Below, piece by piece: positions 1 to 64,000 of a stretch of 64,000 bases of DNA. The stretch spans positions 248,001-312,000 of the forward strand of contig NZ_VXDC01000006.1 in NCBI RefSeq assembly GCF_008711285.1, written 5' to 3'. Within the stretch, counting starts at the first letter, position 1. Each line of letters opens with the position of its first letter. The notes below the pieces were generated by a model. The model had not been told where the DNA came from. It worked only from the letters and a program-made list of their open reading frames with translations, and did no database searches. The translations under genes and the position numbers were made by a program. Source of the stretch: Roseibium aquae. GTDB taxonomy: Bacteria; Pseudomonadota; Alphaproteobacteria; Rhizobiales; Stappiaceae.

Positions 1-605
1 GTTCGCATACAGAACCCGCTGATTTCTGCTGATCCTCACCAGGAGATCGGCGGCAGTATCTGAAACGCGGCGCTCAAAACCGGAAAACGAGTTGACTTAA
101 CTGGCACATATTTGAACTTTTGGGACTAGGGCAGATCACGAAAGACGCACCTAGTACGCTTAATACGCCCAAAAAAGTTCACTGAGCAGGCGTCACACTC
201 GACGTTATTGAACATTTGGCAACTTGAAGTTCCGGGGATCCGACCAACAATATTGATCGACGCCCGAGGCATCCCCATCGCCCTCTTGCCCGTTCACTAG
301 GACTTCCATCCTGCGGGCGGATGGGGCTGCTACCAAGGAGGGTGCCGATTACTTCAGCCATTCTCAATGATGTCGAACTGGGGCGGAATGTAGCCAATCG
401 CTGCGGGTTTAAGGAACGGCACGTATAGGGCCGGGAATGAACCACCGGGTCTCGGATAGTAGACCAAGAACCGGACTAATTTTGACTTCCGTCCTAGTCC
501 TATTGCCGTCCGGCGGAGGGGATGAGTCTGGGGTCTAACGTTCTCCAAGTCTGTCGGACTTGTTGCAGTTCGAGCTTGATCCAGATTTCTATTTACAACA
601 ATAGC
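1..605. other. Gene-free left edge of the window
   Basis: I see no supportable gene here. The short open frames on the minus strand lack a credible ribosome binding site and resemble no family I know. The only structure noticed is a diverged copy (230-307) of a sequence that recurs near 10.1 kb. The stretch lies downstream of the parDE remnant and could be the decayed outer part of the arsenic island. Confidence 0.5.
230..307. repeat. Left copy of a diverged 78-bp direct repeat
   Basis: This segment aligns without gaps to 10108-10185 in the same orientation. By hand count 57 of 78 positions match, with the best-kept blocks at both ends (TTCCGGGG and CTAGGACTTCC). The two copies enclose the toxin-antitoxin remnant and the whole arsenite-oxidase cluster. 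They could be island-end repeats or two relics of one mobile element; no known repeat family is recognised. Confidence 0.55.
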
Positions 606-913
606 TTAAAAGAAATCTTCCTTGAAGCGGTCCATCTGATGCATCCGCTCGTGGAGGATGGTGGAAATTCCGATGTCGCCGTTCGGCAATCGTCGCCAGT
701 ACACGAAATGGCTCTCGTAGCGGAAGAAGTATCCCTCGACCCCGAACTCGGCCGGCACAGACCCCGACATAACGCCGCGTTTCTCGATCTGATCGAAGGC
801 GACGAACAAACCGGTGATGTAGATCTCGGTTTGCGCCTCGCCCAGCGGTCGCGGGTGTATCGGTAGATCTCGTCGAGGCGCAGTGAGGTCGCCTCCTGGA
901 ACTGGACCGCCAT
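606..913 (-). pseudogene. parE: ParE-type toxin, frameshifted
   Basis: This is the toxin partner of the ParD antitoxin just upstream. Characterised ParE proteins have the RelE/ParE fold and poison DNA gyrase. Reading starts at 913 with MAVQFQEATSLRLDEIYRY, but the frame is lost near 838-843. The rest (ITGLFVAFDQIEKRGVM, then the family's typical C-terminal ILHERMHQMDRF) continues in the next frame to a TAA at 606-608. Adding one G to the minus-strand GGG run in TGGGCGAGG restores one protein of about 102 residues, the normal ParE length. It begins 4 nt after the parD stop. Either the toxin is dead or one base was lost in the assembly; the surrounding frame is otherwise well kept, so the damage is recent or artificial. 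Confidence 0.75.
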
Positions 914-917
914 GGGC

Positions 918-1175
918 TCAGGCCCGGTTCCGCGCGATCACCTCGACTGCGGTTAGCTGTTGATACGACTCCTCCAAGACTGCGAAGGCATGAGTCAACT
1001 CGGCCTTAAGACGGTTGAAAGCCTCCTGCTCCGCCCTCTCCTTGTCACGCCGGATCAAGTCCTGGATATACTCGCCGACGTTCTCATAGGCGGCGCCGTC
1101 CTCGCCGACATTCGTCGCAACGAACTCGCTGAGGGCGCCGCTCACGCGAACGGTCATGATGGTGGTGCGGGACAT
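918..1175 (-). CDS. parD: ParD-family antitoxin
   Basis: An 85-residue ribbon-helix-helix antitoxin. The N-terminal strand and helix (residues 1-45, with TIMTVRVSGALSEFV and later YENVGEYIQDLIRRDKERAE) match the DNA-binding part of ParD, which represses the parDE operon as a dimer. The charged helical C-terminal half would wrap and neutralise ParE. The parE frame follows after 4 nt, the usual antitoxin-first order. Since the toxin is frameshifted here, the antitoxin may now be an orphan. Family assignment is confident; its activity is inferred. Confidence 0.8.
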   Translation of the reverse strand: MSRTTIMTVRVSGALSEFVATNVGEDGAAYENVGEYIQDLIRRDKERAEQEAFNRLKAELTHAFAVLEESYQQLTAVEVIARNRA

Positions 1176-1393
1176 GCATCTTTCCTTCGAGCGGATTTGA
1201 TCAAGATAACCAACACTTCACACGAAACAACAACTGCGTGCGTACGGTCGGCCTGTGGATGTCACTAACGAAACCGTTTAGTTTAAACTTCTGAGTCGTG
1301 ACAGCGCGGGCCTACTGTCAGCGTGGGTCAATCGATCCGCCATCTGATCGGCAGCAGTGGTCTGGATCCCGGCTGAGGGAGGGGCCTGGTATC

Positions 1394-2242
1394 ATGGAAC
1401 ATTCAATTACCCGACGCATGCTTTTAGGATCGGGAATTGCGGCCTTTCTAGCCAGCAGCGCGCGCGCGCAACCGGCCTTTCGCCTCGGGCTGACGCCGGT
1501 GTTTCTCGACAACGACGCCGCTGTAATTGACGGCCTAAGCCGCGCCTTGTCGCACGGGATGGGACGCGAGATCGAATTGGTTCAGCGCCGCACTTATCAG
1601 GAAATCACCGGCCTCCTATTGGAGCGGAGTGTCGATGCGGCATGGCTTTGCGGCTATCCCTATCTCCAGCACGACGATTTGTTAGGTCTTGTCGCCGTCC
1701 CCGTCTGGCGAGGTGAACCGCGCTACCGGTCCTACCTCATTGTCGGAACCGAGGACGGGGCGAAAAACTTGACTGACCTGCGGGGTGGCACGCACGCATT
1801 CTCTGACCCGGATTCGAACTCAGGCTATCTTGTGACTGCGACCAATCTGCTCCGGAAGGGAGAACAGGTCGAGAGTTTCTTCAGCCGATCCATTTTCACC
1901 TTTGGCCACCGCAACGTCGTGCGCGCGGTGGCGGATGGCCTAGTGCAATCCGGCAGCGTCGATGGCTATGTCTGGGAAGCGCTCGCGGTGATCGAGCCGG
2001 GACTCACCGCGCGCACACGGGTGATCTCCCGGTCGGAATGGCTAGGCTTTCCCCCGGTCTGCGCGCGGCGTGACAACTTGGCCTCCGAACCGGTCCAGGC
2101 CCTGCAAACCGCCTTGATGAGCCTCGCAGAGACAGAGGAGGGCCGACTGGCGCTCACGTGGCTACAACTTGATGGTTTCCGGCAGGCGACCCCTGCCCTA
2201 TTCGACGGCATCGCCGATCGCATGCGTGATCTCGATCCCTGA
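1394..2242 (+). CDS. aioX: AioX, periplasmic arsenite-binding sensor protein
   Basis: A 282-residue periplasmic binding protein of the phosphonate-binding (PhnD-like) type. In characterised arsenite oxidisers AioX binds As(III) and activates the AioS kinase. Residues 6-26 form an export signal with a twin arginine (TRR at 6-8), a hydrophobic stretch and an ARAQ cleavage region. Cys86 in WLCGYP matches the cysteine reported to bind arsenite in Agrobacterium AioX; a second cysteine, Cys223, lies in PPVCARR. An in-frame start also exists at 1298, but the ATG at 1394 follows a GGGAGGGG ribosome site and puts the signal peptide at the N terminus. The stop is 3 nt before aioS, so aioXSR reads as one operon. 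Confidence 0.88.
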   Translation: MEHSITRRMLLGSGIAAFLASSARAQPAFRLGLTPVFLDNDAAVIDGLSRALSHGMGREIELVQRRTYQEITGLLLERSVDAAWLCGYPYLQHDDLLGLVAVPVWRGEPRYRSYLIVGTEDGAKNLTDLRGGTHAFSDPDSNSGYLVTATNLLRKGEQVESFFSRSIFTFGHRNVVRAVADGLVQSGSVDGYVWEALAVIEPGLTARTRVISRSEWLGFPPVCARRDNLASEPVQALQTALMSLAETEEGRLALTWLQLDGFRQATPALFDGIADRMRDLDP

Positions 2243-2245
2243 GGC

Positions 2246-3676
2246 ATGAAGTGGTTTGCTCCCATACCGCTGTCGATCAAGTTGCCGCTGCTTGCGGCGA
2301 CGATGATGGTGCTTGTTGGCACGGTAGCATCCCACCAGGTCTTGCAGTCGTTGGCGCAGGTTCAAGACGCACGGATCCGGGAACTGGCGCGGATGCATGT
2401 CGAGGGACTGTCGGTGGCTCTCGGGCCGCTGGTTTTGAGACGGGACATATGGGAGGTTTACGACACACTTGACCGCGCGTCCCAGGGTGTTGGGGGGCGC
2501 CGGATGGTTCTGACTGCCGTGGCCGATGAGCGCGGAAAGATTCTCGCCGCAACCGACCCCCGACGGGTTCCGATGGACAGTGATATCGCCGCGCTTGCTG
2601 ATGACGCGGTGGCGCTGGATAACTTGACGGTGGATGGAGCCTCGCCCGTACTCAGCCTGCTTGCACCTTTGACCTATCAGGGGCGCATTGTCGGGCAAAT
2701 TGCAACCGAGTTGGACGTAGCAGACCTACTGTCAGAGCGCCGGAAGGCTCTGCTATTTCTGATATTGGGTAACGCAATCGCAACGGGCCTTCTGTCGGTG
2801 GCTGGTTTTTTCGCGATACGCAAAATGCTGCAACCTATCACGACGTTGGCACGCCAGATGACCGAAACAAAAGGAGAGCCGCATCCCATCCCGATCTCTG
2901 ACATCCCACGGGGCGATGGCGAACTTGCGCGGCTAGCACGCACCTATAACTCTATGGTCGGCGCCGTGCTCGCCAAGGCCGAAGCCGAGAGGCGGTTGGC
3001 GGAACGGGAACGTTTCGTAGCACTTGGACGCCTATCCTCGTCGCTCGCGCACGAGATCAACAATCCACTCGGCGGCTTGCTGAATGCGACAGACACGATC
3101 CGGAGCTATCCTGATCGCCCCGAAGTGGTGCGAAAGTCCGCCGATCTGATTGACCGGGGCTTGCGCCATTTGCGTGATGTGACCCGGGCAACGCTCGACC
3201 AGAACCGCATAGACCCCGAGGCCCGCGCGCTGACACCCGATGATTTCGAGGACATCAAGCTCCTTATCCAACCAGAAATCTCGCGGCTGGCACTGGATCT
3301 GGAGTGGTCTGTCGAGCCGACATCGGTAACGGAGTGCAGCCTGTCCGCCGGGCCTGTGCGGCAGATCGCGCTCAACCTGCTGCTGAACGCCTGCTCGGCT
3401 GCTGGCCAAAACGGCTGCGTCCGCCTAATGGCACTTACAAGGAACGGCAACCTTACCCTTCAGATCATGAACACGGGCGCGGCCATGCCGCAAGCCGCGT
3501 TGGATCGCTTGCTCGAGGACGGTCCGCTCTTGCCCGGTGGTGGCGTCGGGCTGCGCCTGGTCCGCGACCTGATAACGAAATTGGGTGGAGCAATCAGTCA
3601 TTCGCATGAAAACGGCGTAACATGCGTCGCGGTCAGCCTACCAATATCATGGGAGTCGGCCGATGCTGAGGAATAG
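2246..3676 (+). CDS. aioS: AioS, sensor histidine kinase of the arsenite response
   Basis: A 476-residue membrane kinase. Transmembrane segments lie at about 11-33 and 168-190 around a periplasmic sensing domain of roughly 130 residues. A HAMP-like linker (191-245) follows, then a dimerisation/phosphoacceptor helix with His269 (SLAHEINNPLGG) and a C-terminal ATPase domain with a GGVGLRLV glycine box. It presumably reads arsenite-loaded AioX and phosphorylates AioR. The gene starts 4 nt after aioX and overlaps aioR by 14 nt, which points to translational coupling. Confidence 0.88.
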   Translation: MKWFAPIPLSIKLPLLAATMMVLVGTVASHQVLQSLAQVQDARIRELARMHVEGLSVALGPLVLRRDIWEVYDTLDRASQGVGGRRMVLTAVADERGKILAATDPRRVPMDSDIAALADDAVALDNLTVDGASPVLSLLAPLTYQGRIVGQIATELDVADLLSERRKALLFLILGNAIATGLLSVAGFFAIRKMLQPITTLARQMTETKGEPHPIPISDIPRGDGELARLARTYNSMVGAVLAKAEAERRLAERERFVALGRLSSSLAHEINNPLGGLLNATDTIRSYPDRPEVVRKSADLIDRGLRHLRDVTRATLDQNRIDPEARALTPDDFEDIKLLIQPEISRLALDLEWSVEPTSVTECSLSAGPVRQIALNLLLNACSAAGQNGCVRLMALTRNGNLTLQIMNTGAAMPQAALDRLLEDGPLLPGGGVGLRLVRDLITKLGGAISHSHENGVTCVAVSLPISWESADAEE

Positions 3677-4910
3677 GTACATCGTTCTTGTCGAGGACGA
3701 CGAAATCATGGGCGGGTCACTACTGCAGCGCCTGGAACTGGAAGGCGCTCAGGTTCTTTGGTTGAAACAGATGGTGCGGGCTCTCGGTGCGATCCGCACC
3801 CCGAGGAAGCCGATTGATGCGGTCATCTGCGATATTGGCTTGCCGGATGGATCAGGAGAAGAGCTGTTTTTGACGCTCCTCCAAACCGAGACACCTCCCC
3901 CCTTCCTGTTCATTACCGGTCAGGGCGGCATCGGTCAGGCGGTCCGACTGATCAAATCTGGGGCTGCGGACTACGTAACCAAACCGTTTGAAATATCGGT
4001 ACTGCTAGAACGCCTCAGTCTGCTCGTCGGAAACCGCGAGCAACCGATTGAGGACGCAGACTTTCCACCTCTGATGGGGGTCTCAGTCGCGGCACGGCGC
4101 ATAGAAGCGTTGATCGTCAAGGCAGCAAAGGCCAGCGACCACGTGCTGATCCGGGGCGGGCCGGGAACTGGCAAGGACCTTGTGGCGCGACGTATCCATG
4201 ACCTGTCGGACCGGTCAGCTGCCCCTTTTGTTTCGATCAATCTCGCTCGAGAAGCCGACACGGAAGCAGCTTTGTTGGGGCATGCAGGCGCGTTCGATAC
4301 CGTAGGCGAAGGCACCTTGTTCATCAACGCTATTGGCAAGATGGAAGCACAGGTCCAGGCGCAAATGCTGGAACGGCTGAATCAAGAATTTGTCGGCCGG
4401 CTCGTGACAGCCTGTGGCAACGATCTTCAGGCACTGATTGCCCAAGGCACATTCAATTCCGAACTGTTCTATCGGCTGACTCGGATTGAAATTCCAATCC
4501 CCCCACTAGACAAACGACCCGAAGATGCCGTCTGGCTGCTATTTCAGCTTTATCGTAAGCTGGCTCCTCGCCATGCACCGCAGCTCGAAGGGATCAGCCC
4601 TCTTAGCGAAGAGGCCGTTCGGAACCACGATTGGCAGGGCGGCGGTCGGGATCTGAGGTCAAGATTGCTGCGTGGCCTCGCGATGGCAAGAGGACCATTG
4701 TTGCAGCCATCCGATTTGTTTCCGGAATTTCTCGTAGGGCCCAATGACATGATGTCGCTTGCCGAGACCCGCGAGGCAGCGGAAAAGGCGCACATCATTG
4801 CCGCCCTCGACCGGACCCATGGGCAGATCGGCGAGGCGGCAAAGCTCTTGCGGATTGCCCGAACGACGCTTTGGGAGAAAATGCAGAAGCTCGGCATATC
4901 CGGATCCTGA
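3663..4910 (+). CDS. aioR: AioR, NtrC-type response regulator lacking GAFTGA
   Basis: A 415-residue response regulator that should activate aioBA. Residues 5-120 are a receiver with phosphoacceptor Asp57 and Lys107. Residues 135-365 are an AAA+ domain of the sigma-54 activator type with a clear Walker A (GGPGTGK, 165-171). The C terminus is a Fis-type helix-turn-helix (GEAAKLLRIARTTLWEKMQ). Against normal NtrC proteins about 20 residues are missing after LLGH (205-208): GAF runs straight into GEGTLF, so the GAFTGA sigma-54 contact loop is absent. Walker B reads TLFINAIG instead of TLFLDEIG, losing both acidic residues. Sensor I reads TACGN. It may therefore bind DNA without acting as a normal ATP-driven sigma-54 activator. 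Confidence 0.85.
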   Translation: MLRNRYIVLVEDDEIMGGSLLQRLELEGAQVLWLKQMVRALGAIRTPRKPIDAVICDIGLPDGSGEELFLTLLQTETPPPFLFITGQGGIGQAVRLIKSGAADYVTKPFEISVLLERLSLLVGNREQPIEDADFPPLMGVSVAARRIEALIVKAAKASDHVLIRGGPGTGKDLVARRIHDLSDRSAAPFVSINLAREADTEAALLGHAGAFDTVGEGTLFINAIGKMEAQVQAQMLERLNQEFVGRLVTACGNDLQALIAQGTFNSELFYRLTRIEIPIPPLDKRPEDAVWLLFQLYRKLAPRHAPQLEGISPLSEEAVRNHDWQGGGRDLRSRLLRGLAMARGPLLQPSDLFPEFLVGPNDMMSLAETREAAEKAHIIAALDRTHGQIGEAAKLLRIARTTLWEKMQKLGISGS

Positions 4911-4924
4911 CAGTGCAGCTGCCC

Positions 4925-4944
4925 ATGTTCGGAATTCCGAACAT
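4925..4944. promoter_or_regulatory. 20-bp perfect palindrome upstream of aioBA
   Basis: ATGTTCGGAATTCCGAACAT is a perfect inverted repeat centred between 4934 and 4935. It lies 14 bp after the aioR stop and about 134 bp before the aioB start. Position and symmetry fit an upstream activator site for a dimeric Fis-type regulator, with AioR the obvious candidate. No matching experimental site is known to me, so the link is inferred. Confidence 0.6.
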
Positions 4945-4967
4945 CATATTTTTCCTTTTGAAATCTA

Positions 4968-4984
4968 TGGATAGCTGCGGTGCA
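4968..4984 (+). promoter_or_regulatory. Weak sigma-54-like promoter candidate for aioBA
   Basis: TGG at 4968-4970 and TGC at 4981-4983 resemble the -24 and -12 elements of a sigma-54 promoter and sit downstream of the palindrome. The GG-to-GC spacing is 11 nt rather than the usual 10 and the CAC after GG is missing. It is listed because published aio operons depend on RpoN; the match is poor. Confidence 0.25.
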
Positions 4985-5077
4985 ACATGCCCTTTCATTC
5001 CATTGAGAGCCCCAGATTCAAAGGTTAGACTCACCGCGATCATTCAAAACTTGATGAGCCTGGGAGGAGCCTAACCA

Positions 5078-5599
5078 ATGAAGTGTGATCGATTGGTCGA
5101 CGCGGGACGTCGACAGTTTCTAAGGGGCGGCGTCGCAGCAACGGCCGGCGCGGTTGCCGCCACCGTCATAACGCCGGAGCAGGCCAAGGCGCGATCACTG
5201 GCCCGCGTCGACTATCCCGCGAACCGCCTTGCTAACATCGCCGATCTGGTGGTGAACGAGCCGTTGGATATTGCCTATCCCGATGCCGACAGCCCCGGTG
5301 TGTTGCTCAAGCTCGGTCAGGCGGTCGAGGGCGGCGTCGGCCCGGATGGGGACATCGTGGCGTTCTCGGTGCTCTGCCCACACAAGGGCTGGCTGATGAG
5401 CTACTCGGCCGAGGACAAGACCCTCAACTGCCCGGGGCACCATTCCCGCTTCGATTGCGAAGCTGGCGGACAGCAGATCTGGGGCCATGCGACAAGCAAC
5501 CTCGCGCAATTCCTGCTCCGTGTCGACGATCAGGGCGACATCCATGCCGAAGGTGTGGACGAGCTGATTTACGGTCGTCTTTCGAACGTCCTGGCATAA
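5078..5599 (+). CDS. aioB: AioB, Rieske subunit of arsenite oxidase
   Basis: The 173-residue small subunit, which passes electrons from AioA's iron-sulfur cluster to a periplasmic acceptor. Residues 8-36 are a twin-arginine signal (RRQFLRG, then an Ala/Val-rich stretch and AKA), so AioB carries the folded AioA across the membrane. Rieske ligands are Cys100 and His102 (CPH) and Cys118 and His121 (CPGH). The two cysteines that form the disulfide in bc1-type Rieske proteins are replaced by Trp105 and Gly120, which also occurs in some known AioB proteins. The start follows GGGAGGAG, and aioA begins 13 nt after the stop. Confidence 0.92.
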   Translation: MKCDRLVDAGRRQFLRGGVAATAGAVAATVITPEQAKARSLARVDYPANRLANIADLVVNEPLDIAYPDADSPGVLLKLGQAVEGGVGPDGDIVAFSVLCPHKGWLMSYSAEDKTLNCPGHHSRFDCEAGGQQIWGHATSNLAQFLLRVDDQGDIHAEGVDELIYGRLSNVLA

Positions 5600-5612
5600 G
5601 GGAGAAAGATCA

Positions 5613-8078
5613 ATGGCTTACAAGAGACAGATCGATCGTCTGCCGATCATTCCCGCAGATGCAGACGAATTCAACGTCACCTGCCACTACTGCATCGTCG
5701 GTTGCGGCTACAAGGCCTACACTTGGCCGATGAACCGCCAGGGCGGCACCGCTCCGAACCAGAACAAGTTCGGCGTCGACCTGAGCGAACAGCAGTTCAT
5801 GGAATCCGAGGCCTGGTACGCGCCCTCAATGTACAACGTGGTGCGCCAGAACGGCAAAGACGTTCATCTGGTGGTCAAACCTGATGCGAATTGCGTCGTC
5901 AACTCGGGCCTGGGTTCGATCCGTGGTGCCCGTATGGCGGAAAACCGGCCCTCCAAGGTGACCGGCACGCAACAGCAGCGCCTGTCCGATCCTTTAGTGT
6001 GGCGCAACGGCGTCTGGCAGCCAACGTCTTGGGACGATGCGCTCGACCTCGTGGCACGGGTGACGGCGAAAGTAGCCGTGGAGGGGTCCGAGGACGACAT
6101 CGTGGTGTCGATGTTCGACCACGGCGGTTCCGCCGGAGGCTATGAAAACACCTGGGGCACCGGAAAGCTCTACTTCGAGAGCATGAAGATCAAGAACTGC
6201 CGTATCCACAACCGCCCAGCCTATAATTCCGAGGTACATTCCTCACGTGACATGGGTGTGGATGAGTTGAACTACGCCTACGAGGACTACACGCTGACCG
6301 ACACGATCTTCATGGTCGGCGCGAACTCGATGGAGACCCAGACCAATCTCTACCTGAACCACATGGTTCCGGGCCTTCAGGGGGGCGCAAAGATGATCGT
6401 GGTCGATCCGCGCCGCACGCTGACCATTGCCTCGTCCGAACAATATGCCGGGCCGGAAAACGTGCTTCACCTCGCGATTGCCGAAGGCACGGACATGGTC
6501 CTGTTCAACGCCCTTCTGACCCATATCGTCGATCAGGGCTGGGTCGATGCCGACTTCATCGCGGCATCGACCTTTCAAGGTGGCGAAGCGGTCGCCCAGG
6601 ATTCCGCCCATCCGGCGGGCCTCGGCAGCCTCGACTACGCCATGCAGACCTGCCGCACCACTCTGGACGAGGCGGCGGAAATCTGCGGCGTATCGGCGGC
6701 CGATATTCAGAAGGCTGCCGAGTGGATCGCTCAGCCCCATGACGATGGCAGCCGCCGCAAATGCGTGACCTGCTACGAAAAGGGCATCATCTGGGGCAAC
6801 GATAACTACCGCACCATCGGCGCGCTTGTGAACATCGCGCTGGCGACCGGAAATGTGGGCCGGATCGGCGGTGGGGTCTGCCGTCTGGGCGGCCATCAGG
6901 AAGGCTACTTCCGTCCCTCCGAAGCGCATGTAGGCCGACCCTCAGAATATGTGGACCAGTTCCTGATCCGGGGGCTTGGCGGCGTGCATCACATCTGGGC
7001 CTGCGATCACTACAAGACCACGCTCAATGCGTCCGAGTTCAAGCGGGTCCACAAGCGGCGCTCCGACATGGTCAAGGATGCAATCGACGGCGCCGCTGGC
7101 GGCACGCGCGAGCAGGTGGTCGATGCCATCGTCTCGGCGATCAACGCGGGCGGGCTTTTCGTTGTGGATGTGGACATCATCCACAGCCAGATCGGCCAGA
7201 ATGCCCACGTTATCCTGCCAGCTTGTGAAGCAAGCGAGATGAACCTCACCTCGATGAACGGCGAGCGGCGGCTGCGGTTATCCGAGAAATACATGGACCC
7301 GTTCGGCAATTCCCTGCCCGACGCGCTTATCGCTGCAAAGATGGCTCAGCACATGGAGCGCGTTCTGCGCGAGATGGGCGAGGATTCCTATGCAGACCAG
7401 TTCCAGGGCTACGACTGGGAAACCGAGGAAGACGCCTTTATGGACGGCTACGGCCGCGCCCATACAGCAGTGACCTACGAACGTCTGCGGGCCGCCGGTA
7501 ACAACGGGGTGCAGGAGCCGGTCGTGGGCTATGAGAACGGCCAGCTTGTCGGCACTACGCGCCTCTACACCGACGGTGTGTTCACGCGCCACGGTCGCGA
7601 GGATGGCAAGGCGCTGTTCTGTGCGGCGGGATGGAGGGGCTGGCAAGCTCCCGGGAAAGCCCGCGAACAGGCCGCGCACCGGTTCTGGATCAACAACGTC
7701 CGCGCCAACATCTTCTGGCAGAACCAGTTCCTCGATCAGGACAACGACTTCGTCCAAGACCGCTATCCGCATCCTTTCGTCGAGATGCATCCCGATGACA
7801 TGGTCGACCTGGGCCTGAACCCCGGCGACCTGCTCGAAATTATCAACGATAATGGGGTGACGCAGGGCATGGCCTATCCCATGCCGACGCTGAAGCGGAA
7901 CACGGTGGCGATGGTCTTTGGCTCGCCTGCGGGCAGCCAGGGCAACGTGGTGAACCCAGGCGTGAACGAGCTTGTGCTGCCGGACTACAAACACTGCTGG
8001 GGCGACATCCGCAAGATCTCGGATGCTACCGCCCAGACCCGGGGCATATCGTTCAAGTCGCACGAAATCATGCTCTGA
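5613..8078 (+). CDS. aioA: AioA, molybdopterin subunit of arsenite oxidase
   Basis: The 821-residue catalytic subunit, a DMSO-reductase-family enzyme with a bis-molybdopterin-guanine-dinucleotide cofactor that oxidises arsenite to arsenate in the periplasm. Cys24, Cys27 and Cys31 (CHYCIVGC) hold the [3Fe-4S] cluster; a serine near 98-102 stands where four-iron relatives have the fourth cysteine, typical of AioA. Length and start match the family. It has no signal peptide, consistent with export together with AioB. A GGGAGAAAG ribosome site precedes the ATG, and a rho-independent terminator follows the stop. No cytochrome c gene follows, unlike many aio operons, so the electron acceptor must be encoded elsewhere. 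Confidence 0.96.
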   Translation: MAYKRQIDRLPIIPADADEFNVTCHYCIVGCGYKAYTWPMNRQGGTAPNQNKFGVDLSEQQFMESEAWYAPSMYNVVRQNGKDVHLVVKPDANCVVNSGLGSIRGARMAENRPSKVTGTQQQRLSDPLVWRNGVWQPTSWDDALDLVARVTAKVAVEGSEDDIVVSMFDHGGSAGGYENTWGTGKLYFESMKIKNCRIHNRPAYNSEVHSSRDMGVDELNYAYEDYTLTDTIFMVGANSMETQTNLYLNHMVPGLQGGAKMIVVDPRRTLTIASSEQYAGPENVLHLAIAEGTDMVLFNALLTHIVDQGWVDADFIAASTFQGGEAVAQDSAHPAGLGSLDYAMQTCRTTLDEAAEICGVSAADIQKAAEWIAQPHDDGSRRKCVTCYEKGIIWGNDNYRTIGALVNIALATGNVGRIGGGVCRLGGHQEGYFRPSEAHVGRPSEYVDQFLIRGLGGVHHIWACDHYKTTLNASEFKRVHKRRSDMVKDAIDGAAGGTREQVVDAIVSAINAGGLFVVDVDIIHSQIGQNAHVILPACEASEMNLTSMNGERRLRLSEKYMDPFGNSLPDALIAAKMAQHMERVLREMGEDSYADQFQGYDWETEEDAFMDGYGRAHTAVTYERLRAAGNNGVQEPVVGYENGQLVGTTRLYTDGVFTRHGREDGKALFCAAGWRGWQAPGKAREQAAHRFWINNVRANIFWQNQFLDQDNDFVQDRYPHPFVEMHPDDMVDLGLNPGDLLEIINDNGVTQGMAYPMPTLKRNTVAMVFGSPAGSQGNVVNPGVNELVLPDYKHCWGDIRKISDATAQTRGISFKSHEIML

Positions 8079-8090
8079 TTCGATACGTTC

Positions 8091-8123
8091 GGCCCGCTCC
8101 CGACACCGGAGGCGGGCCTTTTT
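8091..8123 (+). terminator. Rho-independent terminator after aioA
   Basis: GGCCCGCTCC pairs with GGAGGCGGGCC (one bulged G) across a 7-nt loop and is followed by five Ts at 8119-8123. It begins 12 nt after the aioA stop and precedes moeA, so moeA probably depends on read-through or on its own promoter. Confidence 0.8.
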
Positions 8124-8141
8124 CCTGGGGAGGGGGAAGTC

Positions 8142-9398
8142 ATGTCCAGCCCTGCAGCCTGTTCAACGGGCAAATCCGGGCCGACACTGTCGGTCGATGC
8201 GGCGCGCTTGCGTGCCAAAGCCGCCGCCTGCCCAATTGCGGGAAAAGAGATACTACCGATCGATCAGGCGATCGGTCGTGTAATTGCCGCCCCGATCATG
8301 GCGGCTCATGCGTTGCCGCCTTTCGACAATTCCGCTATGGATGGCTATGCTTTACGCCTGTCGGATCTGACCGGCGATGGCCCATGGTACCTGCCCATAT
8401 ACACCCGTATCGCGGCGGGAGACGCGCGCTCTCTTACCCTGGCGGCCGGCGCGGCGGCCCACATCTTCACTGGCGCGCCGGTTCCCTTTGGGGCCGATGC
8501 CGTTGTAATACAGGAACAGGTCACCCGCGCCAACGATATGATATTGCTGACAGAGCGCCCCCGGTTGGGTCAGAACATCCGGCGCCAGGGTGAGGATGTA
8601 GCTCAGGGCGTACAGGCTTTGGCCGCCGGGCTGGCATTGACCCCGCCACGCCTGGCGCTGCTGGCCGGCTGTGGCGTTTCTTCGGTCGCCGTGCGCCCAC
8701 GTGTGCGCGTGGCCATCTTGTCCACTGGCGATGAACTGTCCGAGCCTGGTAGCACCCTTGGGCCAGGGCAGATCTACAACTCCAACAGGATGCTTCTACG
8801 GGCAACCTTGTCGTGTTTTCCGTGGGTTGACCTAACGGATCTTGGCATCGTGACCGACGATCCCACCTGCATTCAAGGGGCAATTCGCCACGCCGCGCAG
8901 ACCAATGACGTGGTGATTTCATCGGGGGGTGTCTCGGCGGGCGAGGAAGATCACATCCTTGACGTGCTACGTCTTGAGGCGGCTGAGCTTGACGTACTCA
9001 AGGTTGCGATCCGCCCCGGCAAGCCGCTGACCGTAGGTCGGCTTGGTCAGGCGCTGTATTTTGGATTGCCCGGCAACCCTTACGCTGCCGCCATCACCTT
9101 TTCCCAGATCGCCAAGCCCGCCTTGCGCCGGGCTGCAGGGCTGATGGAAGAACCGGACACCTGGCTACCCGCCGTCGCGGGTTTCACCTATTCCCGCACC
9201 ACCGGGCGGCGCGAATATGTGCCGGTCAGATGGTCGGAGCGCGACTCGTTTGGCCGCCCGGTCCTGATGCGGCTCGGGCAGGGCGCGTCGGCCTCGATCT
9301 CACCTATGGCGCAGGCCATGGGGATCGCCGTCGTCCCTCCGGAAATCGACATGGTCGCACCGGGCCAAGCGCTGACCGTCGAATCCCTGGCCGAATGA
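8142..9398 (+). CDS. moeA: MoeA-type molybdopterin molybdenumtransferase
   Basis: A 418-residue enzyme that inserts molybdate into adenylylated molybdopterin, a step needed for the AioA cofactor. Recognisable parts are the N-terminal PPFDNSAMDGYA motif, the central MoCF-binding domain with STGDELSEPG and SSGGVSAGEEDH, the GLPGNPYAA signature, and a C-terminal beta domain. A strong GGGGAGGGGGAAG ribosome site precedes the ATG. A moeA gene travels with many aio clusters, so this copy is probably the island's dedicated one rather than the housekeeping copy. Confidence 0.9.
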   Translation: MSSPAACSTGKSGPTLSVDAARLRAKAAACPIAGKEILPIDQAIGRVIAAPIMAAHALPPFDNSAMDGYALRLSDLTGDGPWYLPIYTRIAAGDARSLTLAAGAAAHIFTGAPVPFGADAVVIQEQVTRANDMILLTERPRLGQNIRRQGEDVAQGVQALAAGLALTPPRLALLAGCGVSSVAVRPRVRVAILSTGDELSEPGSTLGPGQIYNSNRMLLRATLSCFPWVDLTDLGIVTDDPTCIQGAIRHAAQTNDVVISSGGVSAGEEDHILDVLRLEAAELDVLKVAIRPGKPLTVGRLGQALYFGLPGNPYAAAITFSQIAKPALRRAAGLMEEPDTWLPAVAGFTYSRTTGRREYVPVRWSERDSFGRPVLMRLGQGASASISPMAQAMGIAVVPPEIDMVAPGQALTVESLAE

Positions 9399-9419
9399 CG
9401 GACAAGGAAACACCTTAAC

Positions 9420-9814
9420 CTAGCTTCGCCGGAGCGCCAGCAGGGCGATGAAGGACGCAGCCCCGATGCCTGCCGTCAGCCAGATCGCCGAGAGGCCCCA
9501 GGCCGTCAGCGCCGCGCCGAAGATCAGGGGCGCCGCCGCCTGAAGGATGCGGGCGGGCGCATTCAGCCAGCCGATCCGCCGCCCGTATCCCGCCGATCCG
9601 AACAACGCGAGGGGCAGCGTGCCCTTGGCGATCGTCAGTATGCCGTTCCCCGCTCCATGAAGGAGTGCGAAGGCATAGGCAGCCGGTCCCCCAAAACTCA
9701 CCAACGCGACAGCGGCAGCGGGATGCGCCGCCGCCGCCAAGCGGGTCGAGACAAGCGGATGGAACCGGCGCAGCAGGCCGAACTCCAGCACACGTTAGCG
9801 ACCGGAGCCGTGTC
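9420..9814 (-). pseudogene. C-terminal remnant of an MFS transporter
   Basis: About 130 codons remain, covering the last four or so membrane helices of a major-facilitator transporter (AYAFALLHGAGNGILTI, then GSAGYGRRIGWLNAPAR and two hydrophobic segments) to a TAG at 9420-9422. The 5' part is gone: the reading runs directly into the end of the IS21-family remnant at 9814. The apparent start near 9791 is only an internal methionine. It lies tail-to-tail with moeA, 21 bp away. The substrate cannot be told. Without an N-terminal half it cannot work. Confidence 0.75.
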
Positions 9815-10090
9815 TGTTGATTTTCACTGAGAACTGACCCGGTAAACGCGGGTTCGACCGTTTCGTCGCGCAGATACCTGCGCACTGTGTTCCGGGACAA
9901 TCCGGTCCGCCGGGAGATCTCCCGGATCGAAAGCTGATTACGAAAATGCCAGCGTCTGATAACGCTCAACAACGCCATGTCTATCACTCCGTCTTCCCCC
10001 GCCGAAAGCTCGCAGGGGTGGGTTTAAACATGGGTCAGTTCTCAGTGAAAAAATCAGGCTTACCGGGTCAGTTCTCGGTGAAAATCAACA
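9815..10090 (-). mobile_element. Internally deleted IS21-family element
   Basis: A 276-bp segment bounded by 31-bp inverted repeats (9815-9845 and 10060-10090) that differ at one position and begin TGTTGATTTTCAC. A further subterminal copy (10032-10059) is typical of IS21 ends. Inside, on the minus strand from a GTG at 9987, are about 48 codons of the IstA transposase N terminus, a helix-turn-helix (IREISRRTGLSRNTVRRYL). The rest of istA and all of istB are missing. No target-site duplication is evident. The element truncates the MFS gene and cannot move on its own, but its ends could be mobilised by a complete relative. Confidence 0.75.
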
Positions 10091-10107
10091 CACAGCCATA
10101 ACCAACC

Positions 10108-10185
10108 TTCCGGGGCTCCGCTCGCCGATGCAGATCGACCCCCGAGCCATCCCCCTCGTTGGAGCGCTCGTTCCCTAGGACTTCC
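10108..10185. repeat. Right copy of the diverged 78-bp direct repeat
   Basis: This is the ungapped partner of 230-307 (57 of 78 matches by hand). It lies 17 bp outside the IS21-family remnant and about 100 bp before the tRNA-like fragment, at the distal end of the arsenite-oxidase region. Confidence 0.55.
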
Positions 10186-10283
10186 TATCCGTCCACAACA
10201 AAGACGCATACAAAATCCGTCTACAAACGAAAACTCGATATTTGATTAAGTATTTGTTTTATATATATTCTTACTCAAATCGT

Positions 10284-10311
10284 TAGAGTTCAAATCTCTC
10301 CGGCAGCACCA
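10284..10311 (+). other. tRNA 3'-end-like fragment, possible attachment site
   Basis: The sequence reads as a T-arm (stem AGAG/CTCT around the loop TTCAAAT), then a 7-nt acceptor strand CGGCAGC, discriminator A and CCA. It resembles the 3' end of a threonine tRNA. No matching 5' half lies upstream; the preceding 80 bp are AT-rich. Such fragments mark the border of islands integrated into a tRNA gene. The partner copy and an integrase are not in this window, so the attachment-site reading is inference. Confidence 0.45.
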
Positions 10312-10617
10312 GTCTTCTCAATGAGTTACAGCAGAATCTGTCTCAGATCTCGTTCACACTGGATTGTGAGCGAACTCAGCTCCTCTCGCCAAGCGAGTGC
10401 ACGAAGCAAGCTTCGGCAAAGCTCAATCCCTGAGCTAAGGCAGCTCGCATATGAGTCTGATCCGGCTTTGTTCGGGTTTAAGAACACTGTTCGTATATAT
10501 AGGTGTTTCCGAAAGTTTTCCTGTTGAGAACATCTACATGTTGTAGCCTGTTCCATATCCTCAGCGCATGGTCGTATTGCTTCTGATTAAGAAGCTTCGA
10601 GCCATGAAAGGATATGG
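10312..10617. other. Intergenic stretch without a recognisable gene
   Basis: About 306 bp between the tRNA-like fragment and the next small gene. Its base composition is more AT-rich than the surroundings. I see no convincing frame and no named regulatory motif. It probably includes the promoter of the small gene at 10618. Confidence 0.4.
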
Positions 10618-10878
10618 ATGAAAAGAACTGAAGCGAAACCAATGCAGCTGGCTTTCAATTTCGGAGCTGCAAACGACAACGTACCACGTTCCCTTCCGGC
10701 AAATGACAACACATCGAAAGCGGAAAGCGTGGACGAATACGAGCTGGCGGAACTGCGCTGGACTGAAATCGGTGCACTAGCCCGCCAGCTCGAATATGTG
10801 GCCGATGGACCTCGGAATGATTCCACTCAACACGAGGCATGTCGGTTAGTCGAAAGCTTGTACGAATTGCTTGCCTGA
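10618..10878 (+). CDS. Small hypothetical protein with ANDN repeats
   Basis: An 86-residue protein of unknown function. The ATG follows an AAAGGA ribosome site by 7 nt. The N-terminal third is basic and low in complexity and contains two ANDN motifs (residues 19-22 and 29-32), a pattern I associate with short alphaproteobacterial proteins. The C-terminal half looks helical and acidic (DEYELAELRWTEIGALARQL). No signal peptide or membrane segment is present. Its neighbours are island debris, so it may be cargo. Confidence 0.5.
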   Translation: MKRTEAKPMQLAFNFGAANDNVPRSLPANDNTSKAESVDEYELAELRWTEIGALARQLEYVADGPRNDSTQHEACRLVESLYELLA

Positions 10879-10894
10879 GCGCAATGTTTTTTTA

Positions 10895-10931
10895 GCTCGG
10901 ATTTTCAGTTGTCTGCTGTTTTTATCCGAGC
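10895..10931. terminator. Hairpin after the small gene
   Basis: GCTCGGAT and ATCCGAGC form an 8-bp perfect stem over a 21-nt loop, starting 16 nt after the stop at 10878. There is no clear T-run after the stem on the plus strand, so terminator function is only suggested by position. Confidence 0.35.
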
Positions 10932-10947
10932 CACGTACAGTGCCCTT

Positions 10948-10977
10948 TGGCCCCGATCACGCAAATGGTTGGGGCCA
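10948..10977. terminator. Hairpin between convergent genes
   Basis: TGGCCCC and GGGGCCA form a perfect 7-bp stem over a 16-nt loop, 14 bp past the stop of the minus-strand fragment at 10992. It lacks a T-run. It may stabilise or terminate the convergent transcripts. Confidence 0.3.
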
Positions 10978-10991
10978 TGAGGATTTGGCAA

Positions 10992-11355
10992 TCACATGAC
11001 ACCCTTCATCCGCTCAATGACCGCCTGATAGTCTTCCTCAAGTTGCTTTGCTTTTGCCAGCTCTTGAGCAACGCGGGTTTCAACTAGGGGGTTGATCTTG
11101 GGGCGGCCGACCGGGTTCACCTGCCCCGAAAGCCTTGCCAGTTCTCGCGAAGCGTTGGCATTGCCCTGAGCTGCCGCCTTGGCCATAGCGCCTGCAATGC
11201 GGTCGTTTATGAGGGTGTTCCGCCGTTCATCCAGTTCCTGCAGATCTGCAAGACTGTCCTTCCAGTCAAAGAACCCATCCCAATCGCCGGCAAACTGGTC
11301 TCGAACAAAATCGGTGATGTCGAGCGTCTCGACGTAGGCCCGTCGCTTGTCTGTC
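10992..11355 (-). pseudogene. Unknown gene, 5' end cut by an IS3-family end
   Basis: About 120 C-terminal codons remain. The protein is polar and helical (DFVRDQFAGDWDGFFDWKD, then ERRNTLINDRIAGAM, a GRPKINPLV segment, and a lysine/glutamate-rich tail). I do not recognise the family. The frame runs into the terminal sequence of an IS3-family element at 11356 and continues only as noise. The original start is not present in the window, so the gene is truncated. Confidence 0.45.
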
Positions 11356-11500
11356 TGAACCGCCCCCCGTGTTTGCCGGAGGCTCCAACTTCTGAGAAAG
11401 TGGAGCCGATATGAGCAAAACAGCAAACAAGTTTTCGGTTGAAGCCCGTGAACGCGCGATCCGCATGGTGCTCGAGCATGAAGCCGAAAATCGCTCCTGG
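11356..11500 (+). mobile_element. IS3-family left end with transposase orfA start
   Basis: The segment starts TGAACCGCCCC, the usual end of IS3-family (IS51-group-like) elements. The typical leader with GGAGGCTCC and CTGAGAAAGTGGAGCC follows. From 11411 it encodes MSKTANKFSVEARERAIRMV, the conserved start of orfA. After about 30 codons the similarity stops near 11500; the rest of orfA, orfB and the other terminus are missing. It interrupts the minus-strand gene ending at 10992 and marks the junction between the accessory region and the capsule locus. Confidence 0.7.
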
Positions 11501-11975
11501 TTCCCCAGCCCCCGGTTTTCCTGCCCCCCCGCCTTCCTGCCGCCCAGGGCTTCCCCGCCCAGTGCCCATCCCACGGAAAGCCTGACCCCGGGGTCATGGG
11601 CCCTCGTGCCCGAAAAGTCAAAAAGCCCGCCCCCCGTGACGGATACGCGACAAGTCGAAAGGTCCTGCCGAGCGGCCTCCAAGGCCGGCAACTCTCATTC
11701 GCTCACAAAATCAAGAGCGGTGGAAGCTTCGGTCTTGGTGGCCGTCTTGCTCGTTGGACCCTCCCCAAACGCGGACGCGTGCGCAACTTCGACAAATTCG
11801 GCCATCGGTTTGCAAGGTGCGACTACAACGTAGCGGCAGTCAAAAAATCATGGTACGTGCATCGCCGACAAACTGGCCAAGCGCAGCCGATAGCTATATC
11901 TATGGGCAGCTTGGGGCTGACCGTGCCGTATACCCCACTCATGGCTTCGATGTTTTCTTCGCTTAAGGTTGTTCC
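11501..11975. other. Gene-poor stretch before rkpA
   Basis: About 475 bp with no convincing gene. Open frames that start in the IS3 remnant run on here, but their composition is proline- and serine-rich noise. The last part must contain the rkpA leader; I could not pick out a promoter by eye. An AAGG at 11966 lies 7 nt before the GTG start of rkpA. Confidence 0.4.
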
Positions 11976-14900
11976 GTGGCTTCCCTGACTTCTGATATCA
12001 ACATCCTTGGTTATTCCAATCGACTGCCGGGCGCGAATTCTCCCTCAGATTTCTGGTCGCTTCTTGAAACGGGGACCTGCGCCGTCACGCAAGTGACCCC
12101 GGATCGCTGGCCGCTCGCGCGCTTTGGAAACCCGAATGCGGCCGCCCCGGGCAAAGCTTACACATGGGCCGCTGGACAGCTCGACGACGTTTGGGGATTT
12201 GATCCATCTTTTTTCGGCATTTCTCCGCGCGAAACGCTGCAAATGGATCCTCAGCAGAGATTGCTGCTTCAGCTGGTTTGGGAAGCCCTGGAACACGCCA
12301 ATATCCGGCCGAGCGATCTGGCAGGGTCAAGCACCGGCGTTTATGTCGGCGCGTCGTCGCTGGACTACCATCACCGGTTCGTCAGCGATCCGGCCGCGGC
12401 CGACATGCAGTTCATGACCGGCAACACATTGTCGATCGTCTCGAACCGGATTTCCTATATCTACGACCTGCGCGGCCCGAGCTTCACGGTCGACACGGCG
12501 TGTTCGTCCTCGCTTGTCGCCCTTCACGAGGCCGTCTGCGCGCTTGAAAGCGGCGTGATCGATACGGCGATCGTCTGTGGCATCAGCCTGCTTCTCAGCC
12601 CGTTCGCCTTTGTCGGCTTCTCTCGGGCAACCATGTTGTCGCCCACCGGCCTATGCCAGGCGTTCGATGCCAAGGGGGACGGCTATGTGCGGTCAGAGGG
12701 GGGCGTTGTTCTGGTCCTGCAGGCCAACCGGGCAAAAAAATTGCCCGGCACGCGGGCCCATGCGCGGCTCGTGGCCAGCGGGATCAATGCGGATGGGCGC
12801 ACGGTCGGCTTGTCGCTCCCCTCGCCTTTTGCTCAAGCGGCTCTTCTACGCGAACTCTACGAAGACAAGGGCGTGGATCCCAGTCGGCTGGCCTTTGTCG
12901 AGGCGCATGGAACGGGAACCCGCGTCGGGGACCCAGCAGAGGCCGATGCCCTGGGCAAGGTGATCGGACAAAAACGCGCCGCGGCACTGCCAATCGGGTC
13001 GGTCAAGACGAATGTGGGCCATTTGGAGCCGGTCTCGGGGCTCGTCGGGGTTCTGAAAGCGATCTTGGCGCTGAAGCACGACCTGTTTCCGAAATCACTG
13101 CATTTCGACACGCCCAATCCGGACATCCCCTTCGACGAACTGAACCTGCAGGTGGCGAAGGAACCCGTCCACCTTGTCCGGGATGGCGCAGACCGGATCG
13201 CGGGCATCAACTCCTTCGGCTTTGGCGGCACGAACGCGCATGCCATCATCGCCGACGCGCCAGATGAAGGCCCGGCGGACCTGCCCGAGCCCCTCGGTCA
13301 ACCACTCTTGATTTCCGCACGCTCGGAAGAAGCGCTCAGATCGCTCGCCGGGCGGTATCGCGAGCAGCTGGCCTCGGCGGAGGGGGATCAGGCTGCCGCC
13401 GGCCTGGTGCTCACCGCCGCCCACGCGCGCGATCTGCTTGCAAAACGCATGGTCGTGCTCGGCGATACGGTCGCGGAACAATGCGCGGCTCTCGATTCAT
13501 TTCTGGCGGATCAACCCACGCCTGCCATCGTGTGCGGCGAGGCCGCCAGGGCCGAGGACAAGACGGCGTTCATCTTTTCCGGCAACGGATCGCAATGGGC
13601 CGGCATGGGCCAGGACGCGTACAAGACCGACATGCCGTTCCAGAAAGCCTTCGAGAAGGTCGACAAGATCTTCATGGGGATCGGTGGATGGTCTTTGCTG
13701 ACCATGCTGTTCGCGGAGGATCTGGAGACAGACATCGAACGGGCCGAGGTCGCGCAGCCACTTCTGTTCGCCATCCAGGTGGCGTTGGTGGAGAGCCTGC
13801 GCAGCCGGGGCATCGAGGCCGACGGTGTGGCCGGACACTCGGTCGGTGAGGTGGCCGCGGCCTGGTGTGCCGGCGCCCTCTCTCTGGATCACGCGGTCAA
13901 ACTGATCCACGCGCGCTCCAGTGGCCAGGAGGTCGTCCGCGATCTCGGGTCGATGGCCGCACTTCTTCTGCCGGCCGATCGCGCGCAAGCTGCGATCAAG
14001 GAAAGCGGCTTTCCGCAGCTTGAACTGGCCGCCATCAATTCGCCCCGCAGCGTGACTATTTCCGGGGCATCCGAAAGCCTGGAGGCTTTCGCGAAATATG
14101 CCCGGAAGAACAAGTGGGCCTTGCGCCGGCTGGGTCTTGCCTATCCGTTTCACAGCGCCCTTGTCGATCCGATCCGCGAACCTTTGCTGAACGCGCTTCA
14201 GGGCATCGAGGCCAAACAGGAACGGGTACCGTTCTATTCAACGGTGGATCCGGATGCCGCGCCGGTGTCTCTCGAGCCTGAATACTGGTGGCGCAACGTT
14301 CGTGAACCGGTCCGTTTCAGCGACGCCATCTCACGCATGGCTGCGGACGGGTTCGGTGTATTCGTGGAAATCGGTCCCAGGAGTGTCTTGGGCACCTACA
14401 TCAACGATGTGGTCCGCACGGACGGCAAGAAAGCCCAGGTTCTGGCCAGCTTGGAGCAAAAAAAGGCCGATAGGGACGAAACGCTGTCCCCGGTCGCCCG
14501 CGTGGCCGCGGCCATCCTCGCCCATGGTGGAAAAACGGATCTGGACCGGTTTGTCGGGGCCGCCCCGCAAACCTTCCGCGATCTGCCGCACTACCCCTGG
14601 CAGAATACGCCGTATAAGCAAGACCCGACGGAAGAACGCGTCGACTTCATGTTCGGCCAGACCTGGCCGCTGCTCGGTTTCCGGCTCCGCTCGGATGCGT
14701 CCGTGTGGTACAATCATATCGATGTGGCGAGCCACCCCTGGCTGGTCGACCACAAGGTCGAGGAGTCTGTTGTCTTCCCGGCCGCCGGGTTCTCCGAGAT
14801 GGCGCTGCGCGCCGTGCTCCGCTGGACCGGGCAGGATGCCGCCGAACTGCGGGACTTCGACATTTTCCGTCCCCTGGTGCTGGACGATGGCGAGGCATTC

Positions 14901-17900
14901 GAGACCCAGGTCAGGATTTCTCCCGATGACCGTGTGGTGGAAGTGTTTTCGCGCCGCCGTCTTGACGATAACGACTGGTCGCTCCACGCAAGAGGCCATT
15001 ATGTGACGCCGTCCACCCGGGGCGGCAACCCGTCACTGCCCGAGGATGAACGTGAGGCAGCCTCTCTCGAAAAAGACGCGCTTTACGCGATTACTCGGTC
15101 CTACGGTCTCAACTATGGCGACACCTTCCAGCGGGCCCGTTCGGTCGTCGCCCATGACCAGCGCCGGGCGACCGTAACGCTGGACACGCGGGTCTCCGCC
15201 TTGCAAACAGTGCCGATGGCGCTGTGCCCCAGCCTTGCGGACGCCGGGTTTCACGGCTTGTTCGCGCTGCTGGAAGGGATCGATAACATCCCTGAAAAGA
15301 CAAGCTTCCTGCCGATCCGTCTTGGTGCGTTCCGTCTCCTTCAGCCTGACGCCGCTCCTGAAACCGTCCGCATCGAAGTCACGAAGGCTTCCCCGCGTTC
15401 GGTTGAGGCGACCTTTGAATATATCGGCGCGGACGGGACCGTCATCGCCCGGCTGACAAAAGCGCGTTTCCGCGCCGTCAAATTGGGCCGGGACACCCGC
15501 CAGGACGAACTCGTCTATCATCAGGCCGCTGTCCTGTTGCCGGACGCCAATCGCCGGTCGCCAGTCGCCCATGCCCTGCCCGCAGGCTTCGACGGCTTTG
15601 CCGCCGGGCTTGGCCTGACCGATGAAACGCCTTCCGATCTGGACGAATCCAGCATCCTGCTCGAAGCACTGGGCCGCACCGTTGCCCATACCGCCCTTTG
15701 GTCTTTGGCCGACAACGGCATTTTCGACGTCACAGCCTTGATACGGACCAATGTGCTGCACGAAACGTCCGCCCCCCTGGCCCATGCCCTGGTCAACTGG
15801 CTTGCGGATGACGAGCTTGCGGTGACGCTTGAGGACGGCACGACACGGCTGGCCGATCCCGCCGAAGGCCCCTCGGCCCACGCCCTCATGCAGACCCTGT
15901 CTGTCGAGGGCGGGCGCCATATCGCGGAAGCCGCGTTGCTTGCCCGTCTCAAGAACGACTTGCCGGACATCCTCAGGACCGGTTTGCCGGCAACGGCATC
16001 CGAGTTCTATTCCGGCAGCCTGTTCGACGCCTATACCACCGCTTCACCAAGCGTGATGTCGCGGGTCTCCGGCCTCACCGATGCCGCCACCGGTCTGTTG
16101 AAGGCCTGGCCAAAGGGCAATCCGGCTCGGGTTTTGGTGGTCGGTTCCGGCGCGAGTTCCTTGTTGAAGGCGCTCGACCGGACATTGGACAGCACCCGCA
16201 TGCAGGTCTGTGTCACGGACCTGAGCGCAGCAGATGTCGGCCGAGCCGCACGGCTTTGGACCGGCAGCACGCTGACCAAATTCGTCGATCCGGACGGCGA
16301 AGCCCTGGCCGAACGCGGCCCGTTTGATCTGGTGATCTTCGCCCGCAGCCTGGCGGACTTGTCTTCGGAAAAACATCGCGAAATCCTCGCGCACCTGACC
16401 CCCGACGCGGGTCTTCTGACCTCCGAAGCGCTGGCGGCCCCTCTGACCGATCTGTTGCGTGGTATCGGCGCCGACTGGTGGAGCGAAACAGTTACGCCCG
16501 AGTTCCCGATTTCGCGGCAGAACCGCGACTGGGCTGCGGATCTGACCGCTTTGGGATACACCTCCGTGACCATGGTGGCGCTGGCAAGCCAAAGCGCGGA
16601 AGCCGACCTGATCTTCGCCCAGGCCGGAGAGCGGCCGCAAACTCGGGATGAAACCACGGAAGAAACGCCAGCGCGGCAACCAATCCTCATCCTGTGCGAT
16701 GAAAGCGGCGCGGAGCGGAAACTCGCCGACGGCCTTGCCGCCTGCCTGACCCGCGATGGGCAACCGGCGAGGCTTCTGGTCCCCGGTTCGCAGACCGCCG
16801 AACGGGCCGACGGCGTGTGGACAGTCGCTCTTTGCGCGGATCAAGCCGCCACAGATACGGATCCGACGTTCAAGAAGCTCACTGCGGCCGCGGGTGGCCA
16901 AATCGTCTATCTGCTCGGCGCCTACCGGCCTGAAGACGATGCGCTGGAGACGTTGGAGGCGCGCAGCGCGAACCTCATGGCCGTGGTCAAGGCGATCGGA
17001 TCGGATCCGGCCGCGCTCACAGTGATAGTTCCAGGCGGCGCGCAGGACATCATATCCGGGCAGAACCACCGTCCGGCCCAGACCGGGTTTTGGAACTTCG
17101 CCCGGGTTGCGATGAATGAGTATCCGGATGCAAATATCCGGATGATCGACGTCTCGCCAAATCTTGAACCCGGGATCGCGGCGGCCCGCCTTGCCGAGGA
17201 ACTGCAAACCCCGGGCGCGGAACGGGAGGTGGTTCTGGATGGCCAGAGCCGGGCGGGATTGCGCATTCTGCAAGGCGGGCTCCTGCCCGACACCGAGCTC
17301 TCCCAAGGCGCGGAACCGGCTCTTCGTCTGGAAATTCTCCGTCAAGGCGCCCTCGACCAGCTCCAGTGGCAGCCCGTTGCCCGGAATACCCCTGGTCCTC
17401 GCGATGTGGAAATATCGGTGGAGGCCAGCGGCCTGAACTTCCGCGATGTCATGTGGGCACTCGGTCTTTTGCCTGAAGAGGCGCTGGAAGATGGGTTCGC
17501 GGGACCAACGCTTGGAATGGAATGCTGTGGCACCGTCGTGTCCTGCGGCCCGGACGTGACCCGCTTCAAGCCGGGCGATCGGGTGATCACCTTCGCACCG
17601 GCCTGTTTCGCCAGCCATGTCACGGTTCATGAATCCGGCTGCGCGCCCATGCCGTCGACGGTGTCGTCGGAGGAAGCCGCCACGATTCCGGTCACCTTCC
17701 TGACCGCATATTATGCCCTGGTTCACCTCGCCCACCTGAGCGAAGGGGAAACCGTCCTCATCCACGGTGGTGCCGGGGGCGTTGGACTGGCCGCCCTTCA
17801 GATCGCCCAATGGCGGGGCGCCCGGATCATCGCAACCGCGGGTTCACCGGAGAAGCGGGCAACGCTCGACCTTCTTGGCGCGGATGTCGTTCTCGATTCC

Positions 17901-19580
17901 CGGTCTCTTGCCTTCGTCGACGAAGTCATGGACCTGACCGATGGCGAAGGCGTGGATGTGGTTTTGAACTCGCTGTTCGGCGAGGCGATGGAACGTAGCA
18001 TTGAAGTGCTCAAGCCCTTCGGCCGTTTCCTCGAGCTTGGCAAACGGGACTACTACGGCAATACCCGGATCGGTTTGCGCCCGTTCCGGCAGAACCTCAC
18101 TTATTTCGGCATCGACGCCGATCAGCTTCTGACCCGTCAGCCGAAACTTGCCGAAACACTGTTCGAGAAGCTTGTGGCCCTGTTTGAGGATCAGACCCTG
18201 TCGCCATTGCCCTACCGCGCTTTCGATGCGGAGGATGTGGTCGATGCGTTCCGCCTGATGCAGCAGGCGGGCCATATCGGAAAAATCGTACTCCGGCCGC
18301 CGCAGGTCAGCGAGCGTCCAGCTCCGGTCGCACAGGAGCTAACCCTCAACGGCAACGCGGTTTATATCGTGGCCGGCGGTTTCGGCGGGTTTGGCGCAGC
18401 TCTTCTCCACCGGCTGGTGGACAAGGGCGCCCGGAACATCGCTGTTCTGAGCCGCCGAGGCAGCACAAGCGACGAGGCGCAAACCGTCATCGGCGCGCTT
18501 GCGGAACGCGGAGCTGCCGTCACCGGATACCCTTGCGACATTACCGACCCCGCCGCTGTCACACAGACGCTGGACGAGATCCGGGCGGCCGGTCTGCCAA
18601 TCAAGGGTGTCTTCCACACCGCCATGGTTCTGGATGACCGCCTCATCACGAACCTGGATGCCCAGGCCCTTAGGCGGGTTATGGCCCCCAAGGTCCGTGG
18701 CGCGGAACTTCTCGACCGGCTGACAGCCGCTGACCCGCTCGACCATTTCGTCCTTTATTCCTCGGCCACGACGCTTGTGGGGAACCCCGGCCAAGCGAAT
18801 TACGTCGCCGCAAACGGATATCTGGAAGCCCTGGCGCGCAAGCGGCGGGCGGCGGGCAAACCCGGCCTTGCGGTTGCCTGGGGCGCCATTTCGGATGCCG
18901 GATATCTTGCCCGGAACGAAGACGTCAACGAGATGCTGTCCCGCAAACTCGGCCGTCATGCCCTGACCGCCCAGGAAGCTCTGGACGGCCTTGAACGTCT
19001 CATGACCCTGCCGACCACGGACCCGCGTCTAGCCTCCATCGGGTATGCCCGCATCGACTGGCAAGCCGCGTCCAAGGATCTGGCCCTCGTCGGAACCCCC
19101 CTCACGGACCTTTTGGGTCTCGGGTCCGGCGATGACGATGGCGGACCGGAAGGGATGATCGATCTGCATGCCTTGCTTGAGGGCATGGATCCCGTCACCG
19201 CCGCGCAAACCGTTGCCAAATTGCTCGCCGCGGAAATCGGCAAGATCCTCAGAATCGCGCCGGAAGAGATCGATCCGCACAAGCCGCTGTCCGAAATCGG
19301 TATGGATTCGCTGATGGCACTTGAACTGCGTATGAGCGCGGAAAGGCAGTTGGGCATAGATATCCCCTTGATGTCGCTCGCAAACGGTGCAACGCTGATG
19401 GATCTGTCAAGCAAGGTCGCCAATCGTGTTCTGGGTGGGGAGGGTGACTCCCGCCTGTCCGCGGATGCGCAGCAATTGGCCAATCAGCATGTGAACGGTG
19501 ACGACGCCGATAGCGAAAACCTGTCCGAGCTTGCGGAGAAAGTCGAAAGCAAGAGCCGAGAATTGGGATCCTTCCTGTGA
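11976..19580 (+). CDS. rkpA: RkpA-like reducing type I polyketide/fatty-acid synthase
   Basis: A 2534-residue single-module megasynthase. Order: ketosynthase (about 3-430, active Cys176 in DTACSSS), acyltransferase (about 530-830, Ser622 in GHSVGE; the YPFHS motif suggests malonyl), dehydratase (about 900-1160; His in VDHKV, Asp in ADAGFH), a methyltransferase-like region (about 1340-1540), enoylreductase (about 1785-2100, GGAGGVG), ketoreductase (about 2125-2320, GGFGGFG and YSSATTLVGNPGQANY) and acyl carrier domain (Ser2445 in GMDSLM). No thioesterase is present, so the chain must leave by another enzyme. In the methyltransferase region the SAM loop reads VVGSGAS, so it is probably inactive. 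Rhizobial RkpA is needed for K-antigen capsule. The GTG start overlaps no upstream gene; the stop overlaps rkpG as GTGA. Confidence 0.88.
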   Translation: MASLTSDINILGYSNRLPGANSPSDFWSLLETGTCAVTQVTPDRWPLARFGNPNAAAPGKAYTWAAGQLDDVWGFDPSFFGISPRETLQMDPQQRLLLQLVWEALEHANIRPSDLAGSSTGVYVGASSLDYHHRFVSDPAAADMQFMTGNTLSIVSNRISYIYDLRGPSFTVDTACSSSLVALHEAVCALESGVIDTAIVCGISLLLSPFAFVGFSRATMLSPTGLCQAFDAKGDGYVRSEGGVVLVLQANRAKKLPGTRAHARLVASGINADGRTVGLSLPSPFAQAALLRELYEDKGVDPSRLAFVEAHGTGTRVGDPAEADALGKVIGQKRAAALPIGSVKTNVGHLEPVSGLVGVLKAILALKHDLFPKSLHFDTPNPDIPFDELNLQVAKEPVHLVRDGADRIAGINSFGFGGTNAHAIIADAPDEGPADLPEPLGQPLLISARSEEALRSLAGRYREQLASAEGDQAAAGLVLTAAHARDLLAKRMVVLGDTVAEQCAALDSFLADQPTPAIVCGEAARAEDKTAFIFSGNGSQWAGMGQDAYKTDMPFQKAFEKVDKIFMGIGGWSLLTMLFAEDLETDIERAEVAQPLLFAIQVALVESLRSRGIEADGVAGHSVGEVAAAWCAGALSLDHAVKLIHARSSGQEVVRDLGSMAALLLPADRAQAAIKESGFPQLELAAINSPRSVTISGASESLEAFAKYARKNKWALRRLGLAYPFHSALVDPIREPLLNALQGIEAKQERVPFYSTVDPDAAPVSLEPEYWWRNVREPVRFSDAISRMAADGFGVFVEIGPRSVLGTYINDVVRTDGKKAQVLASLEQKKADRDETLSPVARVAAAILAHGGKTDLDRFVGAAPQTFRDLPHYPWQNTPYKQDPTEERVDFMFGQTWPLLGFRLRSDASVWYNHIDVASHPWLVDHKVEESVVFPAAGFSEMALRAVLRWTGQDAAELRDFDIFRPLVLDDGEAFETQVRISPDDRVVEVFSRRRLDDNDWSLHARGHYVTPSTRGGNPSLPEDEREAASLEKDALYAITRSYGLNYGDTFQRARSVVAHDQRRATVTLDTRVSALQTVPMALCPSLADAGFHGLFALLEGIDNIPEKTSFLPIRLGAFRLLQPDAAPETVRIEVTKASPRSVEATFEYIGADGTVIARLTKARFRAVKLGRDTRQDELVYHQAAVLLPDANRRSPVAHALPAGFDGFAAGLGLTDETPSDLDESSILLEALGRTVAHTALWSLADNGIFDVTALIRTNVLHETSAPLAHALVNWLADDELAVTLEDGTTRLADPAEGPSAHALMQTLSVEGGRHIAEAALLARLKNDLPDILRTGLPATASEFYSGSLFDAYTTASPSVMSRVSGLTDAATGLLKAWPKGNPARVLVVGSGASSLLKALDRTLDSTRMQVCVTDLSAADVGRAARLWTGSTLTKFVDPDGEALAERGPFDLVIFARSLADLSSEKHREILAHLTPDAGLLTSEALAAPLTDLLRGIGADWWSETVTPEFPISRQNRDWAADLTALGYTSVTMVALASQSAEADLIFAQAGERPQTRDETTEETPARQPILILCDESGAERKLADGLAACLTRDGQPARLLVPGSQTAERADGVWTVALCADQAATDTDPTFKKLTAAAGGQIVYLLGAYRPEDDALETLEARSANLMAVVKAIGSDPAALTVIVPGGAQDIISGQNHRPAQTGFWNFARVAMNEYPDANIRMIDVSPNLEPGIAAARLAEELQTPGAEREVVLDGQSRAGLRILQGGLLPDTELSQGAEPALRLEILRQGALDQLQWQPVARNTPGPRDVEISVEASGLNFRDVMWALGLLPEEALEDGFAGPTLGMECCGTVVSCGPDVTRFKPGDRVITFAPACFASHVTVHESGCAPMPSTVSSEEAATIPVTFLTAYYALVHLAHLSEGETVLIHGGAGGVGLAALQIAQWRGARIIATAGSPEKRATLDLLGADVVLDSRSLAFVDEVMDLTDGEGVDVVLNSLFGEAMERSIEVLKPFGRFLELGKRDYYGNTRIGLRPFRQNLTYFGIDADQLLTRQPKLAETLFEKLVALFEDQTLSPLPYRAFDAEDVVDAFRLMQQAGHIGKIVLRPPQVSERPAPVAQELTLNGNAVYIVAGGFGGFGAALLHRLVDKGARNIAVLSRRGSTSDEAQTVIGALAERGAAVTGYPCDITDPAAVTQTLDEIRAAGLPIKGVFHTAMVLDDRLITNLDAQALRRVMAPKVRGAELLDRLTAADPLDHFVLYSSATTLVGNPGQANYVAANGYLEALARKRRAAGKPGLAVAWGAISDAGYLARNEDVNEMLSRKLGRHALTAQEALDGLERLMTLPTTDPRLASIGYARIDWQAASKDLALVGTPLTDLLGLGSGDDDGGPEGMIDLHALLEGMDPVTAAQTVAKLLAAEIGKILRIAPEEIDPHKPLSEIGMDSLMALELRMSAERQLGIDIPLMSLANGATLMDLSSKVANRVLGGEGDSRLSADAQQLANQHVNGDDADSENLSELAEKVESKSRELGSFL

Positions 19581-20962
19581 CACAGAATGCGACCGGATCA
19601 AGACGCCTGGGCGGAGACGAACGCGCCCGCTTGATGGAAAATCTGAAGGCGGGACGGCGGACCGCCAGGGACCGGCAGCCGGTCGCCGCAGCGCAAAAAG
19701 CGGCGTCCAACAAACCAAAGGCTTTTGATTTCAAGAACCTGCCACAAGTGCAGCAGCTTCAGTTGCAACGGGCCGCAGCGGACATGATCGGGATCGAGAA
19801 CCCCTTCTTCCGCCCGCATGACGGCCTGGCGGCGGGCACCACTTTGATCGATGGCAAGCCGTACGACAATTTTGCGTCCTACAACTACATTGGCCTCAAC
19901 GGTCATCCGGATGTGAATGCCGCAGCGAAAAACGCGCTGGAAACCTTCGGCACCAGCGTGTCCGCCAGCCGCATCGTGGCCGGCGAACGCGCATTCCACG
20001 CGGAGCTCGAACAGGGCCTTGCCCGGATTCACGGTGTCGAATCAGCCGTTGTCATGGTTTCGGGGCACGCAACGAACGTGACCACCATCGGCCATCTGAT
20101 GAAAAAGGGCGATCTCGTTCTCACAGACACGCTCGTTCACAATTCCATCGCCGAGGGGGTCCGGTTATCGGGCGCGACACGCATCAATTTCCCGCATGAC
20201 GATCTCGATGCCTTGGAACAGCTGCTGATTTCCAATCGGCACAAGTTCGAGAACGTGCTGGTCATCGTCGAGGGTCTTTACTCCATGGACGGGGATTTCC
20301 CGGACCTCAAGCGGGTGATCAAGCTCAAGCAGGATTATGACGCCTGGTTGATGGTGGATGAGGCCCATTCGATCGGCGTTCTGGGCAAGACCGGACGGGG
20401 CATCGCGGAGCATTTCGGCATCGACCCCCAGTCGGTTGAGATCTGGATGGGAACCCTCAGCAAGACCTTCTCATCCTGCGGCGGCTACATTGCCGGGTCG
20501 AAAGTCCTTTGCGATTATCTTAAGGTCTCCGCGCCCGGATTTGTGTTTTCCGTCGGTCTGTCGCCAGCCCTTGCGGGCGCGGCCATCGCCTCGGTCAAGC
20601 TTCTCGAGCGCGAACCGGAGCGCGTTGCGCGGCTTCAGGCAAACGGGAAACATTTCCTTGAATACGCAAAGCAGGCCGGCCTCGATACCGGCCCGAGCCG
20701 TGGTTATGCGGTTGTTCCGGTGATCGTGGGAGAATCCGCGACCGCCGCGATCCTGTCCAACAAGCTCCTTGCGCGCGGGATCAATGCCCTTCCCATCATC
20801 TTTCCGGCCGTTCCCGAAAAGTCGGCGCGTATCCGCTATTTCATTACGAGCGAGCACACGTTCGAACAGATCGAGCGGGCCGTCGCAATCACCGCAGAAG
20901 AGCTTGCGAAGCTCCGCAAGGACGGCGGCGCTGTCGAACGGTTGTTGCAGGCGGCCAAATAA
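19577..20962 (+). CDS. rkpG: RkpG-like alpha-oxoamine synthase
   Basis: A 461-residue PLP enzyme of the family of serine palmitoyltransferase, AONS and 2-amino-3-ketobutyrate CoA ligase. These enzymes condense an amino acid with an acyl thioester, releasing CO2 and carrier. PLP lysine is Lys296 (TLSKTFSS); the cofactor aspartate lies in VDEAHSIGVLG. About 60 extra basic N-terminal residues precede the catalytic domain, which starts near FASYNYIGL (about 95-103). The GTG start overlaps the rkpA stop (GTGA), so both are translationally coupled. I infer that it offloads the RkpA chain from its carrier domain by condensation with an amino acid, replacing the missing thioesterase. Which amino acid is used cannot be read. 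Confidence 0.87.
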   Translation: MTQNATGSRRLGGDERARLMENLKAGRRTARDRQPVAAAQKAASNKPKAFDFKNLPQVQQLQLQRAAADMIGIENPFFRPHDGLAAGTTLIDGKPYDNFASYNYIGLNGHPDVNAAAKNALETFGTSVSASRIVAGERAFHAELEQGLARIHGVESAVVMVSGHATNVTTIGHLMKKGDLVLTDTLVHNSIAEGVRLSGATRINFPHDDLDALEQLLISNRHKFENVLVIVEGLYSMDGDFPDLKRVIKLKQDYDAWLMVDEAHSIGVLGKTGRGIAEHFGIDPQSVEIWMGTLSKTFSSCGGYIAGSKVLCDYLKVSAPGFVFSVGLSPALAGAAIASVKLLEREPERVARLQANGKHFLEYAKQAGLDTGPSRGYAVVPVIVGESATAAILSNKLLARGINALPIIFPAVPEKSARIRYFITSEHTFEQIERAVAITAEELAKLRKDGGAVERLLQAAK

Positions 20963-20977
20963 GGCCTCGATATCAGC

Positions 20978-20999
20978 GGGCGTTTCGAACAAAACGCCC
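20978..20999. terminator. Hairpin between rkpG and rkpH
   Basis: GGGCGTTT and AAAACGCCC pair over a short CGAAC loop, 16 nt after rkpG and in the 74-bp gap between convergent genes. The T and A tracts within the stem give a short U-run in either direction, so it could stop transcripts from both sides. Confidence 0.5.
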
Positions 21000-21036
21000 C
21001 ATGCGCTCGAGATTACATGAAGCGCCGGATCCCGTT

Positions 21037-21879
21037 TCAACGCTCCGGCAGATTTTTCTGCGCGTCTTCTTGCCTCCCCTCAGCTGGCCCGTAGCGCGGG
21101 TCCTGATCGATCTCGGCCGCAAAGCCATTCATGAACAGATCGCTCAACCGCGGTGGCAGGAGGTTTTGCAGGTATATCCCGGCGGCCAGCAGGAAAGGAA
21201 AGGCATGCAGGGTTTTTCGCTTCTCGATAGCGCGCCGCATGATCACCGCAGCCTTTTCAGCAGAGATTTCGAACGGTTTCGCCCCTTTGTGCCGCGCGGA
21301 CATCGGTGTCGTCACGAAGCCTGGACATAAGATCGTCACGTGGACCCCGGACGCCTTCAGCCAGCCGCGGATGGCGTGACCGTAGGCGATCAACGCAGCC
21401 TTGGTCGCGCTGTAAGTGGGCATGTCCGGCAAAGGGCGCAATCCGGCGAGAGATGCCACAAGCACGATCTGCCCGCGCCCGCGTGCGCGCATCCGATCCA
21501 CCAGAGCGGAGACTGTTGCGACAGTGCCCCGGTAGTTGATGTCGATCTGCCGCGCGATTTCCGCATCGCCCTCCCGGCTGCGGCCCGGCCCGAGGCCAGC
21601 GGTCACCCCCGCGTTGGCGATCAAGAGATCGACCGGATAGCGGTCGTCGAATTCTTCAAGGCAAGCCATGAGGGCGCGTTCGCTGCGCAGGTCAATCGCC
21701 GCGCATTCGCTCTCGCAGCCCATCGCCTGAAGATCGCCCGCGAGACGGGCAAGCTTGTCTTCATCACGGGCAATCAGAAGGAACCGGCGCCCCGGCTGGG
21801 CCAGCTCACGGGCAAGCGCGATGCCAATTCCCCCGCTCGCACCCGTCAGCACGATAACCCTCGGGGATGCATGTGCCAT
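21037..21879 (-). CDS. rkpH: RkpH-like short-chain dehydrogenase/reductase
   Basis: A 280-residue classical SDR. The cofactor loop TGASGGIG is at 13-20, NAG is in the central strand, and Ser and YSATK form the catalytic group (SLAGLRPLPDMPTYSATK). The C-terminal 60 residues include a hydrophobic stretch (FPFLLAAGIYLQNLL), which suggests membrane contact as in 3-ketodihydrosphingosine reductases. It lies tail-to-tail with rkpG, as an end member of the minus-strand capsule group. By analogy it would reduce the 3-keto group of the RkpG product. The rkpH name rests on the family and the neighbourhood, so function is inferred. Confidence 0.8.
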   Translation of the reverse strand: MAHASPRVIVLTGASGGIGIALARELAQPGRRFLLIARDEDKLARLAGDLQAMGCESECAAIDLRSERALMACLEEFDDRYPVDLLIANAGVTAGLGPGRSREGDAEIARQIDINYRGTVATVSALVDRMRARGRGQIVLVASLAGLRPLPDMPTYSATKAALIAYGHAIRGWLKASGVHVTILCPGFVTTPMSARHKGAKPFEISAEKAAVIMRRAIEKRKTLHAFPFLLAAGIYLQNLLPPRLSDLFMNGFAAEIDQDPRYGPAEGRQEDAQKNLPER

Positions 21880-22090
21880 GGATATTGTCCTTCCGCTCGA
21901 TCATTCGGTGGCAGTCCTGCGGTCCCGACGCTTGGGACCCGGACCATCCTTGTTCTTGTTCCCTATGACCGGGTCTGGTGGACGTCAAGGAATGGTTCTT
22001 CCGGTCCGCAAGCTCAGAACAGTCCTGAAGCAATTCCCGCGGTTTTGAAATGTTTGGGCATCGGGTATTTCCGGCATAGTGCCCAATACG

Positions 22091-23383
22091 CTAAAGAGGC
22101 ACCCCGATCCGCCGGGCGGGCTCAAGCCGCGGCGGGTCGGGGAGATATCCGCCCGGTTCGTTCAATGTCCGTGCGAGAATGCGTTCAACCATGTTCCGGG
22201 CGGCCACCGGCACGCCATCCTTGTTGTGGATGGAACCGCGCACCTGGATCGTGGCGGCAATGGCATTCAGGTAGGCCGCGCAAAGATCCATATCAGGCGG
22301 CTGGGGGGCATTCCAGAAGCCTGAAAGACCGCCTTGATGCGTCATGCCCTCGATATCGTAGTGCGCGGGAACAAGCGTCTTGACCGGTATGCCGTGGATC
22401 AGTGCGTCCAGCCCTGCGGTCGAATTCACCGTGACCACGCCATGGACATGCTGGAAAAGGGAATCCAGATGGCCACCATCGAGAAAATGCACGCGCTCCT
22501 TCACCCGGGCCTGATCCGCCGCGCTTGAAATCACACCGCCCCAACCCTCGACGCCGATATCGAGGGGATGGCTCTTCAAGATAAGATGACTTTGCGGTGG
22601 GGCATGGGCGGCGAAGTCCCGCACCACTTCGCCGATCACCTGCGAGAAACTCTGATAAGGGGAGTGGCGGCGAAGCTGAAAGTCGCCCTCCAGCTGAAGC
22701 GGAAGCAGAAAGATCGACGCGGCCTTGCCAACGACATCCCGAAGGATGGCGTCCGCCTGCCGGTCACGTTTGGCCTTGTTCAAGAGCCGCCAGCCACCGC
22801 GCAGATACTCGGGTACCGGATGATAGATCGTATGCCGCTGATAATGCGGATAGAGGACCTGACCGGCGACATTCGCAAGATTGTAGATGACATCAGGAAC
22901 GGTCTGAAGCCAGAAGGACGAAGGAAACGCCGGCGACCGGTCAACGGGGCCGCAATCCTCCGAAATCCGGCGGATTGCCGAAGGATCGCGGGGGAAATGA
23001 CTCACTGTCGAAAGGCCATTGCGTTCCAGTGTCATCCAGCCGGGACGGATCATCCCCAGTTCCGTGACGGCGACGTAAACCCCTCTGTCCCGGCCCTCGC
23101 CGATCGCAGCCCGGTGGTAGATCCGCTGATCGCCATGAAGCACCAGATCCGTGATCCGATGGTCGTCCATGAACGCCCCAACGAAGGCTCCGAAGTCCTG
23201 CGGGCGCCCCTTGAAGGAGGTGCACTCGGGTCCATGCCAATGGAGCCAATCCCCGGCGCAGATGTTGATCCGGAATGCTTCATGACCCATGGCCCTCACG
23301 AGGAGCCCCATCTGCCTGTAAAGGGGGGACAGGGGACCTTGCAGGAACAAGACCCTTCGGGTTTCTGGCCCCGTGTCAGCCAT
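22091..23383 (-). CDS. KpsS/RkpJ-like capsule polysaccharide protein, copy 1
   Basis: A 430-residue protein of the capsule-synthesis family of KpsS, KpsC and rhizobial RkpJ. KpsS and KpsC are cytoplasmic Kdo-transferases that build the linker between lipid anchor and capsule chain. Shared marks are an N-terminal VLFLQGP, RINICAGDWLHW, ERNGLSTVSHFPRDP, a central LKSHPLD and VNSTAGLDALIHGIPVKTL. The ATG at 23383 overlaps the previous gene's stop (ATGGCTGA), which favours it over the upstream in-frame start at 23437. It is clearly a paralogue of its neighbour, sharing most of these blocks. Which acceptor each uses is unknown. Confidence 0.82.
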   Translation of the reverse strand: MADTGPETRRVLFLQGPLSPLYRQMGLLVRAMGHEAFRINICAGDWLHWHGPECTSFKGRPQDFGAFVGAFMDDHRITDLVLHGDQRIYHRAAIGEGRDRGVYVAVTELGMIRPGWMTLERNGLSTVSHFPRDPSAIRRISEDCGPVDRSPAFPSSFWLQTVPDVIYNLANVAGQVLYPHYQRHTIYHPVPEYLRGGWRLLNKAKRDRQADAILRDVVGKAASIFLLPLQLEGDFQLRRHSPYQSFSQVIGEVVRDFAAHAPPQSHLILKSHPLDIGVEGWGGVISSAADQARVKERVHFLDGGHLDSLFQHVHGVVTVNSTAGLDALIHGIPVKTLVPAHYDIEGMTHQGGLSGFWNAPQPPDMDLCAAYLNAIAATIQVRGSIHNKDGVPVAARNMVERILARTLNEPGGYLPDPPRLEPARRIGVPL

Positions 23384-24776
23384 TCCAGGCCTTTGTCCAC
23401 AACTCGCGCTTGCCACGGCGGGCTTGCTGCTCCTCAAACGTCACCGTGATGCCATGCGAGCGGGCGCGGGCCAGACGCGGCGCAGACCGGGGCGCCGTGA
23501 ACGGGCCATTGACCGTGCCATCGGCGATACGCCGCGCCATGGCCTCGGCTCCGGCAAGGCGGCCTTCCGGGGTGTAAAAGCATCCTTTGACCTGGATCGT
23601 CGCGGCCAGAAGCCGTTCGAGATCCTCCACCAGATCCAAGTCCGGTGGCGTGGCCGCCCGCCAGAACTCATCGAGCGGCTTCTGGCAGGTCAGCCCCGGA
23701 ATATCATACAATGCGATGCCCAGCACCTTGGTTGGACAGGCAACCCGCAAGGCATGGATGCCGGTTGTGCTGTTGATCGTCAATGCACCCGATGCGTGGC
23801 GCAGCAGACGGTCGAGGTTTCCGCCATCGATCACATATATGCGTTTCTTCACCCCGTGCTTCTGTCCCAGAAGCCGCAGGATCTTGCGCCAGGGCTCCAT
23901 GCCATTGTCGAGCGGGTGAACCTTGAACACCAAGCGGGCCGAAGCCGGAGCGGAGCGGGCAAACGAGGCGATCACCTCTTCGGCGGCATCGGCAATATGC
24001 TCATATTGGGAATTGTAGCGAAGCTGATAGTCGCTCTGCAGTTGGAGCGGAAACACGTAATAGGGCAGACCAACCGAGATCACATCGTCGATCAGGTGCT
24101 CCGCGGTCCGGTTGCGGCTGCGCGACATGGCCAGGCGCGGGATATTGCTGAGATAATCGATCAGCGGATGATACAGCTTGTCCCGCTGGTACTTCGGATA
24201 GGCCAAAGCAAAAACCACGTTGGCCATGTTGAACGTGACTTCGTGAAACGCTTCGATCCCCCAGTCGAAAGGATAAAGGGGACGGCGATCGGGAGCCGGG
24301 AGGGCGGATGCTTCCTTGCGGATGATGTCCGGATCCTGCGGGAACAGCGAATGCGCCGACATGCCATTCCGCTCCACCGTGATCCAGTCCGGGCGCAAAT
24401 ACCCGAACTCGTAAGTTGTGCAGCGCAGCCCCAGATCCAGACCAACATCGAGCGCCGCCGAATGGTAGGGCAGTCGATCGGCGTAATACACGATATCGGT
24501 GACGCCCTTGTCGCGGCAGAACGCGGTCAGCCATTTCGGCCAGTCATCGAGACTGCCGCGGTAGGAGGTGGCGCGGTTGTCGTGCCAACTCAGCCAGTCT
24601 CCGGCGCAAAAGTTGATCCGCAGCGTCCGGTGGCCCAACCGCTCAAGCTGATCAGCGACACACCTGGCAAAGATATGCGGCGGCCCCTGAAGGAACAGAA
24701 CCGTTTTCGCCTCAGGTGCCCGTGCCATCAACATCACCCAATCCATCTGGCGGCTAGAGCCACCGCCAGAGTTCAC
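23376..24776 (-). CDS. KpsS/RkpJ-like capsule polysaccharide protein, copy 2
   Basis: The first of two tandem paralogues (up to 466 residues). Conserved blocks match its neighbour: VLFLQGP, LRINFCAGDWLSWH, VERNGMSAHSLFPQDP, VFKVHPLDNG, INSTTGIHALRVACPTKVLG. The N terminus is uncertain: in-frame starts at 24746 or 24728 (MARAPEAKTVLFLQG) fit the family better than 24776. Two adjacent members, as in KpsS plus KpsC, suggest sequential transfers onto the lipid. Sequence divergence between the copies is considerable, so this is not a recent duplication. It lies downstream of the export lipoprotein gene with a gap of about 160 bp. Confidence 0.8.
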   Translation of the reverse strand: MNSGGGSSRQMDWVMLMARAPEAKTVLFLQGPPHIFARCVADQLERLGHRTLRINFCAGDWLSWHDNRATSYRGSLDDWPKWLTAFCRDKGVTDIVYYADRLPYHSAALDVGLDLGLRCTTYEFGYLRPDWITVERNGMSAHSLFPQDPDIIRKEASALPAPDRRPLYPFDWGIEAFHEVTFNMANVVFALAYPKYQRDKLYHPLIDYLSNIPRLAMSRSRNRTAEHLIDDVISVGLPYYVFPLQLQSDYQLRYNSQYEHIADAAEEVIASFARSAPASARLVFKVHPLDNGMEPWRKILRLLGQKHGVKKRIYVIDGGNLDRLLRHASGALTINSTTGIHALRVACPTKVLGIALYDIPGLTCQKPLDEFWRAATPPDLDLVEDLERLLAATIQVKGCFYTPEGRLAGAEAMARRIADGTVNGPFTAPRSAPRLARARSHGITVTFEEQQARRGKRELWTKAWNG

Positions 24777-24936
24777 CTTTCACGATATCCGTGTCCAGCC
24801 CCCTGAGCATCTCCTGGCAAGACTGTATCGCGTCGCGATCAATCACACCCGGAAAGATGCACCAACACTTGAGAACCGCGAGCACTTTTTCCGGGTCAGA
24901 TTGGAGCGCACCGCGTCAACCTGACCGGAAATTGCT

Positions 24937-26067
24937 TTAGTCGAACAGGTTGCTGGCCGCCGTCGTATTGCTGATCACCGGAGCGATGATCTGCAGGAAC
25001 TTTCCGAGTTCTGCGGTCGGATGGTTCGCCACATAAAGGATGTCCTTATCGCGCAGTTCAAAGAACCGGGAAATAAAGAAACCTTTCGGATCCCGCAGGC
25101 TGAGCCGATACACAACGGGAACGGCGGAATGTCCTGCCAACCGGTCGGCCAGATCCGGCCGGAGACTGCGGATTAATGCGGTGTCTTCAAACCGGAACAA
25201 GAAGATCCCGGCAGCATCAGCCCTGTTATCGTTCAAACCACCAACGGTCGCCAACGCCTCGGCAAGGGTGACTGTTTGCGTCTTGAACGGCACCAGGGAA
25301 TTCGCCTTGACCGCACCGAACGCCGAGAACGTGCGAGGCCGGTGCGACAGCAGGATATTGTCGTTCGGCGCAATCAGGACGTTGTTCTCCGGATATTCGA
25401 TCAGGTGCTCCAGCCGGGTCGTTCCAGAGCGCGCGCCGCGCTTCAGTGTGACCACGGTCTCGTAGGTCGCATCGCGCGAGCCCCCGGCAATCGCGACCAG
25501 ATCGAGCAGGCGGGTCTGACGGATCGGAAGAGGGTAAACCCCCGGCTTCATGACATCGCCCACCACCACAGCGGTTGCGCTGTTCTTGTCCCGAAGGCTG
25601 ACGAGAACTTGCGGCTCCACCGCCTTCCCAACAAGCTTTTGCTGGATGGATTGGCGAAGACCCTCGATGCTTAATCCTGCGGCTCTGATGCGCCCCGCAT
25701 ACGGGATGAAGATGTATCCAGCCTCGTCAATCACCACCGGTATGGCGCTGACGCCTTCCTCCGTGCTGGAGAACAGGCCGTCTCGGGAGGCCTCCCAAAT
25801 CGAGACGGTCAGGGTGTCGCCGACACCCAGAACCGTGGTGCTGCCACCGCCGCCGACCGACCTGAATTGGTTGGCGAATGCGATTGGACGGTAATGCTGG
25901 ATGACCTCGATGTTCTCCGGGGACAGATCCACCATCGTGTAGCCGCCCGACAACGAGCCGTTTTCCACTTCATCAGAGGAAATGTTGATCGCACCGGGCC
26001 CGTCTCCTGGAAGCGCCGCACATCCGCTGAGTGCGGCTGCAAACAAGAGTATCGTCCAAAACTTCAT
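24937..26067 (-). CDS. Wza/KpsD-type polysaccharide export lipoprotein
   Basis: A 376-residue outer-membrane polysaccharide export protein. The ATG at 26067 gives a lipoprotein signal (MKFWTILLFAAALSGC, lipobox LSGC with Cys16); the in-frame start at 26184 would bury it. A polysaccharide-export domain follows (VLGVGDTLTVSIWEAS, then VVIDEAGYIFIPYAGRIRAAG), then SLBB-type repeats (VVVGDVMKPGVYPL; FSAFGAVKANSLVPF). The C terminus is hydrophobic and polar mixed, as in a membrane-spanning helix. It should form the export channel for the capsule made by this locus. No inner-membrane ABC exporter (KpsMT) is in the window. Confidence 0.85.
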   Translation of the reverse strand: MKFWTILLFAAALSGCAALPGDGPGAINISSDEVENGSLSGGYTMVDLSPENIEVIQHYRPIAFANQFRSVGGGGSTTVLGVGDTLTVSIWEASRDGLFSSTEEGVSAIPVVIDEAGYIFIPYAGRIRAAGLSIEGLRQSIQQKLVGKAVEPQVLVSLRDKNSATAVVVGDVMKPGVYPLPIRQTRLLDLVAIAGGSRDATYETVVTLKRGARSGTTRLEHLIEYPENNVLIAPNDNILLSHRPRTFSAFGAVKANSLVPFKTQTVTLAEALATVGGLNDNRADAAGIFLFRFEDTALIRSLRPDLADRLAGHSAVPVVYRLSLRDPKGFFISRFFELRDKDILYVANHPTAELGKFLQIIAPVISNTTAASNLFD

Positions 26068-26604
26068 ACTGCCATCCGATCGCTTCGACGCGCGAGTGTT
26101 AGCATGGTCTCCCGGCAACTGTCCAAGAAACCCAAACCTGTTACCCGACGACCCCCGGTCCATGTTGCGCGAGGGCAACACCAAAGACCCGCAAAGCCTG
26201 AAGAAGTCCTTAAACCAGCTTCATGTAAAGTCAAAATGATCAATGAAACATTGATGTTAACATTTCAAGCGGAGCGCGGCCTCACGCCGGGAACCGGAAT
26301 GCGGCCAGTGTGCCCAAAGTGCCTGCGCGAGGAACGGCAGGCGCTCTGAAGTCAAACGTCGCCCTGTTGCCGTGCGGGCGATTCTGCAGCCGGCAAACTG
26401 CGCGCGGCAGGAATCCCGTGCCCGGATGGAAGACTGGCGCAGAGATGACGCCTGTTGAGTGTGGCGGGCGGAAAACCCGGCCCGGAGGCGGTGGGCGGCG
26501 AATGTGGAAAAAAGAAAGACGCTTTCGGCCTTTTCCCGGCATCCAAGCTCTGGCAATAGACGGTCATCCAGCCCCTTCTTCCCACCCACCAGATAGGACA
26601 TTCC
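26068..26604. other. Divergent intergenic region before folD
   Basis: About 537 bp between the export lipoprotein gene and folD. It must contain promoters in both directions. The part around 26235-26270 is AT-rich. I looked for a folate-type riboswitch before folD and could not support one. No open frame here looks coding. Confidence 0.4.
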
Positions 26605-27516
26605 ATGACACAGGCTGAGGTGATCGACGGCAAGGCTGTTGCCACGTCCGTGCGCGACGAGATCCAGAAACGAACCGGCGCGCTTTTCGACAGCACCGGC
26701 GCCAAACCGGGGCTGGCAGTGGTGCTTGTCGGCGAGGATCCGGCCAGCCAGGTCTATGTCCGCAACAAGGAAAAGACAGCAAGTGAATGCGGGTTTCATT
26801 CCGTCAAACACGATCTGCCCGCCGACACGCCGGAGGCCGATGTCCTGACCCTTGTCCAGCAGTTGAACGAGGATCCCGCCATTCACGGCATTCTGGTCCA
26901 GCTTCCCCTTCCAAGCCATATCGATGAAAGCAAGGTCCTCCGCCTCATCAAACCGGAAAAGGATGTCGACGGATTTCATCCGATCAATGTGGGCCTTCTG
27001 ACGACAGGTGAACGCGATAGAGCCATGGTTCCCTGCACTCCGGCCGGCTGCCTCGTGCTCATCAAGCGCGCCCTGAAAGGCGCGCTTTCGGGCAAGACCG
27101 CCGTCGTGATTGGCCGGTCGAATATCGTTGGCAAACCCATGGCAAGCCTGTTGTTGCAGGAAAGCTGCACCGTCACCATCGCGCACAGCAGGACCCGGGA
27201 TCTGCCAAGCGTGGTGCGCGGCGCAGATATCGTCATTGCGGCGGTCGGACGCCCCGAAATGGTGCGCGGTGACTGGATCAAGCCGGGAGCGACCGTCATA
27301 GATGTCGGGATCAACCGGATCCCCGCTCCCGAGCGCGGCGAAGGCAAGACACGGCTGGTCGGCGATGTCGCCTATGAAGAGGCCGCTAAGGTTGCGGGGG
27401 CGATCACGCCCGTGCCGGGGGGCGTTGGGCCCATGACCATCGCCATGTTGATGGCCAATACGTTGACGGCGGCCCGCCGCCAACTCCATCTTTCCGAGGA
27501 AGAGCCTATTTTCTGA
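26605..27516 (+). CDS. folD: FolD, methylene-THF dehydrogenase/cyclohydrolase
   Basis: A 303-residue cytosolic bifunctional enzyme that converts 5,10-methylene-tetrahydrofolate to 10-formyl-tetrahydrofolate with NADP. The N-terminal catalytic domain has Tyr51 and Lys55 (YVRNK) and the QLPLPSHI motif. The NADP domain carries [14 protein letters not shown] and the signature [14 protein letters not shown]. Length is standard. It sits between the capsule locus and tamA with no evident functional link. Confidence 0.96.
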
Positions 27517-27626
27517 GAGATTTGGCTTCCGGTTCCACCTTGTGCCCCAGTGCCACATGACCTTGTGCAGTCGAACGCCCTGTGGTCTACGGTACAGAGA
27601 CTCTTTTAACCAATCTCGAATAGGGC

Positions 27627-29726
27627 TTGGGGATTGGGATGGAGGTGGTTCGGGGGGAGCGCGCATCGGCGCGTTGCCCGGTAATGAACGCCCCTAGTTG
27701 CAGGCGGAAGGTAGTGACGAGTCAACCGTCCAACCCAGCCGGATCCGGCCGGCTACCAGACGCGTTTTCACGCTGGCAGCGCGACGGTCGGCAGCGAACA
27801 GGATATTTGCGCGCGCGCCATGCGTGCAAAATGGTTCTGGCTGCAAGTCTGCTTACAGGTGTCGTGACGCTCGCACCGGTGCCGGCGAAGGCCTTTGAGT
27901 TCTTCGGATGGACATTTTTTGAAAGTTCCGAACCACAGGAACAGGCGGTGCCCGACCCGTTGGCCTACACCCCTGTTATCACAGTCTTGAACGGCAACGC
28001 GGAGCTGAAACCGCGGCTTGAGGCGGCCTCTGCCCTGTTCACTCAGCGCGAAACCCTGCCCTCTGGCGAAGCCGGGCTGATCTCGCGGGCTCTGGGGGAT
28101 CGCGACCGGCTTGTCGCGCGGCTTTATGAAGACGGCTATTATGGCGGGACGCTGACCATCGATCTGGCGGGCACCAGCCTCGAACAGACCCTGGCAACCG
28201 GCGACATACCCGGCGGCCAGCCCGTTCCCGTCGCAATCACGGTCGATCCCGGACCGCTTTTTTCCTTTGGCAAGGTTCAGATCCGGTTTCAAGGCGGCGA
28301 CGGACAGGACCTTGACCCGGGACTGTCGACCGATCCGGCCTTTTGGGGCCTGAAGCCTGGCGATGCGGCAAGATCGACGCTGATCCTCTCCGCCGAATCC
28401 CGCTTGACGGCCCTGCTCCGCGAACGCGGCTATCCCAAAGCCCGGATCAAGGAACGGGTCATCGTCGCCGACCACGCCAATGATGAACTCGACGTGACCT
28501 TGACAGCGGCGTCCGGCCCGCAGGCCCGCTTCGGCGGTGTCAGCGTGAGCGGCTCGGAAGTCACCGATGCGGATTTCATCGTCCAGCAGGCCATGATCCC
28601 GCAAGGGGAAGTCTATAGTCCGCAAGTGCTGGAAACCGCGCGCAAGCGGCTTAATGATCTCGGCATCTTTTCCTCCATCCGGATCGTGGAAGGCGAGGTG
28701 GCCGGGCCTGACAGCCAGATGCCCCTCACCATCGAGGTCACAGAACGCAAACGGCATGTGATTGGCGCAGGGGCCTCCTGGTCAAGTTCGGAAGGGTTCG
28801 GCCTGGAAGCCTATTGGCGCCGGCGCAATCTGTTCGGCCGTGGCGAGCTTTTGTCGGTCGAGGGCTCGGTTGGGCGGATTGGCAACGAAAACCTGATGGA
28901 TATGGAATATTCGGCCCGCGTCGCCTTCGATAAACCGGGCGCGTTCGGGCCGCTGACCCGCTTCACCACCAGCCTTGGCGCGCGCCAGGAGAGCCCGGAC
29001 GCCTATACCAGCCGCAGCCTTACGTACGACGCCTACTATGTGCGTGAATTCAACAAGCACCTGTCGGGACGTGCAGGCGGCAAGGTCTACTATGCGAACG
29101 AGACCGATGCATTCGGCGACGAGGACTACCTGCTCGTCGGTTTGCCCGCGGACCTCACCTACGATACGCGCGACGACAAGCTGGATCCCAGCCGGGGCAT
29201 TTTCGCGGTCCTCAGCGCCGAACCGGCCTACGACACGCTGAATCAAAACGCGATGGTGTTCATCAAGGGCACGGCGTCGTCCTATCTCGCACTTGACGAA
29301 GCCAGGCGTTTCATTCTCGCCGGACGGATTTCAGCCGGCAGTATTGTCGGTCCGGAGGTCGATGAGATTCCGGCCAGCCAGCGGTTTATCGCGGGCGGCG
29401 GCGGGTCCATACGGGGCTATGCCTACCGCAATGTGGGACCAAGGCTGAATGGTGAGGTCACCGGCGGCCGCTCTCTCGTGGAACTGTCCGGCGAAGTGCG
29501 CATCAAGGCCACCGACACCATCGGCATCGTGGGGTTTGTCGACGCGGGCAATGCGTTCACCGATGAGATCCCGGATTTCTCGCAACCCCTGAAAATCGGC
29601 GTTGGTGCAGGGTTGCGGTACTATACGCCGATCGGACCGCTGCGAATTGATGCGGCCATTCCCCTTGATCCGGAGAAGGACGACCCCGACTTTGCCTTAT
29701 ATGTGGGATTAAGTCAGGCGTTCTGA
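27627..29726 (+). CDS. tamA: TamA, outer-membrane BamA-family assembly factor
   Basis: An outer-membrane protein that works with TamB in inserting proteins or moving lipids between membranes. POTRA-type domains span about 105-370, and a 16-strand barrel fills the C-terminal half (from about GAGASWSSSEGFGLEAYW at 382), with the FIAGGGGSIRGY motif (about 588-599) typical of the Omp85 lid loop. The open frame begins at a TTG at 27627, but the signal peptide (MVLAASLLTGVVTLAP, ending PAKA) lies at residues 69-89. The true start is therefore probably internal and unresolved. tamB follows 21 bp later. Confidence 0.88.
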   Translation: MGIGMEVVRGERASARCPVMNAPSCRRKVVTSQPSNPAGSGRLPDAFSRWQRDGRQRTGYLRARHACKMVLAASLLTGVVTLAPVPAKAFEFFGWTFFESSEPQEQAVPDPLAYTPVITVLNGNAELKPRLEAASALFTQRETLPSGEAGLISRALGDRDRLVARLYEDGYYGGTLTIDLAGTSLEQTLATGDIPGGQPVPVAITVDPGPLFSFGKVQIRFQGGDGQDLDPGLSTDPAFWGLKPGDAARSTLILSAESRLTALLRERGYPKARIKERVIVADHANDELDVTLTAASGPQARFGGVSVSGSEVTDADFIVQQAMIPQGEVYSPQVLETARKRLNDLGIFSSIRIVEGEVAGPDSQMPLTIEVTERKRHVIGAGASWSSSEGFGLEAYWRRRNLFGRGELLSVEGSVGRIGNENLMDMEYSARVAFDKPGAFGPLTRFTTSLGARQESPDAYTSRSLTYDAYYVREFNKHLSGRAGGKVYYANETDAFGDEDYLLVGLPADLTYDTRDDKLDPSRGIFAVLSAEPAYDTLNQNAMVFIKGTASSYLALDEARRFILAGRISAGSIVGPEVDEIPASQRFIAGGGGSIRGYAYRNVGPRLNGEVTGGRSLVELSGEVRIKATDTIGIVGFVDAGNAFTDEIPDFSQPLKIGVGAGLRYYTPIGPLRIDAAIPLDPEKDDPDFALYVGLSQAF

Positions 29727-29747
29727 TGAGACGTCCTTGAGAGGGCC

Positions 29748-32700
29748 ATGACCTACGTGACGCGCTTCCTCCGCAGCCTTGTCTGGCTCGTGCTCTTCGT
29801 GCTGGCCATACCTGTGGTCGTGCTTCTGGTCTTGCAGGTTCCGGCAGGACAGGCGTTGCTGTCCGGCGTCCTATCCTCGCTCGCCTCCTCCGACAAACGG
29901 ACAGTTTCGGTGGAGGGATTGTCCATCGGCTTGGGCTTGTCGCAGATCCGGGTGGCGGCCGTTGAACTGGCCGATGAAAACGGCGTCTGGTTCGATGCGC
30001 GTTCGCTCGCCGTGGATTGGCGGCCGCTTGAGCTTTTGACCGGCACAGCCAGTATCTCCGAGATCCGGGCCGGTGAGATCCTGCTGGCCCGTTTGCCAAA
30101 TCCCGCCCCGGACGATGGGCAGGACCCACCCCCCCCTTCCGCAGACGGCTCCCCGCTTCCCGGTATCGGCCTGACGGTCGATCGGGTCGACCTGAAGGAC
30201 GTATCACTGGGGGCGCCGGTCATCGGCACCGATGTCTCGATTGCCGTTTCCGGGGCCGCCCGGCTCATTCCCGATCCTCTTGTGCTGTCGGCCAGTCTCG
30301 ATGTGCAGCGGATCGATGGCATCCAGGGGGCAATTTCCGCCGATCTGGAGTTCGCTCCCGAAGCAGAACAACTGTCCTTCGATCTGGACGTGGACGAGCC
30401 CCGCGATGGGCTGATCGCCAATCTGCTACAGGTGGAGGGCCTTCCCGGCCTGACCGCCAAGCTCACCGGAAGCGGCCCGCTGACGGATTGGGCCGCCTCT
30501 CTGTCTCTCGCGCTGGACAGGCAGCCGACGGTGAGCGGCACCGCCCGCTTGACCAGCGATGCCCAGCAGCGGCAGTTGACCTTCGACCTTGACGGCCAGA
30601 TCGAGCCGCTCATGCCGCCGGAAGCGGCCGCCTTCTTTCTGGGAACCACCGACATCGCCGGAACGGCCCGGTTCTCGGCAGACTTCAAACCGCTGGCTGC
30701 CGACCTCAAGCTGTCAACCGGCACGCTCAATCTGACGGCCAACGCGGTGACCGATCAAGATTTCAGCCGGTTCGACGGCTCCATGGATCTGGACGTTTCG
30801 GCTGGCGGCGGGGCGCTGATCGCTGTCGACATGGGCGACCGCCGCGTGGCCTTCGGCCCCGCTAGAATCGAGACCAGGCTCGCCGGGCGGCGGGATGCGG
30901 CCGATTGGTCGTTGTCGCTCACCGCGGGACGGGTGCAGACGGCGGAAGGGCATTTCGAGGCGGCAAACCTGACCATCAGCGGTAAGGGCGCCAATTTGAC
31001 ACCCGAAACCCTGGCCAGTGACTTTTCCGTGAAACTTGATGTCTCCGGGGTCTCCGCCGCCATGCCCGAACTGGCCGCGTTGAACGGCGGCATCGGATTG
31101 GAAGCAACCGGGCGGCTGGCCCGCCGGCCCCTCCTCGCGGAATTGACCCACGCGCAAGTCACCACATCCGCAGCCACCCTCATTCTGGATGGCGCCAGCG
31201 CTACACCGACCGAGGCCAACGCGCAGGGCAAGCTCCAGGTGGCAAATCTGAAAAGCTTCGAGGATCTGGCCGGTCTTCCGCTCACGGGGGCGCTGGCGAC
31301 CACGTTCAATGTGGCCGGCAATCCGCGGGATCTGACGTTGACAGCGGATCTTTCGACCGCGGCCCGCGGGCTATCCTCCGGGATTGCCGCCGTGGATGGC
31401 CTTCTTGGCCCTGAACCGCGTCTTTCTTTCAGGGTTACCGGCAACCAATTATCGTCGCTAGACCTTGAAAACCTGTCGCTGACCAGTGCCGGCTTGATCC
31501 TGAATGGGAGCGGTGAATACGAAAACGCAAGTCTGGATTCACAGTTCGACGCCCAGCTTCCGGATCTGTCGCGCATCGATCCCCAATTGTCCGGCAAGCT
31601 GGCGTTCGATCTGTCCCTCAACGGCCCGTTCGACGGCCTGAGCGTCGATTTGGAAGGAAACTCAGCGGAGATCCTCCTTGCGGGAACGGCACTCAAGGAT
31701 CTCCGGATCGATCTGGACGCTCGGGCCCAGGCGGTGGCGCCGCAGGGCTCCCTCAGTGTGACCGCGCGGCTTGGCGACTTACCTTTGTCGATCGAGGCCG
31801 ATGTGGAAAGCGCGGACGGCACCACGCGCATCGAGCCGCTTGAGGCCCTGCTTGGCAGCAACCGTGCGACCGGCGGCTTTACGATCGGGGACACCGGCCG
31901 GGTTCTGGAAACGCTGACAGGCTCAATCGAGATAAACGCGCCTCAGCTTGGCGAACTCTCCCCGTTGCTTCTGACAGACATTGGCGGCGCGCTTTCCGGC
32001 TCGATCAAGGCTGTCGGGGACGATAGCGGCTCCAGGCTCACGGCCGATCTCTCGGGCACCAAGATCCGCGGTCCCGGATTCGATCTTGCCAGCACCAGGT
32101 TGACCTTTGCCCTGCCCGCGCCGTTCGATCCCGCCGCCCTGCAAGCCGACGTCAGCGTGGACGACCTGTTGGCGGGCGGGCAGCCGATCCACAAGATCAC
32201 GCTGTCCGCGCGCCCGGGGCCACAAGCAACCGCACTGAACGCCGAGATCCGGTTGTCCGCAGGCGGGTCGTCCGATGGCCTGTCGCTTGCCGGTGACCTG
32301 TCCACCATCGAGGGCGGATACCGCCTCGCCCTGTCACAGCTCAACGGTCGGTATCAGCGGCTGACGACCCGCCTTGCCGAGCCTGCGACGGTCGACATCC
32401 AGGACCAGGCCGTTGCCATCCCGCAACTCGCCCTGGCTCTCGGCGACGGACGTCTGACCGTGTCCGGACAGGCGGGTGAAACGCTGGACATGAAGGCCGA
32501 TTTGAGCCGGGTGCCGCTGTCATTGGTCAATGCCGTGCAGCCCGGCCTCGGGCTCGGGGGAACGCTCAGCGGGCAGATCACCGCCACCGGGTCCGCCGAT
32601 AATCCTGCCGCCGCGTGGTCGATCACAGGTGCCGGCCTGACCGCGGCTCCCTTGCGGGACAATGGTATCCCGGCCCTGGAGCTGACAACGAAAGGGTCCA

Positions 32701-34109
32701 TGCGCTCCAGCCGCATTGAGTTGACCACCGGGGTGAGCGGGCCGTCAGGCCTTGGCGTCACCGCGACCGGCGCGCTGGGTCTGGCAGACCGGCAAGCCAT
32801 CGACATCAGCCTGGAAGGCGCCGTGCCTCTGGCTCTTGCCCGCAGGCAGTTGACCGAAGCGGGTTTGCGCGCCACCGGCACCATGAGCATCAAGGGCCGG
32901 GTCGGCGGTACACTTGCCGCGCCGCTCTACTCCATCGACGCGCTTCCGCAGGATGTGTCCGTCACCGGACTTTCCACCGGCTTCACCGTCAGGAATGTCA
33001 CCGGCAGTGTTTCCGCCAACCAGGACACGATTGCCATCAAGGACATCCGGGCCGACATCGCCACGGGCGGAACGCTGTCGGCTTCGGGCACGGTCGGGCT
33101 CGGGGATGAAATGCCGGCAGATATCTCCGCGCGCATCGATCAGGGCCGGTACATCCAGGCAGGTTTGGTGAACGCGCTGGTCGACGCCGGTCTGAGCGTA
33201 TCGGGTCCGCTGGCAAGCCCCTCCCGATCCGCCCTGATCTCCGGAACCGTGACCATCAACAAGGCCGATATATCCGTGCCGGAAACCCTTGCCGGAGCGG
33301 TTTCCCCGGTGGCCGTGCGCCATATCAACGCGCCGCCAGCCGTGCGAAAGCAGGTGGCAGAACTCGGGGGAGACAAGGCAGACCGGCCAGCGTCCGGTTC
33401 CCAAGCCCAGCCGCCCCGGCTCGATGTCACCCTTTCCGCACCGGGCAGGATTTTCGTTCGCGGGCGCGGGCTTGATGCGGAACTCCAGGGCAATCTTCGG
33501 ATTGTCGGAACCACGGCGGAGCCGCAGGCGATCGGATCGTTCAACCTGCGCCGCGGTCAGTTCAACATCCTGACCCGCAGGCTTCAGTTTTCCTCCGGCA
33601 GCGCCACCTTCAATGGCTCGCTGACCCCGGATCTGGCGTTCACGGCCACGACATCCGTGCGCGGCACGCAGATCACGGTGACCGTCTCGGGACCCGCCGA
33701 TGACCCGGCCATCGCCTTCACATCCGCGCCCGAACTGCCGCAGGACGAAGTTCTGGCCCTTCTTTTGTTCGGCAAGGAGATGGGCAATCTCTCGCCGGCG
33801 CAAATCGCCCAGCTCGCCGGCTCTATAGCGACACTGACGGGCGGGAGCGACAACGGTCCGCTCGCCGCGGTTCGCCGGTCTCTGGGACTGGATGTCGTGG
33901 ACGTGAACACCGATGGCGAAGGCGGCCCGTCGCTTGCGGTCGGAAAGTACATCAACGACAACATCTATCTCGGCGTGGAACAGGGTGCGGGCAGCGAGTC
34001 GAGCCGGGTCCAGGTCGATATCGAACTGGACCGCGGCTTGAAATTGCGCGGGGAGGTTGGCGCCGACGGATCCTCCAAGGCCGGCATTTTTTTCGAACGC
34101 GAATACTGA
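29748..34109 (+). CDS. tamB: TamB, inner-membrane anchored transport/assembly protein
   Basis: A 1453-residue protein with one N-terminal membrane helix (about 8-30) and a long periplasmic body made of repeating beta-strand segments, the architecture of AsmA-like lipid-bridge proteins. The C-terminal conserved TamB domain covers about the last 350 residues, including FNLRRGQFNILTRRL, LALLLFGKEMGNLSPAQ and the ending KAGIFFEREY. It partners with TamA encoded immediately upstream. The body is low in charge and rich in Gly, Ser, Leu and Asp, normal for the family. Confidence 0.93.
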   Translation: MTYVTRFLRSLVWLVLFVLAIPVVVLLVLQVPAGQALLSGVLSSLASSDKRTVSVEGLSIGLGLSQIRVAAVELADENGVWFDARSLAVDWRPLELLTGTASISEIRAGEILLARLPNPAPDDGQDPPPPSADGSPLPGIGLTVDRVDLKDVSLGAPVIGTDVSIAVSGAARLIPDPLVLSASLDVQRIDGIQGAISADLEFAPEAEQLSFDLDVDEPRDGLIANLLQVEGLPGLTAKLTGSGPLTDWAASLSLALDRQPTVSGTARLTSDAQQRQLTFDLDGQIEPLMPPEAAAFFLGTTDIAGTARFSADFKPLAADLKLSTGTLNLTANAVTDQDFSRFDGSMDLDVSAGGGALIAVDMGDRRVAFGPARIETRLAGRRDAADWSLSLTAGRVQTAEGHFEAANLTISGKGANLTPETLASDFSVKLDVSGVSAAMPELAALNGGIGLEATGRLARRPLLAELTHAQVTTSAATLILDGASATPTEANAQGKLQVANLKSFEDLAGLPLTGALATTFNVAGNPRDLTLTADLSTAARGLSSGIAAVDGLLGPEPRLSFRVTGNQLSSLDLENLSLTSAGLILNGSGEYENASLDSQFDAQLPDLSRIDPQLSGKLAFDLSLNGPFDGLSVDLEGNSAEILLAGTALKDLRIDLDARAQAVAPQGSLSVTARLGDLPLSIEADVESADGTTRIEPLEALLGSNRATGGFTIGDTGRVLETLTGSIEINAPQLGELSPLLLTDIGGALSGSIKAVGDDSGSRLTADLSGTKIRGPGFDLASTRLTFALPAPFDPAALQADVSVDDLLAGGQPIHKITLSARPGPQATALNAEIRLSAGGSSDGLSLAGDLSTIEGGYRLALSQLNGRYQRLTTRLAEPATVDIQDQAVAIPQLALALGDGRLTVSGQAGETLDMKADLSRVPLSLVNAVQPGLGLGGTLSGQITATGSADNPAAAWSITGAGLTAAPLRDNGIPALELTTKGSMRSSRIELTTGVSGPSGLGVTATGALGLADRQAIDISLEGAVPLALARRQLTEAGLRATGTMSIKGRVGGTLAAPLYSIDALPQDVSVTGLSTGFTVRNVTGSVSANQDTIAIKDIRADIATGGTLSASGTVGLGDEMPADISARIDQGRYIQAGLVNALVDAGLSVSGPLASPSRSALISGTVTINKADISVPETLAGAVSPVAVRHINAPPAVRKQVAELGGDKADRPASGSQAQPPRLDVTLSAPGRIFVRGRGLDAELQGNLRIVGTTAEPQAIGSFNLRRGQFNILTRRLQFSSGSATFNGSLTPDLAFTATTSVRGTQITVTVSGPADDPAIAFTSAPELPQDEVLALLLFGKEMGNLSPAQIAQLAGSIATLTGGSDNGPLAAVRRSLGLDVVDVNTDGEGGPSLAVGKYINDNIYLGVEQGAGSESSRVQVDIELDRGLKLRGEVGADGSSKAGIFFEREY

Positions 34110-34281
34110 CGTGCCGGGCATGCCGGGCAAAATTGCGGATCCCCCCTTCCAAACCCGACGCCCGCGTTTGCCCTGCCCGACATGGGGACGCGTGACTGTT
34201 GCAGGTTCCCGGCAGCCATGCGAGGTTGAAGAACCTTGGCCGGTGTGCACGGCTGGCCGCCCCGACACGAAAAGGAACGTC

Positions 34282-34677
34282 ATGGCATTGAGACATCTCC
34301 AGGAAGCCGCCGACGCCGACATGTCTGGAACCAACAGCGACTACACGCTGGGTGAGCGCATCTGCAAGGCCCGGGACGCCATCGGGCTTTCAACCGCGCA
34401 ACTGGCCCGCCGCCTCGGCATCAAGACCTCGACCCTCCAGGGCTGGGAAAGCGACCGCTCGGAACCGCGCTCGAACAAGCTCGTTCTGCTTGCCGGTGTC
34501 CTGAACGTATCGCCGACATGGCTTCTGGTCGGACGCGGAGCGGCGCCGATGCAGGACGACGCGGCACCGGCGGATCTGGATAGCATGCGGCTTGCGCTTG
34601 ATCGCGTGCATCGTCATGCCGTGTCGTTGGCCGAGGAAATCGAACAGCTCAAGGCCCGTCTGGAAGACCGCGACTGA
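34282..34677 (+). CDS. XRE-family helix-turn-helix regulator
   Basis: A 131-residue cytoplasmic DNA-binding protein. Residues 24-80 form a Cro/CI helix-turn-helix (LGERICKARDAIGLSTAQLA, then LGIKTSTLQGWESDRSEPR). The C-terminal 40 residues form an acidic helix (LAEEIEQLKARLEDRD) that may dimerise. The ATG at 34282 follows AAGGAACGTC; an in-frame start at 34057 would overlap tamB and encode unlikely sequence. Targets are unknown. It stands alone between tamB and gabD. Confidence 0.78.
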   Translation: MALRHLQEAADADMSGTNSDYTLGERICKARDAIGLSTAQLARRLGIKTSTLQGWESDRSEPRSNKLVLLAGVLNVSPTWLLVGRGAAPMQDDAAPADLDSMRLALDRVHRHAVSLAEEIEQLKARLEDRD

Positions 34678-34868
34678 CCTTGTCCGGGGGCGAGGCCAGC
34701 ACCAGCCTCCACCTCCCAGTCAGTGCCCCGGCGCAACGGCCGGTCTTTCAATTCCGGCATCGCCATCTTGTCTTGACCCCGATCCTTTTTTAATCAAGTC
34801 CGTGACCGCCCAGCGTTTCACTTATCGACCGCGCTATCGGTCCCTTCCCCCTGTTCCCGGAGACGACC

Positions 34869-36326
34869 ATGTCATTCGATCCCGCCCTTCTGAAGCAATT
34901 TGTGTACATCAACGGAGCCTGGACCGGTGCCGACAGCGGTCAGGTGATCGAGGTGACCAATCCTGCCACCGACGCGGTGATCGGCACGGTGCCAAATTGC
35001 GGGCGCGCCGAAACCGCGCGCGCCATCGAAGCCGCCCATATCGCCATGGCCGATTGGAAGAAGCTGACCGCCGAGGCACGCGGTGACCTGATGCACAAGC
35101 TTTGCGATGCCATCCTGGCGGAGCTGGATGATCTCGCCGCGCTTTTGACGAGCGAAATGGGCAAGCCGCTGGCCGAAGCGAAGGGTGAAATCGTTCTCGG
35201 TGTGAAATACATCCGGTTCTTTGCCGAGGAGGCCAAGCGGGTCTACGGCGACATCATTCCCTCGCCATGGGCAGACCGCCGGATTCTGGTGACCAAGGAA
35301 CCGGTAGGCGTCGTCGGGGCCATCACTCCCTGGAACTTTCCGAATTCCATGATCGCCCGCAAACTGGGCGCCGCGCTCGCCGCGGGCTGCACCATCGTGA
35401 TCAAACCGTCCGAGTTCACGCCCTACTCGGCGCTCGCCTTCGCGATCATGGCGGAAAAGGCCGGCTTGCCGGCAGGTGTCATCAATATCCTGACCGGCGA
35501 CGCGCCGCAGATTGGCGCGGAAATGTGCGAAAACCCGGCCTTGCGGAAGATCACGTTCACCGGCTCCACCCGGGTTGGCAAACTGCTGGCCGAGCAGGCT
35601 GGCAAGCACATGAAGAAGGTGTCCATGGAACTGGGCGGCAACGCGCCCTTCATCGTCTTCGACGATGCCGATCTGGACAAGGCCGTCGCGGGCGCCATCG
35701 GCTCCAAGTTCCGCAACAGCGGGCAGACCTGCGTGTGCGCAAACCGGATCTATGTTCAGGCCGGCGTCTACGACGCATTCGCTGAAAAGTTCAAGGCGGC
35801 CATCGAGGAGCAGCTTAAGCCCGGCAACGGGCTCGACGCCGGGGTCACACAAGGGCCTTTGATCAATGCCGCAGCCCTAGCCAAGGTCGAGGCCCATGTC
35901 GAGGACGCAAAGGGCAAGGGCGCGCGCATTCTGACCGGAGGAACCCGCGTCGGCAATGCCGGCACGTTCTATGCCCCCACGCTTGCCATCAATGCGACAC
36001 CGGACATGCGGGTCGCCCAGGAAGAAACCTTCGGCCCCTTTGCAGCCCTGTTCCGCTTCGAGACGGAAGACGAGGCGGTCGCCCGTGCCAACGATACCGA
36101 ATACGGGCTCGCCTGCTATTTCTACACGCGGGATCTGGGACGGACCTTCCGGGTGATGGAACGGCTGGAATACGGGCTGGTCGGGATCAACGAAGGGGTG
36201 ATCACCACGGAAGTCGCACCTTTCGGCGGGGTGAAGGACAGCGGCCTTGGAAACGAGGGCTCCAAATACGGTCTCGACGATTACCTGAACATCAAATACG
36301 CCTGTGTCGGTGGTTTGGGCGTTTGA
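34869..36326 (+). CDS. gabD: Succinate-semialdehyde dehydrogenase, GabD type
   Basis: A 485-residue aldehyde dehydrogenase that oxidises succinate semialdehyde to succinate, the last step of GABA use. The general base is Glu254 (MELGG) and the nucleophile Cys288 (GQTCVCANR). The NAD(P)-binding segment has TPWNFPNSMIARK and FTGSTRVG. Overall similarity to GabD is strong, including the C-terminal GLGNEGSKYGLDDYL. No GABA transaminase lies nearby. A palindromic mosaic element follows the stop. Confidence 0.9.
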   Translation: MSFDPALLKQFVYINGAWTGADSGQVIEVTNPATDAVIGTVPNCGRAETARAIEAAHIAMADWKKLTAEARGDLMHKLCDAILAELDDLAALLTSEMGKPLAEAKGEIVLGVKYIRFFAEEAKRVYGDIIPSPWADRRILVTKEPVGVVGAITPWNFPNSMIARKLGAALAAGCTIVIKPSEFTPYSALAFAIMAEKAGLPAGVINILTGDAPQIGAEMCENPALRKITFTGSTRVGKLLAEQAGKHMKKVSMELGGNAPFIVFDDADLDKAVAGAIGSKFRNSGQTCVCANRIYVQAGVYDAFAEKFKAAIEEQLKPGNGLDAGVTQGPLINAAALAKVEAHVEDAKGKGARILTGGTRVGNAGTFYAPTLAINATPDMRVAQEETFGPFAALFRFETEDEAVARANDTEYGLACYFYTRDLGRTFRVMERLEYGLVGINEGVITTEVAPFGGVKDSGLGNEGSKYGLDDYLNIKYACVGGLGV

Positions 36327-36333
36327 TCCGTGT

Positions 36334-36443
36334 GATGCTCTAGAGCATCGGGCGTTGTGCTGGAAACGCCCACAGATGCTCGGCAACTCAAAAAGCGATC
36401 AGCTTTGGGTGTTAAATCGAGTCCGATTGAACACCCGCTGATC
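36334..36443. repeat. Mosaic palindromic intergenic element
   Basis: Two successive long hairpins fill the gap between gabD and the next gene. GAGCATC and GCGTT (36343-36356) pair with AACGC and GATGCTC (36365-36381). GATCAGC and GGGTGTT (36397-36413, with TTT between them) pair with AACACCC and GCTGATC (36430-36443). A 16-bp palindrome (GATGCTCTAGAGCATC) starts the element. This resembles the RIME-type mosaic elements of rhizobia. Its segment GTCCGATTGAAC recurs at 51673-51684. Confidence 0.6.
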
Positions 36444-36461
36444 CAAACTCTTGGTGCTGCC

Positions 36462-37748
36462 ATGTCTTTCAAGCTCGCGCCCGCCAGGGCAGATGCGATC
36501 TGCGCGGCCGTCGATGCCGCTTTCGAAGACCAGATCGCCTTCCTTCAGTCGATCGTGCAGGTTCCGACCTTGCGCGGCGCGGAGGCCCCGGCTCAAGCGC
36601 TTGTCGGGCAGGCGCTTGCGGACCGGGGATACAACGTCGAGACCTTTGGCATCGATATGAGCCAGATTGGCGTCCATCCGGCCTATTCGCCGGCCACCAT
36701 CGACTACAAGGACACTTACAACCTGATCGGGCGCAAAACGCCCGCCTCCCCGTCCGGCCGCTCGCTGGCGCTCAATTCCCATATGGATATCGTGCCGACC
36801 GCGGCTCCGGACCACTGGACCTATCCGCCCTTTTCCGCCCATCGGGACGGCGACTGGCTCTACGGCCGTGGGGCCGGGGACATGAAGGCCGGCTTGTCGG
36901 CGAATATCTTCGCCCTGGACGCCATCGGCCGGGCCGGCTTCACGCTCGCCGGACCGGTCCAGATCCAGTCGGTGATCGATGAGGAAGTCACCGGCAACGG
37001 TGCCGCGGAGACGATCCGGCGAAACGGCGTCGCCGATGCCGTGCTCATTCCCGAACCGACGGACGAACGGCTCGTATCCGCCAATTCCGGTGTCATCAAG
37101 TTCAAGATCGGCGTAAGAGGGGTGCCCTCTCATCCCCGCGATCCGGACAGCGGCATAAGCGCCATCGATGCCGCCCTTGCTCTGATCGGCGGCCTTCGGC
37201 AGCTCGAGGCCCAATGGAACAGCGAAAAGACAAATCATCGGGGATTCGAGACCCTCAGCAACCCGGCGAGCTTGAACATCGGCACCATTTCCGGCGGAGA
37301 ATGGCCCGCCTCTATTCCCTTCGGCTGCGAGTTCGAAGGCCGCATAGGCTTTTATCCCGGCGATGATCCTTGGCAACGCGCCAAGGCCTTCGAACAGCAT
37401 ATTGCCCTGCTGACGGATGCCGATCCCCGCCTCAAGCGGGCACATCCGAACATAGAATGGGTGGGTGTGATGCAGTCCGGGTACCGGCTCGATGGGGCGA
37501 GCAGCGCTGAAACCGCCCTCGCCCGGGCGCAAGAACAAGCCACGGGAACAGGTTTGGAGCGCTCGGTCATGGCCTGCTACCTTGACGCTGCCCTGTTCGT
37601 CAATCATGCAGGCGTTCCGGCTCTGACCTACGGTCCCGTTTCCGAAAACATTCACGGGATCGACGAGCGGGTGTCCCTATCCTCCCTGAAGCGGGTAACC
37701 AAGACCATCGCCCTGTTCGCGGCGGGCTGGTGCGGGCTGTCGGCCTGA
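36462..37748 (+). CDS. M20-family (ArgE/DapE) deacylase
   Basis: A 428-residue zinc hydrolase related to acetylornithine deacetylase and succinyl-diaminopimelate desuccinylase. Metal ligands are seen in LNSHMDIVP, GRGAGDMKAG and DEEVTGNG; a final His lies in SENIHGIDE near the C terminus. A dimerisation lid domain sits in the middle. The ATG at 36462 opens a clean family-like N terminus; the in-frame start at 36357 lies within the palindromic element. The substrate is unknown; an N-acyl amino acid is likely. Confidence 0.82.
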   Translation: MSFKLAPARADAICAAVDAAFEDQIAFLQSIVQVPTLRGAEAPAQALVGQALADRGYNVETFGIDMSQIGVHPAYSPATIDYKDTYNLIGRKTPASPSGRSLALNSHMDIVPTAAPDHWTYPPFSAHRDGDWLYGRGAGDMKAGLSANIFALDAIGRAGFTLAGPVQIQSVIDEEVTGNGAAETIRRNGVADAVLIPEPTDERLVSANSGVIKFKIGVRGVPSHPRDPDSGISAIDAALALIGGLRQLEAQWNSEKTNHRGFETLSNPASLNIGTISGGEWPASIPFGCEFEGRIGFYPGDDPWQRAKAFEQHIALLTDADPRLKRAHPNIEWVGVMQSGYRLDGASSAETALARAQEQATGTGLERSVMACYLDAALFVNHAGVPALTYGPVSENIHGIDERVSLSSLKRVTKTIALFAAGWCGLSA

Positions 37749-37763
37749 GCCCGCGCGGCGGGC
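37749..37763 (+). terminator. Short GC hairpin after the deacylase gene
   Basis: GCCCGC and GCGGGC form a 6-bp stem over GCG immediately after the stop, followed by ATTT. The weak T-run makes termination only possible. Confidence 0.35.
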
Positions 37764-37988
37764 ATTTCTGGCATGGCCGCTCCGACCCGTCGGTCCGCCG
37801 GCGCACACCTTGAAGGCCGTATCGGGAGGCCGCTGTGGCCCGGATGCATCAGGGGGCTCAACCGCTCTTGCCGCACCGCGCAATGCCTGTGGCCTTGTGC
37901 CGGCGTTTCATGGTAAGCGACCTCGCAATTCGGCCAAGCCTCTCTTTCGGATCAGGTTCGCCACGTTTTTCACAGTGAGGATTACGCC

Positions 37989-39296
37989 ATGCGCGTCGCA
38001 ATGATTGGCACTGGCTATGTCGGGCTTGTTTCCGGAGCGTGTTTTGCGGATTTCGGCCATGTCGTGACCTGCATCGACAAGGCGGTGGACAAGATCGACG
38101 CGCTGAACCGGGGTGAAATTCCGATTTACGAGCCCGGTCTTCAGCAGCTCGTCGCAAAAAACGTTGAGGAAGAACGCCTGTTCTTTACGACGGACCCGGC
38201 GAAGGCCGTGCGCGAAGCCGACGCGGTGTTCATCGCGGTCGGAACCCCCGCGCGGCGCGGCGACGGCCATGCTGATCTGAGCTATGTCTATCAGGCGGCC
38301 GAGGAGATCGCCCACCTGATCAATGGCTTCACGGTTGTCGTTACGAAATCGACCGTGCCGGTGGGCACAGGCGATGAGGTTGAGGCGATCATCAACCGGA
38401 CGAACCCGTCGGCGGACATCGCTGTCGTGTCCAATCCGGAGTTCCTGCGCGAAGGCGCCGCCATCAACGACTTCAAACGCCCGGACCGGGTGGTGGTCGG
38501 CACCGAGGACGAGCGCGCCGTGAAAGTCATGCGCGAGCTCTACCGACCGCTCTACCTGAACGAGACGCCCATTCTGGTGACCAAGCGCCGGACATCGGAA
38601 TTGATCAAATATGCCGCCAACGCGTTTCTCGCGGTCAAGATCACTTTCATCAACGAAATCGCCGACCTGTGCGAGAAGGTCGGCGCCAATGTTCAGGAAG
38701 TGTCCCGCGGGATCGGACTGGACAACAGGATCGGGGGCAAGTTCCTGCATGCCGGGCCCGGATATGGGGGCTCCTGCTTTCCCAAGGACACGCTGGCGCT
38801 CTCCAAGATCGGGACGGATGCCGGCTCTGAGCTGAAAATCGTCAACTCGGTGATCGAGGTGAACGCCGGGCGCAAGAAACGGATGGCGGAAAAGGTCATT
38901 TCCTTCCTGGGCGGCGACGTGACGGGCAAGACAATCGCGCTCTTGGGCCTCGCCTTCAAACCCAATACCGACGACATGCGCGAGGCGCCGTCCATCGACA
39001 TCGTATCCCGTCTTCAGGAAGCCGGGGCCAAGATCCGCGCGTTCGACCCCGCCAGCATGGGCGAGGCCGGTCACATCATGGCCGATGTCCTGTTCTGCGA
39101 CGGCCCTTACCATGCGATCGAAAACGCCGATGCCCTGGTGATCGTGACCGAGTGGGACCAGTTTCGCGCGCTCGACCTTGAGCGTGTCAAGTCGCTGCTG
39201 AAACAGCCGAATGTGGTGGACCTGCGCAATATCTACGAAACGGAAGACATGTTGCAGCGCGGCTTCCGCTATACCAGCATTGGCCGCGCCTATTAA
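37989..39296 (+). CDS. ugd: UDP-glucose 6-dehydrogenase (RkpK type)
   Basis: A 435-residue enzyme that oxidises UDP-glucose to UDP-glucuronate with two NAD. The N-terminal Rossmann loop reads GTGYVGLVSG (8-17); the catalytic Cys263 lies in GGSCFPKD; the C-terminal UDP domain has LAFKPNTDDMREAPS. UDP-glucuronate is a precursor for acidic capsules; in rhizobia the same enzyme is named RkpK. It is 18 kb from the rkp genes and probably serves several polysaccharides. Confidence 0.95.
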   Translation: MRVAMIGTGYVGLVSGACFADFGHVVTCIDKAVDKIDALNRGEIPIYEPGLQQLVAKNVEEERLFFTTDPAKAVREADAVFIAVGTPARRGDGHADLSYVYQAAEEIAHLINGFTVVVTKSTVPVGTGDEVEAIINRTNPSADIAVVSNPEFLREGAAINDFKRPDRVVVGTEDERAVKVMRELYRPLYLNETPILVTKRRTSELIKYAANAFLAVKITFINEIADLCEKVGANVQEVSRGIGLDNRIGGKFLHAGPGYGGSCFPKDTLALSKIGTDAGSELKIVNSVIEVNAGRKKRMAEKVISFLGGDVTGKTIALLGLAFKPNTDDMREAPSIDIVSRLQEAGAKIRAFDPASMGEAGHIMADVLFCDGPYHAIENADALVIVTEWDQFRALDLERVKSLLKQPNVVDLRNIYETEDMLQRGFRYTSIGRAY

Positions 39297-39361
39297 CGCA
39301 CGCACCGCCGGTCAAGCCGGATCAACTCCGAGAGAAATTCACGGGCAAATTAAAGCGGTAC

Positions 39362-39376
39362 GCGATCCAGTCTTGT
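39362..39376. repeat. Shared 15-bp intergenic motif, copy 1
   Basis: GCGATCCAGTCTTGT lies between the convergent ugd and aroQ genes and recurs exactly at 51690-51704 after hemN. An exact 15-mer in two non-coding gaps suggests one family of dispersed intergenic elements. Confidence 0.45.
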
Positions 39377-39387
39377 GAGGAGATGCC

Positions 39388-39834
39388 CTACCGGCCGGCC
39401 GACAAAAGCCGCGCCATCCGCAGGACCGCCAGCTCGTACCCTTGCGTTCCGCAGCCGACAATCACCCCATCGGCTCTGGCAGACATGTGGGAGTGGTGCC
39501 GGAACGGCTCGCGCTGATGAATGTTGGATACATGCACCTCCAGGACTGGGAAGCTGCAGGCGCGCAAGGCATCGAGGATGGCAATCGAGGTGTGGGAATA
39601 GGCTGCGGGGTTGATGATGATCCCGGCCGCCGCTTCGCGCGCTTCCTGGATCCAATCGATCAGTTCATGTTCGGCATTGCTTTGAAAGAAACGAAGTTCA
39701 AGCTGGTGATGTCTTGCCAGATCCGCGCATGTCCGCTCCACATCCCCAAGGGTCTCATGCCCGTAAATCTCCGGTTCCCGATGTCCGAGAAGATTGAGAT
39801 TGGGACCGTTGATAACATAAATCGGCTTGGACAC
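39388..39834 (-). CDS. aroQ: Type II 3-dehydroquinate dehydratase
   Basis: A 148-residue enzyme of the shikimate pathway that dehydrates 3-dehydroquinate. Family marks are NGPNLNLLG with REPEIYG (catalytic Tyr), the [11 protein letters not shown] loop, and [11 protein letters not shown] with the catalytic histidine region. The GTG at 39834 follows an ideal GGAGG ribosome site and gives the standard length; longer frames up to 39945 are not supported. Confidence 0.93.
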
Positions 39835-40046
39835 GCAGCCTCCGCTGTAACAGACGACATGTTGGTCCGGCAGCTTTCTTTCCGCGCCGGTTAAGGCCGG
39901 ACTATTGGGGATGGGATCGAGACCTGCAAGCCCATTCACCATCAAAACCGCTCGTCATTGCCATCGCGAGAAATCGGCGTCTTGCGTTTTACACATTCTT
40001 TACCGTAATAATTAACTATGGTGCGCAATGAAGCGTGGGGTGTGCC

Positions 40047-40244
40047 ATGGGCAACTACAAAAGATCTCTTGTTTCGATTGACGGCTTTTTCAGAGCGATC
40101 GAGGGATATGAGCATGTGGACAGCGAGCTTCTGCTCGACTGGCTGCACGAGCATTTCGCGCTCGACCTTGATCTTGTTCCCGAATTCCGCATCGCGCTCG
40201 CGGATCTGCAAACGCTGATGGCGGCCGAAGACCTGGCCGCCTGA
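40047..40244 (+). CDS. Small hypothetical protein
   Basis: A 65-residue acidic protein (MGNYKRSLVSIDGFFRAIEG and an LLLDWLHEHF helix). It has no signal peptide or membrane segment. The amino-acid make-up is that of a real small helical protein, but I do not recognise it. An earlier in-frame start at 40035 exists. It is divergent from aroQ. Confidence 0.45.
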   Translation: MGNYKRSLVSIDGFFRAIEGYEHVDSELLLDWLHEHFALDLDLVPEFRIALADLQTLMAAEDLAA

Positions 40245-40443
40245 GGCGATTGCGCCCTTCCAGGCTGGTGCCCGCCCCGCGTACCTTCATCCCGTTTCGC
40301 TTCCCGATCAATCGAATCAGGAAAAGCTGCAGCAACGCTTCAGAAGAACGGGGACCCCGGCTTTCCGCCGCGCATGGTGGCGCGCCGATCCGATTGACAT
40401 CTTTCCCGAACCGGCTGAGGCGAACGGCTGGCCATGCCGCCGC

Positions 40444-40971
40444 TTAACCGATCGACGTGACGTCCGCCTTCTCGCCCGGACCGCCCGACCCGCCCTGCCA
40501 GATTTTCTGACGGTTGCGGATTTCCCGAGGGGCGGGGCCGAAATAGGTCGCGGTCTTAATGAAATCACGCGGGTGCAAAATGACACTCGAAACGCGTTGG
40601 TAAAGCGCCTTGGCCGAAATCGGCTTTGAGAGCAGTTCGTGCACGCCAAGCCGCCGGGCCTCGACGATCCGGCTGCGTTCGGTATGCGCCGTCACCATGA
40701 TGATGGGGATATAGGCAAACGGATTGTTCGGCGTGCGGATCATGCGCACCATATCCGCGCCGTCCAGGATCGGCATGACCCAATCGAGAATAAGAATGTC
40801 CGGATTGGCCCGGTCCATAGCTTCAAGACCCGAGGCGCCGTCCTCGGCCTCGACGATGCGCCGTGCCCCGAAACCCTGAAGCATTGTCCGGATAATCGTT
40901 CGCATATATGCGCTGTCTTCGACGAGCAAAAATGTCAGCGAGGCAAGATCTAGGCTCACCTGTCCCTCCAT
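40444..40971 (-). CDS. Receiver-domain response regulator
   Basis: A 175-residue CheY-like protein. Residues 12-130 form the receiver with acidic pair Glu18-Asp19, phosphoacceptor Asp63 (LILDWVMP), Thr in MVTAHTE and Lys in LLSKPIS. The last 45 residues are a polar tail without a known output domain. Such proteins are common in alphaproteobacteria and act through protein contact. No kinase gene is adjacent, so the pathway is unknown. The in-frame ATG at 40992 is an alternative start. Confidence 0.85.
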   Translation of the reverse strand: MEGQVSLDLASLTFLLVEDSAYMRTIIRTMLQGFGARRIVEAEDGASGLEAMDRANPDILILDWVMPILDGADMVRMIRTPNNPFAYIPIIMVTAHTERSRIVEARRLGVHELLSKPISAKALYQRVSSVILHPRDFIKTATYFGPAPREIRNRQKIWQGGSGGPGEKADVTSIG

Positions 40972-41282
40972 GTCTTGCCGACACCTTTGCAAGAAAGTCT
41001 GAAAAGAGAGTTAGAAACGGGCAGATATCCTGATAAATCGCGAGGCAAACTCCCGCAGAGCCCCTTTGCGTCGCGGCAGCCGCGATGCCGGATCCGGTTC
41101 CCGCGCCGGCAGAAGACACCTGGCACGGGTGCGTACGTCCGGCGGCAGACTCTGTTTACGTAGAGGAATTATTCCTCCGCGTTAACAGGCTTTCCGGTTT
41201 GGGTTTAACTTTCGCTTTAAATTTCATATGCATACGTGATCGCATTCGAAGTGCACGCCCACACCGGCGTTTGAAGAATCGG
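40972..41282. other. Intergenic stretch with a short palindrome
   Basis: About 311 bp between divergent genes. It contains the palindrome GAGGAATTATTCCTC at 41163-41177, a possible operator. No coding frame is supported; the AT-rich part around 41160-41230 probably holds the promoter of the next small gene. Confidence 0.4.
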
Positions 41283-41456
41283 ATGTTGATGAGAAAAAAG
41301 AACCTGACACCCGGGTCCGAGGAACCGCTCAATATCGCGCGATCCCCCTTTGCGATGAACGGTCCTCGCTCGCCTTATCGGGAAAACATCTTGCTGGCAT
41401 CGGGGATCGGATTGGTGCTGATCGCGATCACAATGGTTGTCGCAACGGTCGTTTAA
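41283..41456 (+). CDS. Small single-pass membrane protein
   Basis: A 57-residue protein with a basic N terminus (MLMRKKN), a polar segment, and one clear C-terminal membrane helix (ILLASGIGLVLIAITMVVAT). A GAAG precedes the ATG; a second ATG lies two codons later. Family is not recognised. It is convergent with the cco assembly genes, and no link to them is evident. Confidence 0.45.
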   Translation: MLMRKKNLTPGSEEPLNIARSPFAMNGPRSPYRENILLASGIGLVLIAITMVVATVV

Positions 41457-41566
41457 ATGCCGCCCACGTTTTCGCTTGGCCAGTCCTGCTGGGACCATCC
41501 GGTCCGGTGCTCACACGGCCAAGGCCCTGCCGCGCGGCGTGGTCCGGGGATAGCCCCCTCGCAGCG

Positions 41567-41720
41567 TCACTTGTCGGGCAAATCGTCATCGTCCAGAATG
41601 CGCCACTTGGCCCCTTCCAGATCATCATACTGACCGCTCTTCAACGACCAAAGAAAGGCGGCCAGACCGAGAGCGCCAAGAAAAAGCGCAATCGGGATCA
41701 AGAACACCAGGACATCCATT
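41567..41720 (-). pseudogene. ccoS: CcoS, cbb3 oxidase assembly protein, frameshifted
   Basis: The start MDVLVFLIPIALFLGALGL and the downstream YDDLEGAKWRILDDDDLP match CcoS (FixS), a small membrane protein needed to place cofactors in cbb3 oxidase. The two parts are in different frames. After FLWSLK an AAAG run near 41640 carries one A too many, leading to an early stop; removing one A gives a normal 50-residue protein ending PDK at 41567. It lies 12 nt after ccoI in the usual order. A homopolymer error is as likely as real loss; if real, oxidase maturation would suffer. Confidence 0.75.
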
Positions 41721-41732
41721 TTTTATCTCCGT

Positions 41733-44000
41733 TCAGCCCTGTGGCTGAATCTGGTGGAACCGCTTCTTTGCCGAAGATGACATCCGGTCATCACCGAATT
41801 CAAGCGCCCGCTTTTCCCCCCACCGCAAACGAAGCGCGTTGGCGGTCACCGCGATGGACGATGCGGACATGGCAGCTGCCGCGATCGAAGGCGTGACAAA
41901 TCCGGCAACGGCGATCGGAACGGCGATCAGGTTATAGATGGCGGAGATCCAGAGATTTTCCTCGATCGCGCGGCGCGCGCGTTTCGAAATCCGGTACGCA
42001 TGCAAGACCGGTGCGAGCCGATCGCCCAGAAATATCGCATCCGCGGCCGCTTGGCTCAGGTGAACCGCCGTCACTGGGGACAACGAAACATGCGCTCCGG
42101 CAAGCGCGGGCGCGTCATTGAGGCCGTCCCCAACCATCAGCACCTTGCGGCCAGCGGCCTTCAACGCGTCAAGACGGGCGATCTTGTCCGCGGGTTGCAT
42201 GGCGGCCTGCCAGGCCCCGACCTTCAGTTCCTCGGCGACGGCTGCGACCGCGCCGGGCTGATCGCCGGACAGGATTTCAATCTCCAGCCCAAGTGAGGAA
42301 AGGGCGGAAATCGTCTGGGCCGCATCGCAGCGGATTTTCTGGCGGAGCGCCAGCAGGCGAACCGGCTCCCCGCCGAGGCGAACGGCCAGGAGGGACGCAC
42401 CCGGATGTGCGCGGAGCATGTCGCTGACCCGCGCCGGTTCGGCGCCGCAGAAGGCCGGACTTCCAAGGCGCAGCAGCTGGCCTTCCACATCCGTCTCCAC
42501 GCCGGCGCCGGAGACTTCCCGCACCTCATCGAACGGCACCAGCGCGCCTGTCGCCCGCAACAAGGCGACGGACAGGGGATGGCGGCTGGACAAGGCCAGG
42601 CGCCCGCCGAGAGCCAGGACGGGATCCTTGGGGTCCACGGGATCGCAAAACTCCGGTTCGGCGGTTGTCAGCGTGCCGGTCTTGTCGAAGACGATCATGT
42701 CGATATCGGCGAGCCGTTCGATGGCATCCCCGGAATTCAAGAGGACGCCGGACCGGAAAAGCTGACCCGATGCCACGACCTGAACCGCCGGCACGGCAAG
42801 TCCGAGCGCGCAGGGACAGGTGATGATCAAGACGGAGATCGCGATGACGAGAGAGGGCTGCCAACCCAGTCCCCACAAGGTCCAGGCGGCGAAGGTCAGC
42901 GCCGCGGCCGTATGGACAACCGGCGCGTAGAGCCGGGCCGCCCGGTCGGCGATCTGGACATAATGCGACTTGGCCTGGGCCGCGGTTTCGAGCAGGCGGT
43001 TGACCTCATCCAGCAGCGTGGCACCGGAGGCCGCAGACACCCGGACCTTCAAGGCACCATCCCCGTTCAGTGTTCCGGCATAGACCCGGGCGCCGCCCGC
43101 GACCGGCACCAGAACGCTCTCGCCCGTCACGAGGCTCTGATCGATTTCGGAGACGCCCTCTTCAATCACGCCGTCGACGGGCACACGGTCCCCGGCCGGG
43201 ACCAGGACCAGATCGCCCGGTTCGATTTTTGACAGCGGAACCTCGCGGATCAGTCCGTCCTCGCCGATCCGGGCAGCGACTTCCGCCTTCAGCGCCGCGA
43301 TGTTTTCCGCGAACGAGCGGGTGCGTCCGCGCATGTTGTGGTCCAGATAGCGGCCGATCAGCAGGAAAAACAGCAGCATCACGGCCGATTCAAAATAGGC
43401 ATGATGCTGATGCTGCATCGTCTGAACGATGGACAGTCCGATCGCCAGCGAAATGCCAATGGAAATCGGGACATCCATGTTCAACCGGCCGCTCCGGATA
43501 GCGGCAAAAGCACTGGCAAAGAAAACGCGTCCGGAATAGGCAACGGTCGGCAGCGCGATCAGGGCCGATATCCAGTGAAACAGGTCCCGTGTTTCCGGCG
43601 TGATGTCCGTCGCGTTTCCCGACCAGACGGAAATCGACAGCAGCATGATGTTCATGCTGGCGAAACCGGCAACCGCCATCGATCGCAGGAGTTCCTTGCC
43701 GATCGTATCCTGCCGCTCCTTCTGGCTCGCCGGATCGAAAGGATGCGCCTTGTAACCAAGCCGTCTCAGTTCACCCACGATGTCGTCGGCCCGGGTTGCC
43801 TCCCGGTCCCAATCGACGGCGAGCCGGTGAGAGGTGAGGTTGACCCGCGCCCGCTTCACACCGGGCAGACGCGAGAGGCCGCGCTCGATTTCCCCCATGC
43901 AGGCGGCGCAGGTGATGCCTTCAACCGCCAGATCCATGTGGACGGCTCCGTCGTCCGCCGGTGTGATGAAGGCATCCCAGTCACGCATATGCACGGTCAT
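41733..44000 (-). CDS. ccoI: CcoI (FixI), copper P1B-type ATPase
   Basis: A 755-residue copper-transporting ATPase that supplies copper for cbb3 oxidase. An N-terminal metal-binding domain has Cys31 and Cys34 (CAAC). Membrane copper site CPC lies near residue 393 (CPCALG), the phosphorylation motif DKTGTLT near 439, and the GDGLNDAPAL hinge near the C terminus. About eight membrane helices are visible. It starts 9 nt after ccoH and precedes ccoS in the canonical ccoGHIS order. Confidence 0.94.
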   Translation of the reverse strand: MTVHMRDWDAFITPADDGAVHMDLAVEGITCAACMGEIERGLSRLPGVKRARVNLTSHRLAVDWDREATRADDIVGELRRLGYKAHPFDPASQKERQDTIGKELLRSMAVAGFASMNIMLLSISVWSGNATDITPETRDLFHWISALIALPTVAYSGRVFFASAFAAIRSGRLNMDVPISIGISLAIGLSIVQTMQHQHHAYFESAVMLLFFLLIGRYLDHNMRGRTRSFAENIAALKAEVAARIGEDGLIREVPLSKIEPGDLVLVPAGDRVPVDGVIEEGVSEIDQSLVTGESVLVPVAGGARVYAGTLNGDGALKVRVSAASGATLLDEVNRLLETAAQAKSHYVQIADRAARLYAPVVHTAAALTFAAWTLWGLGWQPSLVIAISVLIITCPCALGLAVPAVQVVASGQLFRSGVLLNSGDAIERLADIDMIVFDKTGTLTTAEPEFCDPVDPKDPVLALGGRLALSSRHPLSVALLRATGALVPFDEVREVSGAGVETDVEGQLLRLGSPAFCGAEPARVSDMLRAHPGASLLAVRLGGEPVRLLALRQKIRCDAAQTISALSSLGLEIEILSGDQPGAVAAVAEELKVGAWQAAMQPADKIARLDALKAAGRKVLMVGDGLNDAPALAGAHVSLSPVTAVHLSQAAADAIFLGDRLAPVLHAYRISKRARRAIEENLWISAIYNLIAVPIAVAGFVTPSIAAAAMSASSIAVTANALRLRWGEKRALEFGDDRMSSSAKKRFHQIQPQG

Positions 44001-44009
44001 GTCAGTGCC

Positions 44010-44525
44010 CTAATCCGCAAGCCAGACACGGTTCTGGGAGCGGAAGACCGTCTCCCCATTGGAGGTTTCGCCATGCAAGACCAGGTTCCAGTTGCCGCTG
44101 TGAAGATCGGCAATAGACCCGGTATAGATCCCCGGCGCCGTCTCGCTCAAGACGATCGTGCGATCCAGATCCTCGGTGGTCGGGTGCTTCAGATCGACGG
44201 CAAAGACATGCTGAACGATGGGCCGGCCGTTCAGATCCAGCGCGGTGACCGACAACGCGGCTCCGTTGCCCGCGGTCCGTTCGATGGCGGTTTCGACCTG
44301 CCAGCCGCGTTCAGCCTGGGCCTTCGCAGCGGCGATTTCCTGATTGTAGGCTTGGCCGGCCTCGTAGGAGCTTTCGACCGCGACGCCCGGAAATGTGCCC
44401 AGGGCGAAGTAGAGAAAGACACCATTGACAGCGAAGATCACGCCGAAAAAGCAGAGCAGCCAGATGAGCACCGTCCGGCCCGTCACCGGCTTGGAGTGCT
44501 TCAGCTCCGGGTGGGTCATGGTCAT
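44010..44525 (-). CDS. ccoH: CcoH (FixH)
   Basis: A 171-residue membrane protein with one N-terminal helix (about 17-40, VLIWLLCFFGVIFAVNGVF) and a periplasmic beta domain. FixH family members help assemble cbb3 oxidase, acting with the copper ATPase. The conserved segment SSYEAGQAYN is present. It lies between ccoG and ccoI in the standard operon. Confidence 0.9.
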   Translation of the reverse strand: MTMTHPELKHSKPVTGRTVLIWLLCFFGVIFAVNGVFLYFALGTFPGVAVESSYEAGQAYNQEIAAAKAQAERGWQVETAIERTAGNGAALSVTALDLNGRPIVQHVFAVDLKHPTTEDLDRTIVLSETAPGIYTGSIADLHSGNWNLVLHGETSNGETVFRSQNRVWLAD

Positions 44526-44638
44526 GGTATTCTCCCGTTAAAGCGTCCTGCCTGAGCCCCTCGCCAGGTCCTGGGACGAAAATGGTTCCTCCCGCCCGAT
44601 GCCGTCCGGGGCACCGGGTGGGAGCGTGACGTGGCCGC

Positions 44639-46093
44639 CTAGGGCGCTTTGAAGAAGTCCTTCGCCGTGATGACTTCGCCCATGACGGATTCGGTGATCC
44701 GGAACGTCACCGGCGTGCTTTCCGGCATGTCGACGCCTGGCGGAGACGTGACGATCACCCGGATTTCGCGAGTGGTGTCCGGCCCGACCTCGACAAGCGG
44801 ACGGTCGGCGAACACCGTCTCCACACCGGTTGCCTGAACCTTCGTACCGTCGGGCATGCCTTCGACATGCAGCATGAAAGTGCGCGGATGCGTACGCTTG
44901 TTCGACAGACGGACGGTGTAGCCATTGCGGATCGTGCCATCGGACTGGGTCACGTAGACCGGATTGCGGTCATGCAGAACGCTGATATCGGCAAAGTCGC
45001 GGGTCAAGAGCGCGAACAGCATGATGGCTCCGACGATCGCGATAACCGCGGCATAGATCACGGTCCGGGGACGGACGATCTCGTAAACCGGTTCCTTGCC
45101 CTCGATCCGGCGCTGGATGTTCTCGTCCGTGTCGTAGCCGATGAGACCCGTTGGCTTGCCCACCTTTGTCATGATGTTGTCGCAGGCGTCGATGCACAGG
45201 CCGCACTGGATACAGTCGAGTTGGGTCCCTTTTCGGATGTCGACCCCGGTGGGGCAGACATGCACGCACTGGAAGCAGTCGATACAGTCGCCCGCGGGCA
45301 TGCCCTTCAGCTCAAGCTCCTTGTTCTGCTTGAGCGATCCGCGCGGCTCGCCCCGGTCCCAGCGATAGGTGACGTTGAGCGCCTTTTCGTCGGTCAAGGC
45401 AGCCTGAATCCGCGGCCAGGGGCACATGTAGATGCAGACCTGCTCGCGCATGAACCCGGCCAGAAGATAGGTAGTCGCGGTCAGAATGCCGATCCAGACA
45501 TAGGCTGCCATGGGCGCCTGGAAGGTCGCCAATTCATAGACAAGCGTCGGGGCGTCGTTGAAATAGAGAACCCATGCGCCACCGGTCCACCAGGCGATCA
45601 TCAGCCAGAGGAAGTGTTTGGTTGCCCGCTTGGCGACCTTGGATCCGCTCCAAGGCGCCCTGTCGAGCGCCATCCGTTCCCGGCGGTCGCCTTCCACCTT
45701 CCGCTCGACGAACATGAACAGGTCGGTCCAGACCGTTTGCGGACACAGATAACCGCACCAGATCCGGCCCGCGATCGCATTCATGAGAAAGAGCGCCAGA
45801 GCCGCGATGATCAACAGGCCTGTCAGGTAGTAGACTTCCTGCGGCCAGATCTCGATGAAGAAGAAATAGGCCCGCCGCCCGTCAAGGTCGACAAGCACAG
45901 CCTGATCGGGCGCATTGGGACCCCGATCCCAGCGGATGAAGGGAAGGAAATAGTAGATGCCGAGCGTGAAGAAGAGGAGGCCCCACTTGATCCTGCGGAA
46001 CAGGCCATGGGTGGCCATCGGATAGATCTTCTTTGCCGACGCGAACCACTCCTCGGAGTGGTCGGTCTTTTCGGCTTCGGTTTCGGAAACCAT
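44639..46093 (-). CDS. ccoG: CcoG (FixG), membrane ferredoxin-like assembly factor
   Basis: A 484-residue membrane protein with several helices in its first half, the motif GYLCPQTVWTD, two [4Fe-4S] ferredoxin motifs (CIDCFQCVHVCP and CIQCGLCIDAC) and a C-terminal immunoglobulin-like domain. CcoG is reported to reduce Cu(II) for cbb3 assembly. The ATG at 46093 follows AAAAAGGA; the upstream in-frame start at 46195 adds a poorly conserved basic leader. It heads the ccoGHIS operon, with a FixK-type box about 130 bp upstream. Confidence 0.94.
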   Translation of the reverse strand: MVSETEAEKTDHSEEWFASAKKIYPMATHGLFRRIKWGLLFFTLGIYYFLPFIRWDRGPNAPDQAVLVDLDGRRAYFFFIEIWPQEVYYLTGLLIIAALALFLMNAIAGRIWCGYLCPQTVWTDLFMFVERKVEGDRRERMALDRAPWSGSKVAKRATKHFLWLMIAWWTGGAWVLYFNDAPTLVYELATFQAPMAAYVWIGILTATTYLLAGFMREQVCIYMCPWPRIQAALTDEKALNVTYRWDRGEPRGSLKQNKELELKGMPAGDCIDCFQCVHVCPTGVDIRKGTQLDCIQCGLCIDACDNIMTKVGKPTGLIGYDTDENIQRRIEGKEPVYEIVRPRTVIYAAVIAIVGAIMLFALLTRDFADISVLHDRNPVYVTQSDGTIRNGYTVRLSNKRTHPRTFMLHVEGMPDGTKVQATGVETVFADRPLVEVGPDTTREIRVIVTSPPGVDMPESTPVTFRITESVMGEVITAKDFFKAP

Positions 46094-46218
46094 GCCGTCC
46101 GTCCTTTTTCCATGAGCGGGTTCTGCCCCAATAGAACCCTTTTTCTTGCCTCCGGCCGGTCTCCTTCTCCAACCGAAAACAATCAAACTATTCATAGAAC
46201 CAGCGCACCAGCGTGGCT

Positions 46219-46232
46219 TTGCGCCGGATCAA
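46219..46232. promoter_or_regulatory. FixK/FNR-type box upstream of ccoG
   Basis: TTGCGCCGGATCAA fits the FixK2-type pattern TTG(A/C)-N6-TCAA. It lies about 126 bp before the ccoG start, in the gap between ccoP and ccoG. The left half-site is weaker than the box before ccoN. Confidence 0.5.
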
Positions 46233-46233
46233 A

Positions 46234-46266
46234 CCGGAGCCGGGAGAGCAAGTGTCCCGGCTCCGG
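46234..46266 (-). terminator. Terminator of the ccoNOQP operon
   Basis: CCGGAGCCGGGA and TCCCGGCTCCGG form a perfect 12-bp stem over a 9-nt loop, 8 bp past the ccoP stop. On the minus strand it is followed by TTTGAT. This separates ccoNOQP from ccoGHIS. Confidence 0.75.
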
Positions 46267-46274
46267 AAAGTCTC

Positions 46275-47147
46275 CTACTGCCCACCCCCGAAGGAGTGCA
46301 CATAGATTGCCAGCGACTTGATCGTGGCCGGCTCCAGACGGTCCTTCCACCCGGGCATCACGCCGTTGCGCGGATTGGCCACCTGGGACGCGATCGCCTC
46401 GATGGACTTGCCATAGAGGTAGTTGGCGGAATTGAGGTTCGGCGCACCGACCTCCTGCATTCCGTTCAGATCATCCCCGTGGCAGGCCGCACAGTTGTCG
46501 AGATAGAGCTGCTCACCGGCGGCAAGATCGACGCCGGCTTCCGGCTCGAGACCCACCTTCGAGCCAACGTAGTTGGCGACCTGAGCGATCTCCTCCTTGG
46601 AGAAGATGTCGGCGTAGGCCGGCATGTCGCCAAAACGGGCTTCATCATTAGCGACCCGGATGCCATGCAGCAGCGTGTAGTGGATATCCTCCAGCGTTCC
46701 GCCCCACAGCCAGGTGTCATCCTGGAGGTTGGGATAGCCTTCGAACCCCGTTCCGCCGGCCCCATGACACGCCGCACAGTTGTCACCAAAGGCGGCCTGA
46801 CCGGCCGCCATGGCGAATTGCTGCAGCTCCTGGTCCGCGTTGATGTCTTCCAGGGTGGCGTCAACGATCCTGTCGCCGAACACCGAACGCGCCGCGATCC
46901 CATCTTCATAGGCCGCGACCGCCTCCGCCCGCTGGCTCGATCCCAAAACACCCTTGGTGTAGGTGGAAACCAGCGGCCAGGACGGATAGAGCACCCAGTA
47001 GACGACGGCCCAGGCGATGGTCGCGTAGAAGGTATACAACCACCATTTGGGAAGCGGGTTGTTGAGCTCCTTGAGCCCGTCCCACTCATGCCCGGTCGTC
47101 TCGATACCGGACAGCTTGTCGACTTCCTTTTTATGTGTGTCAGCCAT
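46275..47147 (-). CDS. ccoP: CcoP (FixP), diheme cytochrome c subunit
   Basis: A 290-residue subunit of cbb3 oxidase that passes electrons to CcoO. One membrane helix is at about 37-57 (WLYTFYATIAWAVVYW). Two heme c sites follow: CAACH at 124-128 and CAACH at 219-223, each in a cytochrome c domain with a Met axial-ligand region (GDMPAY; GVMPGW). It starts 3 nt after ccoQ. Confidence 0.97.
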   Translation of the reverse strand: MADTHKKEVDKLSGIETTGHEWDGLKELNNPLPKWWLYTFYATIAWAVVYWVLYPSWPLVSTYTKGVLGSSQRAEAVAAYEDGIAARSVFGDRIVDATLEDINADQELQQFAMAAGQAAFGDNCAACHGAGGTGFEGYPNLQDDTWLWGGTLEDIHYTLLHGIRVANDEARFGDMPAYADIFSKEEIAQVANYVGSKVGLEPEAGVDLAAGEQLYLDNCAACHGDDLNGMQEVGAPNLNSANYLYGKSIEAIASQVANPRNGVMPGWKDRLEPATIKSLAIYVHSFGGGQ

Positions 47148-47150
47148 GGA

Positions 47151-47306
47151 TCAGTCCTCCCGGAACGGGATTTGGGCGGCCTCGTCAAACTTCTTGCCGT
47201 TTCTCGGCCAGAGCGCATAGGCGAGGACGATTGCAAACAGCGCCATGAAGTAGAGCAGGCCCCATGTCTGAGCGAAGCCCGCGACGGCGGTATATGTCTC
47301 GTTCAT
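47151..47306 (-). CDS. ccoQ: CcoQ (FixQ), small cbb3 oxidase subunit
   Basis: A 51-residue protein with one membrane helix (GLLYFMALFAIVLAYALWP, about 16-34) and a short basic then acidic tail (NGKKFDEAAQIPFRED). Position between ccoO and ccoP and the sequence identify it. CcoQ stabilises the interaction of CcoP with the catalytic core. It starts 5 nt after the ccoO stop. Confidence 0.92.
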   Translation of the reverse strand: MNETYTAVAGFAQTWGLLYFMALFAIVLAYALWPRNGKKFDEAAQIPFRED

Positions 47307-47311
47307 AGCCG

Positions 47312-48046
47312 TTACCTCAGGTTTGCTTTGTCGTCATAGATGGAGAAGTCGACCAGCGTCCCAAGCATCTGGAGATAGGCCACCATGGCGTCCATCTCCG
47401 TGACTTTTTCTGGGTTGCCGTCGTAGTCTCGCACGATGGCCGTCGGCCAGCGTTCCACGAACTCGTAGGCCGCATCCGAATCCGGCATGGCCTGGGCCCG
47501 GATATCCATCTTCGCCGATGCCAGCTGTTCGTCGGTGTAAGGGACACCAACGAACATGTTGGCCTTCAGCATGTTCTCGATATCCCGGATTTCCAGTTCG
47601 TTCTCCGCCAGGAACGGATAGCCAGGCATGATCGACGCCGGCACCAGGGATCTCGGATCGATCAGGTGTTCCACATGCCAGGCATCGGAATACTTGCCGC
47701 CGACCCGGGCCAGATCGGGCCCGGTCCGCTTCGATCCCCACTGGAACGGATGGTCGTACATCGACTCGGCCGCCAGCGAATAGTGCCCGTAACGCTCCAG
47801 TTCGTCGCGCATAGGACGGACCATCTGCGAGTGACACAGATAGCATCCCTCGCGGATGTAGATCTCCCGCCCCGCCAGTTCCAGCGGGGTATAGGGCCGC
47901 ATCCCCTCCGTCTTTTCGATGGTGCTCTTCAGATAAAAGAGCGGGGCGATCTCGACCAGGCCACCGATAGAGACCGCGACGAGGATACCGATGAGCAGAA
48001 CGAAGGAGTTCTTTTCAAAGATTTGGTGTTTTGACCAAATGGACAT
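47312..48046 (-). CDS. ccoO: CcoO (FixO), monoheme cytochrome c subunit
   Basis: A 244-residue membrane-anchored cytochrome c of cbb3 oxidase. An N-terminal helix spans about 14-36, and the heme site CYLCH is at 68-72, followed by SQMVRPM as in the family. It receives electrons from CcoP and passes them to CcoN. It begins 11 nt after ccoN. Confidence 0.97.
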
Positions 48047-48057
48047 GTCGTTCTCCC

Positions 48058-49713
48058 TTATTCCGCGGCCGCAAGGGAGCCGGTCGGTGCGGCTTCGGCT
48101 TCTTCAGCCTCGCCATACCGAACCGTCATCCACAGGTTGTAGGCCATGATCAGCGCGCCGATGACGAACAGTGCGCCGCCCAGTGCCCGGACCACATAGA
48201 AGGGATGCATGGCTTCCACGGTCTCGATGAAGGAGTACTCCAGGAAACCGAGGCTGTCGTAGGCACGCCACATCAGGCCCTGCATGATGCCGGAGACCCA
48301 CATCGCCGTGATGTAAAGCACGATGCCGATGGTGGAGACCCAGAAGTGCCAATCCACAAGCTTGAGCGAGTAGAGGCTCTTCTTGTTCCAGAGCCATGGA
48401 ACCAGGCAGTACAGCGCCCCGAAGGAGATGTAGCCAACCCAGCCCAGCGCACCGGAGTGCACGTGACCGATTGTCCAGTCCGTGTAGTGGGACAGGGAGT
48501 TGACCGCCCGCAAGCTCATCAGCGGACCTTCGAAGGTCGACATGCCGTAGAAGGCAACGGACACCACCATCATCCGCAGAACCGGATCGGTGCGCAACTT
48601 GTCCCAGGCCCCCGAAAGGGTCATCAGACCGTTGATCATGCCACCCCAGGACGGCATCCACAGAATGATGGAGAAGGTCGCTCCGAGGGTCGATGCCCAT
48701 TGCGGCAACGCCGTGTAGTGCAGGTGGTGCGGACCGGCCCAGATGTAGATGAAGATCAGCGCCCAGAAGTGCACGATGGACAAGCGGTAGGAATAAACCG
48801 GCCGCTCGGCGCGCTTGGGCACGAAGTAATACATGATGGCGAGGAAGCCTGCGGTCAGGAAGAAGCCCACCGCGTTATGGCCGTACCACCATTGGACCAT
48901 GGCATCCTGCACACCCGACCAGACGATCACCGACTGGGTCGAATAGATCGACACCGGGACGGCCAGGTTGTTCGTGATATGCAGCATCGCGATGGTGACG
49001 ATGAAGGCAAGATAGAACCAGTTGGCCACATAGATATGCGGCTCCTTGCGCTTCCAGATCGTGCCAAGGAACAGGAGCAGATAAGCGACCCAGACGATGG
49101 TCAGCCACAAGTCGGCATACCACTCTGGCTCAGCGTATTCCTTGCTTTGCGTGACACCGAGCAGATACCCGGTTCCGGCGATCAGGATGAACACGTTGTA
49201 CCCGACGATCACGAACCAAGGCAGGATCTTGCCCGGCATGCGGGCCCGCGATGTGCGCTGAACCACATACATGGAGGTCGCCAGAAGCACGTTGCCCCCA
49301 AACGCGAAAATCACCGCCGAGGTGTGCAACGGACGCAAGCGGCCAAAGTTGGTCCAGGGCAGATCGAAGTTCAACGCCGGATAAGCGAGCTGCAGGGCAA
49401 TGATCAGGCCGACGGTGAAACCGGCAATACCCCAGAACATCGCCGCAACGGCGCCAAACTTGATCGGACCCAGGTTGTAGTTGGGCTTTCCATCGATTTC
49501 TTGCGGGATCTGCACCCCGCCGTCATCGAAGTAGTTTTTGAAGATATAGAACACGCCGCCTGCGGCGATAAGCGCGCCCACGCTCGCGTGAAACGCCATC
49601 ACTTGATCGAATGTTTTTCCTGCCACGATCAGGCAGGCGAATGCCAAGAGCACGAGAAAGAGAGCAAATCCCCCCTCCTCAAGCGAAAGCATTCCGGCCT
49701 TTTGCTGTGCCAT
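48058..49713 (-). CDS. ccoN: CcoN (FixN), catalytic subunit of cbb3 oxidase
   Basis: A 551-residue heme-copper oxidase subunit I of the C type. About twelve membrane helices are visible. Copper-B and heme ligand histidines appear in [22 protein letters not shown] and [14 protein letters not shown]. It reduces oxygen with very high affinity and pumps protons, allowing respiration at low oxygen. A perfect FixK/FNR box lies 80 bp upstream. It is the first gene of ccoNOQP. Confidence 0.97.
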
Positions 49714-49793
49714 TTTCAGCGCCCCAGTCTAGAAAATCGTTACAAGGTGCCAACGATAGCCGCGACCATGCGCATGCCGGGGCCTGGGGGGCG

Positions 49794-49807
49794 TTGATTC
49801 AAATCAA
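49794..49807. promoter_or_regulatory. Perfect FixK/FNR box upstream of ccoN
   Basis: TTGATTCAAATCAA is an exact match to the consensus TTGAT-N4-ATCAA. Its centre is about 87 bp upstream of the ccoN start, so with a normal leader it would act as an activator site near -41. The regulator is probably the FixK encoded at 52 kb. Confidence 0.85.
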
Positions 49808-50158
49808 CAGAGCGCTTTTGACCGCCATTTGAAGGTGGACAGATACGTGGAGATTGTTTCGCAGAGGGAAAATACGTGATGCTCCTTAAGGATATCCCGC
49901 AGTGAATCCACTTGAGATGGCCGTTTTGGTGTCCAATTACGCCCCCCGGCGCGGCCCCCTCAACTGGATACCGGTTGTCCAAAAACGCGGGCCGGAATGG
50001 ATCAGCGTGGCCCCAGCAACCGCCGCCCCCTCCCCTCTGCCCCTGAACTCTTGGCGGCGCGACAGCTGGCTCAACCGGCGGCTCGGGCGCAGGCGGGCGC
50101 GCCGGCCGCCCTTCGGCATTCCGGACCACGTGATATTTGCCCGCCAGCGCGCGGCGGA

Positions 50159-50172
50159 TTGAGCGATATCAA
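50159..50172. promoter_or_regulatory. FixK/FNR box upstream of hemN
   Basis: TTGAGCGATATCAA differs from the consensus at one half-site base. It lies only 36 bp upstream of the hemN start codon, which is close for a class II activator site and would imply a very short leader. Confidence 0.55.
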
Positions 50173-50207
50173 AGCGCGCCTTAACCAAACCGGCAAAGCT
50201 GCCGGTC

Positions 50208-51584
50208 ATGAACGAGCAAGATCTCTCCTACGCCATGCGGACGGTGCCGCGCTACACCAGTTATCCGACCGCGCCTCATTTCCATGAAGGCGTGACCGGC
50301 GACACCTACGCGCGCTGGCTCGACAAGCTTGGGCCCGCAGATACGCTGTCCCTGTATCTCCATGTGCCCTATTGCCGGGAGATCTGTCACTATTGCGGCT
50401 GCCACACCAAGGCAACGCGGCAGGATACGCCGCTGGCGGCCTATGCCCGCACGCTCGGCCAGGAGATCGAACTGGCCGGACAGCATTTGAAAGCCGCAGG
50501 CCCCGTCAGACATATTCACTGGGGCGGCGGGACACCCAGTCTGCTCAGCGAGGCCTCGTTTCTGGATCTTGCCGGATTGCTGCGCGTCTTGTTCCGGTTC
50601 GCCCCGGATCTTGAGCACGCGATCGAACTCGATCCACGCAATGTGACGAGGTCTCTGGCCGAAACCTTGGCGGAAATCGGCGTGAACCGCGCCAGCCTTG
50701 GCGTCCAGGACTTCGATCCGGGAGTCCAAGTGGCCATTGGCCGGATCCAAAGCTACGAGGTTGTCGCATCGGCGGCGAGACACCTGCGCGAGGCCGGGAT
50801 CACGGCGCTCAATTTCGATCTCATGTACGGCCTGCCGGGCCAGTCCGCCAGGACGATCCGCGATACCGTTTCAAAGACGGTCGAGTTGCGCCCGGGACGC
50901 GTGGCGCTCTTCGGCTACGCCCATGTTCCCTGGATGCGCAAGCACCAGCGCCTGATCGACGAAAAGCGGTTGCCAAACGCGCAAGACCGGCTGGCGATGG
51001 CAGACATTGCCCGCGAGGACCTGATCTCCGCAGGCTATGTGCCGATCGGTCTTGATCACTTCGCGCTGCCCGATGACCTGATGGCGATTGCCCTCCAAGA
51101 CGGCAGCCTGAAACGGAACTTTCAAGGCTACACGACCGATCAGGGCGATCAACTGATCGGTCTGGGCGTGTCCTCCATCGGCCGGCTCGATCAAGGCTAT
51201 GTGCAGAACATGCCGGATGTCGGGAACTGGCGCCGGTCCGTCGAAGCCGGGCAGCTTCCGATTTCAAAGGGCTTGGAACTGACGCGGGACGACCTTGTGC
51301 GTGGCCGGATCATCGAGCAGTTGATGACCGACTATCGTTGCGATCTGGCGCAAGCCTGCGGCCAGTTCGGACTGGATGTTGCCACCTTGAACGGCTCGCT
51401 CGCCGACCTGGAGGATCTCAGACGGGACGGTCTGGTCAATGTCGGCTCAGGCCGAGCGGGCCAAACCGAGATCTGCGTGACCGAACGCGGCCGCCCTTAT
51501 GTCCGTTTGGTGGCCGCTGCATTCGACGCGTATCTTGCCGAAAGCCTCTCCAGCGGCAAGGCGAAGCACTCGGTCGCAATCTAG
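50208..51584 (+). CDS. hemN: HemN, oxygen-independent coproporphyrinogen III dehydrogenase
   Basis: A 458-residue radical-SAM enzyme that makes protoporphyrinogen IX without oxygen, needed for heme when oxygen is scarce. The iron-sulfur cysteines lie in YCREICHYCGCHT (CxxxCxxC plus the HemN-specific fourth Cys). The family motifs WGGGTPSLL and NFDLMYGLPGQ and the C-terminal HemN domain are present. A FixK-type box precedes it, and it is divergent from ccoN, a logical pairing since the oxidase is heme-rich. Confidence 0.95.
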   Translation: MNEQDLSYAMRTVPRYTSYPTAPHFHEGVTGDTYARWLDKLGPADTLSLYLHVPYCREICHYCGCHTKATRQDTPLAAYARTLGQEIELAGQHLKAAGPVRHIHWGGGTPSLLSEASFLDLAGLLRVLFRFAPDLEHAIELDPRNVTRSLAETLAEIGVNRASLGVQDFDPGVQVAIGRIQSYEVVASAARHLREAGITALNFDLMYGLPGQSARTIRDTVSKTVELRPGRVALFGYAHVPWMRKHQRLIDEKRLPNAQDRLAMADIAREDLISAGYVPIGLDHFALPDDLMAIALQDGSLKRNFQGYTTDQGDQLIGLGVSSIGRLDQGYVQNMPDVGNWRRSVEAGQLPISKGLELTRDDLVRGRIIEQLMTDYRCDLAQACGQFGLDVATLNGSLADLEDLRRDGLVNVGSGRAGQTEICVTERGRPYVRLVAAAFDAYLAESLSSGKAKHSVAI

Positions 51585-51689
51585 CCCACTTCCCTGTCTG
51601 GCTGTGAAGCGGCCCGCTCCGATCTGACCGGTAAAGGCGCGCTCCTGTTCGTGCGCGGGTCTCCTTTCCTGGTCCGATTGAACGCGAAG

Positions 51690-51704
51690 CGATCCAGTCT
51701 TGTC
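51690..51704. repeat. Shared 15-bp intergenic motif, copy 2
   Basis: This is an exact match to GCGATCCAGTCTTGT at 39362-39376. It is preceded at 51673 by GTCCGATTGAAC, which also occurs in the palindromic element at 36421-36432. The three gaps therefore share parts, as expected of mosaic intergenic repeats. Confidence 0.45.
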
Positions 51705-51797
51705 AGGAAAGATTCAACGGCTCCGGTGCCATGGGAACAGGGGTTTTGCCATCGGGCATTGGCGCGATCCGGCGCGTGCTGCCCGGACTACCGCAGC

Positions 51798-51822
51798 AAA
51801 AAGCCGGCAAAATTCTGCCGGC
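51798..51822 (-). terminator. Terminator after fixK
   Basis: On the minus strand GCCGGCA and TGCCGGC form a 7-bp stem over a 6-nt loop, followed by five Ts (plus-strand As at 51798-51802). It lies 30 bp past the fixK stop, in the gap between the convergent hemN and fixK. Confidence 0.8.
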
Positions 51823-51851
51823 CCGTTAAGTTGGGGAGGGTTTGAAGAACC

Positions 51852-52574
51852 TCAGTGGAAGCCCGTCATCTGACAAAGGCTGCAAACCTTGTGCAAGTGT
51901 ATCCGGTCGGCCCTGTCGACCCGGATGATACCCCGCCGCTTCAGATCGGAAACCACGCGACTGACCGTTTCGATCGTCAGTCCCAGATAGTCCGCGATTT
52001 CCTGGCGCGTCATGTGCAGTTCAATATCGAAGCCGTCATTGGTTTCGTCCGCGGGGCCGACGCATTCGGTCCCGCCCCGGCCCGGCACCAGATACATGAG
52101 GAAACTCGCAACGCGCTCGACGGCTGACTTGCGGCCAAGCAGGACCGCATGCTCGTGCAGGACTTTCATCTGATTGGTCAGGCACTTGGTCAGCTTGCGC
52201 TGCAGTTCCGCCGAGCCATCGACCAAGCGCAGATCAAGCTCGTGGATCTCGGAAGAGATCAAGGTTTCGGCCGTGCAGTCATATTCATCGGCGGCGGAAA
52301 AACCGAAGATGTCCCCCGGCCGCAGCACTTCGACGACCTGACGCCGGCCATCCGGAAGCAGCTTGAACAGCATCACTGTTCCCGATGACAGTTCATACAA
52401 GCGGCGCGCGGCATCTCCCTCGAAATAGATCACCGAGTGGCCATCGTACTTGCTGGTCTTTCCGCCAAAGCTGGCAAAGGACGCATAAGCCTTGGGATCG
52501 GCCACACCTGCCCCGGCTCCGGGCGAGTTCCGACCGCCGAATTGTGTGCCAAGTTCCCGCTCCAGATAAGCCAT
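51852..52574 (-). CDS. fixK: FixK, Crp/Fnr-family activator
   Basis: A 240-residue regulator. Residues 35-130 form the cyclic-nucleotide-type beta barrel; a long dimer helix follows (about 125-160); the helix-turn-helix (MTRQEIADYLGLTIETVSRVV, 188-208) keeps the ExxSR residues that read TTGAT half-sites. The N-terminal cysteine cluster of oxygen-sensing FNR is absent, so it should be FixK, controlled through FixLJ. A Cys-Ser-Leu-Cys pair (231-234) near the C terminus is unusual. It probably acts on the boxes before ccoN, hemN and ccoG. Confidence 0.88.
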   Translation of the reverse strand: MAYLERELGTQFGGRNSPGAGAGVADPKAYASFASFGGKTSKYDGHSVIYFEGDAARRLYELSSGTVMLFKLLPDGRRQVVEVLRPGDIFGFSAADEYDCTAETLISSEIHELDLRLVDGSAELQRKLTKCLTNQMKVLHEHAVLLGRKSAVERVASFLMYLVPGRGGTECVGPADETNDGFDIELHMTRQEIADYLGLTIETVSRVVSDLKRRGIIRVDRADRIHLHKVCSLCQMTGFH

Positions 52575-52896
52575 AATTCCCTCCTTGGCTGCACGGCAGC
52601 CGCCCGGTCTTACCGACCTGATATCTCAGGAGAAGCGATTCGAGCTTTCCGATACGGCTTGGTCCAGCAGCACACCAACAAGCCCGGAAACAAACCCGGA
52701 TCGACGTTCGCCTGAGCTTGAAAGCTGCCCCGTCCGACAGTTTCCAACGTCATGCGAACTACGTTAGTCCTATGATCTATATCAAGAAATTCGGTCGAAT
52801 GCGTAAGGTCTACTACATAGGGACTTGCATAGGCACCGGTGATGTAGGTTTCGATAACCGGCTATGGCGAAAGCAAGGAACCCCGCAAACCCTGGT
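52575..52896. other. fixK upstream region
   Basis: About 322 bp between fixK and the receiver protein gene. It contains one FNR-like box (52772-52785). A FixJ site is expected here, but I could not identify one with confidence. No gene is supported. Confidence 0.45.
52772..52785. promoter_or_regulatory. FNR/FixK-like box upstream of fixK
   Basis: On the minus strand this reads TTGATATAGATCAT, one base off the TTGAT-N4-ATCAA consensus. It lies about 200 bp before the fixK start. It could mediate autoregulation or control by another Fnr-type protein. Confidence 0.5.
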
Positions 52897-53280
52897 TCAG
52901 ACCCGCGCTTCCAACGCCGGGCTGCGGCGAAGCGGGACATGCCCAAAATGCTCGGACAATTCAGACAGGCTGAGAGGTTTTCTGAGAACGACGATGCCAC
53001 TCAGACCCCGGATGCTGTCTTCCAGCAGGACTTTCGGCTTGCCGGAAATTGCAATGATGCGAGGGGGGGCAGCCATCCCCTGGAGCCAATTGATGACCGA
53101 CCGGCCGTCTACGCCCGGAAGGCCGACGTCCACGATAACAGTGTCTTCCCGTTTGGGAAGCCCAGCCTTGAAGAAGGTTTCGGCATCTTCATAAGCCAAG
53201 ACGTAATGCCCCAACTCCTGCAAGAACAGGGTCAAGGCATCGCAAACCGCGAAATCGTCTTCTATGATGTGAACTGCCAA
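52897..53280 (-). CDS. Receiver-only protein between fixJ and fixK
   Basis: A 127-residue single receiver domain resembling the FixJ receiver, with acidic residues Glu7-Asp8-Asp9, phosphoacceptor Asp51 (VIVDVGLPGVDGR) and a conserved Lys in VVLRKPLS. It ends without a DNA-binding domain; the last 20 residues are a short polar tail. Located directly between fixJ and fixK in the same direction, it may compete with FixJ for phosphate from FixL or serve as an antagonist. Function is not known. Confidence 0.85.
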   Translation of the reverse strand: MAVHIIEDDFAVCDALTLFLQELGHYVLAYEDAETFFKAGLPKREDTVIVDVGLPGVDGRSVINWLQGMAAPPRIIAISGKPKVLLEDSIRGLSGIVVLRKPLSLSELSEHFGHVPLRRSPALEARV

Positions 53281-53432
53281 ACGAGAGATCCAATTATGAA
53301 AGGCGTATTACGGCGAAGATACAGGAAACCCGCCGGATCCGATGTACGCACAAACACTTCTAATGAGTCACACGGATGCTGTTTTTATCGCGGATTCCGA
53401 TGAAGAATCGCGCAAAGGACCACTGCAATCGT

Positions 53433-54035
53433 TTACCCGTGACCCAGAACAATGCGCACCAGATCCGCCGCATTGCGGGCACCGAGTTTCTCCATGATCC
53501 TGGCCCGGTGGACTTCGACCGTTCGGGGGCTGATCCCAAGAATCCGGCCCGCCTCCTTGTTCGAAGCCCCGCCGGTGATCTCATTGAGAACCTCGCGCTC
53601 GCGGCGGGTCAACAAGTCGGCTCCTTCGAACCCATTTCCGGTTCCCTTGTCGGCACGGTTCTGCATGGCGGTGATGCCAAGGTTGATCCGCTCAATCACG
53701 GAATCCGCATCGAACGGCTTTTCGATGAAATCGAAGGCTCCGCTGCGAATCGCCTCCACCGCCATCGGGATATCGCCCTGCCCCGAAATGATGAAAATCG
53801 GCGCCGGATAGTCTTCAGCATTGAGTGATTTGAGGATTTCGATCCCGGAACGGCCCGGCATGTGCACATCAAGAAGGATACAGGCGGGCTGCGTTCTGCT
53901 GGCCGAGCGGATGAAGGTGTCACCGTCCGAGAATGTTTCCACCGTGAAGCCCTCGGCCTCAAAAACGACGGACAGCGCATCCCGCACCGCGGGGTCGTCG
54001 TCAACGATGTAGACCGCCTTGTTTTGCTTCATCAT
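53433..54035 (-). CDS. fixJ: FixJ, oxygen-responsive response regulator
   Basis: A response regulator of about 200 residues. The receiver has the acidic cluster VDDDPAV and the phosphoacceptor in ILLDVHMPG; the output domain is LuxR-type (LTRREREVLNEITGG, then NKEAGRILGISPRTVEVHRARIM). Phosphorylated by FixL at low oxygen, FixJ activates fixK. Several in-frame ATGs lie between 54059 and 54032; MMKQNKAVYIVDD (54035) best fits spacing from an AAGGA site and the family's short N terminus. Confidence 0.9.
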   Translation of the reverse strand: MMKQNKAVYIVDDDPAVRDALSVVFEAEGFTVETFSDGDTFIRSASRTQPACILLDVHMPGRSGIEILKSLNAEDYPAPIFIISGQGDIPMAVEAIRSGAFDFIEKPFDADSVIERINLGITAMQNRADKGTGNGFEGADLLTRREREVLNEITGGASNKEAGRILGISPRTVEVHRARIMEKLGARNAADLVRIVLGHG

Positions 54036-54086
54036 CGCATCCATTCCTTGGCCCCTCACAAAACGAGAGCTGAACTGCCCTCTTGT

Positions 54087-55304
54087 TTATTCATCGTCGT
54101 CATTGGCAGCGGGAAGAGGCGCGGTCTTGTCGAGCGGTATCCTCAGGACGAAAACCGCTCCCGCCTCCTGGCCGTTATCCTCCAGCAGGAGATCCCCGCC
54201 ATGGTTCTGTGCGATCGACCGCGAGATGGCCAGGCCCAGACCCAGGCCCTTGCGCTTCTGCCCCCGGAAGGCGCGGAACAGTTCCGAGCGCATTGCTTCC
54301 GGCACACCCGGACCGGTGTCGCAAACCCGGAACTCCAGTACTTTATCCACCCGGCGGATCTTGAGCGTGACGCGTTTATTGTCCGAACTGGCGACGGCTT
54401 CGCGGCCATTGCGCAGAAGATTGACCAGGATCTGGCGGATCTGCACCGGATCGGCGGACAGGGTCGGGAGGTCCGGGTCAACCTTAAGCCGGAATTCTGT
54501 CTTGCCCGTGCCGCTGCCCAATTGTACCAGTTTCAGGCACTCGGCCGCGAATTCGGCTACGGCAATATCCTCGCGTTCCGGTTCCTTTTTTTCAACCAGC
54601 TGGCGCATGCGCTGGATGATGTCTCCGGCCCTCTCCACTTCCTTGATCGCCTTGTCGAGGACGCTTCGCACCGCTTCGTCGGAGGACGTTGAATTCAGCC
54701 GCCGGGAGGCTGTCTGAAGATAGAGGAGCAGCGCGGTCAACGGTTGATTCAACTCGTGCGCAATGGCCGCGCCCATTTCGTCCATCGCGCTGATGCGGGT
54801 CATATGCACCAGCTGCGACTGCGCGTCAGCGAGCTTTTCCTCGACCGCGCGGCGCGGGCGCAGATCCCGCATGATCCCGATAAATTGCCGTCCTTCCGGC
54901 GTCTCCGTTTCGCCGACAGACAACTCAATCGGGAACTCGGTGCCATCCTTGTGACGGCCGCGCACTTCCCGCCCAATGCCAATGATGCGTTTTTCACCGG
55001 TATCGAGGTAGTTCTGGACGTATGTGTCATGCTCAACGGCATAGTCGGACGGCATGAGCTTGTGCACGTTTTTGCCAATCAACTCCGAGCGCTGATATCC
55101 AAAAAGACGTTCACAGGCCTTGTTGAAGGCCAGAACCTGCGCGTTTTCGTTGATCACGACGATCCCGTCTGCCGCCGTGTCCAGAACGCTGGCCAATCGC
55201 GCGTCCGACACGGTCAAAGCGCATTCGTCATGATCAGAGCCGACATTATGGTCCATACCTTCACCCGACAAGTCACCGCAGCTTTCGGTTCTAAGGGTAT
55301 TCAC
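54087..55304 (-). CDS. fixL: FixL, heme-PAS oxygen sensor kinase
   Basis: A 405-residue soluble kinase without membrane helices. Residues 34-150 form a PAS domain; the heme-ligand His lies in EHD (His92) and the ligand-sensing Arg in IIGIGREV (Arg112), as in rhizobial FixL. The phosphoacceptor helix has His183 (IAHELNQPLTALLLY), followed by an ATPase domain. Oxygen on the heme keeps the kinase off. The GTG at 55304 and the ATG at 55256 are both possible starts. fixJ follows 27 nt later. Confidence 0.93.
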   Translation of the reverse strand: MNTLRTESCGDLSGEGMDHNVGSDHDECALTVSDARLASVLDTAADGIVVINENAQVLAFNKACERLFGYQRSELIGKNVHKLMPSDYAVEHDTYVQNYLDTGEKRIIGIGREVRGRHKDGTEFPIELSVGETETPEGRQFIGIMRDLRPRRAVEEKLADAQSQLVHMTRISAMDEMGAAIAHELNQPLTALLLYLQTASRRLNSTSSDEAVRSVLDKAIKEVERAGDIIQRMRQLVEKKEPEREDIAVAEFAAECLKLVQLGSGTGKTEFRLKVDPDLPTLSADPVQIRQILVNLLRNGREAVASSDNKRVTLKIRRVDKVLEFRVCDTGPGVPEAMRSELFRAFRGQKRKGLGLGLAISRSIAQNHGGDLLLEDNGQEAGAVFVLRIPLDKTAPLPAANDDDE

Positions 55305-55329
55305 TTAAATCGGCAAGGCTATCAAAAAG

Positions 55330-56601
55330 CTAATCGCGCTGCATAAAAGCCTGAATCCGACCGACGGCGTCTTCCAGGTGGTCGTGCCGCCGAGCAAAGC
55401 ACAGCCGCAAGAATCCTTTCCCTGCGTCGCCGAAAGCGCTGCCTGGCGCCAATCCCACGCCCGTTTCCCGCAACAGATCGAGAGCGAAACGGCGCGTATC
55501 CGTAACACCCTCGATCCCAAGAAACAGATAGAACGCGCCCACTGGCGGCGCGAAATGAATGCGATTTACCGCCGAAAGGCCATCCATCACGATCCGCCGT
55601 CCCTGTTCGGCCCTTGAAATCTGGGCCGACAGGAAGTCCTCGCCTTCCGTAAGGGCCGCAACAGCACCGCGCTGCACGAAAACGGGCACCCCGGAGGTCG
55701 AATACTGGATCATGTTTTCAAGCACCTGGCCAAGGACGCGGGGAGCGCGGATCCATCCGATCCGCCAGCCTGTCATTGCCCAATTCTTGGACATGCTGTT
55801 CACATAGAGGATCGGATCCTGCGGGCCGCTGACGTCGTGGAAGGACGGTGCCCGGTCCCCGGCGCCGAAATGGAACCGTCCATAAATCTCATCCGCGATG
55901 ATCCACAGACCGCGCTCGCGGGCGAGAGCCAGGATCCCGTTGAGCGTCTCGAGCGAGGCGACCCAACCGGTCGGATTGCAAGGCGTGTTGAGAAAGATGG
56001 CCCGGGTCCGCGGCGTGACCGCATCGCCAAGCCTGGCGAGATCAAGCGACCAGGCACCATCGGCATAATCCATCGGCACGGGAACGGCCTTGGCGCCACG
56101 GATTTCAACGGCGGCCGCCATGTTCGGCCAGGCCGGCGTTGGCACGAGGACCTCATCGCCAGCGCTCGCAACGCAAGCCGCGGCAATCTGGATCGCCTGC
56201 ATGCCCGAGCCGGTCACGAATATCTCCTCCGCCGGAACATCCATGCCATAAACGCGGCTGTGATAGGCGGCCAGCGCCTCACGGAGCGCGGGGATGCCGC
56301 GCTGATATGTATAGAAGGTCTCGCCCGCGGCCAAAGAAGCCGACGCAGCGTTCGAAATGAAATCGGGTGTCGGCAGATCCCCCTCCCCAACCCAAAGCGG
56401 GATCAGGTTTTCCTGCTCCCGGCCGCAATTGACGAGTTCCACAATGCCGCTTTCCGGGGCGTTGCGGGTTTCCGGTGTCAGAAGGTCGAGCAAATTCAAG
56501 ACGGTGTTTCCCCAGAAATGGTTTTGGCCGAAGCCGTACATACGACGCCCGGCGCGGGAAAGCTCATCAAAGGATGTGAAGCCTCCATCAGCATTCGTCA
56601 T
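55330..56601 (-). CDS. PLP-dependent class I/II aminotransferase
   Basis: A 423-residue fold-type I aminotransferase. PLP lysine lies in VNSMSKNWAMTGWRIGW, preceded by DEIYGRFHFG with the PLP aspartate and LNTPCNPTG. A C-terminal Arg in FLRLCFARR would bind the substrate carboxylate. The ATG at 56601 is chosen over an upstream in-frame start at 56652, which would overlap more of the divergent kinase region. The substrate is unknown. It lies 25 bp beyond the fixL start, in the same direction. Confidence 0.85.
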   Translation of the reverse strand: MTNADGGFTSFDELSRAGRRMYGFGQNHFWGNTVLNLLDLLTPETRNAPESGIVELVNCGREQENLIPLWVGEGDLPTPDFISNAASASLAAGETFYTYQRGIPALREALAAYHSRVYGMDVPAEEIFVTGSGMQAIQIAAACVASAGDEVLVPTPAWPNMAAAVEIRGAKAVPVPMDYADGAWSLDLARLGDAVTPRTRAIFLNTPCNPTGWVASLETLNGILALARERGLWIIADEIYGRFHFGAGDRAPSFHDVSGPQDPILYVNSMSKNWAMTGWRIGWIRAPRVLGQVLENMIQYSTSGVPVFVQRGAVAALTEGEDFLSAQISRAEQGRRIVMDGLSAVNRIHFAPPVGAFYLFLGIEGVTDTRRFALDLLRETGVGLAPGSAFGDAGKGFLRLCFARRHDHLEDAVGRIQAFMQRD

Positions 56602-56745
56602 GAATGAAAGCAACCTGCCTTGGCCGCAAGGCGAATGGACAGTTGTTCGCACTTATGGTCCCCTGTTGCCGCCGGATGCCTGACCACAAGCAGCACTCAA
56701 ACCGTGCGCAACAGGCATTGGCCCGGGGAGGAACCGCGAGACGCA

Positions 56746-59700
56746 ATGATGCATGGATGGCTCGTCTTAATCGCGGCGACCGCGTACATCCTGTTGCTGT
56801 TTGCCATAGCGAGCTACGGCGACCGCATGTCCCGTGCCATCCGCTCCGGCGGCCGCGGGCGGCCCTTGATCTATGCCCTCTCGCTGTCGGTCTACTGCAC
56901 GTCCTGGACGTTCTTCGGATCGGTGGGAAATGCCAGCCGGACCGGTATCGAATTCCTGACGATCTACATCGGTCCAATGCTGGTCTTTGCCATCGGCTAT
57001 CCCTTGATCAGGCGGATCATCCGGATCGCCAAGGCCGAACGGATCACCTCCATTGCCGACTTCATCGGCGCGCGCTACGGCAAAAACCAGTCGGTCGCAG
57101 CCGTCGCGACGCTCATCGCCGTCATCGGCATCATTCCCTATATCGCCCTTCAGTTGAAGGCCATGTCCCAGTCGATCGCGGCCATGGTGGGGCCGTTGAT
57201 CCTGCCAGAGCCATTGACCATGCTGGGCTTTGCCGACATCGGCTTTGTCATTGCCCTGACCATGGCGATGTTCGCATGGGCCTTCGGGACCCGGCACATT
57301 GACGCGACCGAGCATCAGGACGGACTGATGCTGGCGATCGCGGCCGAAGCGGTCGTCAAGCTGGTGGCCTTCCTGGCGGTCGGGCTTTGGGTCACCTTCG
57401 GCCTGTTCGACGGGCCTTTCGACTTCGTTCTGTCGATCTCCAAGGCACCTGAGGTGGCCGCGGTCTTCGAACAGCCGATCAATACGGGCAACTGGCTTTT
57501 GCTGACAATGCTGTCGGCCTTCGCCATCCTGCTGCTGCCGCGCCAGTTCCACGTGACTGTCACCGAGAATACCTCGGAAGCAGAGCTCAAAACGGCGGCA
57601 TGGCTGTTCCCGCTCTATCTCGTGCTGATCAACCTGTTCGTCGTGCCGATCGCCGCCGCCGGGCTCTTGCGGTTTGGACAGGAGGTCAATCCAGACACCT
57701 ATGTGCTGGCCCTGCCACTCGACGAAGGGCATCCGGCTCTGGCTTTGCTGGTGTTCCTTGGCGGTCTGTCCGCGGCAACGGCCATGGTGATCGTCGCGAC
57801 CATCGCTCTGTCCGTGATGATTTCGAACGACATCGTCGTTCCGTTGTTGCTGCGCCGCCGGAAGGGCGGAGAACTGCTGGCCATGAGCAACCGCGACATG
57901 AGCGGCGATCTTCTGACCATTCGCCGCCTGTCCATCCTTGCGATCCTGGTGCTTGCCTATGCCTATTACAAGTCGGCCGGAGACACGGCCGCCCTCGTTT
58001 CGATCGGACTGCTGTCCTTCGCGGCCATCGCCCAGTTCGCCCCGGCATTTTTCGGTGCCCTGATCTGGCGTCAGGCCAATGCGCGGGGAGCGATAGCCGG
58101 AATGACCGCGGGCTTTGCCCTTTGGTGCTACACACTCCTGCTGCCGACCTTCGCCGCCTCCGGCATTTTCCCGCCGTCCATCATCGAGGCGGGCCCGGCC
58201 GGCATCGGGATCCTGAAGCCGGAGGCCTTGTTCGGGATCCAGATGGACCCGTTCATGCACGGAACGCTTTGGAGCCTGGGGGCCAACCTGTTCTTTTTCA
58301 TCATCGGATCGTTGAGCCGCGCCCCCCGCCCGGCGGAGACGCTCCAGGCAAACTTGTTCGTTCCGGCCGGGCTCACGCCCGCACCCAGCATCCGGCTGTG
58401 GCGCAGTTCGGTGACGGCTGGCGACCTTCAGGCGACCGTGGCCCGTTACCTTGGCGAAGCCCGGACGGAACGCTCCTTCCGCCGCTATGCCCGCGAGCGG
58501 GGGACGGACTTTGCCCAGACCGACCTTGCGGATGCCGGGCTCTTGCGGTTTTCGGAACAGTTGCTGGCCAGCGCCATCGGAGCGGCCTCCTCGCGCCTTG
58601 TCCTGTCCCTGATGCTGAAACGGCGGGACCTGTCCACCAAGGGAGCAGTCAAGCTGCTCGACGATGCGTCCGCCGCCCTGCAATACAATCGGGACCTGCT
58701 GCAAACGGCCCTGAATCAGGTCAGCCAGGGCATTGGGGTCTTCGACCGCGATCTGCGGCTGATCTGCTGGAACCGGCAATTCCGGGACCTTTTGGGGCTG
58801 CCGGCCGAATATGGACAAGTCGGCACGACGCTCGACACCATTTTGCGGTTCAATGCCGAACGGGGCGAACATGGCTCCGGCCCGATCGAGGCCGCGGTCA
58901 ACGAACGGCTGCACAAGATGGTGGGCGCGAACGAGACCTTCCAGGAGCGGCTTCTTCTCACGGGAACCGTTCTGGAAGTCCGGGTCAGTCCGATGCCGGA
59001 CGGCGGGATCGTGACCACCTACACCGACATCACCGAACGCGTCATGGCCGAAGAGGCACTGGCGCGGGCCAACGAAACGCTTGAGCGCAGGGTTCGCGAG
59101 CGGACCGAAGAACTGACCCGGGTGAACGAGGAACTGCGGAAGGCCAGCCGGGCCGCAGAAGACGCCAATATCGGCAAGACACGGTTTCTTGCGGCGGCCG
59201 GCCACGACATCCTCCAGCCGCTGAACGCGGCCCGCCTTTATTCATCGGTCCTGGTCAACAAGCTCCAGGACGGGGACAACAGCGACCTGGTCCACAATAT
59301 CGACGCGGCACTCGGCTCGGTCGAGGACATTCTCGGCGCGGTTCTCGATATATCGCGACTGGACACCGGCGCCTTGAAGCCGGAATGGACCGTCTTCAAT
59401 CTCAACGACATCCTCGTGCCGCTGATGCGCGAGTTCGAACCCATTGCCGAGGAAAAGGGGCTCGACCTTCGCTTGGTTCCAACCAGCCTGTCTGTCCGGT
59501 CCGACCGGCGGCTGTTGCGGCGCCTGTTGCAGAACCTTGTGTCCAACGCATTGAAATACACGAGCCACGGGCGCGTTCTCTTGGGCTGCCGCCGCCGCGG
59601 GGATCGCGTGGTTGTCGAAACCCATGACACCGGGATGGGGGTTCCAGAGGCGCAAAAGACCCGGATTTTCCAGGAATTCCTCCGATTGGACGACGGCGTG

Positions 59701-60270
59701 CGCATCGCGAAGGGCCTTGGCCTCGGCCTGTCGATCGTCGAGCGGATCAGCAACGTGCTGGACCATCCGATCGACCTGCGCTCTACCGTCGGAAAAGGAT
59801 CTTGCTTTTCCGTCACTTTGCCGGTGGCGGCCGCCATTCCCGTCACGCCTGCTGGTCCGGCCCCCATGCCGGTCACGTCGCAACTCGACGGACTGTGCGT
59901 CGTTGCAATCGACAACGAACCGGACATTCTCGATGCGATGCAACGCCTGTTGGAAGGCTGGAACTGTATTTCGGTGACCGCGAGCACGGACGCGGAAGCC
60001 AGCCGGAAGTTGTCGCAAGCCGGTCTCCGTCCGGACATACTGCTGGCGGACTACCACCTCGACGCCGGCACGGGCATCGAAGCCGTGCTCCGGCTGCGGT
60101 GGAAATTCGGCGCCCATTTGCCGGCCATCCTGCTCACCGCGGACCGGAGCCGGGGCGTCGCGGCCGAAGCCAGCGCAAAGGACATCGAGATCCTCAACAA
60201 GCCCGTCAAGCCGGCAGCCCTGCGGGCCCAACTCGCCCGGTGCCGTGCCGGCCTGTCCGCGGCCGAATAA
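56746..60270 (+). CDS. Hybrid sensor kinase with sodium:solute-symporter domain
   Basis: An 1174-residue membrane kinase. Residues 1 to about 510 form a PutP/SLC5-like domain of 12-13 helices (YCTSWTFFGSVGNAS, ERITSIADFIGARYGKNQS). A linker follows, then a PAS domain (about 645-760), a coiled coil, the phosphoacceptor His820 (AAGHDILQPLNAARLYS), an ATPase domain and a C-terminal receiver with Asp1102 (LLADYHLDAGTG). This layout matches CrbS/MxtR, which controls acetate use. A GGGGAGGA site lies 14 nt before tandem ATGs (56746, 56749). A LuxR-type regulator at 63.8 kb may be its partner. Confidence 0.88.
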   Translation: MMHGWLVLIAATAYILLLFAIASYGDRMSRAIRSGGRGRPLIYALSLSVYCTSWTFFGSVGNASRTGIEFLTIYIGPMLVFAIGYPLIRRIIRIAKAERITSIADFIGARYGKNQSVAAVATLIAVIGIIPYIALQLKAMSQSIAAMVGPLILPEPLTMLGFADIGFVIALTMAMFAWAFGTRHIDATEHQDGLMLAIAAEAVVKLVAFLAVGLWVTFGLFDGPFDFVLSISKAPEVAAVFEQPINTGNWLLLTMLSAFAILLLPRQFHVTVTENTSEAELKTAAWLFPLYLVLINLFVVPIAAAGLLRFGQEVNPDTYVLALPLDEGHPALALLVFLGGLSAATAMVIVATIALSVMISNDIVVPLLLRRRKGGELLAMSNRDMSGDLLTIRRLSILAILVLAYAYYKSAGDTAALVSIGLLSFAAIAQFAPAFFGALIWRQANARGAIAGMTAGFALWCYTLLLPTFAASGIFPPSIIEAGPAGIGILKPEALFGIQMDPFMHGTLWSLGANLFFFIIGSLSRAPRPAETLQANLFVPAGLTPAPSIRLWRSSVTAGDLQATVARYLGEARTERSFRRYARERGTDFAQTDLADAGLLRFSEQLLASAIGAASSRLVLSLMLKRRDLSTKGAVKLLDDASAALQYNRDLLQTALNQVSQGIGVFDRDLRLICWNRQFRDLLGLPAEYGQVGTTLDTILRFNAERGEHGSGPIEAAVNERLHKMVGANETFQERLLLTGTVLEVRVSPMPDGGIVTTYTDITERVMAEEALARANETLERRVRERTEELTRVNEELRKASRAAEDANIGKTRFLAAAGHDILQPLNAARLYSSVLVNKLQDGDNSDLVHNIDAALGSVEDILGAVLDISRLDTGALKPEWTVFNLNDILVPLMREFEPIAEEKGLDLRLVPTSLSVRSDRRLLRRLLQNLVSNALKYTSHGRVLLGCRRRGDRVVVETHDTGMGVPEAQKTRIFQEFLRLDDGVRIAKGLGLGLSIVERISNVLDHPIDLRSTVGKGSCFSVTLPVAAAIPVTPAGPAPMPVTSQLDGLCVVAIDNEPDILDAMQRLLEGWNCISVTASTDAEASRKLSQAGLRPDILLADYHLDAGTGIEAVLRLRWKFGAHLPAILLTADRSRGVAAEASAKDIEILNKPVKPAALRAQLARCRAGLSAAE

Positions 60271-60306
60271 GCCCGGAACGCCCGCTTCGAACCCCAGTTG
60301 GACAAC

Positions 60307-62781
60307 TCAGGATCCGAACCCGGCCAGCTTGACCGGCGGCGTCCGGCTGATCGCTTCAATCAGCTTGGGATCAACAGTCATGACGGGCTCGGGCTGCGGC
60401 CGGCCGAAGTAAAAACCCTGAAGGCTGTCGCAGCCAAGGGTCCGCAAGGCTTCCGCCTGGAACTTCTTCTCGACCCCTTCGGCGGTGACTTCCAACCCGA
60501 GATTATGCGCCAGGGCGATAACGGCCGCTATGATCGCCAAACCGTCGCTGGTGATGCCGATCTCATCGACAAAGCATTTGTCGATCTTGATCTTGTCGAA
60601 GCGATACTGGCGCAGGTAGCTCAGCGAGGAATAGCCGGTGCCGAAATCGTCCAGCGCGATGCGAACCCCGAGATCGCGAAGGCTTGTCAGCATGTCACGC
60701 GCGGCATCCGCATCCCGGATCAGAACGGATTCGGTCACCTCCAGAACAAGTCTGCCCGCATCGAACCCGGTTTCCATCAGCGCGTTGCGAACCAGTTCGG
60801 GGAGATTGGCACTCATGAACTGCATGGGCGACAGATTGACAGCCACGCTTTTCAAGTCCGGGTAGCGCGCGGCTGTCTCGCAGGCGCGTTTGAGCACCCA
60901 TGATCCGAGCGACAGCATCAACCCGGCCTCTTCGGCAATCGGAACGAACTGGGAAGGCGGGATTTCGCCCCGGACGGGATGATACCACCGGACCAAGACC
61001 TCGGAGGACACCACCTCGCCGGTTCGCGCATCGATTATCGGCTGAAACTCCAGCCGCAACGCCTCTTCGGCAAGGGCGAGGCGGAGATCGTTCTCGATTT
61101 CCCGGCGCGAGCGCACCTCTCTTTCCATGTGAGGCTTGTAGGACAGCGCACCACCGCGATCGATCCGCTTTGCCTCATAAAGCGCAATGTCGGCGTTGCG
61201 CAGAAGGTCGTCAACGGTCTGTCCGTGGTCTGGTGAAAGCGCGAATCCCACAGTCGCACTCAACGAAAAGGATCGGCATTGAAGTTCAAAAGGCTCCTGG
61301 GCAACCTCGATCAGGCGTTCGGCAAACAGTTGTGCTTGGCCGGGCTTTGCGAAATCCGCCAGCACCGCGAACTCGTCGCCACCGAAGCGCGCCAGTTCAG
61401 CTCGTCCGCCCCCAACCGCCTTAAACCGCTCGGCAACATAACGCAGCAGCCTGTCGCCGGCAGGTTGTCCGCAGGTATCATTGACGACTTTGAAATTATC
61501 GAGATCGATCAGCATCAAGGCCGTATGCTTGCCGTCCCCGTCCGTCCGCCGCGCAAGATGCTCATGCAGGCGCTGGAGGAACCAGCTTCGGTTCCCCACG
61601 CCGGTCAACGAATCGTGCACAGCCAAGTGTGCGACCAGCGCTGCCGACCGCGTGCTGTCGGTTACATCCGACCCAACACCGCGATATCCGCAAAAACGTC
61701 CCTGGTCATTGAAGAAGGGCCTGCCGGATACCGACCAATATCGCTGATCGCCGTCGACATCGACCTCGATCACGACATCCCGAAATCCTTCCTTGGCCGC
61801 CATCGCCTTGTCGAGAGCCAGAGCGGCGCGTTGGGCTTCATGGGTCTTCACCGACCGGGCCAGGTCGCCGATCCGTTGCGCCTGAAGCTCGTTGGAATGC
61901 CGGCCGCTGACCTGCAAGAAGCGCTTCGAAATCCTTTTGAAGAAACCGGATTGATCGGTTTCCCAAAGCCAGTCGCTGGCTGTTTCCTGGAACTCGTTCA
62001 ACAAGAGCGAGATCAGCTCTCCCCGCTTACCGACCTCGAATTCACCGACAAAATGCGCCACGAAGAGCCACCCGGTCGAAACCGAACACAAGGCCACGAT
62101 CGCGGAATAGGTGAACAACAAGGCAACCATCGGCCAGACTTGCGGCTCCGGCTGAAGAAACAGCGCAAGCAACGAGCCCAGGGTGAGGATGGCCACCCAG
62201 TACAAAGCGGCCTTGGGAAGCGTCGACAAGGCGAATCCACCGGCGCAGATCATGCCGGTCATCAAACAGGCGACCAAAAGGGCGGGTTGCTTTTCCGCCA
62301 GACCGAAGGCCGCAAGGGGCACAAGAGCCCAAAGAGCAGAGAGAATGGTTGCGTGCTGGACGGCCCGCTGCATCGCACGCTTTGAAGCCGACCGGATCGG
62401 GTTGCGCAGGGCGATCCACCAGGCGCGCGCTCCGCGCATCATCAGATAGCCAATAGCAAGGGCCCATACCGCCAGCACCGGCGCGGCTACACTGCCGGCA
62501 AGCGCGAAAACGGTGGCCAGACCTGCAACCGCATTTGCGATCACCGCGAAGGGTGTCATCCGCAAAACGCCGGAAATCTGGGCCGCCCGCACACGTTCCA
62601 CCAGATCGCGATCGGCCGTTTGGTGTCCGAAAGCCAACTCCAGAACCCGGGATGGATCCACCCTTTTGGCGGGGTTTTCATGAGGGCTCCCGCTGCCGGT
62701 TTCGGCAGGTATTGACTTCACCGTAAGATCGGAAAACAGAGTTGCCCGCTCCAAAAGTGTCATGAGGGCGTTCAAACGCAT
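60307..62781 (-). CDS. Membrane PAS-GGDEF-EAL cyclic-di-GMP protein
   Basis: An 824-residue protein. Numbers here count from this start. About six membrane helices fill 80-245; a PAS-like domain lies at about 258-375; the diguanylate cyclase domain keeps GGDEF (467-471, FGGDEF); the phosphodiesterase domain reads EVL in place of EAL (594-596) but keeps NLSPMQF, DDFGTGYSS and KIDKCFV, so both activities are possible. An AAGG lies 7 nt before the ATG at 62781. It stands tail-to-tail with the hybrid kinase, 36 bp apart. Confidence 0.88.
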   Translation of the reverse strand: MRLNALMTLLERATLFSDLTVKSIPAETGSGSPHENPAKRVDPSRVLELAFGHQTADRDLVERVRAAQISGVLRMTPFAVIANAVAGLATVFALAGSVAAPVLAVWALAIGYLMMRGARAWWIALRNPIRSASKRAMQRAVQHATILSALWALVPLAAFGLAEKQPALLVACLMTGMICAGGFALSTLPKAALYWVAILTLGSLLALFLQPEPQVWPMVALLFTYSAIVALCSVSTGWLFVAHFVGEFEVGKRGELISLLLNEFQETASDWLWETDQSGFFKRISKRFLQVSGRHSNELQAQRIGDLARSVKTHEAQRAALALDKAMAAKEGFRDVVIEVDVDGDQRYWSVSGRPFFNDQGRFCGYRGVGSDVTDSTRSAALVAHLAVHDSLTGVGNRSWFLQRLHEHLARRTDGDGKHTALMLIDLDNFKVVNDTCGQPAGDRLLRYVAERFKAVGGGRAELARFGGDEFAVLADFAKPGQAQLFAERLIEVAQEPFELQCRSFSLSATVGFALSPDHGQTVDDLLRNADIALYEAKRIDRGGALSYKPHMEREVRSRREIENDLRLALAEEALRLEFQPIIDARTGEVVSSEVLVRWYHPVRGEIPPSQFVPIAEEAGLMLSLGSWVLKRACETAARYPDLKSVAVNLSPMQFMSANLPELVRNALMETGFDAGRLVLEVTESVLIRDADAARDMLTSLRDLGVRIALDDFGTGYSSLSYLRQYRFDKIKIDKCFVDEIGITSDGLAIIAAVIALAHNLGLEVTAEGVEKKFQAEALRTLGCDSLQGFYFGRPQPEPVMTVDPKLIEAISRTPPVKLAGFGS

Positions 62782-63127
62782 ATTATTGCCTTGACACACA
62801 GGCCGGCGCACAGATCACGCAGACCAAATTCTGCACAGGCCGAAAGTCTAACTGCGAATGACTAAACGTTAGGTAAAGTATAATCCGGGCTATGGGCCAG
62901 CCAAATGCGCGGCATGGCTCTCAGCCTATTCGGCCTGTGGCACGGAATGGAGCTGCATTCATGCGTCCGGTGCATTCATGCGTCCGGCATGAATACCTTG
63001 CGATATGTCTCGGATCATGCCCGCGCTATACAGCCTCGTCGGACAAGATACGCCACGCTTCCAGCAGCCAGCCGGGGGCGTCCGGGCGTTCATGCGGCGG
63101 TTCGGATGGCCTCTACCCGCGGCAGAG
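62782..63127. other. Gap with a tandem duplication
   Basis: About 346 bp between two minus-strand genes. It must carry the promoter of the GGDEF-EAL gene; the part near 62860-62890 is AT-rich. It contains a 17-bp tandem duplication and an inverted repeat, listed separately. No gene is supported. Confidence 0.45.
62954..62994. repeat. 17-bp tandem duplication with inverted repeat
   Basis: TGCATTCATGCGTCCGG occurs twice in direct succession (62954-62970 and 62971-62987). The second copy runs into CATGAAT, so ATTCATGC, GTCCG and GCATGAAT form an 8-bp stem with a 5-nt loop at 62974-62994. It could be an operator for the neighbouring regulator or a replication slip. Confidence 0.6.
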
Positions 63128-63811
63128 TCAAGCCGTCGGGCTTGCCGCTTCGCCATCGCCGCCGAGCTGCCATTGCCCGGCTTCAATCTTCGAGGCGGCA
63201 ATCACCGCTTGCGTGCGGCTTTCAACACCGAGTTTCTGAAGGATCGCGGATACATGGGCCTTGACCGTCGCCTCTGAGACCGAAAGCTCGTAAGCGATCT
63301 GCTTGTTCAACAAGCCTTCGGACAGCATCATCAGCACCCGCACCTGTTGCGGCGTGAGAGTGGCCAGACGCTTCACCAGATCGCCGCCACCGTCGTCGGC
63401 CGAAAGGTCCACTTCCGGCGGGGTCCAAACCTGGCCGTCCATAATCGCGGAGATCGCGGTCTTGATCACTTCAATGCCATGCGACTTCGGGATGAATCCC
63501 GAGGCTCCAAACTCCACACAGCGGCGAACCGTCTGCGGATCCTCGCTCGCCGACACGATCACAACCGGAACCGAGCCGTGCTGCGCGCGCAGATACATCA
63601 GACCGGAAAACCCGCGCATCCCCGGCATGCTGAGGTCAAGAAGAATCAAGTCAACATCGCCGCCGGCATCCAGTTGGGCCGTGACGTCTTCCAGCGCGCC
63701 GGCTTCCTCGATCCGCGCATTCGGATACTGATGCTCAAGCGTTTGCCGCAACGCCCCTCTGAACAACGGGTGGTCGTCGGCAATGATGAAGTGAAAACCG
63801 GTCTCTCCCAC
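63128..63811 (-). CDS. LuxR/NarL-family response regulator (CrbR/ErdR-like)
   Basis: A 227-residue response regulator. The receiver starts FHFIIADDHPLFRGALRQTL, with the phosphoacceptor in LILLDLSMPG and Lys in FIPKSHG; the output domain is LuxR-type (LTPQQVRVLMMLSEG, NKQIAYELSVSEATVKAHV). The GTG at 63811 follows a strong GGAGGAG site; earlier in-frame starts (63856, 63844) lack one. It is a good candidate partner for the symporter-domain kinase at 56.7 kb, as in CrbS-CrbR. This pairing is inferred. Confidence 0.87.
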   Translation of the reverse strand: MGETGFHFIIADDHPLFRGALRQTLEHQYPNARIEEAGALEDVTAQLDAGGDVDLILLDLSMPGMRGFSGLMYLRAQHGSVPVVIVSASEDPQTVRRCVEFGASGFIPKSHGIEVIKTAISAIMDGQVWTPPEVDLSADDGGGDLVKRLATLTPQQVRVLMMLSEGLLNKQIAYELSVSEATVKAHVSAILQKLGVESRTQAVIAASKIEAGQWQLGGDGEAASPTA

Positions 63812-64000
63812 GACCTTACTCCTCCGTTCCGCCAACGGCGTCATTGCGCTCGGCAATGGTTAAGGCCGCTGGCGTTTATTATTTTGGCGAAAGTATGTGT
63901 GCACCGATGGGACGGCGCAAGTCAAACGTTCCATTGCTCCCGCGAGGCCAAGCAGGGTTCACCGCTTGGCAACCTGGACCGCTCGCGACCAAAATCGCCA

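What the first reader, a model, noticed from the sequence alone, without database searches (positions are those of the whole stretch)
11976..21879. PKS, oxoamine synthase and ketoreductase form a sphingoid-type lipid pathway in a capsule locus
rkpA encodes a reducing single-module PKS with a carrier domain but no thioesterase. Its stop overlaps the start of rkpG (GTGA), an alpha-oxoamine synthase with PLP Lys296. rkpH next door is an SDR with a hydrophobic C-terminal segment. The same trio (PKS Fum1, oxoamine synthase Fum8, ketoreductase Fum13) makes fumonisins, and serine palmitoyltransferase plus 3-ketosphinganine reductase make sphingoid bases. I infer that the RkpA chain is released by condensation with an amino acid and reduced to an amino-alcohol lipid. 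With KpsS-like transferases and a Wza-type channel beside it, this lipid may be the capsule anchor, in place of the phosphatidylglycerol anchor of E. coli.
Basis: partly seen in the sequence, partly recalled or inferred. Interest (0 to 1): 0.78.

Follow-up and report, generated by a model that had tools for sequence, protein, structure and literature searches.

The report
PKS-made sphingoid lipid for capsule
A bacterial capsule gene cluster carries the enzymes for building a sphingolipid-like fat on a polyketide synthase, a chemistry recently proven in a Pseudomonas, and the fat is probably what the capsule sugar chain is built on.

Summary
In detail: at 11976-21879 lie a fully reducing one-module PKS without thioesterase, an alpha-oxoamine synthase overlapping its stop by 4 nt, and an SDR, followed by two KpsS-like genes and a Wza-type gene. 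The capsule-lipid idea is old: rkpA and rkpGHIJ were proposed to make a lipid carrier or anchor (PMC3557214). I did not find the join of the two literatures in print. Relatives add a hint: a GacH-like phosphoglycerol transferase stands at 22 of 40 named reducing-PKS loci and 0 of 40 others, and in 6 of 7 Pseudomonas genomes examined. A sphinganine phosphoglycerol, a lyso-PG look-alike, could be the capsule acceptor. Against this, the transferase is missing from the window's genome and shows in only 2 of 32 loci fetched from its order. No lipid was measured, so the anchor step remains inference. Verdict: new member of a known kind, with a testable, possibly general role.

The parts
11976..19580 (+). 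rkpA: one-module fully reducing type I PKS, KS-AT-DH-(degenerate MT)-ER-KR-ACP, no thioesterase
11991..13382 (+). RkpA KS domain with C-terminal extension (residues 6-469)
   Evidence: Pfam; motifs
13569..14471 (+). RkpA AT domain (532-832), GHSVG, YPFHS
14667..15482 (+). RkpA DH domain (898-1169)
16131..16394 (+). methyltransferase-like remnant (1386-1473), below Pfam cut-off
17394..18293 (+). RkpA ER domain (1807-2106)
18357..18893 (+). RkpA KR domain (2128-2306)
19224..19409 (+). RkpA ACP (2417-2478), GMDSL
19577..20962 (+). rkpG: PLP alpha-oxoamine synthase of the RkpG/SgaB-type clade; 4-nt overlap with rkpA; Lys296 at 20462-20464
21037..21879 (-). rkpH: SDR, putative 3-ketosphinganine reductase
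22091..23437 (-). KpsS-like Capsule_synth protein 1
23376..24776 (-). KpsS-like Capsule_synth protein 2
24937..26184 (-). Wza/KpsD-type outer-membrane polysaccharide export protein

Best explanation
RkpA builds a long, largely saturated acyl chain on its own carrier domain. RkpG releases it by a decarboxylative condensation with L-serine, giving a 3-ketosphinganine, and RkpH reduces this to a sphinganine. The sphinganine, bare here or carrying phosphoglycerol in relatives that have the GacH-like transferase, is the membrane lipid on which the KpsS-like transferases start the capsule chain; the Wza-type protein and an unlinked KpsE-KpsT-KpsE-KpsM set export it. Shown elsewhere: the PKS/oxoamine-synthase chemistry (P. 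fluorescens SgaAB). Reported for rhizobia by papers that cite the originals: involvement of the rkp-1 region in KPS. Inferred here: that this pair does the same reaction, that RkpH is the reductase, and that the lipid is the capsule acceptor.
For: The PKS motifs looked for are present and no thioesterase is found. PKS-AOS coupling in 32 of 32 fetched order loci with RkpG of 394 bits or more. One group of 60 rows (100/99 support) holds window RkpG and five Pseudomonas PKS-linked AOS but no SPT, BioF, KBL or ALAS row; Pseudomonas and window share SYNYxG, GTSVSASR, HNS, SCGGY and SVG motifs that the consensus of the SPT, BioF, KBL and ALAS rows lacks. SgaAB makes sphinganines from serine. Own genome: RkpG is the only AOS match besides 5-aminolevulinate synthase. 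Capsule genes in the flanks: 27 of 40 named loci with a reducing PKS vs 3 of 40 without; in the order set 20 of 32 vs 1 of 8 second copies; 8 of 8 same-family relatives that have rkpG also have KpsS and Wza genes nearby. RkpH-type SDR sits at rkpG in the window and in the 2 same-family relatives with a single RkpG-type match, at none of the 6 with two, and at the second copy in all 5 of those fetched. Pseudomonas: KpsS, RkpH-type SDR and phosphoglycerol transferase next to rkpAG in 4 of 6 fetched 20-kb regions, and on other contigs in the S37 genome. Own genome holds KpsE-KpsT-KpsE-KpsM on another contig.
Against: No lipid, activity or mutant was measured for this organism. RkpG lies outside the canonical SPT clade and reaches no NCBIfam cut-off; best is bioF, 351 of 426 bits. 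SDR substrate cannot be read from sequence; best window match PRK07024, below its cut-off. The window's genome has no RkpI-type transferase and only 2 of 32 fetched order loci show one. S. meliloti KPS is titled as having a phospholipid anchor (reference lists only). 13 of 40 reducing-PKS loci show no capsule gene in the held flanks, 8 of 30 among those of 19 kb or more, and 12 of 32 in the order set. One Pseudomonas region (L188) has rkpAG but none of these neighbours in 20 kb. 3 of 11 other genomes sampled from the window's family lack RkpG. Loci are related, so counts are not independent.
Confidence: 0.6

Rival explanations
1. The sphingoid lipid is a free membrane or signalling sphingolipid (as reported for MYb115) and the capsule genes are neighbours with their own PG acceptor.
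For: In P. fluorescens free sphinganines and probable PG-sphingolipids are found; 13 of 40 reducing-PKS loci and 12 of 32 order loci show no capsule gene in the held flank.
Against: rkp-1 genes are described as involved in KPS in Sinorhizobium, with KPS-deficient rkp-1 mutants (as cited there); linkage with KpsS/Wza/KpsM/KpsE, 27 of 40 vs 3 of 40; Pseudomonas clusters hold KpsS and KpsC-like genes too.
Confidence: 0.22
2. RkpG uses another amino acid (glycine or alanine), giving a 1-deoxy or nor-sphingoid aminoketone; same logic, other head.
For: Fumonisin synthesis uses alanine (recalled); the specificity of this RkpG was not tested and AOS families differ in it.
Against: PfSgaB is nearly exclusive for serine and the Pseudomonas AOS share the active-site motifs with RkpG.
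Confidence: 0.12
3. RkpA makes a plain fatty acid that RkpG or another enzyme transfers as an ordinary acyl group onto a carrier (the older reading of fatty-acid-synthase-like and lipid-carrier genes).
For: Printed view that rkpA/rkpGHIJ make and modify a lipophilic carrier.
Against: RkpG keeps the PLP lysine and the other AOS residues, and a PKS-linked Pseudomonas AOS does the condensation.
Confidence: 0.06

Closest known systems
SgaA-SgaB-SgaC of Pseudomonas fluorescens MYb115 (PMC12134224)
   Same: Iterative PKS, adjacent AOS, SDR a few genes away; AOS of the same clade and motifs if the Pseudomonas AOS of L186-L191 stand for SgaB (the MYb115 sequence itself was not available here).
   Different: Described there as a secondary-metabolite cluster; the main text has no 'capsul', 'RkpG' or 'WcbR'. 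In the window the trio sits with two KpsS-like genes and a Wza gene and no phosphoglycerol transferase.
rkp-1 region (rkpA, rkpGHIJ) of Sinorhizobium meliloti
   Same: Same gene set: PKS, AOS, SDR, KpsS-like; [quoted passage not shown]
   Different: The Ensifer loci here have a GacH/LtaS-like transferase at the rkpI position (L048), absent in the window; Ensifer RkpH is another SDR subtype (34% identity); rkpH is on the opposite strand in the window.
wcbPQRT of Cobetia and Burkholderia capsule clusters (PMC11766843, abstract and passages)
   Same: The wcb operon is called capsule lipid biosynthesis; WcbQ is annotated as LTA synthase; WcbR is the PKS homologue of RkpA. That WcbP and WcbT are the SDR and the AOS is recalled.
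   Different: WcbQ is said there to add glycerol phosphate to the glycan; LpxC-like and GNAT genes flank the AOS in the Burkholderia-type loci seen here.
Fumonisin Fum1/Fum8/Fum13 and sphingofungin pathways
   Same: Reducing PKS, AOS release, ketoreductase: same logic (Fum13 and SphF are named as KDSR homologues).
   Different: Fungal; alanine or aminomalonate donors (recalled); no sequence comparison made here.
Canonical bacterial serine palmitoyltransferase (NF047599)
   Same: Same AOS family and reaction type.
   Different: Separate group in the tree, different motifs (HAS and TAS against HNS and SVG); canonical SPT of Rhodobacteria works with a specialised free ACP (PMC9386255, passages).

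Membership tests
PKS-AOS sphinganine cluster (SgaABC kind) | Reducing one-module PKS with ACP and no thioesterase directly beside an AOS | tested here: met
PKS-AOS sphinganine cluster (SgaABC kind) | AOS in the same clade as Pseudomonas PKS-linked AOS | tested here: met
   100/99 for the 60-row group; MYb115 SgaB itself not in hand
PKS-AOS sphinganine cluster (SgaABC kind) | Serine condensation activity and sphinganine product | not testable with these tools
   needs enzyme assay and lipidomics
PKS-AOS sphinganine cluster (SgaABC kind) | KDS-reductase-type SDR in the cluster | tested here: inconclusive
   SDR present, 37% and 40% identical to the two Pseudomonas SDRs compared; substrate not readable from sequence
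Canonical serine palmitoyltransferase | NCBIfam SPT model above cut-off | tested here: not met
   296 of 640, 267 of 500 and 209 of 670 bits
Canonical serine palmitoyltransferase | Groups with SPT in a tree | tested here: not met
rkp-1 / wcb capsule-lipid locus | rkpA, rkpG, rkpH and KpsS-like genes together | tested here: met
rkp-1 / wcb capsule-lipid locus | RkpI/WcbQ-position LTA-synthase-like gene | tested here: not met
   the same model rings in 4 of 5 other genomes with rkpAG
ABC-exporter (KpsSC-type) capsule system | KpsS-like and outer-membrane export gene plus KpsMTE | tested here: met
   window and G000:C4
ABC-exporter (KpsSC-type) capsule system | KpsC (longer, multi-stretch PF05159 protein) | tested here: not met
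   the two window genes are the only PF05159 places in the genome
GacH/LtaS phosphoglycerol transferase (for RkpI-position protein of relatives) | Profile match to solved phosphoglycerol transferases | tested here: met
   GacH 7e-35, LTA primase 4e-18, LTA synthase 2e-10

The most novel reading that the evidence does not exclude
Across Proteobacteria (rhizobia, Burkholderia-type, Bordetella, Pseudomonas) ABC-exported capsules of the rkp/wcb kind are started not on phosphatidylglycerol but on a PKS-made sphinganine, finished in many lineages by a GacH-like transferase as sphinganine-1-phosphoglycerol, a look-alike of lyso-PG that Kdo transferases can take; the 'secondary metabolite' sphingolipids of P. 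fluorescens are then capsule-anchor intermediates.
Probability: 0.36. Interest if true: 0.85.

Novelty: new member of a known kind. Interest (0 to 1): 0.65.

Why it matters
What RkpA/WcbR makes is not named in the papers I could open, although the first reports they cite date from 1993 and 1997 and the genes matter for surface polysaccharides in symbiosis. If the product is a sphingoid base, many of the 6,101 homologous clusters counted by Peters et al. could be capsule-lipid loci, bacterial sphingolipids would gain a structural role as capsule anchors, and lipidomics of rkp mutants could settle it.

Tried and rejected
RkpG as canonical SPT: rejected by tree and family cut-offs. RkpG as BioF, KBL or ALAS: the best raw model is bioF but below cut-off; the own genome's other AOS is 5-aminolevulinate synthase. 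Swf sponge PKS (PMC3908369): its abstract and passages put Swf apart from WcbR/RkpA. ORF 26257-27666(-), first taken as a candidate head-group enzyme, is antisense to folD 26605-27516(+). The two PF00884 genes of the own genome (L114, L115) do not match the RkpI-type model. The KpsS-like window proteins gave no solved-structure match at E 0.01 or better in single-sequence searches. RkpH specificity by PDB search: not resolved; Ensifer RkpH matches TSC10 (8jat) at 6e-17 among many SDRs. Viral contigs: 4 stretches matched a pattern, none encodes a relative of RkpG. Amine-modifying neighbours (formyltransferase or GNAT) occur at 7 of 40 reducing-PKS loci and 2 of 40 others: too few to lean on. 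I ran no structure prediction.

Caveats on counts. The 40/40 split of the 80 named loci uses a threshold (at least 3 RkpA domains and ER of at least 300 bits); L097 (ER 272, all 5 domains) therefore counts among the 40 'others' although it has a reducing PKS; L037 shows only part of a PKS, and L064, L077, L086, L091 and L093 have the contig end inside or near it. HMM seeds came partly from the same loci; with seeds from the window and Pseudomonas (KpsS) or Pseudomonas only (transferase) the counts are identical. The RkpH model lumps two SDR subtypes. In the order search I fetched 40 of the 90 places outside the own genome, chosen by me and not at random. Of the 8 Pseudomonas genomes with a match I looked at 7; G627 (43% identity) was left out.
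Full report
What is there. RkpA (11976-19580, +) has KS, AT, DH, ER, KR and ACP above Pfam cut-offs, a methyltransferase-like stretch below its cut-off, and no thioesterase; the catalytic motifs I looked for are present. RkpG (19577-20962, +) is an alpha-oxoamine synthase (AOS) with K296, H188, D261, H264, R418 and R420 invariant in the 14 sequences aligned. RkpH (21037-21879, -) is an SDR. Next come two KpsS-like proteins and a Wza/KpsD-type protein, all on the minus strand. Upstream are arsenite oxidase genes and moeA; downstream are folD, an Omp85 protein and TamB. The only other AOS match in the genome is 5-aminolevulinate synthase (601 bits, cut-off 339), so RkpG is its one candidate for sphingoid chemistry.

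Is the pairing real? RkpG homologues at E<=1e-100 occur in 12 of 289 genomes of the class and 81 of 297 of the order, the window's own included in both. Of 11 other genomes sampled from its family, 8 have one. I fetched 40 of the 90 order places outside the own genome. All 32 that score 394 bits or more have RkpA-type ER and KR matches upstream (KS-AT in 31; L135 is cut by its contig end; ACP tail in 31). The other 8, at 349 bits or less (44-48% identity), have no such PKS, only single weak domain hits in three of them, and all 8 have an RkpH-type SDR in the stretch, weak in L144. The exact 4-nt overlap of the window recurs in 37 of 70 loci where it could be tested.

What does the pair do? Peters et al. 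2025 (PMC12134224; abstract, search passages and sections 8, 9 and 15 seen) showed that P. fluorescens MYb115 makes C24, C26 and C28 sphinganines, and most likely phosphoglycerol sphingolipids, with an iterative type I PKS, SgaA, and an AOS, SgaB, that condenses acyl-CoA with L-serine and almost not with alanine or glycine; a nearby SDR, SgaC, is their proposed keto-reductase. I could not obtain the MYb115 sequence. In the genus of Pseudomonas sp. S37, 8 of 199 genomes hold a RkpG relative, 7 of them at 53-56% identity. A tree of 76 AOS rows puts the window RkpG, 30 PKS-linked rows, 5 Pseudomonas rows, 17 other relatives and 7 second copies in one group (100/99). Seven canonical SPT, three KBL, five BioF rows and one ALAS lie outside it (the deepest splits are weak, the root is a midpoint, and L194_BIOF and L002 are long branches). 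Motifs around the active site agree between window and Pseudomonas and differ from the other four groups. I take this as good evidence for the same reaction; the amino acid is not proven here.

Link to the capsule. Within the held flanks, at least one of KpsS, Wza, KpsM and KpsE is present in 27 of these 40 and in 3 of the 40 others; KpsS alone 19 vs 3; RkpH-type SDR 19 vs 5. With loci of 19 kb or more: capsule genes 22 of 30 vs 2 of 21. The same KpsS counts come out with seeds from the window and Pseudomonas only. In the order set capsule genes show in 20 of 32 rkpAG stretches and 1 of 8 second-copy stretches. Loci are related and L097 is misplaced by my threshold, so P values overstate independence. 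The eight family relatives with rkpG all have KpsS and Wza genes in the stretch. The window's genome has KpsE-KpsT-KpsE-KpsM on another contig beside dTDP-sugar-type genes. In print, rkp-1 genes are said to make and modify a lipophilic carrier or anchor for KPS (PMC3557214, PMC4881576, passages), and wcbPQRT is called capsule lipid biosynthesis in Cobetia (PMC11766843, abstract and passages). The anchor idea is therefore not new; I saw no paper that names the product.

A further part, not in the window. A membrane protein of about 500-570 aa (PF00884) stands where rkpI lies in Ensifer (between rkpH and the KpsS-like gene, L048; the name rkpI by position is my inference) and just upstream of the PKS in Burkholderia-type loci. 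It is present in 22 of 40 named reducing-PKS loci and 0 of 40 others. Its profile finds in the PDB phosphoglycerol transferase GacH first (7e-35), then LTA primase and LTA synthases. In Pseudomonas it occurs in 5 of the 6 fetched 20-kb regions (L185-L187, L189, L190; in L185 only a shorter frame matches) and in the S37 genome on other contigs than rkpAG; L188 has none. KpsS and an RkpH-type SDR stand beside it in L186, L187, L189, L190 and S37; KpsC-like proteins of 673-723 aa with 2-4 PF05159 stretches are found in L186, L189 and S37. In L186 the SDR is the fifth gene after rkpG, which equals the step from sgaB (RS19800) to sgaC (RS19775) if tags rise by five. This would make the MYb115 cluster a capsule-lipid cluster, and its phosphoglycerol sphingolipids a lyso-PG look-alike. 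E. coli K5 capsule starts with KpsS adding Kdo to (lyso-)PG (PMC7694667, passages), so the match is chemically attractive.

Against this. The window's genome has no such transferase, although the model rings in 4 of 5 other genomes with rkpAG, and only 2 of the 32 fetched order loci show one. So here the lipid is bare or finished otherwise, and the transferase is not a fixed part of the set. LtaS-type enzymes work outside the membrane (known of the family) and KpsS at the cytoplasmic side, so a flip would be needed. In Cobetia, WcbQ is said to add glycerol phosphate to the glycan, whose structure does carry it. S. meliloti Rm1021 KPS is titled as having a phospholipid anchor (reference lists only). 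RkpH-type SDRs fall in two subtypes by the alignment: window, family relative, Reyranella, Marinobacterium, Pseudomonas and Bordetella on one side, Ensifer and the second-copy locus L141 on the other. Yet in the window's family the SDR goes with the AOS: it is at rkpG in the window and the 2 relatives with a single RkpG-type match, and at the second copy in all 5 fetched of the 6 relatives with two. That fits a shared 3-ketosphinganine substrate.

Literature searched: (open-licence PMC only, no preprints). In those listings and the papers opened I saw none that joins rkp/wcb capsule genes with PKS-made sphingolipids. Kiss 1997, Muller 2009, Fraysse 2005 and Petrovics 1993 are not held.

Verdict. 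Observation confirmed. The sphingoid chemistry is very likely (about 0.8), the whole statement with the capsule-acceptor role more likely than not (0.60), and the general lyso-PG-mimic model a bold but open reading (0.36). The locus is a new member of a known kind; the join of two known kinds is the interesting part.

Noticed in passing
window 5078-9398 (+): Rieske small-subunit-like protein, large subunit of arsenite oxidase (TIGR02693, 1095 bits) and moeA directly before the capsule locus.
   Followed up: no
L141 6997-13564; L138-L145: A second, PKS-free AOS (44-48% to RkpG) stands with an RkpH-type SDR and, in L141, myo-inositol-1-phosphate synthase, DUF4833, an aminotransferase class V and a TPP enzyme: looks like an inositol or aminoethylphosphonate sphingolipid locus.
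   Followed up: partly
G000:C4 about 52000-72000 (L204): dTDP-sugar-type genes and KpsE-KpsT-KpsE-KpsM, two KpsE-like proteins in one set, on another contig than the window.
   Followed up: partly
L055, L064, L076, L078, L081, L083; L039, L044: An LpxC-like deacetylase lies between the PKS and the AOS in six Burkholderia-type loci, with a GNAT gene after the AOS in five of them; L039 and L044 have a formyltransferase-domain gene directly after the AOS: possible amine editing of the lipid.
   Followed up: partly
L061, L062, L063, L072, L073, L074, L085, L087, L096, L099, L100: RkpG-clade AOS in Planctomycetes, Myxococcota, a cyanobacterium and an actinomycete; these 11 loci carry an AMP-ligase-type protein (in L074 with a PP-binding domain), six of them without any RkpA match: perhaps another acyl supply for the same AOS clade.
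   Followed up: no
window 10001-12000: G+C drops to 0.535 between moeA and rkpA; the ORFs tried at 10992-11988 gave no Pfam match.
   Followed up: no
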